Program-made: the position numbers and the translations under genes
NCBI RefSeq assembly: GCF_018873765.1
Contig: NC_057925.1
Location: 59,222,970-59,286,969, forward strand
Direction: 5' to 3'
DNA length: 64,000 nt
Source: Telopea speciosissima
Taxonomy: Eukaryota; Streptophyta; Magnoliopsida; Proteales; Proteaceae
In this document: piece after piece, positions 1 through 64,000 of the stretch
Layout: the number at the start of each line of letters is the position of its first letter
Position numbering within the stretch: the stretch's first letter is position 1
The notes under the pieces: model-generated
What the model saw: only the letters and a program-made list of their open reading frames with translations
What the model was told of the DNA's origin: nothing
Database searches by the model: none

Positions 1-78
1 TTTTTGAACTACATGTTTGAAGTTTGATCGTTTTTTTTTTTTTGGGGGGGTTCAATTTTGGTGAGATTTAGAGTCTAA

Positions 79-3000
79 ATGGAGATATTCAAGCTCTCTG
101 TTTTCTACTTCTTCCTCGTTGTATTGGTTTTCTCTTCTGGTTTTGTTTATGGGAAGGAGTGCACGAATATTCCAACTCAGCTCTCTTCCCACTCGTACCG
201 GTTCGAGCTCTTGTCGTCAGAGAATGAAACTTGGAGGGAAGAGATGTTTTCGCATTATCATCTAATCCCAACAGACGACTCCGCATGGATCAACTTGCTT
301 CCTAGGAGGATTTTGAGCGAAGATGGGGAGGAACGTAATTGGGCGATGATGTACAGAAGAATGAAATACTCTGATAACACTAATAAGCCTCAAGAGGCAG
401 GGAGTTTTCTCAAGGAAGTCTCGCTACACGACGTGAGATTGGATCCGAATTCCCTACATGGGCGGGCTCAGCTGACAAACTTGGAGTACTTGTTGATGTT
501 GGATGTGGATAGCTTGGTCTGGAGTTTTAGAAAGACGGCAGGTTTGCCAACTCCTGGGACGGCGTATGGAGGATGGGAGGACCCAACTACCGAGCTTCGG
601 GGTCATTTCGTGGGTTAGTTCTGTTTGTTAATCTTTGCTTGTTTATTGTTTTGACTTGTCGTTTCATTTCCCGCATAACCCTCTTCTTGTTGGTTTGCTT
701 TATTTCCCCTTTTAGGGGGAGAGGGGGGGGGGGGGGGAGGAGAAGGTGGGTAGTAGTTCCTTATTTGCTATACTTACTTGGGCTTCATGTACATTGAAAA
801 TATCAAATATGAAACGGAGAAGCATACCAACTAGGAAAACAATACGAACTAACTGAAAGATGAGAGCAGTAGTTCATAGAACTGAAACATTAGCATGGTA
901 TAGCTCATAGGCCTTAAGAGAACTCCATGACGCCATCCTGCTTTTAGTCCGTGATAATAGAGTTTTAATTTGTTTGACTTGCAGTTAAACGTGCCATTCA
1001 AAAGTTGTATTTTTTTTTGCACTTGTGGAGGAGTGCGTTAAGCAAAAAAAAAAATGCTCCATTGGAATGGGAAATATATATCATGTTTTACAGACTGAAT
1101 TTCTTACATATTCAGAACAACTTATGAAACCAATTAATCCTCCTGGACCCTGTAAATGACTTTTTTATTTTTATTTTTTTGTACAATTGGATTGGTCTAG
1201 TAGAATGATCTAAGAACTTGGTAACAATACATTCTTATTATCCAACATCAGCCCTTTCATTTGTTGGTTTATACTTTATACATGTTTGGTTGGTAGTTCC
1301 ATAAACGACTGTTTCTCGTATCAGAAGTTTGCATTGAACTAATATGTTCTGCAGCACTGTGTAACATGGGTTGAATTCGGGCTCAACTTTGAAGCAAACT
1401 GCGCTGAGCTTTGCCAGACTAGTGCTCAATCTCGTTCAAAATTCATCAATTTCCTGACACAGGCCTGCCCGAGTTGCACCCCATACTCCTATGCCCTTTC
1501 CTTGGTCAATTCTAAGTTGATATCTTTCTATAATTTTATCGTTAAATGACTTTATGCCAGGCCATGCCATCTTTTGTGAGATTGAATTCATCATGAACCT
1601 CATAATGGTTGTAATTTCCTAGACTTTCTTTCTTATTTCTAGTTTTTTGAAGGTTTGATCTGCATGCTTTATGACAACCTTCTTTTGGTTTGCATCTTGA
1701 AGGGCATTACATGAGTGCCTCGGCACAAATGTGGGCTAGTACTTACAATGCCACTCTACTTGAGAAAATGTCTGCTGTGGTTTCTGCACTTGATGCCTGT
1801 CAGAAGCAAATGGGCTCAGGTTACCTATCAGCTTTCCCATCTGAGCAGTTTGACCGTTTTGAAGCTATACAACCAGTGTGGGCACCATACTACACCATTC
1901 ACAAGGTAGCATCGTCTGATTCAAGAATCTTATTATGTGTGCTCAATAGGAAGTTAGGTATCATAAACATTATTCTTATTTACTTTGACAGATCTTGGCA
2001 GGCCTTTTGGATCAATACATGTTGGCTGGTAATACTCAAGCTTTAAATATGGTGGTGTGGATGGTTGAGTACTTCTACAACCGTGTTCAAAATGTCATAT
2101 CAAAGTATTCTGTTGAAAGGCATTATCTGTCACTTAACGAAGAAACTGGCGGCATGAATGATGTCCTTTATAAGCTATACAGCATAACAGTAAGATTTAT
2201 GTCATATTATTTTATTACTTAATATGTTATATTACAGCATGCCAGTATGACTTATCTGGTTCATCTCAATATCATTTTCTTACTTAGTATGTTACATCGT
2301 CTCAGACAATAGTTAGTATGGAAACTATATCATGTATGATTCATTTCTTGTTTGGTGTCTTTCATTCAACTGCTGTATATTACTATTTCCGCACCATTGG
2401 TTCCCAAACTAGATAGTGCATCTTCCCCTATTTGGTTCACTCACCATGTATGGTTTCAGGCACAACCCTTGCCCTTGTAAATATAAAATAGTTTTTATCT
2501 CTGAAAGTATGATGCCCTAGTCACACCATCATTTTACAATAATTTACTAGAAAGATACCTGTGCTGTAAAGAGCACCAACTTCTATTTATATGGGAAGCT
2601 CTAATAACATAATAAGATTAGTTACAAATTTGACATTTGTAGCTTGACCAGTTTGGAAGGCAGTTGTTTATTGAATCTTTGATTTTTGATTAATACTTGA
2701 AGTTCAAATATTTTTCGAATCATTTTTTTTTCTGTTTTGTTGACTTAAATGTTTTATTTTAAAATGTCTGCAGGGTGATCAGAACCATTTGGTATTAGCT
2801 CACCTTTTTGATAAACCATGCTTTCTAGGTTTGCTTGCAGTGAAGGTAATTATTATTATCGACAGCCATAATCATTGGTTTTCTTTATCTTGTAGATGTT
2901 GTTTGCTTCACCATTCTATTACAAGATCTCTCTCTCTCTCTCTCTTGGCCTTTTCAAGTTCAGAGAAAGTGATCTTCTTTAGTTGGGATAAAGCATAGTT

Positions 3001-6000
3001 GAGTTGAGTTAAGATAATGATCCTTTGAAGTTGTTTTCTTTGTATAAAATGGTTTGTTGATAAAAAAAATTATGATAGGATCTCGCAAGATTATAAGGTG
3101 GACAATAGCTTGTTATCTAATCTTCCCCCCCCCCCTCCCCCCTTCCTTTTATTTTCTCTAAATTAGAAGAGTAGTCAACTATGAGTAGAGTACCAGACTT
3201 CCAGTTGTTCACGGGAAATATAGGGAAAATGAGAGATATGTATGTGCAAACAATAGAGAAGTCTGACATGTGGAACTATCAAATCTAATTCTTTGGTCAA
3301 CTATTATTGATGTTAAACTTTTATTTGAATAATGAAATTTTGTTTATTTAATACTGTGTGAACTAACTTCATTGGGGAATACTATGTTGGAATCTGAAGA
3401 TCCAAGTTCAAACCCAAAAAGACAAGCTTAAGAGGTAAGAAACCTGAGAGGAAGGATTGCAGTTGGTCTGCACCATGCATGTTGATGTGCAATTTTCTGA
3501 ATTAATGGGATTTCTATTCACCTTAGGGATTAGGGTTTAGAAAACCCTGGAAATTCCAGAACCACAGGATTAGGATCTAAACCAGAATTGGAGAATTTTA
3601 TTCACTTACTGAAATCAGTCTCATTGCCCTGAAATTTTGGTTTGAAGGGCAGAATCGATGGCCAACTAGAAAGGTCTGAAAACAGTGCTGAATCAATGAA
3701 TAATGAGATAACAAACAGAAACCAGAGTTCAGATCAGGAATTCAGATTCAGAATCTAGAATTTTGAAGTCTTTAACTTGAACTAGGAAAACATGCAATAG
3801 ATTGAAAATTTTGGAACTTGAGAACAGAAACCTAAACTAGAAACTTGAATGATAAACTGAATTAGTTAGGGCTGAAACTTACCGAGCAGAGCAGCCAATC
3901 AATAAAGGTTTTAGAAAAGATAAAAACAGTTAGCGGCAGGCAGGGTTTGAGAGTTCAGAATTCTGAGCTGAATTTGAAAGAAGAATAGATAGGATAGAAG
4001 ATTCAGTTCGGGAATCCACCTAAACTGAAGATCTGGAATCCACCAGAAACCTTACCTGGAATCCACTGGAACCTTGCTACGGAATTCGCAGCAGCCTCCA
4101 CTCAGAATCCAAAAATTACTACCTCTGGATCCACAGAACCAGCAAGCAACAAGCCTTTATAACAGCCCTTACATATATTTATAATGTTGTGCTTAAACTG
4201 AGTCACTCCAATCAGGAAAGACTACATTCCTGGACAGGTAAGGACATAAAAAATAAAAAGGGAAAGATTGAATAAAACTCCTCAATCGCAGGCTGTGATG
4301 AATAGTCATATTCTGGCTAAGACTTTGATAAAATAAAGAAAAACTACTCAAACAAGAACTGGAATTAATCTACTCCTATTCCAGCCAACTATGGACAATT
4401 AATTACAATTAAATACAACCTAAACAGGACCCATGATTGGACTGGTCATCAGTTTCTGAAGTGATCAGGAATCTGGAGCTGCAGGCTTTTCTTCTTTTTT
4501 TTTCCTGCTAGCATGGCTTAAATTCTGCATCATGAATATTTTTATGCAGGTGAGGGAGGAAAAGTCCAATATGGCTGCATAATTTGCTTTATTTTTTTAA
4601 TTTGGTGGGTCTGTAGGGTAAATAGTTAGTAGCTATATGAAGTGCAGGGATATATAATGTAGTAATGCATTATTATAGGGACCACAGTCATGAGATAGAT
4701 TTTTAAAAGCCAGTTGTTTTGGAAGCAAAATTGCAGCAATTGTAAGATCTCTAAATAACTAAAATATACGGGTTACAATATTTTGGTAAAATTCAACTCA
4801 ATTCCAAATAAATATACAAGTGAAAACACAAATAAATCAAATGGAAAGAGAAGGCATGTGCTCACACACACAAAGAGAGGAGCTTCTTTAACAGTTCTAG
4901 TTAGTTGGTTATTGATCATGTGTACTTTTTTTCATGTGTAAAATCTATGTTGAATGAAAATATAAAATAATAAATGGAGGGGCAGTAAATTGAATACATT
5001 GTGAGTCCCCAAAAAAAAAAAGAGAGATGAGAAGCTAATACCATTCACATTGCACTTCTGATGAATTAGCTTTCCACTTTTATTTTCAAACATATCATTA
5101 TTGTTTCTTATCATTAGAATTTTTGAATTTTTTTTTTTGTCCTTTGCTTGCCAGGCGGAGAGCATTTCTGGTTTTCATGCTAATACTCATATCCCAGTTG
5201 TCATTGGATCTCAAATGCGTTATGAAACAACTGGTGATCCGCTTTACAAGGTAAATGCCTAAATGGCTCATTTGTACATCATCTTCTCTCGTCTTGAGTT
5301 GAGTACTACTTTTTAAGTATATGTTGGATTGACTTCTTTAATTTTCACATCATGCAACTTCAAATAGTAAATCTTTTAGTCTGAAAGAAGGGATTTCATT
5401 TTCACCTCTCAATGTGAAATTCCAGAAGTGGAACATGGATTTGTATAACATTACTTACCTGAGGCCTTGGGTGCTTATTATTCTTGAGGAATTCCTATTG
5501 TGTCTTGCTTCTAATATCATTATTTTTCATGATAGTCAAAATGTAGATTGATTTTCTTAGTTTCTCACCATATAGTGCCACCACCACCACCACCACCCCC
5601 CACCCCCAAAAAAAATATAATAATAATTTTCTGGTGTTGAACAGTATGCTAAACTCAAAACTTTAGAATAGTCTCATATGTTTGTAAAGCATGCTTCAGC
5701 CTCTACTTAAGGTCTATTATTTGTTGGAATTTCTATTATGCGTTTCTTCCCATCTGTTTATTAGTGGCAGTAGTTCTAGAGGGAATCTTCTCAATTGAAA
5801 TGTAAACAGTAAACCTGTTATATGTTGCCATGATTATTTTTCCATAAAATTCAGTATTGTAATTCTTGTTTAATTTGGTGTGGCAGGAAATAGGGACATT
5901 TTTTATGGATCTCGTTAATTCTTCACACAGCTATGCTACGGGTGGAACATCAGTTAGTGAGTTCTGGTAATATAATTAGGCATCCTTGTGTTTTAACTAT

Positions 6001-8823
6001 CAATCGATCTTAGATAGATTTTTCCTGGCAACCAATGCTGTGGACTAAGACAGGACATGAAGCGCAATCCTGAGCTTTATGTAACCTTCAAGGCATCAAT
6101 TTGATGATACAGGATCAACTATTGTTTCATGGCGTTCACTTTCTTGATCCATGTGCAGGTCTGACCCAAAACGCCTTGCAAACACTTTGCAGGCAGAGAA
6201 TGAAGAATCTTGCACTACATACAATATGCTAAAGGTAGATCCATTTGTGTTTATCTTAATCATTCCAAGTGGGAACACTTACAGTGGGTGTTCTCTGTAA
6301 GTGCTACCAGTTGTAGCCCAGATGTATGCTGAGCATGGTATGCTAAAGATGTGGATCTTCATCCTCATCTGGCTTCCTTAAGACCAGAGATCAAGAGAGT
6401 TGGGAATAAAAACGACATCTATAGAAAGTTGAGGTGGATGGTTGATCCTAATTGAGTTTGCTGATTTTGATTGGCATTTGGAAGATGTATATTCACATTC
6501 TTTTGCAAGCAGAACACCTGGATTTGCTTTCATATTTTTGTTTTCTTTGCTTGATAAGACTATTCAGTGACATTATATGTTTCAGGTTCATATTACTTTC
6601 TGTGTAGGTTTCTCGCCACCTATTTAGATGGACCAAGGAAATGGCATATGCAGATTATTATGAGCGTGCCCTGACGAATGGTGTTTTAAGTATCCAGAGA
6701 GGAAGGGAGCCTGGAGTTATGATCTATATGCTTCCTCAGGGCCATGGGGTATCCAAGGCCCGAAGTTACCATGGATGGGGAACAAAGTTCAACTCTTTCT
6801 GGTGTTGCTATGGGACAGGTCTATACTTGAGGCTCCTAGTGTTTAACTTACATGCATTCGTTGTTCAGCATATCTCCTATCCATGCATTTTACTAATAGA
6901 GGCTGTGCCTCTCTCTCCCCTGGAGTAGATTTATCTTCATCCACTCACACTGGCACAAAAATAGTTATGATGATGACAAAAATAAAGAACCAGCTTCTGA
7001 GAAGTGGGGTTTTGGGGGGGGGGGGGAGGGGAGAAAAGGAAGTTTCCATTCCTTTTGTTTTGTTTTTTTTTTTTTTCCCCCCATTTAATTCTACTTCAAG
7101 TGCTCTATTTATTGGTCATGTCCTGATCCTTCATCTTACTTATCTAGGAATCGAATCATTCTCAAAGTTAGGAGATTCGATTTACTTTGAGGAGGAGGGG
7201 ACACTTCCTGGTCTTTATGTGATCCAGTTTATATCAAGCAATTTTGATTGGAAATCTGGACAGGTTGTGCTAAATCAAACAGTAGAACCTGTTGTTTCAT
7301 GGGATCCTTTCCTTCGACTGACGTTGGCATTTTTTACAAAGGAGGTATTTTGAAGCTAGTCTCAAGAAGTTGCATTTTAGTCTTCCAATTTTGCAACAAA
7401 ATTCTTCTTTAGCTCTTGTTTTTTTTTTGGCAGTTTTTTCTTTTAGTGCACCTGCAATTTGCTTCTCTAATTACAGGCATTTGTTTCAATAAATTGGGTC
7501 CTCTGTCTAATTTATACAGGGAGCAGATCAATCATCAACCTTGAATTTGCGGATTCCACTTTGGACATATTCAAATGGTGCCAAGGCAGCATTAAATGCA
7601 CAGAATTTGGATTTACCTCAACCAGGTGTGGATTACCATCTGGTTTTCTCTTTTATTTCATCCCTTATTTCTTTGTCGTTTCTCAACCCCCCCCCCCCTA
7701 ACGTGTCATAATCATTTTACCTTAAATACTTTTTCTTATTTTATTTATATGCATATATACATATAATTGTATCATCTAACAGATATCGCATGCAAAAATA
7801 ATGATTGCTGACTCCTCAATGTTCCCATGACCAGGTACTTTCCTGGCAGTCACAAGGCAATGGAGTTTTGGAGACAAATTGACTCTTCAGCTACCCATTG
7901 GTCTAAGAACAGAGGCCATAAAAGGTAGAATCAATGGAGCTTTTCAATATTCAAATTTTATTTTAAGCTGATATACCTGCCTGTGTATTATATAGATTTG
8001 TACTTGCATCTGTTGCACACTTACTGACATATTTTTGCCCTTGGAGACAACTGACAATCTCTTTGTATGTTCAGATGACCGACCTGAGTTTGCTTCTCTA
8101 CAGGCGATCCTTTATGGGCCCTACCTTCTTGCCGGTCTGACTAGTGGCGACTGGGACATTAAAACAGGACCAACAAACTCACCCTCGGACTGGATTACTG
8201 CAGTCCCAAGTAGTTATAGTTCTCAGCTGATCTCTCTTTCCCAAGTGGTCAGCAATGAGACGTTTGTCTTTGTGAACTCCAACAATTCCATTACAATGGA
8301 GAAGTTACCAGAACGAGGCACAGATTCTGCTGTCCATGCAACATTCAGACTTATCTCCGAAGACATGAACTCCTCTAATTTCTCGTCTCCGACAGATGTC
8401 ATTGGCAAGTCAGTTTTGCTAGAACCATTTGATCTTCCTGGGAAGCTGGTGATGCAACAAGGACCAAATGGATATCTTTCTGTGGCAAGTGCAACTAGTG
8501 ACAGGGAGTTGTTTAGATTTAAGGTGGTGGCAGGATTAGATGGGAAGAATAACTCAGTTTCCTTGGAGTCAGAGAGCCATCAAGGGTGTTTTGTGTATAG
8601 TGGGCTGAACTACAAGGCAGGCACAAGTGCTAAGCTCAGCTGCCAGTCAGGGACAGCAGATGCTGGATTCCAGCAGGCAGTAAGTTTTACCTTGGATAAT
8701 GGAAGAAGAAAATATCATCCCATTAGCTTTGTGGCAAAAGGCGCGAGTCGGAACTTCTTACTGATGCCATTGCTGAGCTTGAGAGATGAATCTTACACAC
8801 TTTATTTCAATATAGGAGCTTAA
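79..8823 (+). CDS. GH127 (DUF1680) beta-L-arabinofuranosidase-like protein, 12 exons
   Basis: Exons read from GT-AG sites and frame: 79-613, 1703-1905, 1992-2189, 2774-2845, 5155-5250, 5887-5966, 6159-6234, 6608-6818, 7148-7344, 7520-7625, 7835-7924, 8075-8823. They join without a frame break into 871 codons including TAA. The N-terminus (first ~25 residues) is a hydrophobic signal peptide ending near VYGKEC, so the product is probably secreted to the cell wall. Plant GH127 hallmarks follow in order: GHYMSASAQMWA, EETGGMND, GDQNHLVLAHLFDKP, ATGGTSVSEFW, an ExC motif (E411-S-C413) in exon 7, and FWCCYGT (C486-C487) in exon 8. In the bacterial enzyme HypBA1 the equivalent Glu and three Cys bind zinc and one Cys is the nucleophile; all four are present here. 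The C-terminal ~180 residues resemble an arabinose-binding beta-trefoil, which is an inference. The expected activity is release of beta-linked L-arabinofuranose from wall glycoproteins or polysaccharides. The start at 79 is chosen because it opens directly on the signal peptide. Confidence 0.93.
614..1702 (+). other. Intron 1 of the GH127 gene
   Basis: The donor follows the G at 613 and the acceptor AG is at 1701-1702, which restores Gly between HFV and HYMSA. The intron holds a G-rich homopolymer run near 719-737. I see no coding signal in it. Confidence 0.85.
2846..5154 (+). other. Long intron 4 of the GH127 gene with repeat-like filler
   Basis: This 2.3-kb intron is flanked by GT (2846) and AG (5153-5154). 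It contains a short CT microsatellite near 2930-2944 and a C-run near 3124-3141. The stretch from about 3360 to 4560 has a different, more A/G-rich texture than the rest and may be an old transposable element. I found no open frame, terminal repeats or target duplication there. Confidence 0.6.
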
Positions 8824-10786
8824 GTTTAGGTGAGGAAGTGAGTTGTTCAATGTGAAGCTAAAAGTTATATTGTTTTAATTAATTTTATTTTTCTTTTTCT
8901 TTCTTTGCTTTGAGGGGAAAGGGTTGGTTAGTGATGCTACATTGGCCGTTTGTCCACTCCTTTCTTTCGCATTTCAGTTGTGAGCCCAACCTAATTCGAT
9001 CCCCTGGTAAAAGCTGTTATTAAAGTATTGGTAACCAACCACATTAGGTATTGGATGCATCAAGGTTTGAAAATTAGAATGGTACCTCTCTGTGTTGCAA
9101 TTCCAATGACTCAATTTTAAGTTACAAATTTTACTATTGGATTTTCTCTGTTTACACAGAACTTTCATAGATTTTATGCTTGATCAGATGAATTATGCTC
9201 CTCATTGTTTTAAGTATTGGGATTGTATTGGATGAATGCCCAATCTGGACTGATGGTTGCGTATTGGAGCAATACATGCTAGTATTTCAGGGATCATGAA
9301 TCCGACCTGGATCACCCCATACAAGAGCTTGTGGATTGCTGCAACGGAAAATGCAAGAAATTTACCAGGCTTTCATATTTCTTTGATTTCTCCCAAATAT
9401 TAGGTAGAAAAAAGGTTCCTAACATAGGGTTTAGCTCTATTTTGGGCAGATCTACTTTTCCTTTGCCAAAAAATCAAGAAAAAGATACATTATATAGGAG
9501 ATTTCAAGGAAGATTTTCAGGGTTTTGTTTTTTTTCCCCCTCATTTTCATCCACTGTAGGATTCCAATGTACGTACTTGTTTGAATGAAATAAATAGGTA
9601 CGCCGTCCATGCATCCATGAAAGATTACTTGATTTCTGAAAGTGTTCATATGATTAAAAAGGAAGAAAGTGTGGAATAATAGGAGTTTTCGCTTTTTTTT
9701 TTCACTGAAGGCACTAACACATAACACAACTGCCTCCCATAAATAGATCCACCGACCCTGACCCATTATTACATGACCTACAGGCACATTTCAACAAACA
9801 AACATACATAATTTATCTTAGGGCTAGCTTTATAGGGGCTTTGGTTTCTTCCATTTCTCATAGTTATGAAAAAGACTCAGCTGCAGTTACCATAGAAGGA
9901 AGCAAAAGCTAGTCCTGGATGTTATCACTGTAAAAGAAATGATGTTTCCCATTGTTTCTTTTCATCCATGATGTTATCACTGTTCTGGGTAAGAGGAATA
10001 TCCATCTTTGTTTCAGAAATGCTGAAACAACGTTGCTTTGGCAATGGATTTTTATGAATCAAGTACTTACAAGTTACAGACGTGTTTAACAAGTTAGTTG
10101 AAGATGAGAAAAAAGAGCAACTCATCATCAAATTTCAGGGGGCTGTCTTTGAGTTTTGTTCATGTTCTTCTAAATGATACAACGAATCAAATCACTATGT
10201 GATTTTATCCTTCATACATGGGTGGTTGTGTAATGTGAGAATCAAATCACCGTGTGACTAAACCCACCGTTCTAAAGGAAATTGGATCAAATCTACCATA
10301 GAAAAGATGAAATTTGTGGCAAGTTCGAGTACACCTGAAGGCCGGAATCGGAATTTGATGAAATCGAGGTGTCTCTGTTGGTCCTTGGAGCAGGCATCAT
10401 CGTTTCTGAGATCTCAAAACCTTATGGAAACTAAGATTGGCGATAAGATTTAAGAAGGGTAAACGCGTCAGTAGAAGTCTCTGTTCAAGAACATTGGCTT
10501 CTACCGTTTCTAAAAGAAAGTCTCTTCCAAGACATGTGGAGAATCTTCACTGCTCATCACATCAGGGAACCGCAGCCATGGCTGTCGGTTTTTCCTTTTT
10601 GGTTGCAGGAAGAAGAAGAAGAAGGAGGGTAATTTGGTCATTTTAATTTTACTGTTTTCTATTGAATAGGTGATAAGGGTAAAATAAACATTTTCATTTA
10701 AACACTAACACTAGACAAACACCGTCAGGTTTCGGGGGTGTCAAGTAATTGTTTCAAACGTTGTTAATCGTAAGCAAAATGGAAAT
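8824..10786. other. 3' UTR and downstream flank of the GH127 gene
   Basis: No gene is supported. The part up to about 10029 is also present, rearranged, in the copy ending at 22521, so the duplicated segment included the downstream flank. The part from 10030 to 10786 shows only short frames without recognisable motifs. Confidence 0.6.
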
Positions 10787-11828
10787 CACCGTCTCCGATC
10801 ACTTTCGCCATCATAAAAAACTCCATAAAATTGCGCTAGTCTACGAAGGCAAATCGTATTAAAACACTCGATTTGACAACTTTTGTATTATTGAAGACGT
10901 TTTCTAGTAAAGGTGGCAAATTGCCTTCCGCATTTCGAAGCCAATGCACTCAGACCCTAGAATTTCCACAATGTTCGCGCTTATGGGCGAACGCATTCAA
11001 ATTGTGATCAAAGATTACAAAATTCCGGTTGATTCCATCATCGATATCCTGTAGATGCCCATCCATTGCATTTCTATGTTGGAGAAGATTTGTAAGCTCC
11101 CCCTGCATGGTATTTTGATTTTGTCGAATATCTTCCAATGCATCCGTCATATTGCTCATCGTTACCGTGAGACCTTTTTGTTGATCTATAAAATCTTGTT
11201 GTTGCCCCATAACAGTTTGCAATTGGTTATTCATATATTGTTGTTCATCTTGGATCTGCTGTTGTTGTACTAGAAACTGCTGTTGTCGATTCGTCAAATT
11301 AAGCTGCATCAAGTTCAGATTATTTACGTCTTGTGCAAGTTGTTCAATCTGTTGGTTAACTTGAAAAGCGGGTAAATTACGGAGGTAAGTAGTGTTTCTC
11401 GCCACACCATACATGTTATAGGCAGCAAGCACCCATTATGTGATAGGAAAAACCATTGATGTAATCAATTAATTGATTAACATCAAGCTGTGGAGGTTGT
11501 GGAGGGGGCCCATTCTGCGATTACGCTCTACGTTCCATCTGCCCCGCATTGTCTTGGTCCATCCTGAAATTGAAATGACCAATTAGTATTAGTATTAAAC
11601 AAGTGGAAGACGAGAGAGAGATAGGTCACAGGTCGGACTCTGTGGAGAGAGAGATGGAGATGAGGAAGAAGAGGCATGTGGGAACAGCTTTTCTACAAGT
11701 ATTGTTCATAATCTCAGGAGATGCATGCGGACTTGTCAGAACCTTAGGGGGGGCATGAGGAATATTGGGTGCATTTTAGGGGGTATCTGAAAAAATACAG
11801 ACAAAAAAAAAAAAAAAAAAAACCAGAA
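10787..11828 (-). pseudogene. Array unit 1: broken Gln-rich coiled-coil gene
   Basis: The N-terminal frame would begin at the ATG complementary to 11560-11562. The main coiled-coil frame runs 11432-10950 and covers about 160 codons. A C-to-T change turns an Arg codon shared by the other units into TGA near 10950, and homology continues past it to about 10787. The left end of the unit is missing compared with the others. Confidence 0.75.
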
Positions 11829-12990
11829 GATAAATTAGGGATTTAGGGCATTTGGTGCAATAGCATTTGGGAAAGCAGCATTTGGGTTATAAGATAACCC
11901 TAATTTGTCCAGCAGAGGAAATCGCCGTCTCCGATCACTTTCACCATCATAACAAACTCCATAAAATTGCACAAATCAACGTAGGCGAACCGTACTAAAA
12001 CACTCGATTTGATCAAGTCTTGTATTATTCAAGATGTTTTCAGGTAAAGGTGGCAAACTGCCTTCTGCATTTTGAAGCCAATGCACTCGGGCCCTAGAAT
12101 TTCCGCAATGCTGGCGGTTATGGGCGAACACATTCAAATTGTGATCAAAGATCACACAATTCCAGTTGATTCCATCATCGATATCCTGCAGATGCCCATC
12201 CGTTGCATTTCTATGTTGGAGAAGATTTGTAAGCTCCCCCTGCATGGTATTTTGATTTTGTCGAATATCTTCCAATGCATCCGTCATATTGCCCATCGTG
12301 TCCGTGAGACCTTCTTGTTGATCTATAAAATCTTGTTGTTGCCCCATAATAGTTTGCAATTGGTTATTCATATTTTGTTGTTCATCTTGGATCTGTTGTT
12401 GTTGCACTAGAAGCTACTGTTGTCGATTCGTCAAATTAAGCTGCGCCAAGTTCAGATTGTTTACGTCTTGTGCAATTTTTTCAATCTGTTGGTTAACTTG
12501 AAAAGCGGATAAATTACGGAGGTAAGTAGTGTTTCTTACCACACCATACATGTTATAGGCAGCACGCACGCATCATGTGATAGGAAAAACCATTGATGTA
12601 ATCAATTAATTGATTACATCAAGCTGTGGAGGCTGTGGAGGGGCCCCGTTCTGCGGTTGCGCTCTACATTCCATCCGCCCCGCATTGTCTTGGTCCATCC
12701 TGAAACTGAAATGACCAACTAGTATTAGTATTAAACAAGTGGGAGACGAGAGAGAGAGACCGATCACAGGTCGGACTCTGTGGAGAGAGAGATGGAGATG
12801 AGGAAGAAGAGGCATATGGGAACAACTTTCCTACTGGTATTGTTCATAATCTCAGGGGGGTGCATGTGGACTTGTCAGAACCTTAGGGGGGCATGAGGAA
12901 TACTGGATGCATTTTAGGGGGTATGTGTATTTAACCAAAAAAAAAATCTATCTGTGAAAAAAAAACAAACAAAAAAAAAGAAAAAAAGAA
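11829..12990 (-). pseudogene. Array unit 2: broken Gln-rich coiled-coil gene
   Basis: The main frame runs 12407-11976. It is bounded upstream by a stop near 12411 where other units read Gln, and downstream by a TGA after the FSTVRLR segment. The leader and the N-terminal ATG (near 12700, complement) are retained. Confidence 0.75.
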
Positions 12991-14151
12991 GATAAACTAG
13001 GGATTTGAGGCAGCAACAGCATCATTTGGGAAAACAACATTTGGATTATAAGATAACCCTAATTTGTCCAGTAGACGAAATCGCCGTCTCCGATCACTTT
13101 CACCATCATAAAAAACTCCATAAAATTGCACAAGTCTACGGAGGTGAACCGTACTAAAACACTCGATTTGACCAACTCTTGTATTATTCAAGACGTTTTC
13201 TGGTAAAGGTGGCAAATTGCCTTCGCTTTTTGAAGCCAATGCTCTCGGGCCCTAGAATTTCCGCAATGCTGGCGGTTATGGGCTAACACATTCAAATTGT
13301 GATCAAAGATCACAAAATTCCAGTTGATTCCATCATCGATATCCTGCAGATGCCCATCCGTTGCATTTCTATGTTGGAGAAGATTTGTGAGCTCCCCCTG
13401 TATGGTATTTTGGTTTTGTTTAATATCTTCCAATGCATCCGTCATATTATCCATCGTTTTCGTGAGACTTTCCTGTTGCTCTATAAAATCTTGTTGTTGC
13501 CCCATAACAGATTGCAATTGGTTATTCATATATTGTTGTTTATCTTGGATCTGTTATTGATGACTAGAAGCTGCTGTTGTCGATTCGTCAAATTAAGCTG
13601 CTTCAAGTTCAGATTGTTTACGTCTCGTGCAAGTTGTTCAATCTGTTGGTTAACTAGAAAAGCGGGTAAATTACGAAGGTGAGTAGTGTTTCTCGCCACA
13701 CCATACATGTTATAGGTAGCACACACCCATCATGTGATAGGAAAAACCATTGATCTAATTATATAATTGATTAACATCAGGCTGTGGAGGCTATGGAGGG
13801 GGCCCATTCTACGCTAGCGCTCTACGTTCCATCCACCCCGCATTGTCTTGGTCCATCCTGAAACTGAAATGACCAAGAAGTCTTAGTATTAAACAAGTGG
13901 AAGACGAGAGAGAGAGAGACAGGTCACAGGTCGGACTCTGTGGAGAGAGAGATGGAGATTAGGAAGAAGAGGCATATGGGAACAGCTTTCCTACTGGTAT
14001 TGTTCATAATCTTAGGGGGTGCATGTGGACTTGTCCAAACCTTAGGGGGGCATGAGGAATATTGGGTGCATTTTAGGGGGTATGCGTATTTAACCAAAAA
14101 AAAAAAAATCTATTTCTGAAAAAATACAGACAAAAAAAAATAAAATCAGAA
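12991..14151 (-). pseudogene. Array unit 3: frameshifted Gln-rich coiled-coil gene
   Basis: The coding sequence is spread over three overlapping frames: 13726-13526, 13529-13188 and 13239-12997. This shows at least two frameshifts relative to units 4 and 7. The last piece keeps the basic C-terminus and ends in an Ala/Ser-Asn-Pro tail. Confidence 0.75.
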
Positions 14152-15297
14152 GATAAACTTGGTATTTGGGCAGGAGCAGCAGCAGCATTTGGGTTATAAG
14201 ATAACCCTAATTTATCCAACAGACAAAATCGTCGTCTCCGATCACTTTCACTATAAAACAAAATTCCATAAAATTACGCAAATCTATGAAGGCGAACCGT
14301 ATTAAAACACTCAATTTGACCAACTCTTGTATTATTCAAGACGTTTTCTGATAAAGGTGGCAAATTGCCTTCCGCGTTTTGAAGCCAATGCACTCGAGCC
14401 CTAAAATTTCCGCAATGCTGGCGGTTATGGGTGAACGCATTCAAATTGTGATCAAAGATCACAAAATTCTGGTTGATTCCATCATTAATATCCTGCAGAT
14501 GCCCATCCGTTGCATTTCTATGTTGGAGAAGATTTGTAAGCTCCCCCTGTATGGTATTTTGATTTTTTCGAATATCTTCCAATGCATCCGTCATATTGTC
14601 CATCGTTTTCGTGACACCTTCCTGTTGCTCTATAAAATCTTGTTGTTGTCCCATAACAGTTTGCAATTGGTTATTCATATATTGTTGTTCATCTCGGATC
14701 TGTTGTTGTTGTACTAGAAATTGTTGTTGTCGATTCGTCAAATTAAGCTGCGTCAAGTTTAGATTGTTTACGTCTTATGCAAGTTGTTCAATCTGTTGGT
14801 TAACTTGAAAAACGGGTAAATTATGGAGGTGAGTAATATTTCTCGCCACATCATACATGTTTTAGGCAGCACACACTCATCATGTGATAGGAAAAACCAT
14901 TAATGTAATCAATTAATTGATTAACATCAAGTTGTAGAGGCTGTGGAGGGGGCCTGTTCTGCAGTTGCGCTCTACGTTCCATCCACCTCGCATTGTCTTG
15001 GTCCATCCTGAAACTGAAATGACCAACTAGTATTAGTATTAAACAAGTGGAAGACGAGAGAGAGACAGGTCACAAGTTGGACTTTGTGGAGAGAGAGATG
15101 GAGATGAGGAAGAAGAGGCATATGGGAACAGTTTTCCTACTGGTATTGTTCATAATCTCAGGGGTGCATGTGGACTTGTCAGAACCTTAGGGGGGCCATG
15201 AGGAATATTGGATGCATTTTAGGGGGTATACGTATTTGACCAAAAAATAAAATCTATCTCTAAAAAAATACAGACAAAAAATAAAAAACAAAAAGAA
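14152..15297 (-). pseudogene. Array unit 4: longest open coiled-coil frame in the array
   Basis: The frame 14756-14274 (160 codons) covers the Gln-rich segment through the IECF segment. The C-terminal ESDRRRRF part continues in 14261-14073 after a break. This is the best-preserved unit, but it still lacks a continuous start-to-end frame. Confidence 0.75.
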
Positions 15298-16628
15298 GAT
15301 AAACTAGGGATTTGGGGCAGCAGCAGCATCATTTGGGAAAGCAACATTTTGGATTATAGGATAACCCTAATTTGTCCAGCAGACGAAACCGTCGTCTCCG
15401 ATCACTTTCACCATCATAAAAAACTCTATAAAATTGCGCAAGTCTACGAAGGTGAACCGTACTAAAACACTTGATTTGACCAACTCTTGTATTATTTAAG
15501 ACGTTTTCTGATAAAGGTGGCAAATTGCCTTCCACGTTTTGAAGCCAATGCACTCTGGCCCTAAAATTTCTGCAATGCTGGCGGTTATGGGTGAACGCAT
15601 TCTGTAGACACTGAATTTTGTCACCCCCCGGCGATGATGACAACAGGACACGGACAGACATCGGCATCTCTCTCAAGAAGGACTCTTGTCCCTACATCTA
15701 AACCAAATCACCCTAACATCCCTAAAATGACTTATAAGACCCTTTTACCAAATGCTGAAGGAGGTACTACTCACCCTCCCCCACCACGGCGGTCCCTAGA
15801 ATTTCGAAGCCAATGCACTCGGACCCTAGAATTTCCACAATGTTGGCGGTTATGGGCGAACGCATTCAAATTGTGATCAAAGATCACAAAATTTTGGTTG
15901 ATTCCATCATCGATATCTTGCAAATGGCCATCTGTTGCATTTCTATGTTGGAGAAGATTTGTAAGCTCCCCCTGCATGGTATTTTGATTTTGTTGAATAT
16001 CTCCCAATGCATCCGTCATATTGTCCATCGTTTTCGTGAGACTTTCCTGTTGCTCTATAAAATCTTCTTGTTGTCCTATAACAATTTGCAATTGGTTATT
16101 CATATATTGTTGTTTATCTTGAATCTGTTGTTCAATCTGTTGGTTAACTTAAAAAACGGGTAAATTACGGAGGTGAGTAGTGTTTCTTGCCACACCATAC
16201 ATGTTATAGTCAGCACGCACCCATCATGTGATAGGAAAAACCATTGATGTAATCGGATAATTGATTAACATCAGGCTGTGGAGGGGGCCCGTTCTACGAT
16301 TGCGCTCTATGTTCCATCCGCCCCGTATTGTCTTGGTCCATCCTGAAACTGAAATGACCAAGTAGTCTTTGTATTAAACAAATGGAAGACTAGAGAGAGA
16401 CAGGTCACAGGTCGGACTCTGTGGAGAGAGAGATGCAGATTAGGAAGAAGAGGCATATGGGAACAGCTTTCCTACTGGTATTGTTCATAATCTTAGGGGG
16501 TGCATGTGGACTTGTCCAAACCTTAGGGGGGCATGAGGAATATTGGGTGCAGTTTAGGGGGTATGTGTATTTAACCCAAAAAAAATCTAATTCTGAAAAA
16601 ATACAGACAAAAAAAAAATAATTCAGAA
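15298..16628 (-). pseudogene. Array unit 5: unit split by a 205-bp insert with a 62-bp flanking duplication
   Basis: Unit sequence runs 15298-15601 and is then interrupted by foreign sequence (15602-15806). It restarts at 15807 by repeating the unit's own 15540-15601 segment. A further ~97 bp is missing near 16127, where a TGTTG-type microhomology joins the flanks. These three events together account for the longer 1331-bp period. Confidence 0.75.
15602..15806 (+). mobile_element. Insert starting like a gypsy-type LTR end (fragment)
   Basis: The insert opens TGTAGACACTGAATTTTGTC, which resembles the 5' end of many plant LTRs, and begins exactly at the unit break. It has no CA end, no matching second LTR and no 5-bp target duplication. 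If it is an LTR it is only a fragment, probably carried in by a repair event. Confidence 0.4.
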
Positions 16629-17491
16629 GATAAACTAGGGATTTGGGTAAGAGCAGTAGCAGCATTTGGAAAAGTAGCATTTGGGTTATAAGATAACCCT
16701 AATTTGTCCAACAGACGAAATTACCGTCTCCGATCACTTTCACCATCAGAAAAAACTCCATAAAATTGCACAAATCTACGAAGGCGAACCGTACTAAAAC
16801 ACTCGATTTGACCAACTCATGTATTATTCAAGACGTTTTCTGATAAAGGTAGCAAATTGCCTTCGACATTTCGAAGCCAATGCACTCGTGTCCTAAAATT
16901 TCCGTAATGCTGGCGATTATGGGCGAACGCATTCAAATTGTGATCAAAGATCACAAAATTCCGGTTGATTCCATCAGCAATATCCTGCAGACGCCCACCC
17001 GTTGCATTTCTATGTTGGCAAAGATTTGTAAGCTCCCCCTGCATGGTATTTTGATTTTGTTGAATATCTTCCAATGCATCCGTCATATTGTCCATCGTTT
17101 CCGTGAGACCTTCCTGTTGCTCTATAAAATCTTGTTGTTGCCCCATAACAGTTTTCAATAGGTTATTCATATATTGTTGTTCATCTTGGATCTGTTGTTG
17201 TTGTACTAGAAGTTGTTGTTGTCGATTCGTCAACTTAAGCTGCGTCAAGTTCAGATTGTTTACCTCTTGTGCAAGTTGTTCAATCTGTTGGTTAACTTGA
17301 AAGCGGGTAAATTACGGAGGTGAGTAGTATTTCTTGCCACACCATACATGTTATAGGCAGCATGCACTCATCATGTGATAGGAAAAACCATTGATGTAAT
17401 CAATTAATTGATTAACATCAAGCTGTGGAGGCTGTGGAGGGGGCCCATTCTGCGGTTGCGCTCTACGTTTCATCCGCCCCGCATTGTCTTG
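16629..17491 (-). pseudogene. Array unit 7 (last unit), truncated at its 5' end
   Basis: The main frame runs 17248-16817. The unit continues to the N-terminal codons and stops at 17491, just inside the start region, where copia pol sequence begins. Confidence 0.7.
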
Positions 17492-19570
17492 GGTATCTTT
17501 TCCTCTTTACAACCTTCTCATTTGAGTGTCACTTTAACTGATGGTTCCTGTGCTACAGTTAGAGGCACTGGTACTATGCAACCCACTTCTTCTTTGTCCT
17601 TAACCTCTCCCTTATATTTGTCTAAATTTCCTTTTAATCTCTTGTCTGTTAGTCAACTTACCAAAGCCTACAACTGTTCCTTAACATTTTTTCCTGATTC
17701 TTGTGTCTTTCAAGATTTGCGGACAAGGTGGACGATTGGTAGAGGTAGGGTCTCGACGGGCTCTATCTTCTTGAAGACACATCTTCATTTGCTTGTTCGA
17801 GCATCGCTACCCCTCATCATCTTCATTGTCACCTTGGTCATCCATCTTTACAGAGTTTACAAAAATTGTTTCCTAGTTTGCGTTCCCTTTCAGTTTTACA
17901 TTGTGAGTCATGTTAGTTTGGGAAACTCCACCGTGTGAATTATCCCCATCGTGTCAATAAACGGGCCTTACATCCCTTTTCTTTGGTTCACTCCGATGTA
18001 TGGGGTCCTTGTCGAGTGTCTTCTAAGTTGGGTTGTACATATTTTGTTACTTTTGTTGATGACTACTCTCGTGTGACTTGGTTGTACTTAATGAAAAGTA
18101 GTTCTGAATTGTTCTCCATCTTTTCTTCATTTATTGCTGAAATTAAGAATCAATTTGGATTTTATATTAAGGTATTGCGTAGTGATAATGCACGGGAGTA
18201 TTTTTCTGCTCCTTTTTCTGACTTTATGACCACTCGTGGAATCATTCATCAGTCTTCTTGTTCAAACACACCCCAACAAAATGGTGTGGCTAAACGGAAG
18301 AACCGTCACTTGATGGAAGTGACTCAGTCCCTTCTCTTTGAAATGAAGGTGGACAAGACTTTCTGAGCTAATGCAGTGTTAACTGCTTGTTATCTTATCA
18401 ATCGAATGCCCTCCTCTATCCTACGTGGAGGCCTTTCTTATGCTTTGCTTGTTCCTTCTGAGTCTTTATTCCCTTTGTCCCCACGTGTCTTTGGGTGTGT
18501 CTGCTTTATTTGTGACCGTACTCCAAGGTTATCAAAGTTAGACCCCAAAGCCATTAAATGCATTTTTGTGGGATATTCTAGTGTTCAGAAGGGGTATCGT
18601 TGTTATTCCCCTGTTCTTCGCAAGTATTTTGCTATGGTTGATGTTCCTTCTTTGAATCTCAATCTTATGTGCATGAGCCTGTTGAGGATCCTTCCTTGGA
18701 TGAGGATCTTCCCCTTTGTGTTATTCAGCCTCCTGTGCGGTCTCTTGTTACTTCACCTCTTGTGCAGCCCCCTGTTCGGCCTCCCATCATTCATGTGTAT
18801 CACCATGAACCTCGTTAAAGAGAAGAAGTTGCTACCCACGTCTTTGCCGTCTGTAGATCCTATACCTGATCCTCCCTTTTTTGACTTGGACCATCCCATT
18901 GCTCATCGGAAAGGTACCCGTCGTTGTGTTACACATCCAATTTCTTTTTATGTTTTTTATTCTGGTTTATCTCCTACCTTTCAAACTTGCCTTTCCACTG
19001 TGGCATCTCATCCTATTCCTAAGAGCATTGCAGAGGCTTTATCTATTTCTGGCTGGAGGACAGCTATGGAAGATGAATTGCAGGCTTTGGACCATAACCA
19101 CACTTGGATTTTGTTCCACTGCCTCCTGGAAAATCTGCCATTGGTTGTCACTGGGTTTATGTGGTCAAAGTTAATGCTGATGGCTCTCTTGCTCGCCTGA
19201 AAGCTCGGTTGGTGGCTAAGGGCTATGCCCAGGTGTATGGTGTCGATTACTTGGATACCGTTTCCCCAATTGCCAAACTCTCCTCTGTTCGTGTCTTGTC
19301 TCCCTTGCTGCCTCGCATCACTGGCCTCTGCACCAGCTTGATGTCAAGAATGCTTTCCTCCATGGGGATCTTCATAAGGAAGTGTATATGGAGCAACCTC
19401 CTGGGTTTGTTGCTCAGGGGGAGTCTGGGCTGGTTTGTAGATTGAAGAAGTCTTTGTATGGATTGAAATAGTCTCTGAGAGCACGATTTGGCAGCTTTAC
19501 AAAGGTGGTTCTTGAGTTTGGCCTATCACGATGCAATAGTGATTATTCTCTTTGCCATCGTCAAACAAGT
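17492..19570 (+). pseudogene. Ty1/copia pol fragment, decayed, no LTRs
   Basis: Successive frames encode a protease/pre-integrase segment (17500-17930), an integrase core with VDDYSRVTWLY and NTPQQNGVAKRKN (17935-18366), the integrase C-terminal segment with LINRMPSS (18376-18650), and the start of reverse transcriptase with VAKGYAQ and SLYGLK (19020-19480). Stops and frameshifts separate them. Both ends are truncated: gag, the YVDD region, RNase H and LTRs are absent. It abuts the tandem array on the left and an unrelated gene fragment on the right. Confidence 0.85.
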
Positions 19571-19959
19571 ACTGGAAGAATCTTTTTCTTCGTATTCTTC
19601 TTCCGAGTCTTGTTCTGAGGTTGTGACACTCCAAAGAGATTGCAACCTAAGCATCCGTCTATCTTGCATAATCCACATTTATCAGATTCTGGGAGCGGCC
19701 GAGGTATACTCTGTTCTTGATCAAGTTCAGGGCTTGATTTAATGATGATAGAGGAAGAAGATGTAGTGGCAGATGAGTTGATCAATGGTGGAAGAAGGAA
19801 ATGTTGAACAATGTCATCGTCGTTACTGCAGGTTCCACCGGAGATGACATGCTTGAGAGCGGAGACGATGATGGAGGATTCCAAGTCGCTGGTGAGAGAC
19901 AATGAGAGAGAGAATTGGGGTCCGAATTCCTGTTTGAGCTTTTTCGATGTTGTCTCCAT
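19571..19959 (-). pseudogene. N-terminal gene fragment resembling an ERF-type transcription factor (ABR1-like group)
   Basis: The frame opens with ATG at 19959 and encodes METTSKKLKQEFGP, a Leu/Ser stretch, IVSALKHVISGG, a Ser-rich segment, CGLCKIDGCLGCNLF and a Lys-rich tail. The VSALxHV block and a Cys motif before a basic tail recall group X ERF proteins, in which the AP2 domain follows directly. Here the sequence turns into copia remnant before any AP2 residue, so it is a 5' fragment without a DNA-binding domain. The family assignment is from memory of motif layout and is tentative. Confidence 0.4.
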
Positions 19960-19974
19960 TTCTTAAATGAAAAA

Positions 19975-22521
19975 AAAAAAATTCCTGGTGTTGAACAATA
20001 TGCTAAACTCAATACTTTAGAACAGTCTCATATGTTTGTAAAGCATGCTTCAACCTCTACTTAAGGTCTATTATTTATTGGAATTTCTATTATGCGCTTC
20101 TTCCCATCTGTTTAAGTATCCAGAGAGGAAGGAAGCCTGGAGTTATGATCTATATGCTTCCTCCGGGCCATGGGGTATCCAAGGCCCGGATCGAGTTACC
20201 ATGGATAAGGAACAAAGTTCAACTCTTTCTGGTGTTGTTGCTATATATGGGACAAGTCTATACTTGAGGCCCCTAGTGTTTAGCTTATATGCATTCGTTG
20301 TTCAACATATCTCCTATCCATGCATTTATCTAATAGAGGCTGTGCCTCTCTCTCCCCTAGAGTAGATTTATCTTCATCCACTCACACTGGCAGAAAAATA
20401 GTTCTGATGATGACAAAAACAAAGAATCGGCTTCTGAGAAGTGGGGTGGGGGTGGAAAAAGATCCTGTCAATCTGGGCAGCGTGCAGCCGTGTGCAGCGC
20501 TTGAGATGAGGCAGGTGCATTGACCGCCTCACCCTTGCTCGGACAAGGCGTGGACAGGGGGTAAGGCGATAAATGCACACCACCTCATCGCAGGTGTTGC
20601 ACATGCACCACTGCTGCCCGGATTGACAGGAGCTGGGCGATCCTTTATGGGCCCTACCTTCTTGCCGGTCTGACTAGTGGCGACTGGGACAGTATTAAGA
20701 CAGGACCAACAAACAAACTCACCCTCGGACTGGATAACTGTAATCCCAATAAGTTATAGTTCTCAGCTGATCTCCCTTTCCCAAGTGGTCAGCAATGAGA
20801 CGTTTGTCTTTGTGAATTACTCGAACAATTCCATTACAATGGAGAAGTTACCAGAACGAGGCACAGATTCTGCTGTCCATGCGACATTAATCAGACTTAT
20901 TTCCGCCGAAGACATGAACTCCTGTAGCTAATTTCTCGTCACCGACTGATGTCAGTTTTGCTAGAACCATTTGATCTTCCTGGGAAGCTGGTGATGCAAC
21001 AAGGACTAAATATATGGATATCTTTCTGTGGCAGCAAGTGCAACTAGTGACAGGGAGTTGTTTACATTTAAGGTGGTGGCGGGATATGATTAGATAAGGG
21101 AAGAATAACTCAGTTTCCTAGCTTGGAGTCAGAGAGCCATCAAGGGTGTTTTGTGTATAGTGCTGGGCTGAACTACAATGCAGCCGGCACAAGTGCTAAG
21201 CTCAGCTGCCAGTCAGGGACAGCAGATGCTGGATTCCCAGCAGGCAGTAATTAAGTTTTACCTAGCTTGAATAATGGGATATAGAGAAGAAAATATCATC
21301 CCAATAGCTTTGTGGCAAAAGGCGTGAGGGGGAACTTCTTACTGATGCCATTGCTGAGCTTAATTGAGATGAGATGAATCTTACACACTTTATTTCAATA
21401 TAGGAGCTTAAGTTTAGGTGAGAAAGTGAGTTGTTCAATGTGAAGCTAAAAGTTATATTGTTTTAATAATTTTCTTTTTCTTTTTCTTTCTTTGCTCCTC
21501 TCTGTGTAGCAATTCCAATGACTCAATTTTTACAATTATAAATTTTACTATTGGATTTTCTCTGTTTACACACAACTTTCATGGATTTTATGCTTGATCA
21601 GATGAATTATGCTCCTCATTGTTTTAAGTATTGGGATTGTATTGGATGAATGCCCAATCTGGTCCGATGGTTGCGGATTGGAGCAATACATGCTAGTATT
21701 TCAGGGATCATGAATCCAACCTGAATCGCCCCATACAAGAGCTTGTGGATTACTGCAACGGAAAATGCAAGAAATTAACCAGGCTTTCATATTTCATTGA
21801 TTTCTCCCAATTATTAAGTAGAATTAGAAAAGGCTCCTAACATAGGGTTTAGCTCTATTTTGGTCAGATCTACTTTTCCTTTGCCAAAAAATCAAGAAAA
21901 AGATACATTATATAGGAGATTTCAAGGAAGGATCAAAAGGGTTTTTTTTTTCTCTTCCATTTTCATCCACTGCAGGGTTCCAATGTATGATTTCAATCTC
22001 AAACCCTCTATTTCTTACTTGATTGAATGAAATCAATAGGTACGCCGTATGTGTTCTAAGACGATGGTATCCATGCATCCATAAAAGATTACTTGATTTC
22101 TGGAAGTGTTCATATGATTAAAAAGGAAGAAAGTATGGAATAATAAGAGTTTTCCCCCTTTTGTTTTTTTTAACTGAAGGCACACACACATAACAGAACT
22201 GCCTCCCATGAATATATCCACTGAATCAACAAAAATACATAATTTATCTTAGGGCTAGCTAGCTTTATAGGGGCTTTGGTTTCTTCCATTTCTCATAGTT
22301 ATGAAAAAGACTCGGCTGCAGTTACCATAGAAGGAAGCAAAAGCTAGGCCTGGAAGTGTTTAGAGAAGCGAAAGAGAAAAAGATTCTGTAAAAGAACTGA
22401 AAGAGTGCAGAATCATCATCATTTCAGCCATGCCTTTTTTTTCATTGTTTCTTTTCATCCATGATGTTATCACTGTTCTGGGTAAGAGGAATATCCATCT
22501 TTGTTTCAGAAATGCTGAAAC
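19975..22521 (+). pseudogene. Rearranged partial copy of the GH127 gene and its 3' flank
   Basis: Blocks match the gene at 79-8823 in order: 19978-20115 to about 5630-5760 (intron 5), 20114-20445 to about 6688-7015 (exon 8 and intron 8), 20638-21495 to about 8103-8907 (exon 12 and 3' UTR), 21497-22521 to about 9085-10029 (flank). Intron sequence is retained, so it arose by DNA duplication, not retroposition. Large deletions separate the blocks and many 2-5 bp insertions break every frame. The active-site CC segment is disrupted near 20233. It cannot encode an enzyme. Confidence 0.9.
20463..20631. mobile_element. Small foldback element (MITE-like) inside the GH127 copy
   Basis: The ends are inverted repeats: TCCTGTCAATCTGGGCAGC on the left and the complement of TCCTGTCAATCCGGGCAGC on the right, with one mismatch. 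Internal segments also pair (GATGAGGCAGGTGCAT against ATGCACACCACCTCATC), so the 169 bp can fold almost end to end. It replaces the material deleted between source positions ~7020 and ~8103. I see no target duplication. Confidence 0.65.
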
Positions 22522-22794
22522 ATCTTATTGATAACAGAAGAAACACAGACTATTGACTATTTAACCTAGCATTTAACCCAATGACCCAACTGGACTGCAT
22601 GAGATGCTGTATATTTATTTCTTGGTATAAAAGAGATTTCATGAATATTGTTTTAAATTCATTTTAGCTAATTCACTGTACCATATTCTTTTTTAGTGGC
22701 TCATAATGCTTTGAACCCCCATTGCGTATTCTTTTTGAAGCAAGGTTTCTGACAATGTCTCGTGGCTACTGGTAGATTCTAAATTCTATTTGGT

Positions 22795-22885
22795 GGGTCT
22801 TTAGCTCAAATTGGTAGAACACTTGGAACATGAGCATGTCTCAAGCATGTTGCAAGGAGACGGTGGTTTAGATCCACTAAGACAC
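22795..22885 (+). ncRNA. tRNA-like degenerate sequence (possible tRNA pseudogene or SINE head)
   Basis: GGGTCTT and AAGACAC can form a 7-bp acceptor-like stem with one mismatch. TAGCTCAAATTGG fits an A box and GGTTTAGATCC a degenerate B box within a 5-bp T-arm, and a T run follows. The anticodon arm does not fold convincingly, so a working tRNA is unlikely. Confidence 0.3.
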
Positions 22886-23822
22886 TTTTTATTCAATTGA
22901 TCGTTAGCATTAGTCAAGTAAAGTAATCATACACACAAAACAGTAACATTCATGATTGTGTCAACAATCCTTCTCTGTTGTTACAGTTCCAAATCAGATT
23001 TGCCTCAACCCAGCAGTACACGACATACAGGTATGGTTCTTTGATTCCATTGTTTATAGAAAAGGTCAGCAAATTGAGGTGAGGTATTGATCTTAAATTT
23101 TTCATTTTTACAAATATCATCAGATGCTTGCATGCTGTTGATGTGTCAAAAACTCTACTAAGATTATTTTTTTGGATTTTGGAATAAATTGGCATGTTGG
23201 AACATCAAAATATTCTTGCGATATATGATGGCCGAGATTATGTAATAAGGTAATTTTAAATTTAGCTCTACTTTTGTTCAATATTATGATTTGACTTTAG
23301 ATTCATGTATACTTCCTTAAACATAAAAGTTCTTCAATTGAAACCAATTATCTTTGAAATCCTCCCCCCAAGGTCGTAGTTAATGCTTTCAAACTTACTA
23401 GTTTAAAGTTTTTGACTTTGAGGCTCGTATGTGCTTGCCACCAATACATCTTGCTTGATATCTTTTTTTTTTTCTACAATATAATTTTCATAATTATTAT
23501 TTTTTTTTTTTTTTGGGTGCGATTTTCATAATTATTGGATATAGTGTCAAACATGATAATGGCATTTTCATAATTATTTGGGTTAAATGTGAGGGTAACG
23601 AGTGATTCTGTCAAAGGTCTTCCAAACGTTGTTTCTGTTCTCTGTTCTTGGAATACTTCCGAAACTGTTTTACTTGACACTAATGAAAAAAAAAACACTT
23701 CTACGTCAAGAACAATCTCCTGTAACCGAAGCTTAACTAGGTAGATAGTAAAGAGTTTAACCTGTATTTGTATTATAACTTAAAGACCAAATGATTATTG
23801 AAGCACTAGTTCTTGTGAATTA

Positions 23823-23930
23823 ACAAAAAAGACGCACCCAGTGCACGAGGCTCCCGCTACTGCGGGGTCTGGAGAGGGTCATAATGTATGCAGCCTTACC
23901 CCTGCTTTCTCAGGAAGGCTGAATATTCCT
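23823..23930 (-). mobile_element. 3' portion of an Au-type SINE
   Basis: On the minus strand it reads GGTAAGGCTGC, then CCAGACCCCGC and CGGGAGCCTCGTGCACTGGG, ending in a short T run. This matches my memory of the 3' half of plant Au SINEs, which end in T instead of an A tail. The tRNA-derived head is missing. Confidence 0.65.
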
Positions 23931-24374
23931 CAAAATGATTGCAAAAAAAAACAACTGATTGGCAGAATTTTCTTCATTCATCTCTGTAATATAGAATCTC
24001 AACATGGAAGAAATTTGCATCTTTTCAACATCCACGATACATTATTAAAAATGGAGCCTAGCAATTTGGGTTATGGTCTGTAAAGACATGGTTAACATAC
24101 CGACAAAAGCAAATTGCTGCAAGCAAATCATCCTCCAAATATGGAAATGAAGTAATTGATGATAAATGCCTGCATTTTGACTATCTTAAAAAGTAAACCT
24201 CAATATAAATAAAAGAAGACCCATAACTATTTAATAATTCTATTAAAACATATCCAATTAGGCTCGTACAAGAAGAATAACTGTTTACTTGAATAGTTAA
24301 GCATAAAATGCTTCAACTATATTTGCTATAAGTTATTGTTAGGTTCACTATGTTTTGTGATATTCTCTTTGCCT

Positions 24375-32011
<7,637 letters not shown>

Positions 32012-32726
32012 TGTCGAAACGAATCCGCTAACGCCAATTTTCAAAACGGGGATCAGAAGAAACGAACACGAAGCAATCAAAAAGAGAAGAAAGAGATAGA
32101 TAAATACCGACGAAATTGAAGGAAATAGGAATTGCTTCGCTGATTATACGGAGAAGGATACGAAGATTTCGTAACGATAAAATTTAAATTACCAAGAAAA
32201 GGATTTTAAATATGATCGAGTTTTGTATTAATACAAATCCAATTCGAAGATAAAGAAGAGGGATTCTATTATTAGAGAAAAAATCTTAAGCAGTTACAAA
32301 CAAAACTGAATTCTTGGAGAAACAGATGGCACCAGCCAGCTGGGATTTGCACAGTTCTCATGCGAATGGGTTGGAGAGTTGGATTCGGAATCCCGAACTA
32401 AATCCACCGTGGAAGCGTGAAAAATATATGAGCATGGATTATCTCCACGTACGCGCAGGTGAACGTATATGTGAGAGGTAACCACTTGTCTTTTTTGTTT
32501 TCATTAATATCCCTCCTTGTTTTTGTAAACAGTAAAGATGGGAGAGGTGCTTATCTCTCACACATATGTCTTACACGTACGTGTAGAGGAACTGGGCTCA
32601 AAATGTAATGCTACTAGAGCCATGGAATAAGGTATTGGTGTCAGATCGATTGGTTCGTATAGGTATCGATCGAGGTTTATACCAATATATCACCGACCTT
32701 GGACTGGGTATCTATATCAGATCAAG

Positions 32727-33291
32727 TAGGGGTACAAGTTTGGCTCTGTCGCCTCGAACCTGCTCTGGCCTGTCTTGAGGCCGAACAGGGCCTCAGCTAA
32801 GATACGTGGCCCTGAGGACCTTTAAGGCTAAAAATTTCTACCCCAAGTCAGGGTCGGGTCTGACCAAGGTTGAGGCCTTGAGCTAAGCCCGGCTCGGACC
32901 AGCCCAGTCCTTTTTTAAGTTATACTATAAAATATATATTGATATATTATATATATTATAACCTTTAAATGTCATACATATTTTGTTATATAATATATTA
33001 TATATGAAGAAAATAAGTGATAATATATTTTATCATAGTGTTATTTTATGTAAAATTTATAATTTTCTCCCCGATCTAGCCCAATTCAGTCCACTCCATG
33101 CATCTCTCCCTTCCCCCACTCCATGATCAGGGCCAATCAGGGTCAGCCTGGTCCGATCCTAAGGGTGGGTCAAGATTGGATTTTCCAAGCCCTGAGTTAG
33201 GGTCAGGTCGGGCCTCGACCCAACTAAGGGGATTTAGGGTTGGGCTGGGGTTTTAAAAAGCCCGACCCAACTTGACCCTGTTGTAGCCCTA
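32727..33291. mobile_element. Non-autonomous hAT-type element with 8-bp target duplication
   Basis: The left end TAGGGGTACAA and the right end TTGTAGCCCTA are inverted repeats with one mismatch. The 8-bp direct repeat AGATCAAG flanks the element exactly at 32719-32726 and 33292-33299. An 8-bp duplication with TAGGG ends is typical of hAT elements. The 565-bp interior has GGGC/GCCC-rich family-type sequence, an AT-rich centre, and no transposase frame. Confidence 0.85.
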
Positions 33292-34105
33292 AGATCAAGT
33301 GTAAAACCATTAAAAAGCCCAATTTTTTATGAGAAGCAAAGGTAAAATTGTCCGATCGAGGCCGATATTGATCGATCTAGATAGGTATCAACAATGACCG
33401 ATACCAATCTTGATACCGATATCTCAATCCTTGACTAGGGCACACACTCATTCTCACAAAATTGGATGTGAGAGAGATTCTCTTTATAGAATGGGAGGAG
33501 AAATGCTTGGCCTAGTAACAAACCTAAACCGATTTAGCTCTATTGAAATCGATTCAAATCAAACAATTTGACACACTTATATCACGTAGTTATTCTCTTA
33601 CTAACTAAATATTATAAGAAATTTAAGTAATTTGTACAATCATGTTGGTTAATGAGCACCAAAATTTTATTTGTAGGTTTAAATTTTTTTTCACTTTCCT
33701 TCTCCTTATGACATATCATTATTTTTACAAAGGCATGTTGTTTTATATATTTCATCACGTAGATAGATGATGTGTCAATTCCGACCATTGGATAGAAGAC
33801 ATGGTCCATATTAATTACGTGTGAAATTTTAAAATCTAATTCAATCAAATGCCCCATGTATGAAAATTAGTGTATGTTAAACTATAAAAATGTTATACAA
33901 AAAAAAAAAAACTATAAAAATGACCAAAAAAATGAATGGTTTCAATTTGTACTGTGTCTACCAAAAAAAAATAATTAGTACTTTGTGATTTTTCGGAAAC
34001 GTCACGTGCATTGTTACATGAAAAGCAAAAGTGTTTTTGTTTTTGCCCTGTGAAATCAAGCGCATTGATGAGCCGGGATTCCTAATATATGTTCCCGAAT
34101 AAAGC

Positions 34106-35934
<1,829 letters not shown>

Positions 35935-36183
35935 ACTAACATACTCTTTTTATTGAGGTAAACTTTCAATTTTGGTCCATGTAGTTTGGAAATTTGTTGA
36001 GGTAAAACTTCAATTTTGGTCCATGCAGTAGTTCAGAAACTTCGTCCTTGGTTTTGGATTTTGCAACAAATTTTCTGGGAAAGGCTAATGCGATTTGAAT
36101 TATTAACAGCGTCATTCCTGTAAGATTGAGACTTGTTAATATGTACTATTGCGCCCCAAATAGTATTAGCATGAGACTGTGAC

Positions 36184-36419
36184 AATCAAATTATGCAATG
36201 AATTTGTTTACAAAATAAACCAGAGAATGGAATTTCTCTTAGGTTATGTTTGGATGCCAAGAAAATATAAGGCATGATAAGATAATGATTTATGTGTGCA
36301 TCTCTGTGTGAGAATCAAATTATGCAATGAATTTGTTTACAAAATAAACCAGAGAATGAATTTTCTGTTAGGTTATGTTTGGATGCCAAGAAAAGATAAG
36401 GCATAATAAGATAATGATT

Positions 36420-36441
<22 letters not shown>
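36184..36441. repeat. 129-bp tandem duplication
   Basis: AATCAAATTATGCAATGAAT starts at 36184 and again at 36313, and similarity continues through TTAGGTTATGTTTGGATGCC in both copies with a few mismatches. The second copy ends in the CT repeat at 36423-36450. Confidence 0.85.

Positions 36442-36450
<9 letters not shown>
36423..36450. repeat. (CT)n microsatellite
   Basis: About fourteen uninterrupted TC dinucleotides directly follow the second copy of the 129-bp duplication. Confidence 0.95.
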
Positions 36451-36452
<2 letters not shown>

Positions 36453-37181
36453 CCCTTCAAATTCAAAATTTTTTTATTTTTCCCCCTTTTCTCAGCATTC
36501 AAACATAGCCTTAATGAAAAGTGTCTCTGGACCGCTAGGGTACCCTACACCTCTGTGCATCAATTTGTTTATTTTTTTTTGAGAAGAGGGAACAATAAAT
36601 AAAATATGGGAGAGGGTAATCTGAGCAAGCAGCATAGAGAGCATACTAATGAGGTACAATAAAATGATATTGTACTTTTTTTTTTGTTGATGGAAGATAT
36701 TGTACGTTGAAGGGCATCAAAGTCATCTAGAACAAATTCTGAAACGTGATTCTTTATTTTTTAATGCGTTCTAGACCATCTATTATGAGAATGCATGCCA
36801 ATGAATTGTATAATTCATAGTCAAGTATGAAAAGAAAAACTAGGGATTCAAATCAGCTTGAGGAAATACGCAGTGCACTGGGCTCTCTTCAAATGCGGGT
36901 TGGTGAGGCTGTTTTGGGATTCGAACCGAGTGAGACTACTAATTTGCAATGGAGCAATCATCGTGCAATATTTCTCCTTGATTCCTCATAACCAATCTCA
37001 ATCTCCAGGAAGTGGCTTAAAAACATCTAGAGCATGTCTTTGGATCGATCTCATCAAGGTGTAACTCTTGAATTGACTGATTGAGGCTTCCAAGTTCCAA
37101 CCACGACGAAATCAATCCTTTTTCCAAATTCTCAATCGTCAAGGTGTTGAAGTAGTGAATCGCATTCTAGTTTGAGCAGCT

Positions 37182-37547
37182 TCAAAGCAATGATTTCATG
37201 TGCCACTTTTGAAACGATTCACTAGATAGGCTATAAATTAAACTGGTGGCAGTAGTTTGAGGCTTGTCATTCCTCATATAATCTCTATTGTGCTGCAAAT
37301 CAGTCCTCGACAGAAGATCACCCACTTCAGGAAAGTTTTGGTGTTTGACAACAGCAATCAATACAGCAAAAACATATTGCGGAGTGATGCCAATACCTAC
37401 AGAAATGCCCTCTTCCCTCGAGTCAAATTTTGGGATAACAAAAGGATCCATACCATGTTGGAGGTTCTATTAGGTGGAGACAGCTCCTCAAATATATTAA
37501 AGGCACCAAGAACCAGAACAAAACAATGTAAAACAATAGCTCTATAA
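37182..37547 (-). other. Unassigned open frame, possible gene remnant
   Basis: The minus strand stays open for about 120 codons, with an ATG at 37451 and further open sequence upstream of it. The composition looks protein-like (MDPFVIPKFDSREEG, GITPQYVFAVLIAVV), but I recognise no family and see no clear splice sites. It could be an exon of a decayed gene or chance. Confidence 0.25.
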
Positions 37548-37604
37548 TTCCAACATCTCAACACCTTACGTGCAACTCCTAATCTCTCTTTTTATATAAA
37601 TATT

Positions 37605-37773
37605 GGGAAAAAGATCTCTGTCCAGGAGTGTGGCCTATGCCAGCACTCCTATAAGTCTATCTCTCTCCTCCTCATGTGAAAAGACACCTCTGCCCCCTTG
37701 TTTTAAAAAGAAAAGAGATAGACACATGGGAGTGCTGGTGTAGGCCACACTCCCGTACAGAAAACTGCTTCCC
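37605..37773. mobile_element. Mutator-type MITE with 9-bp target duplication
   Basis: The direct repeat ATAAATATT lies at 37596-37604 and 37774-37782. Between them the ends are inverted repeats starting GGGAA and sharing GGAGTGTGGCCTA and CCAGCACTCC, about 50 bp per arm with a few mismatches. A 9-bp duplication with long terminal repeats is characteristic of Mutator-like elements. The 169-bp element has no coding capacity. Confidence 0.88.
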
Positions 37774-38209
37774 ATAAATATTTTATCAGCATACAAAGTC
37801 CCAAACCTCAGACTTAGAGAAGATCTTCATGCCGTGTCAGTATTTTGATTGAGTCCATTTGTATCACAATTTGCTCCAAACCCAATTCTTTGGCTTTCTT
37901 AACAACTCGTTGGTTGCATTAGCTTCACCTTCAATGTTGGGAATTGATAACTGTATCTGAATAACTAATTCATTGGGTTTCATATTGTGGAGGATTTTTT
38001 ATACGATGGGACCTCAAAAGAGTCAGGCTTAATGATGTATCAAAAGAAAAGAGAAATATTTTTGTCTCTAGCTTTGCAATTGGTTAACTATAATTTTCTT
38101 CATTTCCTTTACTTTCAAATCCAAATTTTTAACCCTCCAAAAAAACAATCCACTTTTTTATCTGTACATAAACAAGAGGTATATATATGTATAAATAACT
38201 TTGCATCAC

Positions 38210-41200
38210 TCAAACAGACCAGACCTCCCTAAGGAGTTCATACCTCACCTGCCCTCCACTGTAACTGGTATCCTGTTTGTGATTTCCATTTCCATTCCCA
38301 TTTCCTATGGTTGGCGATGGTGGCATTTTATCAATGATGGATGTTTGAGGAGAGTCCAATTCATCCAGTTCTTCGTCACTGGTATACCCTTTTCTTTGAA
38401 CCATCGACACATTCCTTTCCAACTGCAATTTTCCTCCAACATCTCCAACTTTCTCTGTGATATCAACTAGGGAAGGAGGGATGTAAACAACTGGGGCTGC
38501 TGTACATGGGAAGCTGCTGACTGACACCCCATTTGATAATCTCCGTTCCACCACACTCTGAGAGTACATCAAAGATAATAATATCATTCACCAATATTAT
38601 CACAAAATTCTTAAAAATAGAAAAGAAGTTCTTGCAAGTCAGCAAGGTTATGAAAAGTGTGATGACTTTTTTCCATGTTGAAATTGAAACCGGGCTTGTT
38701 CCCAATTTATTCTTACCTTTCATCAATATTTTCTCTGCAGTATCATCAATCAGTCATAATTTTTAGAATATTAAATAGAGTACAAAAGTAGTGCTTAAAC
38801 ATAGTATTTCAAAACTAGTCTATACTGATTTCATCTTGTAAAAACTACAAAAAACCAGGTGGGTGAACTTGACCTGGTGAAAGACAAGATGGTGTGAGTC
38901 ATGATATACCTATTACAGTGGGATATGGGGACATCTAGTGCCGAAATTAGAACTGCAGGATGATCATACCCAACCCTAACAGTTGTTTATTTTGGGGTTC
39001 CTCTGACATGTTATCTTCCCTGGTAATCCCGAAGAAATATGCTGCATTGGATGCTTATAATAATTCTATTGGACTTTGGCAAGCAAAAATAAAATGAGGG
39101 TATCCTTAGCCAATGTACACTACAGTGTCATATGGTTTAATTGTTAGCTTAGTCTCCACAACGGTCAGAAATTTAAGTTTAGTAAATTGTACCTCAGCAT
39201 TCAGGAACTCCAGGACAGCCCCTGGTACAGGATCCGGGCAGAACTCATCAGGAGTAAAATTGCATAGGATCCGCTTAATTAAGGGGAGGCTTATGGAGGG
39301 GCATACCTGAAAAAATAAAATTGGAAAAAAATCCTAGCATTAGGGTTTTGATGAAAAGACTGAAAGTGGATCTTGCAAATTGTAATATAAAGAGGCAAAA
39401 TTGACCTCTTTCCTGATGGATCTGTCCATAAGCAGGTCTTTTGGGAGCATCAGAAGATCACTCAATTCATTAAGTAGGCGGAAGGACTTGGGTTCAGCAT
39501 TCCCACCTCGTCTGTCTTCGTCTTCACCGTTGACCTGTTCTTCCTTCAGGGACTCAGTACTGTCCATACCAAATATATCTGCCAACCATCTAGACCAATT
39601 GCCAACCTGCAAGGAGAGTTTTGTCCTCTAGCATTAGCATCAATAAACTTGAAACAGTTATACAACCAGCAGGTGTGTCATCCAGGGAGTGTAAGGGCAA
39701 GCATATATCTTCAGGCGTATGTGATTAATGCATGCTAAACAGAAAAATGATTTTGAAAATATGATGCATACAGAATTTTTGAGTTGTGCACCGGATCCAA
39801 AGCTGAGGTCGCCAGCTGGAATAGGCAGCACCTTGGGATCAACAATTGGATCTGATACAGGATCAGTTGGAATCTCATGGGCCGACTCACGCAGAATAGC
39901 ATTAAACATTGCAACATCCAGCCTGGCCACACATTGTTCAATTACCTGACAACAGAAATGTAAAACCGTATTACATTCCAAGACATATGAAGCTATAGTT
40001 TAAAGCTTCTCCCTCGTGTAACGAGTTTATTAAGTAGTAGGTTAGAGACTGCTGAAATGATATTCTGCCTTAGTTTTGCAATATCTTTTTCCACCATCAT
40101 GTCCATCACAAATGAATTGCTCTATCTATTTAGTCAGCAAGAAGATTGGACCCTAAATAAAGTTTAATGGTGATTGGTGAACAGGTATCTAAGATTGCTT
40201 ACCATTCTTGCCAACACTGGCAAGCAACCGCACTCATGCCTTCCTGATCGGACAGGACACAGTTTTTGTGAGGCATCCTGGAAAGCACTTCTCCAAAGGT
40301 TAATAGAAAATCTTCCCTGCTGCTGATCACCTAAAGCTGGTCCCAAGAGTCTTTTAAAGCTTTTGTTGGCATGCACATCCTCAACTGGAGATTGCATGTA
40401 CGGAGTTAAAGCCTGAAACAGATTATTTATATCAACTCAAGGAAAAAATCCAATCTAACATCAACAACAGTACTAAATATAAGACAATAACTTGTATATA
40501 ATCCAGGTTTGTAGAGTCTTCAAAATTGTTTGAGTTCATGTTAGAATGATTAGTCAATTGATTGCTTCAATAAGATGTGGACTCTTTCAAGTTATATGCC
40601 ATATTAACTTATAAACCTTCAAAGAACACTTAAACCACTTCTTACCTGCCACCACACTGACTCAACAATGCGAGAGAAAATCCAGCATTCAACCTTTTCT
40701 AGGGCAGCTGTAAACGTGCTTGTTTCCTGCCAGTCATCAACAAGTTGGATGAAATCAAGTTTCTTCACTTGTTTACCTCCAGAGCTCCCCTTCCACTTGA
40801 ATGACGAAGGTTTGCCTTCACTTCTATAGCTGACACCATTTGACTCGGTGACCCTTGGTCCTGAGTGATGCAGATTGCCAAATGCTTGAGAGATAATCTC
40901 TCTAAGGACTATGGTATTTGATAACCAAAAGGTTAATCTTACATAGTAAAGAGGGAAATGGGGAGAAAAGAAAAAGAAAAAACAGAAACACAAAAACATA
41001 CCCCTGTATTAGTTTATGAGAAAGAACAACTTGCATTAGATTCTATTTGAGAGGTGCAATAGTTTGCTAATTACCTTGGGACATCGTTACCACAAGACTT
41101 GGCTATCATTACAAGCCCTGAGACTGTGTTTCTAGCAACACTTGCTTGCTTGACTTGAGTCCAATGCTTACAAGCATGAATATATATTCTTGAAAGACGT

Positions 41201-42165
41201 CGAGCTGGGGTGTGCACCTTATGGGCTGAGCTCCCATGTTCTGATACAATAGAATAAAGTGAAATCTCAAGAGCAGCAATTTCTCTTAGCTCTTCTTCAA
41301 GTTTCTCTATTCGCAGTTCCATTTCTTCAATCCTTTGATTTAAAACTTCTTTTTCTTCATCCAAACCATCTCCTTCTGCATCAACAGATTCATCTTCACT
41401 TCCAATGCTCAGAGCACCATGTGGTGCCTCATCCAAAATATCTATCTCCTTCACCTCTTCAATAGGCTTATCATCAACTCCTTCAGATGATTCCGATGAA
41501 GACCTAGGATGAACTTTCATATTCTTTGGTTTGTCATCATCAACCGTTTTAGAAATCACTTTAGAAGGCCCTGTTTTGGATTTCACGGATTTCTTTTGAG
41601 TATGTGAAGCATTGATTTTTTGTTTATTCAATTCATGCCGATCAGTTCTTGCTCTTGATGCATGGGAATGGATTTCAGAAGATTCCTTTTTCACAAGCTT
41701 TTTAGGAACCTTAGGAGTCCTTTCTACCTTGTCATCCTGAATTGTCTGCCCATCCCCTTGAGATGATACAGAATCTTTCACCGTCTCACAATCAGATTCT
41801 TTATTGACTTGCTTTGGATTCTTTTCCATATCACTGGAATGTTCTTCTAAATCATCCTTGTTCTCTCTGGCAGCCATTTCAGGGGCTTCTGAATCTACTG
41901 CTGCCTCCTCAGACCTGTAGACATCATCCACGTAACGTATAACCATGTCTTCATATACCTCAGTAGACTCTGTGCCTGAGTTTGAATCTCTTACTAAGAT
42001 GATGGAGCTTGGATTAGAGTCCAAAATTTTAGATTCAAATTCTTTTGCATTAAACTTTTTGGAGGTATTCTCTTGAAGTAGTTTATGTTCTCCCTTATCC
42101 CCTCTCCCAGTACGTTTTACATGATTTTTGTTTGGCAAAGCTTTCTTCTTTTCTGTCTCTCTCAT
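38210..42165 (-). CDS. Plant coiled-coil protein of the nucleolar gar2-like / DIL-like group, 7 coding exons
   Basis: Exons on the minus strand: 42165-41075, 40937-40646, 40412-40203, 39945-39772, 39606-39406, 39306-39193, 38557-38210. Junctions are GT-AG and in phase, giving 810 codons including TGA (809 aa). Residues 1-270 are highly charged and rich in Ser, Glu and Lys, and look disordered. A heptad-like coiled coil (LNQRIEEMELRIEKLEEEL) covers about 270-300. A conserved segment follows with VHTPARRLSRIYIHACKHW and SGLVMIAKSCGND, then TFWLSNTIVLREII. These match plant proteins annotated as gar2-like (At2g42320 type), related to the C-terminal part of EEIG1/EHBP1 plant proteins. Molecular function is not known. 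The start chosen is the first in-frame ATG after a likely leader splice. Confidence 0.85.
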
Positions 42166-42997
42166 ACTTTATCTATTTCACCTTTTCCAACTATACAATC
42201 AAAAGCACAAGCTATTGAGGAAGAGAAAAATAATAAGAAGTTTCCCTTGGAAAACTCTTCAATTTCTTTTCTACTTGTTTATCAACTATGCACAAGACAC
42301 TTATTTCACACTCAATTTTTCTGGATGACTGTATCTACGGTTAATGGAAATGCTGTATGAAAGATGAGCTTCCTCTGACCTTCAGCTTTGTAGTCCGGGT
42401 TTCTGCAATTCAAGAGCAAAGCCAGTCAGAAAGAGTTGATTCCAGGCAGAGCAGAAGATGCGCAATTGAAAAAGAGGATATGTTAACTGAGAGTGCACAT
42501 CAAACAGCAGATGTCTGAACAACAAGAATTACCTTCTAAAAACTGAAATTTCAAATGTGAATCAAGCCAAAAATCAGTAAAAAAAAAAACTTAACTTTAC
42601 CACATAACGCATAAAACTCTGCAGATTGAGACACTGATCAGACTTACAACTTGGAATTAAGGCATTCCAACACTTCCTACCTACTCATTCATAGATTTCT
42701 AGTAATATAGTAATACTGAAATTTATCAACTGTTTCTCAACTCATGGTTTAAGTGAAAGGCCAATAAAAAATTCCTCAAAGTTGTAGCCACATACTTAAG
42801 TAAACACTTCCACCATTTGCCATATTTTTTTCACATAGTAAATTATGAGCTTACTTCTGAAATTAACTCAGACAATGTCACAAGTAGGAATACCATTATG
42901 CTGTGAAATATAACCTAAATGCTTCGAGAGAGATTACTTTTTATTGCTTTTATTAAGTAAAAATTATTGACAGATAATAATATGAAAACTGAAGTAC

Positions 42998-43130
42998 TGA
43001 AGTATGTTAACCATGAAAAGAAGAAAAACTTAGGCAAGTATAAATGAACATGAATTAATAACTTCAGTAGTATGTTAACCATGAAAAGAAGAAAAACTTA
43101 GGCAAGTATAAATGAACATGAATTAATATA
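42998..43130. repeat. 67-bp tandem duplication
   Basis: AGTATGTTAACCATGAAAAG begins near 43001 and again near 43068. The following ~45 bases (through GAACATGAATTAATA) are identical in both copies. Confidence 0.85.
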
Positions 43131-43134
43131 TATA

Positions 43135-43202
<68 letters not shown>
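43125..43202. repeat. (TA)n(GA)n compound microsatellite
   Basis: A TA run is followed without interruption by a GA run of about sixteen units, then GAAAGAAAG. Confidence 0.95.
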
Positions 43203-43206
<4 letters not shown>

Positions 43207-43618
43207 AAGGATGCATGAGATAGCATTCTCATCAAGCTCTCTTCATCTCTCAGGGATAAGACGGCTAGGCATGGGAGGTTTCGGTGGCATCAGATGCGAA
43301 ATCCACACTAACAACCAATTCTACAGATGCCATAATTGCATAGGTTAGGTCTGTGAGTTGACACCACAGATAGGGACTGAAATCCATCTTCAAGCAACCC
43401 AGTCAAGTAAACACTAACCAACACAGCATCAAGGCTAGTATTGTATAAACCTAAATGGACTGAAGCAAAGAAGGATAATGCAAGTCATGACGGAAACCTC
43501 TGGGATATCAGATCCACCAAGGATGTATGGACTATCAACTAAAACACCAACTATCATGAAACAGTACATTTGCTATATAACCCATCCAACAAGGGGAAAT
43601 TGAACTCCCACATCCACC

Positions 43619-43720
43619 TTTTTTTTTTTCTTCTGATAGTTAGGCCCCAAGGAGAGTTGAACTCATGACCTAATAATTGAGAGGTGTTGGTCTTTTGCAA
43701 ACTTAGCTACCCCCTTGGAG
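43619..43720 (-). mobile_element. tRNA-derived SINE-like element with A tail
   Basis: On the minus strand it begins CCAAGGGGGTAGCTAAG (an A-box-like segment), has a B-box-like GAGTTCAACTCTC, and CCAAGG can pair with CCTTGG as an acceptor stem remnant. It ends in a run of about thirteen A residues. This layout is that of a short tRNA-derived retroposon. I found no target duplication. Confidence 0.55.
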
Positions 43721-44732
43721 TTTTTTTCATTTTTCTTTATTTTGGGAGGGGGTGGGGAGATGAAAGTAGAAGGCCCAGAGGAATTTTCTTAATCAGTCTA
43801 TGTTTCCCATAGGGGATATCCCAGATTAGAATCAGAAATGATTCAATTAATAAAACCAACGACCCCTGCATGTTTGTCTTAGACAGAGTATACTGTTCAT
43901 GGACCTTAAATAGACCATGGAAATTAAAAAAAAAATGGTTCAAATAATGAAACCAATGAACCTCCATGTTTGTTGTAGACACAGGAAAGCTGGTCATGGC
44001 CCTTAAATTAAACAGAGAACATTAAATAATCTTGTAATTCTGGAAATTCTGTCCAGGGGTAAGAAATCAACAGTCAATTGAGTCATTCTAAATCCAGATT
44101 GCCCAAATTTTAGGTCTCATTATGACAAGACTAAGCACACATATTTTATGTATCATTATGAGAAGATTAAGAACCAGATATGATTCTCTAACTCATTACC
44201 AACTCTGTACAAACTGTAGAAAGTCAAAATAGCAAAAAATGAGGACAAGTTTGGATTTTTAGCTAAGGGGCTTGATATGAACATCAAAGGGCAGTAAAGA
44301 CTACAAACCAACCACTGTTGCTACCAAAATTTTGCAGAGTTGAGCCACAAACTATGGTTGGGAATAGAATCAGGATATGAATAATACATCAAATTTGGGA
44401 AGTATCCTGTCTAAATTGGAATTCCCAAAATCCTAAAGAAGTCAAAGAAATAAAATCGCAACCTCACCTGAAGAATTTCATCAGATTTGCTCCCTTCACA
44501 CCTTTCTAAAGTCTTCTTCCATACGAAAGGAAACAAAACCGGATCTACTAAAAATTCGTCAGTTCCAACTAACAACGACCAAAGCATGAACAGAACTAAC
44601 TATTAAACTTAAACCAGATATCAGGACTAAAGGAATCTGTAATTGTCATCTGAAGGGAGAAAGCTAAAATTCAGTTTCACCAAACGCAATTTCAGAGAGC
44701 TGCAATTACTATTAGACATGATGATCCAACAT

Positions 44733-44841
44733 ATGGAAAACGACACCAGGACTTCAAATTCCTCAGAAACGTATGATGGAGCGTTATGGAAAACGATACC
44801 CAGGACTTCAAATTTCTCAGAAACGCATGATGGAGCATTGT
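44733..44841. repeat. 53-54 bp tandem duplication
   Basis: TATGGAAAACGACACCAGGA near 44733 recurs as TATGGAAAACGATACCCAGG near 44786. Both are followed by ACTTCAAATT(C/T)CTCAGAAACG and ATGATGGAGC. Confidence 0.85.
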
Positions 44842-45500
44842 TCGGATACTAAAACAAGCGACTTTAATCTTCCTCCTCTGGAATCTAACAAACCGGAGCT
44901 TTAGCCCATTCAATAATACAAAACATAGCAAGGGCAGTTCAAAGATCACAATGCCACATTAGTAAAACCACATAAGCACAGTGAAACACGAAATTATATA
45001 GAAAAGACATGAAAAAGCTTTACAGAGAGTCAGATCAGAATAGTTTCAGTACGAATCAAGAAAGACGAAGACGACAAAAGATTACTGAGCAACGACGTTG
45101 ATATCATGTAAAAGAAAGGCCAAGTACAGAACTCACCAGAACCACTTTTATAGTTTACTTGGTCTCCGAGGCTTAAGAAAATTCAAATGCAAGCCTCGTT
45201 TCATGCAATTTGTATCTGCTGAAGTGAGAAATTGCAGTAGAAAAATCACGGGGATTGGCAGAGTTCTTATACTACGATTGACGAGATTGAATTTGAAATA
45301 TTGTTTCTCCTTCACGAGAAGAATATCGGATTGGTTGGTTCGAGGCTTCGAGCTTCGAATCGACTCTGACTCTGTCTCTGTCGTCTTCTTCTCTCTGCGT
45401 CTACGTCCTGCAAGCTGTCTGAGAGCTACACAGAATTGGGCAGTTCAGTACGAAACAGGAACGATTCCCCTTTTTCAAAGAACGGACGTTCTCAGGTGAC

Positions 45501-48500
45501 CGGGAAGGGTTGTCGGTGGCCGAAACTGACCGGGAATTTCCAGTAAGTTACCCCACCGGAAGTTTAAAACCGTCAGATTGGAATCTCCAATGTATGGTCA
45601 AAGTGGGACCTACTCAATTCGGGCAATCAATATAAAGTACAGTAATAGTTAATAAAAGCACTAAATAACGGCTTTTTGGGATAACTTCCAGAGGAGCCCT
45701 TTTCAATTCCCATGCACGTGATTTTATTGGTTGAGCTTATGTTGGTCACGTGACTATATTTGTGACCGTATGATTGCCATCCAAAAGGAGAGATATGATT
45801 TATCTTCAAATGAAGATAAATCTTTGGATACACGTGTCCCACTCATGCTTGGGTGATCAAAAAAGTGGGGTCCTCAATTTAAGTTCGGATTAAAGATCGA
45901 ATGAGGGGTATTAGTGTAATTGTGCATCCACTCATCGGGCACCTTCGCAGTCACTACCTGGCACCGACAGGTGACGCCTTTTTGTGAGTGGGGTATGGTA
46001 GAGTCGTCACAACCGGGAAGTTTTTTGTATCCAAATTACCAAATTAGACCTGAACTTCAACGGGAATTCCCGATTTCCTTCAAATACGCTGTAGGATTGG
46101 AATCGTTCTTTGGTGGGTGGGGCCCAAACAGTAGGCCGATGAGGAAACATCAGAATCAAAATCATTAAATTGCTTGATTACGAAAGGGGTCCTACCTGAA
46201 ATCCGAAATAATGGCTCCATCCTCCATTATTCTTTACTGGGAATAACAATTTTAATGAGTTAATTATTTCTCACCACTTAAATCCTTCCCCTGTGAGGTA
46301 CTGTCTCGTTGCCACGTCAGCAATTGGGAGAAGCCATTATTAACGTTGCAGCTTTGTCTTCTCTTCCCAATCACCTATTAGTGCATATCGTCACTCGTCA
46401 GGCTTTGTATTTTTGTCTTTTAATTTTCCTAAAATAATACATTAGAAGTTGGCGCCAGCTTTGAGTGGGCCATATCAATGGGCCTGAAGCCTGATGGGTT
46501 TAGTCTAGGTTAGAGTTTGACCGGGAGTTGATTGTTCTCTTCCCATTTAGGTTGGAAGAAAGAGAAGTGAAGTATGGCGAATAGGGGCAAGGTCATAAAA
46601 TACAGAATCGGTATTATATCTGTTAGGTATTTAACTGATACATCAAAAGCTTTTTAATCTATCTCATACTAAATTCGCCTAAATTAACAGTCACACACTA
46701 GATCGAATTCCATCAGGCATATTAAAACTTAAAAGTATTGGTCATTATCGACATCAGTATTGGTTTAGTTTGACTTGGATTGTATTGTTAATGATATTGA
46801 TAGGTCTTCGATTATACTAATACGTGTCAATCAATACGCTATTGATACCTAAAACCTTGACAGAGAGGCCATCCTTACAAAGGTCCACTCTACTACATTT
46901 TTCTTTTTCTTTGTTTAAGTAGTGATGGCTGACCTGAGGAAGAGCTAGGGGATTCATCCGGTCCTATCAAATGATGGGAAAAGGAACCTATTTATAATAA
47001 TACATAAAAGAGATAACATTGTTAAAATAGCTTAGATATTAAACCTACTCACATTTCTACCAAACAAAAAAAAAACCTACTCACATTAGATATGGAAACA
47101 TTCCACCACATATACAATGAAGCGACAATGACAGCGTTTGATGGGCCAAAAGCGTGTAACCGCTCTATATAATAGTACTTAGTTACTATCTTTGATAAGC
47201 TGAATGATTAGGAAATTTATCCTCTCAAATGTGGTGCAACATACTTAAGAATCCAGCATTAGGTATTTTATACCCACTCCTATACCTCGGCCCAGCCCAG
47301 CCCGACTCAGTCTCTATGAAAAAGCACCCTAGATTCCCCCCGACACATTAGAGAATGGAGAGCCTCTCCTTTATAAGGGGGTAAACCCGCCTTTCCAAAT
47401 CCAACTCCAGCCCAATGTGAAAAATAAGCCCAAGTCCAACCCAATGTATAAAATATAGATATTTTATATCAACTCCCACGCCTCATCTCATGAAAAAGCA
47501 CCCCAAACCCCGACACATGAGAGAAGGGAGAGCCTCTCCACTAAAAGGGCTTGCACCCTTATAGAGATGAAAAAACGAAAAGGGGTTGAGTTTCCTCTCA
47601 CCACATTGAAAGAGAACGTCTGGATGATACTACGGAATGATGTTTTCGAGGATCGTTATTCATTGCTATAATTGTAGTGTTGCTGTACTCATCGTGCGGC
47701 GTTGCAGGTGCCATGTGTGTCATGTGGGGTCTGCTGTGCACACATGGCACCTGCAATACCGCACGATGAGTACAACAGCGCTGTAGTTACAGCAGCGGAT
47801 AAAAATCCTGTTTTCGACTTCTTACAATAGGGGCAAGATTTAGAAACTCACTTGCTAGATGAGTTCTCTTGAGTTCATATCAATTGTGTCAAGGCAACCA
47901 CTCTTGGGTTCTACCATTGCATAATAGTCATTTATGTCATAGTCCAAGAGTCCAATTATAGGGTCACATAATTGTAAATGAAGAATTTTTCTAGAATCCA
48001 ATTATAAGATCACATCATAGTAGATGAAGAAATTTCCTCCCTCTTGGATGATGAAAAAACTTTCTCCAATAAAAAAACAAAGAAGAAAAATGTTGACAAC
48101 TATAGATTATTGAGAGATGTTGCAAATGAAAGGAAGTTCCTCCTCTTGTGGTCCAAGGTAGGCCTCCCACCTCCGCTTGGAATCAGTCCCTGGGTCAATA
48201 GGTTTTGTTTTGGAGGAACAAGAAAAAATAAAAACCTGTAATCTTGGGTTGCAATGTTTCCTACTTCCTTCACTATCCTATGCATGTACAATAAGGCGTC
48301 CACCTATGGATTCGTTCAAACTTTTTGAGTCTAATTGTACCCCTTCATTTCAAGTTGTTGACTTTGATTTCCTTATATAAGACTCTCTATAGTATGATTC
48401 TATTTCTAGTTCTATTCTAATATTTGTGATAAATTCTTTTGAGAACAATTTATGGGTCAGCTAAGGCCCTGGTGGACCCATACTCTCTTTCTTCATTAAA

Positions 48501-48900
48501 CACCCCTCTACTAGACGTTTCGATCATCCACCCCCCCATTGGTGGAAACTACACTTTGACATCATAGTGACCTCTCTCCAGTTATTTAAGTACCTAGAAT
48601 GCAAACTTCATTTTGCTCTTTTGGTGGAGGTTAGTAGGTCTGAAGCATCTTTCCTTCTTAAACAAATAATGGATGGTAAAATATAGGACATCAAAAACCA
48701 AATACATGAGTGTATGCTACAAGAGCTCCATGTCTATTAATTAAGTGAATGTAGAATTATAAAGATTTGAATGTATGTATCATTAAGCAATGAATCTGAA
48801 ATAAATGATTGATAATAATTTATTTTTTAACCTCTTCATGTTAATGTATCTAAGGGAAAAGTTTAGGATTAGAAATTACAAAGAATCTGATGGAAACATG
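45501..48900. other. Gene-free intergenic region
   Basis: Only short, unconvincing frames are present. It includes two related passages near 47280-47400 and 47470-47570 (both with AAAAAGCACCC and GAGAGCCTCTCC), a Mutator-type MITE (47650-47808), and a passage near 47850-47890 that recurs inverted near 49080-49130. Confidence 0.6.
47650..47808. mobile_element. Mutator-type MITE with 9-bp target duplication and near-perfect hairpin
   Basis: TGTTTTCGA occurs at 47641-47649 and 47809-47817. Between them the 159-bp element is almost one inverted repeat: TGTACTCATCGTGCGG and GTTGCAGGTGCCATGTGTG on the left match the complement of the right arm with a couple of mismatches, around a short loop near 47729. 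It has no coding capacity. Confidence 0.88.
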
Positions 48901-49761
48901 ATTTTTTTTTTTTTTTTGGTGAATAAAAATGCATTAGAAATAGGAAACAACAGTTCAACAATATTTTCATTAAAGATACCTTGCATATGACATAAATGAC
49001 TATTGTGCGATGGTAGAGCCCAAGGATCGGTTGCCCCGACACAAATCATTTCAGCTCGAGAAGGAGTTCTTATTTTGAGAAGGGGCTCAGAATTCCCTCT
49101 CGATATTGATATGAACTCAAAGGAACTCATCCACCTCAAAAATCAGCTTGTAAGGTGAGAGAACCCAAGAACATGTCAACCCCCACCATGTCCCTTTATG
49201 GAACTAGTGTCTTATATATGGGAACGTAAATTTTGCACCCACAATAGGCCCTTATGCAAAGAAATGAATGATTTTTCACTGAATGCCGACGATCCAACTC
49301 GCCCATATTGGTCCTTCCACTTGTCTTTGTTTGCAAACTATTTGGTAGTTGAAGACTCCATTATTGATATTCTCTCTCTATTAGTTTTTCTTAAAAACGA
49401 CAAAGTTCTCTTGTTTTGAAACTGGGTAGAGGAATGCATCGTCTAAATTTTTTTTCGGCTTGTAAATCCCCACAAATGAGGCAAATATCATATCAACTAT
49501 ATTCCTGCGCTGAAGATTTGCAAAGACCCCAACAACGTTGATGCAAGCTTTTCAGAGGAAGGTTTGGACCTTTGGGGGTATATTAGAGGACCAAATAATC
49601 TTCCATACAACCTTTTGTATGGCAACAATCCTTAGAGTTAGAGGAGGAGGAAGCTAGAAAGCCTCAGGCTCCTAGACGATAAACAATCATAGAGAAAATC
49701 CCTTTTGTGTGTGGGTCCCAACAAAGCATATCCCAACAATCCTCTTAGGTAAGAGGGATCT
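48901..49761 (-). mobile_element. LINE (L1-type) 3' part with A tail, left of the copia insertion
   Basis: On the minus strand the sequence ends in a run of about seventeen A residues (48901-48917). Around 49480-49600 it encodes a zf-RVT-like piece (KACINVVGVFANLQRR, then CLICGD in another frame) with stops. It continues the element seen at 55713-55965. Confidence 0.5.
49757..49761 (+). repeat. Target site duplication GATCT, left copy
   Basis: GATCT immediately precedes the 5' LTR and is repeated at 55713-55717 immediately after the 3' LTR, which is the 5-bp duplication expected of a Ty1/copia insertion. Confidence 0.9.
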
Positions 49762-50480
49762 TGTTGGAATTTTTCAAAATATTGATGTGGACTTTTAGTC
49801 CCACATCGGTTATGAAAGGAAAGCTCATTGGGTTTATATGTGTTAGTAGTAAGTAGTTATTATTATCACATGTAATGCTAGAAGAGATTGTACTGTGCAC
49901 TTGCGAGTGAGGACGGTACCCGTCCGAGCGCGTACGCGTGCGCGTGCGCGTGCATGAGGCGCAATGTGGCGCTTTGATGGCTCACTTTGCACTTTGCACG
50001 TGCGCATCATCGCAGTATGTCGCCTTAATCTTTTCGGGATCGACGGTGTTTGATCAAAGGGTGCTTAGGATCGATCCGACCGTTGGATCGGTGGCTGATC
50101 AAAGAGGGAGTGCAACCCTTGGTTTAACATTGACCCCAGGAGTTGCAGCCCATACGAACAGCCAAGGGAGCCCAGCCCAATAGTCATGACCTATCAGGTC
50201 AAGCCATATGAGCTAATGGGTGTGACCCATCTGAATAGGCCTTGTGGGCCTATAAATGGGCCACGAATTCTCTCAGTCCAGATATTAAAAAAATCTCTGA
50301 TAGCTTCACAGTGTTACTGGCTCTGCAACCAGTAACAGTCCGCCTGATTTATCTTGGGAGGCAGGTTTGCTGCAACCCTTTGCAGGATTATAAGGGTGCA
50401 AATACTGTCTTAAGGATAGAACGATTTCGTTCGACTCAGGCCTTCTTTCTGTCCTCTCCTTTTTGTTCAGATTTCTAACA
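49762..50480 (+). repeat. 5' LTR of the copia element
   Basis: It runs from TGTTGGAATTTTTC to TTTCTAACA. A TATAAAT box lies at 50251-50257, so transcription probably starts near 50280. A CG-rich run of GCGTGC repeats sits near 49925-49955. The first bases TGTTGG differ from TGTTAG in the 3' LTR, and the latter pairs better with the CTAACA end. Confidence 0.93.
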
Positions 50481-50498
50481 ATCTTAAGACAGTATTTG
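50399..50498 (+). promoter_or_regulatory. Primer-binding region complementary to the element's own LTR
   Basis: CTTAAGACAGTATTTG (50483-50498), two bases after the 5' LTR end, is the exact reverse complement of CAAATACTGTCTTAAG (50399-50414) inside the LTR. No TGG-starting tRNA-type primer site follows the LTR. The arrangement resembles self-priming known from Tf1/sushi gypsy elements. Its role here is inferred. Confidence 0.6.
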
Positions 50499-50502
50499 TT
50501 CA

Positions 50503-53500
50503 ATGGAGGAGACTGCAATCATGAAGATACCTGGGAACGAGATAAGCAAACTTGAGAAGTTTGATGGGTCATTTTTCAAACGTTGGAAAGGGAAGATGTA
50601 TTTCTTCCTCACTGCTTTGAAACTTGCTCATGTCCTGAACGAAGAGAAGTCAGTAGCACCGACACCGACAGACACCACTGCAGAAGCTTCAAGTGGAGAG
50701 ACACCGGTGCAGAAACAGCAGCGCCAAAAGTGGGAGCAAGATGACTTCATGTGCAAGGGCTACATCCTCAATGGGTTATCAAACACACTTTATGATGTGT
50801 ATGAGCCCAAATTTGCAGACAGCACGTCGAGAGAACTATGGGAGGATCTCGATAAAAAGTACAAAATTGAGGATGCTGGCAATAAGAAGTTTCTTATAAG
50901 TAAGTTGTTTGATTACAGGATGGTAGGAGATAAGTCTATTATTTCACAAACCTATGAGTTGCAAGGTCTCATGAATCAAATCATCTCTGAGGGCAATTCT
51001 CTTGACGAATCTTTCCAAGTGTCATCTATTATTTCAAAGTTACCTTTTGCTTGGAAAAATTGTCGGAAAGAGTTGAAACAGAAGAAGGATGCAATGACTA
51101 TGCAAGAGTTGATTAAGTATATCCAAGTTGAAGAGAATTCTCGCAAACTGGATAAACTTGAATTGGAGGAAAAATCTCCAAAGGCTCATGTCATAGAAAA
51201 TGCATCTTCTAAGGGCAAGAAGAGAAAGTATGATGGGAAAGGCACTGTTTCTGAGAAGAAAAAGGGTACATTTATTAACCCCAAAGCGGTTTGCTGGAAA
51301 TGCAGAAAAGCCGGTCATTTCAATAAACAGTGCAGAGTTTATATCAAGGAGAAGCAACAAAAGGACCAAGCCAACATGGTTGACAATGATGACTGGGCTG
51401 CTATGATATCTGAGGTATATGTAGTGGGTGATGATGAGGAATGGTGGATCGATTCTGGTGCAACCAAACATGTTGCCAAGAACAAAAATTTGTTCAAAGT
51501 TTATGAACCTATAGCAGATGGACAAGATCTTTTTATGGGAAATTCTTCAACTGCTAAGGTCATAGGTAAAGACATAGTGGTTCTGAATCTCACATCCGGA
51601 AAAAAGCTTACTTTGAATGATGTACTTCATGTTCCTGATATTAGGAAGAACTTAATGTCTGTAAGCTTGCTTGACAAACATGGATTTAAAATCATGTTTG
51701 AGTCAGGGAACATCATAGTGTCCAAAGGGGGAGTTTATGTTGGGAAAGGATATGCATCGAACGGGATGTATAAATTTAATATGATTAATGAAAACTCATC
51801 TTCTGCTTACATTGTTTCTACTTTTGATACATGGCATTCTAGACTTGGGCATGTTAATTATAAGTGCATGAGAAATATGGTTAAATTAGGTTTATTACCA
51901 GAAAGTATATCTTTTAGTCATGACAAATGTTCTGTATGCATCAAGTCTAAAATTGTTAGAAAATCTTTTAAGAAAGTAGAAAGGAATACACAACTCTTAG
52001 AATTAGTACATTCTGATTTGTGTGAGTTAGAAGGTATTCTAACTAAAGGTGGTAAAAGATATTTCATCATATTTATAGATGACTGTTCAAAATACACATA
52101 TGTATATCTGTTAAGGACTAAAGATGAGGCTTTGGAGAAATTCAAAATCTACAAAGCCGAAGTGGAAAACCAATTGGATCGTAAGATTAAAATCTTACAA
52201 ACTGATAGGGGAAGAGAATACTTCTCCACTGATGATTTTTGTGAAGTTTATGAAATTATCCATCAAACAACGGCACCCTATAATCCTCAACAGAATGGAG
52301 TAGCAGAAAGGAAAAATAGGACTCTAACAGAAATGGTGAATACACTTTTACTTACTTCTGACTTACCAAAGAATTTATGGGGGGAAGCATTAATGACTGC
52401 TTGTCATATACTTAACCGTATACCCTATAAAAAGACTAATATCACTCCCTATGAATATTGGATGAAGAGAAAACCTTCTCTTGGATATTTCAAAGTATGG
52501 GGATGTAGAGCATTGGTAAGATTAACTGATCCTAAAAGACCTAAATTAGGTGAAAAGGCAATTGAATGTATTTTCATTGGCTATGCCCAACATAGCAAGG
52601 CCTATAGATTTCTAACGATGGAATCTACAGAGACCGTTAGCCAAAATATAATTTTAGAATCTAGAGATGCTGAGTTCTTTGAGGATTCATTCTCTAGGAA
52701 ACGAAAGAATGAAAATACAAACAAGGGAGATCAAGATATTATTCAATCAAATTCTGAGAATAATGAGAGTGTTGAACTTAGAAGAAGTAAAAGAGTTAGA
52801 GTGAAAAAATCCTTTGGTCCAGATCTCTACCAATTCTTGGTAGAAGGAAACAGAAATGAAGTTACATATTCTTGTGTGTATAATGTTGAACATGATCCAT
52901 TGACTTTTCGAGAAGCCATGAATTCTCAAGATTCTGTTTTTTGACAAGAAGCTATAAATGATGAAATGGATTCTCTCATGGGTAATAAAACATGAGTTTT
53001 AACAGATTTACCTCATGGATTTAAATCTATTGGTTGTAAGTGGATTTTTAAGCGAAAGCTTAAAGCTGATGGAACCATTGATAAGTTTAAAGCTAGGCTT
53101 GTAGCAAAGGGCTTTAAGCAAAAAGAAGGCATTGATTATTTCGATACATATGCTCCTGTTGTTAGAATTAGTACAATTAGATTGTTAATTGCTTTAGCAT
53201 CGATTAATAAACTTGTTATACACCAAATGGATGTTAAAACTGCTTTTCTAAATGGAGATTTAGAAGAAAAAGTTTACATGGAACAACCTGAAGGGTTTGT
53301 TTTGAAAGGCCAGGAAAATAAGGTTTGTAAACTAGTCAAATCTTTATATGGTCTAAAACAAGCTCCTAAGCAATGGCATGATAAATTTGACCAAAAGGTT
53401 GTAGCAAATGGATTTAGAATAAATGAATCTGATAAATGTGTTTATTCTAAATTCAAGAATGGACATGGTGTTATAATATGTTTATATGTTGATGATATGC

Positions 53501-54442
53501 TAATCTTTGGTACTAATACAAGCACTATTTTGGAGACAAAGGCTTTCCTATCTTCGTGTTTTGATATGAAACATATGGGTGAAGCAAATATAATTTTGGG
53601 AATCAAAATTATTAGATCCTCTGATTGTATTTCTTTAACACAGTCTCATTACATAAAAAAAATATTAAAGAAATTCAATCATGAGGATCTGTAAACCAGT
53701 TGCTACCCCATATGATCATTCTATTAGATTAATTTCTAATGAAGGAAATTGTATATCTCAATTGAAATACGCTAGTATCATTGGCAGCTTAATGTATGCC
53801 ATGCAGTGCACTCGTCCTGATATAGCTTTTGCAGTTGGTGTTTTGAGTAGGTTTACTCATAACCCTGGACAAATTCATTGGAATGCAGTTTCTAGAGTAC
53901 TTAAGTACTTAAAGGGCACAATGAATTATGCATTAAGTTATAAGGATTTTCCCGTAGTACTAGAAGGATACACAGATACTAATTGGATCACAGGATCCGA
54001 TGAATCAAAGTCCACAAGTGGTTGGATATTTACTTTGGGTGGAGGATCAATTTCTTGGGGATTCAAGAAACAGACTGTAGTTTCACACTCCACTATGGAG
54101 TCTGAATTTATCGCTTTAGCAATGGCAGTAAAGGAAGCAGAATAGCTTAGGGACCTCTTAACTGAGATTCCTCTGTGGCCTAAGCCAATACCTGCTATAT
54201 CAATATCTTGTGATAATGAAGCAACATTATCAAGGGCTTATAATAAAGTCTACAATGAAAAGTCAAGGCATATCAGTTTAAGATATAGCTATGTAAGAGA
54301 ACAACTCATCAAAGGAGTTGTGACTATTAGTTATGTAAAGTCAAAGGAAAATTTGGCTGATCCCTTTACAAAAGGCCTGGGTAGGGATGTGGTATGGAAG
54401 ACTTCCAGGGAGATGGGTTTAAAGCTTTTAAATGAGAGGTAA
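50503..54442 (+). pseudogene. copia gag-pol polyprotein, interrupted
   Basis: The frame opens at ATG 50503, only 22 bases past the LTR, and runs 813 codons to a TGA at 52942. Gag carries the zinc knuckle CWKCRKAGHFNKQC (residues 264-277). The protease has DSGATKH from residue 317. Integrase shows the HHCC segment (HSRLGHV, CSVCIKSK), then FIDDCSKYTY and PQQNGVAERKNRTL. Reverse transcriptase (from about 53030) has YVDD at 53485-53496. RNase H lies in 53760-54440 with GYTDTNW and SHSTMESEF. Breaks: TGA at 52942 and 52993, a one-base insertion near 53691, and TAG near 54143. It ends at TAA 54440-54442. Confidence 0.93.
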
Positions 54443-54989
54443 CCTGCAAGTGGAAACCAACTAGACACTAGACCAACATCTAGTCAACTAGTTCAATGGA
54501 AAAACACTTGTAGTAATAACCGGTAATGCACTCAACTAGTAGAGATAAGATCTCTTGACATCTCAAGGTAGTGCATGTTTGTATGGAGAAACCGACAGAG
54601 GGTAGGATCAGTCCTTCAATGAGTCTATGCCTTATAGGAAATGCAAGTCATACAATTGCATTTTATTAGATTCACCTATATAAGTGCAGGAAGTGGGGCC
54701 GCTTATGCGAGATTCAAAGCTTGTCTCTAAGGCACTTATGAAAACCTAAGATGAAAGCACAAGGCCATAAATGTGCGGGTGTTATTGAAACTATGTTCAA
54801 GTAAGTCATATGTCTAGTATATTAGATTTGTCGCTATAAAATTCTAAGTTCAAGGCTACGGCTACTTCGTTTTTGACAAATATTAATGTATTTTGACAAC
54901 ATAAAGGTTCAAGTCGAAAGACACCTTTATGTAAATATGATTTAGAAGTACAGAGAGTTTATTGACTGAGGCTCAATTATTTTAAAAAT

Positions 54990-54999
54990 TGGGGGAAAT
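54990..54999 (+). promoter_or_regulatory. Polypurine tract of the copia element
   Basis: TTGGGGGAAAT lies directly before the 3' LTR, where plus-strand DNA synthesis starts. Confidence 0.75.
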
Positions 55000-55712
55000 T
55001 GTTAGAATTTTTCAAAATATTGATGTGGACTTTTAGTCCCACATCGGCTATGAAAGGAAAGCTCATTGGGTTTATATGTGTTAGTAGTAAGTAGTTATTA
55101 TTATCACATGTAATGCTAGAAGAGATTGTACGGTGCACTTGCGAGCGATGACGGTACCCATCCGAGCGCGTACGCGTGCGCGTGCGCGTGCATGAGGCGC
55201 AATGTGGCGCTTTGATGGCTCACTTTGCACTTCACACATGCGCATCGTCGCAGTATGTGGCCTTAATCTTTTCGGGATCGACAGTGTCTGATCAAAGGGT
55301 GCTCAGGATCGATCCGACCGTTGGATCGGTGGCTGATCAAAGAGGGAGTGCAACCCTTGGTTTAACATTGACCCCAAGAGTTGCAGCCCACACGAACAGC
55401 CAAGGGAGCCCAGCCCAATAGTCATGACCTGTCAGGTCAAGTCATATGAGCCAATGGGTGTGACCCATCCGAACAGGCCTTGTGGGCCTATAAATAGGCC
55501 ACGAATTCTCTCATCCCGATATTAAAAAATCTCGATAGCTTCACAGTGTTATTCTCTCGCAACCGAAGATGATCGCTGATTTATCTTGGGAGGTAGGTTT
55601 GCTGCAACCCTTTGCAGGATTAGGAGGGTGCAAATCTTGTCTTAAGGACAGAACGATTTCGTTCGACTCAGGCCTTCTTTCTGTCCTCTCCTTTTTGTTC
55701 AGATTTCTAACA
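55000..55712 (+). repeat. 3' LTR of the copia element
   Basis: It runs from TGTTAGAATTTTTC to TTTCTAACA and is collinear with 49762-50480. The TATA box reads TATAAATA. Differences cluster in the segment matching 50290-50340 and are otherwise mostly C/T and G/A changes. The self-complementary segment here reads CAAATCTTGTCTTAAG, with two mismatches to the primer region. Confidence 0.93.
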
Positions 55713-55965
55713 GATCTTCAACACCACATCCACCTCTTATACAGAGAACTGGGCTCTCAGCTTAGACATATCCCAGGGATTATCTAGAGCTATTAATTCA
55801 GCAACCCAAATAAAAAGACAATGGGGAGGTTGGAGGGAGAGATGAATCCAAAAATCACTCAAAATATTAACACTCCTCCCATTACCCACAATCCAAATCA
55901 ATCCCTTAATTAGAAGCCCTCTCTGCTTTATAAGATACTTTGTTATGTCCAAGATGGACAAGACC
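55713..55965 (-). mobile_element. LINE fragment right of the copia insertion
   Basis: On the minus strand it encodes GLIWIVGNGRSVNILSDFWI, the segment that in plant L1-type elements follows the reverse transcriptase and precedes the zf-RVT region. It joins the 48901-49761 part across the copia insertion and the GATCT duplication. No reverse-transcriptase core is present, so the LINE is 5'-truncated. Confidence 0.6.
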
Positions 55966-56409
55966 CCGACAATGCTTGGAGAAATTTTCCATCATGAAAA
56001 TAAATGCTGCTCAAAATTTGTCACTCGAACTTTGGCAATATGGTCAAATTATGGTTGCGAAGATCTCGAATCTCAAGCCTACCATCCAACTTTGATAAAC
56101 AAAAGCAATCCCTTTCATTCTTCTTTTGCCCCCACAAGTATTTGGGAAAAACTCATTTGAAATTATTTCAGTATAGAATTCTAAACCCCCCCACCCCCCA
56201 AAAAAAATAAAAAAAATCACTATAGACTCGGCGATCCTCTCGGCCGGTTCGTCTGCCCAGTGTGTGAGTTGACTGTTCCGAGTTTTAAAACTACTGGTGG
56301 GACAGAGAAAGTTCCAATTGCTCGAAGCCTCGAAACCGTCTGCAATCTGCATAACATATGGTGTCGTCCTTCGTTCCTTTACAGCATTGAGTGAGGAAGA
56401 GAGTAAACG
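55966..56409 (+). promoter_or_regulatory. Upstream region of the WD40 gene
   Basis: It contains a C-run followed by A-runs near 56186-56217 and then a GC-richer stretch to the start codon, where the leader should lie. No frame of note and no clear TATA box are seen. Confidence 0.4.
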
Positions 56410-59400
56410 ATGAGCGCAAGTGAAATTCCAACGAAGGAGGCTAATTTGCTAAAAGGGCACGAAGGAGCCGTCCTCGCCGCTCGGTTTAACGCTGACGGCA
56501 ATTACTGTCTGAGCTGCGGCAAAGACCGTACCATCCGCCTCTGGAATCCCCACCGTGGCGTTCACATCAAGACCTACAAATCCCATGGCAGAGAAGTCCG
56601 AGACGTCCATGTCACCGCGTACGCTCTATCTCTCTCTAAATTGAAAGTTATCTCTTCCATTCGATTTACTAATGTTTTCTTTTTTAGTCTTCTTTCTTCT
56701 CTTTCCCGTGAACTTGCTGCATCACTTTATATTATTTGATTCAGTGAACCTGTCAGTTGTTCTGATCATGATGATGTAAAGCTTTGCATCTGGATTAGCG
56801 AATTGGTTCTATAACTTGCATGGAACAATTCTCGAATTCCTGCTCAATAGTCAGTATGAATGGAGTATATCTTTACCGCCTAAGACGATATGTAGGGTCA
56901 CATATTACTCTATTGCTAATCAAAATTTGAGGAAAAAGAGAAATTTCTTGTGTAATATCTTTTGAATCTTAGAACTCAGACCAGATGAGCCAAAATATAG
57001 AATATTAAACGAGCTTATGCTGGCAAATTTAAGTTCTTTTGAACTACTAGAAGTATGGATCTTGAATTAAACGAACCAACGAACCAACGAACCAGCTAGC
57101 TGTAAGTAAAAATGGGAGCACAAAAAGGAGATTGAAAAGAAACCCAAATTATTGCCTCCTCAAAAAATATTCCCTGTTTGCATATTGGCATATTGCAAAT
57201 GCTTGAATTAAATGAAAATGCAGTTCTTCTGACTAGTTTTCCAGTAGATATATAATAATGAATAGTTCTGGAAAATATAAAGGTAGCCCTTTAGGTTTTT
57301 TGGTGTTTCCCTTTTCTTTCTTATAAAATTCCTTTTCGAAAAAAGTAAGATTTATTGATAAAAGGTAAATATAAAGGTACAACAATATTTATTTAAAAAA
57401 TAGAAAAAGGAGTACAACACCTAAGTGGAGAAATAAGAAATTGAAGAAAATTCCTTCCCTGAGGTTCAGAGGAAAACACATTCTACCTTCCTGTCATAAT
57501 ATTTTGACCTCTAAAATATTAAATTACTGAGAATGGGTTTGTTGAGTATCATATGTACACATATTAGAAGTCCTTAAAGGAGAAAACTATGACTGTAGTT
57601 TTCAAAGACCTTCACTAAAGAGGGTTAGAAGGTAGAAATGTAAATGCTAAAATTATGAGATGTTCATGCTGTTGCAGAATGCTCTATAGATGTCTCAACC
57701 CAAAATGATTGGCTTTCTTTTGGCCTGGACATCTTAAATCCATGACTGATAGGACTGCAGTAATAGCAATAGATAATTCTAATGAGTTTTGCAATTGCTA
57801 AAAATCTGAGAGTATTGAGAAAGCATGATAGTGATACAAGTTTCCTTATGGGTTCAATTTCATGGAAACAATGATTCCCTGAATGATCTGGCATCATAAA
57901 CTCTCCAATAACCTTGAACCTCATAAGGAAAAAGTCATTGAATCCTAATTGGCTAGGGAAAGGAAAAAGAGGGGGTCATTGGGGCCCTAATTTCTTTTAT
58001 CATCATATGGGTGCAAATGGGCCATATAAGTTTTAGTTATAGTTATTGAATAGAGGTTCTCAAGAGCGTAGCTGAAACATAATTTGTAGTTTAATTTAAA
58101 GTTTGAACCAAAACAATGCAAATGAAAGGTAAATCCAGATCAGGAATTTTTTTTAATATACATAATGATGAAGTAGTGGGTGATTTGTTTTCTTAATCAG
58201 GTTGAATTATCTTCATCATACAAATTACAAAGATGTTAAGAATTTCTGAACTGAAAACTTTCAAACTCTCCATTATGCCTTTTATCCATTTACCTATAAT
58301 CATATACCAGTGACTAACATGTATTCATCTTCCTATAGGGACAACTCCAAGCTATGTTCTTGTGGTGGTGACAGGCAGGTCTTTTATTGGGATGTATCCA
58401 CTGGTCGTGTGATTCGAAAATTTCGTGGTCATGACAGTGAGGTATGAGGTTTCTTCAATATTAAGTTCCTTTTTTTTTATTAACTTTTCCATTATTCTTT
58501 AAGTTCTATTTTGTTTCATTTTTGTCTTGTAAGTGGCTCTTTTTAAAATATACAAGAATACAACTAGGGGTGTGACACTAGTGGGTTGGATCAGGTTGAG
58601 AGCAACCAAATCCCAATTCCAGGAGCTGAACAGTCAACTTTTTACCTCACCTAAACCAACAATTAACACAATATTCAAACACAAATCAAATAATTAACCT
58701 CTCAGGTTGGTTGAGCTAAGTAATATCAGGTTTGGAGTAAAAAAATGTTATATAATTCTTCTTGGTGGGATAACAAGAAAAAGATAGAGGCTGAGAGTTG
58801 CAGCACAAATACAATATTTGATTGACATCTCCCGGGATTGCTGAACCCATTGCTTTGCAATGGTCAGGGATCCCATAGACTTTGGCTCAAGTTGCACCAA
58901 ATATTCATGCTTTTTCACATGATTTGTGATAGCCAACAGGCAACCTGAAGCTCCAATCAAAGAGCAAAACACTTTTGCAATTGAAAAGAAATGGAGGAGA
59001 AAGGATACAAGAGAGACAAGAAAATATATTTAGGTAATCTTTCCTAGGTTTTATAGCAATCAAGCAAGGGTTCTGTAGCAATTGCACTTAGAAGTTGAAC
59101 TTGAAAGCAATGCTTCCAATTTGAGAATAACTCTCCAAAGCAATGTTATCGTCCTTTTAACTTGAAGTATAGTGAGTTTGTGTATGCACTTGGACTCATT
59201 ACTCCAGAGTGACTTTGGCAGGGAGGGTGCGGATAGGGACATCATTACATAGGGATAGGGCCCTACCATTACATAGCATATGGTTTTGTAAATAAAAGTG
59301 CAATTTCAGTTGGATATACTGTCTGTATTTTGAGCATAACTTCTCCAAATCAGCTGGGATTTGCAAGTTTTTGGTCACGGTGGAAAAGGCAATCAAATAA

Positions 59401-62072
59401 CCTTCATATGAAAAAAGTAACGCATACATTTAATTATCTTAGACGTATATCCTCCGTTCTTTCTGAAAAATTCACTTAAATGAGGGTTAAGAAAAAAAAA
59501 TGACTCAAAATCCAAAATTTAAACAAAATGTTGAACTAGAAAAAAAAAAAAAAAAAAAAAAAAACCCTCACTAGGACCAGAGACACCACCACTCCTGATG
59601 CAGATTCATCACCAAATAGAGCTTGTTTCATTGGGAATAAGTCTAAGGTTGGGTTACATACATGTTGGGCCTTGGATCCCATGGGTTTCTAATGTAATAG
59701 GCCACTTTTATGGGCCTAAAATATGGGTACATAGGTTGCATACGGGATTAGTCCAATACTTAGTTAATTTTTATGTTTTTTAATTGAACCGGTTCAAATT
59801 GGTTGCATCCAATTGGTTCAATTTAAGTGATCATGTGACTTGGTTAAGTGCTCATGTGATGTAAGTTGGGCTGGATTAGGACTCTATAAGTCCAGCCATG
59901 TTTTGAGTCTATTTCTTTTAGTATTTTAGTTTCCTAGTTAGTTTAAGTTGCCTAATAGGTTAGGGAGAGGATTAGGCCATTCTTTTTTAGTGTCTAAGTC
60001 TTTTTTGAGTCTTCTATATAAGTTTGTAAGGGAGGCCAGCATTACAGACGAATTTTGATTAATAAAAACTCAGTTTTATGCTTGCTGCCTTTGTTGCTGC
60101 CTTTGCTCCATCGTGAGTGTGCCTTGTGAGTAATATCAAGGTTGCCTTTTGAGTAATATCAAGGTGAAGGGATTGGTGAACTCCGATCGACTCCTGGCAT
60201 CTTGTAGATCAGGAGGTCCTTCTTCTTCAATCAAGCTTCCTCAACTTGCTGCTACTGCAGATCTGCAGATCCGGTGAGTTGTTTGTTAATTTAGTTATTC
60301 CCCTAATCCACACACCCCTCCGTCTATCAACCCTAATTCTCCATTAAACCTGCATTCCTACCTCCACTAGGATTCCCCCATAACTCCAGATTTAGCCTTC
60401 ACTTTCAAACCCTACTACCAGCCTACATTCCCCACATCACTCCCTACATTCGACCTTAAACCTAGCCCTTAGTCTCCTCTACAACCCTCCATTCCTCCAC
60501 TCCATTAAAACCCAAAACCTGCAACTCAATTCTGTCCAGAATTGCAGAATTTTAGAACCTTCCCAAACCCTAATATTTATACACCATTAAAGCCTCCTCG
60601 ACCTGCATATTAAAACCCCATTACCATTATTCAACCCTAACCCTAATTTCTGCCCTAATTAGCCTAAGCTGTCCCAATCGGCCAGCCTTGTTAGGTGATC
60701 CTATTACCCTGGTTCCTAGTGGGACTACTCCTACCTAGGACTACATTAACTCCTGGACATTCGCTTCACATCGTTACATTAGAGAAGTATATATTCTTGG
60801 GGTGTAAATTTGTACCTTCTTTTCTTTCTTCTTATTGTGCATCCTTATATTCAACTCAACTCAACTAAGCCTTGCCCCAAGTTCCAACAACTTTAGATCA
60901 GGCACAGAAATCATGTTCCACAATTCCACTCCACCAGGACTATGACTTCTCTCACTTCTACCAAAAATCATCTTTCTTACTTTTTGTTGTCCTTCCTTTC
61001 AAGATTTAACGCCTTCTTTGCATCATTTTCATTTCACTCTCTTACTGGCACAATATTAGCCTGTCATTATCTTATGTTGTCACCTATTGCTGCTATCGCT
61101 ATGTTTCACTTGTATATTAATTTCTGATTCTACCTTTCTTTGTTTTGCCACTCTTTTATCTCAACATCCACATCTCAGGTAGAAACATTTTATTTATGTG
61201 CCTTTTGCTGTTGTGTTACATTTTGCTCTGAAACATGGATGGCCTTATATGGCCAGAAGTGCCTCTTGACTTCTCTGTCAAACTCCGATTCTATATGCAG
61301 CTCCCTTTTCACCATCCTTATGCGTGATACAATCACTGCTGACTCTTGGTTATAACTCTTTTAAGTCTGAACTGCTTCCTTTTTTTATGGTGCAAATTAT
61401 TACTAAATCAATTTATTTATTTGGGTTTTAAGTCCTTGTAATCTTTGATTTTAAATTAGGACTTAATTGACTCTTTTTTTTTTTTTACTTTTGATTTCTT
61501 CTTATTTCAGGTGAATGCTGTAAAATTCAATGAGTACTCATCTGTGGTAATTTCAGCAGGGTATGATCGTTCAGTTAGAGCTTGGGACTGCAGATCTCAC
61601 AGCACTGAACCAATTCAGGTTAATCTTTTGTCTGGCAAACTCGATTATTATATATTGACTTCTTTTCCTAATTTTCTGGTTCATGTGCAGATTATTGACA
61701 CATTTTCAGATAGTGTAATGTCTATCTGTCTGACAAAAAGTGAAATTATTGCTGGAAGTGTTGATGGTACTGTTAGGACATTTGACATTCGTATTGGTAG
61801 GTATGTAGCATCATAGTAGTCAAATTCACTTCCTATATTCAGTTTTAGAGCCTTTTGCTTTTCTTCTTCCCAGTCCTCCTTTTCTAGTAGCTTAATTCTC
61901 TTTCAATTTTATATAAAACATGAAAACAGTTCTTCTAATGTTGCCTTCTTGTGCCTTAAACTAGAGAAATATCTGATGACTTAGGCCAGCCTGTCAACTG
62001 TATTTCAATGTCAAATGATGGTAACTGTGTGTTAGCCAGTTGCTTGGATTCTACCTTGCGTCTTTTGGACAG
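56410..62072 (+). CDS. WDR83: WD40-repeat protein of the WDR83/MORG1 type, first five exons (3' part beyond window)
   Basis: Exons: 56410-56618, 58339-58441, 61511-61618, 61691-61800, 61965-62072. All have GT-AG borders and join in phase to 212 codons with the frame still open. The repeats follow in order: GHEGAVLAARFNADGNYCLS with KDRTIRLWNP; SHGREVRDV with DRQVFYWDVSTG; GHDSEVNAVKFNEYSS with DRSVRAWD; a fourth with GSVDGTVRTFDIR; and a fifth with LDSTLRLLD. This matches plant WDR83/MORG1 (At5g64730 type), a single beta-propeller of about 300 aa, so two or three repeats lie beyond 64000. Animal WDR83 is a scaffold in ERK signalling and a spliceosome-associated protein. The plant role is not shown by the sequence. 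Confidence 0.92.
58442..61510 (+). other. Long intron 2 of the WD40 gene with LTR-like sequence
   Basis: This 3.1-kb intron includes a long A run (59538-59566) and a segment from about 59598 to 60290. In that segment TATATAAG (near 60016) and AATAAA (near 60060) follow each other as they do in LTRs, so it may be a solo or partial LTR. I could not place its ends or a target duplication. C-rich, low-complexity sequence follows to about 60680. Confidence 0.4.
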
Positions 62073-64000
62073 GTAATAATTGATAATTTCTTATTACTGT
62101 AGTTAGAGTTTTGAAAGGGTAGTAAGGCTTACACCACAAAGTGTGAAGGACACATGGGGCAAGCACCTTATGTTAAGGGTATGCACCATTTTCATAATAA
62201 TAGGGTTTTCATCGCAATATTGTGGCTTAAAAATATTTACTTCCTTAACCTATCGCTAAAAATAAATTTTTATCATATGTGGGAGAGGATTTTTCTCTAA
62301 AATCCCTTTTAAGTTGTATTTCGCATCTAGAGAACCATACTTGCTAAATGGAGTTTTGGATCCACTGGCCTGCAATGTGATTCATTATGACTTCTTTGCG
62401 ACCATTTGTTGGAACTGAAATCTGATTTTTGTATTATGAATCAATGACTACTTAGCTTTACAAACATGCTCGGACATTATCCTACAGTAAAGGCAAAACA
62501 TGGCCAACGAAGTTTTTACCATGGCACCCTCCAAAAGGTTCCTTCAAAACAAAAAAAAAGTAGAGAAATTTCGTACCATGTTCCTTCTTTTCTTTTGGTG
62601 ATCAAGTGTCCTTAGCTGCCTGATATAATACCATTATATTTTAGAATTCAAATTATTTTTTAGCAGTGATTGAGTTGAATATGCGTTTTCCTCCCTTGTT
62701 TTGTCATCGGTTGTCCGAAGAGGGTGCTAGTACCATTTCCCATTCCTTTTGAGGCTATGACCTGCTGGACAGACATGACCCACTTTGGAGGCCTGAACCA
62801 AGAACTGGTCCTGAACCAGTTTTCTGGTCTGGCAAGGGCTGGTAGACGTTTGGCAGTTTCTTATTCAGCTAGCAGGGATTTTATTTGTTATCTTTTTATT
62901 CCATCATTTAGTAGGTCCTGTAGGGATTGTTTAGAAGTTTCTCTTTTCTTTCCTAGTTTACTTAGTTACCAGTTAGAGAAGGGATTTCCTCTTTATTTAT
63001 ATGATGTAATCTGGCAATTAGAGACAATTTTGAATGAAAGTATAATGAGGTTTTTGCATGGTTCAAGATCTCGGTCTCCCAAGTTTCTGAGACGAAACCC
63101 ATATGTATTACTGTATCAACCAGGTTTCGACATATTTCAACATTATTTTGGAAATTTTGATAATTTCGACCAAAAAATACCAATTTTAACCAATTTCAAC
63201 CAGCCTATGACATGTCGAGTTTTGCTCAAAAACCTGGGAAGGCCAGTATCGAAACCAGCCTCAAAACCGAGATTTAGAACCTTGGGTTTTTGTTTGCTGT
63301 TGAGCCGAGAGTGGCCGTGAGGAGATTTTCCCCCTTCCTGTGAACATCTTCTTCTTTGTTTTTCCTCTCTTCCCTTCCGACTAGACTTTTCTACCCTTGC
63401 TGTTATTTTTTTTCTCTTTGTAATCCTTTTTCCTTTACTGCAATTCTGTTCTGGCAGCAACTTGGGTTGGGTTGAAACTCAGCATAACTCCGGTTATCAA
63501 TCTATATGGACTGAGATTCTGGGATTCAGTTCAATCTCTCAAAACAATTATAACCCTTAATTCTAGGCCCTTATCACCTTTGCCGTGAACTACAGGTTTG
63601 CAACTTGCTGGTCCTATTTATCGCCTTCAATAGTTGCAGGGTTTCGAAACAGCCCCTTTTGGTTGCTGATTTGACTCGGTATTATTGGAGAAATATGAGG
63701 GAATCCTCTTACGGTACTTCAGCTAAGAGATTTGCGACCATCTAAGGCCATATCCAAGAGCTCCCATTCGAGTTCCCACATCTTTGAAGAAGAGAGAGAT
63801 GGTGGGTGGAGACAAACATTCAAAGGAGGAATAATTTGCTGGATTGCTGAACTTCTGCAAAAATCCACCCATAGACAATGATAACGGGTAGTGGTTCAGC
63901 TGGTCTCCACTGGAGAAGATAATTCAATATTGTTCCAATCCTCGCCCACATTGTTTCTGTTTTATAAGAAAGTTAGAAGAAAATATTTTTACCAAAATGT
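62073..64000 (+). other. Intron 5 of the WD40 gene, running off the window
   Basis: A GTAATAAT donor opens at 62073 and no exon for the next WD repeat is visible to the end. A passage at about 63060-63280 is built of TTTCGAC/TTTTGAC-like phrases and ends in ACCGAGATTTAGAACCTTGG, like a common plant dispersed repeat. Confidence 0.5.

What the first reader, a model, noticed from the sequence alone, without database searches (positions are those of the whole stretch)
50399..50498. Copia element with a 16-nt primer region perfectly complementary to its own LTR
Seen: CAAATACTGTCTTAAG inside the 5' LTR and CTTAAGACAGTATTTG two bases after the LTR are exact reverse complements, and a G-U pair would extend the duplex by one. 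The second copy sits where a primer-binding site belongs, and no TGG tRNA-type site is present. Known: Tf1/sushi gypsy elements prime reverse transcription with a cleaved piece of their own RNA. Inference: this plant Ty1/copia lineage may self-prime, using an internal R/U5 segment about 120 nt past the probable RNA start instead of the RNA 5' end. If so, cleavage after 50414 would free the primer.
Basis: partly seen in the sequence, partly recalled or inferred. Interest (0 to 1): 0.78.

Follow-up and report, generated by a model that had tools for sequence, protein, structure and literature searches.

The report
Retrotransposon that supplies its own primer
A plant jumping gene appears to start copying itself with a short piece of its own RNA instead of a host tRNA, and related families in the same genome have changed the primer and its landing site together; the idea is already in print for a plant lineage that it probably belongs to.

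Summary
CAAATACTGTCTTAAG (50399-50414, 5' LTR) and CTTAAGACAGTATTTG (50483-50498, 2 nt after the LTR) are exact complements; 2000 shuffled LTRs reached 12 nt at most. Six further families, found by gag or RT similarity, keep the layout (LTR...CA, 2-nt spacer, site) with other sequences. In the best-paired copy of each of seven families the site pairs with its own LTR segment at 12 of 12 positions, with other families' at 6-9; no other of 5040 pairings equals the true one. Pairing spans positions 1 to 14-15 (12 in one family), is almost purely Watson-Crick, and stops abruptly. Eighteen loci with a tRNA-iMet site show nothing like it. Best explanation: self-priming by a short LTR-derived RNA whose sequence is copied back into the site each cycle. 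Self-priming was already predicted for the plant TAR lineage of Ty1/copia (PMC6317226, passages read), so this is most likely a further member of a known kind. Priming itself, the cut and TAR membership are untested here.

The parts
49762..50480 (+). 5' LTR, 719 bp, TG...CA
   Evidence: 95.2% identical to 3' LTR, K2P 0.050; target duplication GATCT at 49757-49761
50251..50256 (+). TATA motif (TATAAA), 148 nt before the self-primer segment; probable RNA start about 30 nt downstream (inferred)
50400..50414 (+). self-primer segment (arm) in the LTR, 15-nt footprint; 50399 extends it to 16 in this copy
50419..50432 (+). small hairpin GAACGA-TT-TCGTTC 4 nt after the proposed cut, followed by GACTC; an unlike-sequence hairpin of the same size stands there in E2, shorter ones in E1 and D
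   Evidence: as good in 35 of 2000 shuffles (A) and 36 (E2); 403-439 in D, E1 and C, 966 in E3, so not significant there
50481..50482 (+). 2-nt spacer between LTR end and primer site (AT)
   Evidence: AT, AG or AC in 105 of 105 rows, LTR ending CA in 102 of 105; the search patterns were anchored on this layout, and all 105 loci contained it
50483..50497 (+). primer-binding site complementary to 50400-50414 (50498 pairs too in this copy)
50503..52944 (+). open frame of 813 aa with gag and integrase domains
   Evidence: Retrotran_gag_2, Pol_BBD, gag_pre-integrs, rve, SH3_retrovirus
53182..53694 (+). reverse transcriptase stretch (RVT_2) in a separate open frame; this copy is damaged
54991..54998 (+). 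polypurine tract GGGGGAAA before the 3' LTR
55000..55712 (+). 3' LTR, 713 bp; GATCT duplication at 55713-55717
55631..55646 (+). segment in the 3' LTR with two adjacent differences from the 5' LTR copy

Best explanation
The element is a Ty1/copia LTR retrotransposon that primes minus-strand DNA synthesis with a piece of its own RNA. The 3' end of the LTR segment (G50414) is freed by a cut, most likely by the RNase H of the element's own reverse transcriptase as in Tf1 (inferred). The piece lies on the complementary site two bases after the LTR, and DNA synthesis starts with the complement of 50482, which leaves two extra bases beyond the LTR's CA. When the plus strand is made, the RNA primer still joined to the minus strand is copied, so the next generation's site is a fresh copy of the primer. 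That would keep the two matched while both drift (inferred). Shown here: the match, its conservation, its covariation between seven families, its sharp 12-15 nt limits and near lack of G-U pairs, and the absence of a tRNA-iMet site. Inferred: that the duplex primes, where and by what it is cut, and the recopying.
For: Covariation: in the best-paired copy of each of seven families (RT identity to the window element 54-96%) the site pairs at 12 of 12 positions with its own LTR segment (other families' 6-9), and 1 of 5040 assignments, the true one, reaches that total; outside the shared core (positions 7-12) own pairs are 6 of 6, other families' mean 2.3, maximum 4. Copies: of 82 with the LTR piece fetched, 60 have at least 14 of 15 Watson-Crick pairs; of the 15 family-A copies L108-L122, chosen by gag similarity alone, 11; of 20 further copies of the E families chosen by gag similarity, 17 have 14-15. 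One of these, L166, has a double transversion that keeps the pair. Limits: family-averaged Watson-Crick fraction 0.86-1.00 at positions 1-14, 0.73 at 15, 0.12 at 16, 0.06 at -1; G-U at most 0.05 inside (77 copies). Controls: 18 tRNA-iMet-site loci reach 7-11 of 15; 0 of 110 fetched pieces (105 elements) carry the iMet 12-mer, while AACA, 1-3 nt and that 12-mer occur 1396 times in the genome and 0 times with the pattern read backwards. Prediction met: two of nine RT hits of unknown site type fell in the same RT group (support 89/98, not starred), and both then showed the same layout with a seventh sequence.
Against: No RNA, cDNA or enzyme evidence. Older copies are often imperfect (22 of 82 under 14 of 15; L078, L075 and L025 at 8-10), some because of LTR indels or CpG decay; in family C position 8 is paired in only half of 16 copies. 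Some within-family 'compensations' (family C positions 8 and 9, L112) are transitions at methylation-prone sites and may be two separate deaminations. In the predicted whole leader the duplex is not always favoured (mean pair probability 0.00-0.98 over 8 sequences, with assumed RNA starts). A cut in cis would leave only 33-206 nt of template before the RNA's new 5' end, so the 3' R region would have to extend past the segment, or the primer must act in trans. The 3' LTR of the window copy and the 5' LTRs of some copies (L111, L116) carry a variant segment that fits the copy's site less well.
Confidence: 0.84

Rival explanations
1. A host tRNA, or a half tRNA cut in the anticodon loop, is the real primer, and the LTR segment only masks or regulates the site.
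For: Half-tRNA priming is known in plant copia lineages (Bianca, Osser and others; PMC6317226). The spacer plus site core, ATCTTAAG, resembles the complement of an anticodon loop of tRNA-Leu(UAA) over 8 nt (recalled, not from a call).
Against: Seven families have different site sequences that each follow their own LTR. 20 sampled tRNA loci give at most 7 nt in a row against six sites (best 11 of 15 without regard to runs). The core is not fixed (TTAAAGG in D, TTTAAGG in E3, CTTAAAG in F). A strict tRNA-Leu-type pattern had 0 hits; with one mismatch 13 sites, none examined as a tRNA.
Confidence: 0.06
2. The duplex serves RNA dimerisation, packaging or translation control rather than priming; the palindromic core CTTAAG could pair two RNAs.
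For: CTTAAG is its own complement; arm and site could pair between two RNA molecules; loop length varies from 33 to about 200 nt.
Against: The site sits 2 nt after the LTR in the 105 rows (layout imposed by the patterns, present in every locus) and in both F copies, none of the 110 pieces has an iMet site, and the covarying part lies outside the palindrome.
Confidence: 0.07
3. Chance or shared ancestry of a short inverted repeat with no function.
For: Copies within a family are closely related; the 30 copies were ranked by similarity to a stretch that holds both arms.
Against: Families chosen by gag or RT similarity alone show full pairing with different sequences; 12 nt was the shuffle maximum.
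Confidence: 0.02

Closest known systems
TAR lineage of plant Ty1/copia (Houba, Osr-1; Neumann et al. 2019, PMC6317226, passages read)
   Same: Plant copia element; no tRNA site; site 0-5 nt after the LTR complementary to at least 10 nt of the 5' LTR; predicted to prime with a piece cut from the 5' LTR of the transcript.
   Different: Membership by phylogeny was not tested here. The passages read report complementarity as a prediction; they do not mention cross-family covariation, sharp 14-15 nt limits or a lack of G-U pairs (supplements not seen).
Tf1/sushi chromoviruses and Tj1 (self-primed Ty3/gypsy; Tj1 in PMC4600332, passages read)
   Same: Self-complementary primer site, no tRNA; for Tf1, cutting of the RNA by RNase H (recalled; the title of Levin 1996 stands in that paper's reference list).
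   Different: Gypsy, not copia; the primer is the 5' end of the mRNA (11 nt in Tf1, recalled), here a segment inferred to lie about 26-220 nt inside the RNA.
tRNA-iMet-primed copia elements of the same genome
   Same: Copia RT; LTR ...ACA plus 1-3 nt spacer plus site.
   Different: Site TGGTATCAGAGC, no comparable match in the LTR (18 loci); the two RTs linked to an iMet site by position (3.7-3.9 kb) fall outside the self-primed group.
Half-tRNA-primed copia (Bianca, Osser, Bryco)
   Same: Copia elements without a 3'-tRNA site.
   Different: Their site matches a half tRNA; here the site follows the LTR.

Membership tests
Ty1/copia LTR retrotransposon | Integrase before reverse transcriptase, copia-type gag and RT domains | tested here: met
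   Retrotran_gag_2, gag_pre-integrs and rve in 50503-52944; RVT_2 in 53182-53694
Ty1/copia LTR retrotransposon | TG...CA LTRs, 5-bp target duplication, polypurine tract | tested here: met
TAR lineage (REXdb) | At least 10-bp site 0-5 nt after the 5' LTR complementary to the 5' LTR, no tRNA site | tested here: met
   criterion from PMC6317226; not all host tRNAs were compared
TAR lineage (REXdb) | Groups with TAR reference elements in RT, RH and INT trees | not testable with these tools
   no reference TAR protein sequences held; the RT tree has only rows from this genome
Tf1/sushi self-primed elements | Ty3/gypsy chromovirus gene order | tested here: not met
   integrase lies before RT
Tf1/sushi self-primed elements | Primer is the extreme 5' end of the RNA | tested here: inconclusive
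   TATA motif 56-249 nt before the arm suggests an internal segment (none found in three C copies); RNA ends not mapped
Tf1/sushi self-primed elements | RNase H cuts the RNA to free the primer | not testable with these tools
   needs biochemistry
tRNA-iMet-primed copia | TGGTATCAGAGC just after the LTR | tested here: not met
   0 of 110 fetched pieces; for the window
Half-tRNA-primed copia | Site complementary to a tRNA anticodon region | tested here: inconclusive
   20 tRNA loci (Lys, Asn, Arg, Ile, Cys, Asp, Gly), longest run 7; other tRNAs not sampled

The most novel reading that the evidence does not exclude
These plant copia families use an internal, excised 12-15 nt RNA from their own LTR as primer, and reverse transcription writes its sequence back into the binding site every cycle. 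That frees both from host tRNAs: any mutation in the LTR segment repairs its own site in one generation, so primer sequences drift without losing fit. This would explain the abrupt limits and the near lack of G-U pairs, and makes the footprint length a fossil record of primer length.
Probability: 0.45. Interest if true: 0.7.

Novelty: new member of a known kind. Interest (0 to 1): 0.52.

Why it matters
Most studied retroviruses and LTR retrotransposons borrow a host tRNA to start copying. A plant lineage that does without one has been predicted from complementarity; covariation between seven families in one genome is stronger evidence. The sharp 14-15 nt footprint gives exact, testable predictions for the cut site, the primer length and the cDNA ends. 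It also raises a concrete puzzle: a cut at an internal segment would remove the RNA's own 5' end, so R must extend past the segment or the primer must come from a second RNA.

Tried and rejected
tRNA-iMet site: rejected (0 of 110 pieces). Other host tRNAs: only partly tested (20 loci, six sites); a tRNA-Leu-type pattern gave 0 hits strictly and 13 unexamined sites with one mismatch. Chance: rejected. Relatives in viral contigs: the RT scan found none. Folding: the duplex dominates in the short stretch (0.86-0.99) but in the whole leader ranges from 0.00 to 0.98, so folding neither proves nor refutes it. A hairpin after the cut as a shared structure: suggestive in A and E2 only. TAR membership: no reference sequences; passages of PMC4535378 and PMC4963935 gave no TAR primer site. 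Within-family compensations were set aside as weak evidence where they could be methylation decay. Of nine RTs of unknown site type only L190 and L195 were followed up; the other seven were not. Rows dropped: 8 of 85 before (L025, L075, L078, L079, L093, L100, L102, L121). For L093, L100 and L102 the LTR piece had not been fetched; the other five scored under 11.5. In one search, L170 (piece too short for its family), L161 and L172 gave no arm. The family rows used are the best-paired copies, not averages.

Full report
What is there. The window holds a copia element at 49762-55712 with 719- and 713-bp LTRs, 95.2% identical (K2P 0.050), a GATCT duplication, a purine tract and gag, integrase and RT domains. 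The RT lies in a separate open frame from gag-integrase, so this copy is damaged. Shuffling the LTR gave 12 nt at most (2000 trials); sliding the test through 1710 positions of the window gave 13 at most, apart from this very pair.

Within the family. The host genome (G000, 823 Mb) returned 40 scored of 529 candidate matches to 50380-50520, and 30 were given as loci. Of these 30 (the window copy included), 14 keep 16 of 16 pairs, 15 keep 15 and one keeps 13. They were ranked by similarity to a stretch that includes both arms, so they are a biased sample. Copies found by gag similarity (150 scored of 3381 candidates) are not biased in that way: of 15 such family-A copies fetched (L108-L122), 11 have at least 14 of 15 pairs, and the rest 11, 12, 12 and 13.

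Between families. From two gag searches (the second scored 150 of 4470 candidates) I took 5' ends of more distant families. They show the same layout: LTR ending in CA (102 of 105 rows), a two-base spacer AT, AG or AC, then a site that matches a segment upstream in the LTR. My search patterns were anchored on this layout; every locus searched contained it. Segments in the best-paired copies: A AAATACTGTCTTAAG; C AAATTTCATCTTAAG (also with CG or TG in place of CA); D AAATATCTCCTTTAA; E1 GTTCCACACCTTAAG; E2 ATCTAAATCCTTAAG; E3 ATCAATTACCTTAAA. A site paired with another family's segment gives 6-11 of 15, with its own 15 of 15. An RT tree of 18 rows put the six families together with two RTs whose site type I did not know (89/98, below the tool's star), while the two RTs linked by position to a tRNA-iMet site fell outside. 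I then fetched the 5' ends of those two. Both have CA-AT-CTTAAAGCATTA with TAATGCTTTAAG in the LTR, a seventh family (F) with a 12-nt match. With seven families, only the true one of 5040 assignments of sites to segments reaches its total.

Copies counted. One search lists 85 copies; in 3 the LTR piece was not fetched. Of the other 82, 60 have at least 14 of 15 Watson-Crick pairs and 68 at least 13. Of 20 more copies of the E families chosen by gag similarity, 17 have 14-15; L170's piece is too short to hold the arm, and L161 and L172 show none. L166 changed T-A to A-T at position 8 on both sides, which deamination cannot explain. By contrast the changes in family C (positions 8 and 9) and in L112 are C-to-T type on either strand and may have arisen separately after insertion.

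Shape of the match. Over 77 copies of six families, averaged by family, Watson-Crick pairing is 0.86-1.00 at positions 1 to 14, 0.73 at 15 and 0.12 at 16; at the base before position 1 it is 0.06. In the 17 copies, positions 1-12 are paired in 17 of 17, position 15 in 13 of 17 and position 16 in 1 of 17. G-U pairs are nearly absent inside and common just outside. Selection for pairing alone would be expected to tolerate G-U and a ragged end. A site recopied from a primer of fixed length would not. This is my inference from the general mechanism by which a retroviral primer site is remade from the primer (recalled).

Controls. AACA plus 1-3 nt plus TGGTATCAGAGC occurs 1396 times in the genome and 0 times with the pattern read backwards. 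In 18 such loci, picked from those listed on C1 for varied spacers, the best match to the site in 310 nt upstream was 7-11 of 15, longest run 5-9. None of 110 fetched family pieces (105 elements) carries that 12-mer. Twenty host tRNA loci (Lys, Asn, Arg, Ile, Cys, Asp, Gly), out of 62 matches to the tRNA family model, gave no run over 7 nt against six of the seven sites (F was found later).

Where the primer would lie. A TATA motif stands 148 nt before the segment in A, 130 in D, 247-249 in E1 (a second one at 187 in L094), about 234 in E2, about 238 in E3 and about 56 in F (read off); none was found in three C copies. If RNA starts about 30 nt after TATA, the segment is internal in these families. 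The distance from segment to site is 33 nt (F), 54-55 (C), 64-66 (D), 65-73 (A; two further values, 201 and 235, belong to the badly paired copies L075 and L078), 143-163 (E2), 192 (E3) and 113-206 (E1). If the cut happens in cis, the strong-stop DNA would be only that long, so the 3' R must reach past the segment; otherwise the primer acts in trans. This is unresolved.

Literature. Passages of PMC6317226 (Neumann et al. 2019) say that TAR elements were predicted to self-prime, that 12% of all elements studied were so predicted, that Houba and Osr-1 had been proposed before, and that the primer is released by cleavage of the 5' LTR of the transcript. A search for self-priming, TAR, copia and PBS together from 2019 on listed that paper alone; the other searches listed further papers, of which I opened only some. 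Subscription journals are mostly not held and supplements could not be read. PMC5445492 (passages) reports fungal GalEa copia elements with a conserved hairpin instead of a primer site and no complementary U5 sequence. PMC4600332 (passages) describes Tj1, whose site matches the 5' end of its mRNA.

Verdict. The reading is not new for plant copia. The covariation across seven families, the sharp near-G-U-free footprint and the recopying idea are, as far as the passages read show, additions.

Noticed in passing
50335-50368 versus 55550-55583 (approximate): The two LTRs of the copy differ in a clustered block before the segment, and the segment itself differs by two adjacent bases in the 3' LTR. 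L111 has that variant in its 5' LTR and L075 has a site (CTTAAGACAAGATTTG) that fits the variant exactly, which hints at exchange between subfamilies.
   Followed up: partly
10737-17503: Six copies in a row of a unit of mostly about 1.15 kb (60-92% alike), with minus-strand frames rich in Gln that look coiled-coil-like.
   Followed up: no
5619-10029 and 19973-22522: Blocks 91-98% identical in the same order, 12.4-14.4 kb apart, flanking the repeat array and a broken copia remnant (17408-19200): a likely local segmental duplication.
   Followed up: no
50415-50437; L094+L103, L101+L107, L099+L105: Families A, E1, E2 and E3 share GACTC 17-19 nt after the segment's end, in A, E1 and E2 right after a small hairpin of different sequence.
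   Followed up: partly
L198, L199: The seventh family (F) has only a 12-nt match and a TATA motif about 56 nt before the segment, closer to the Tf1 layout than the others.
   Followed up: partly
50409-50414 and 50483-50488: The core CTTAAG is palindromic and kept on both sides in four of the seven families' best copies (A, C, E1, E2), so it could also pair two RNA molecules.
   Followed up: no
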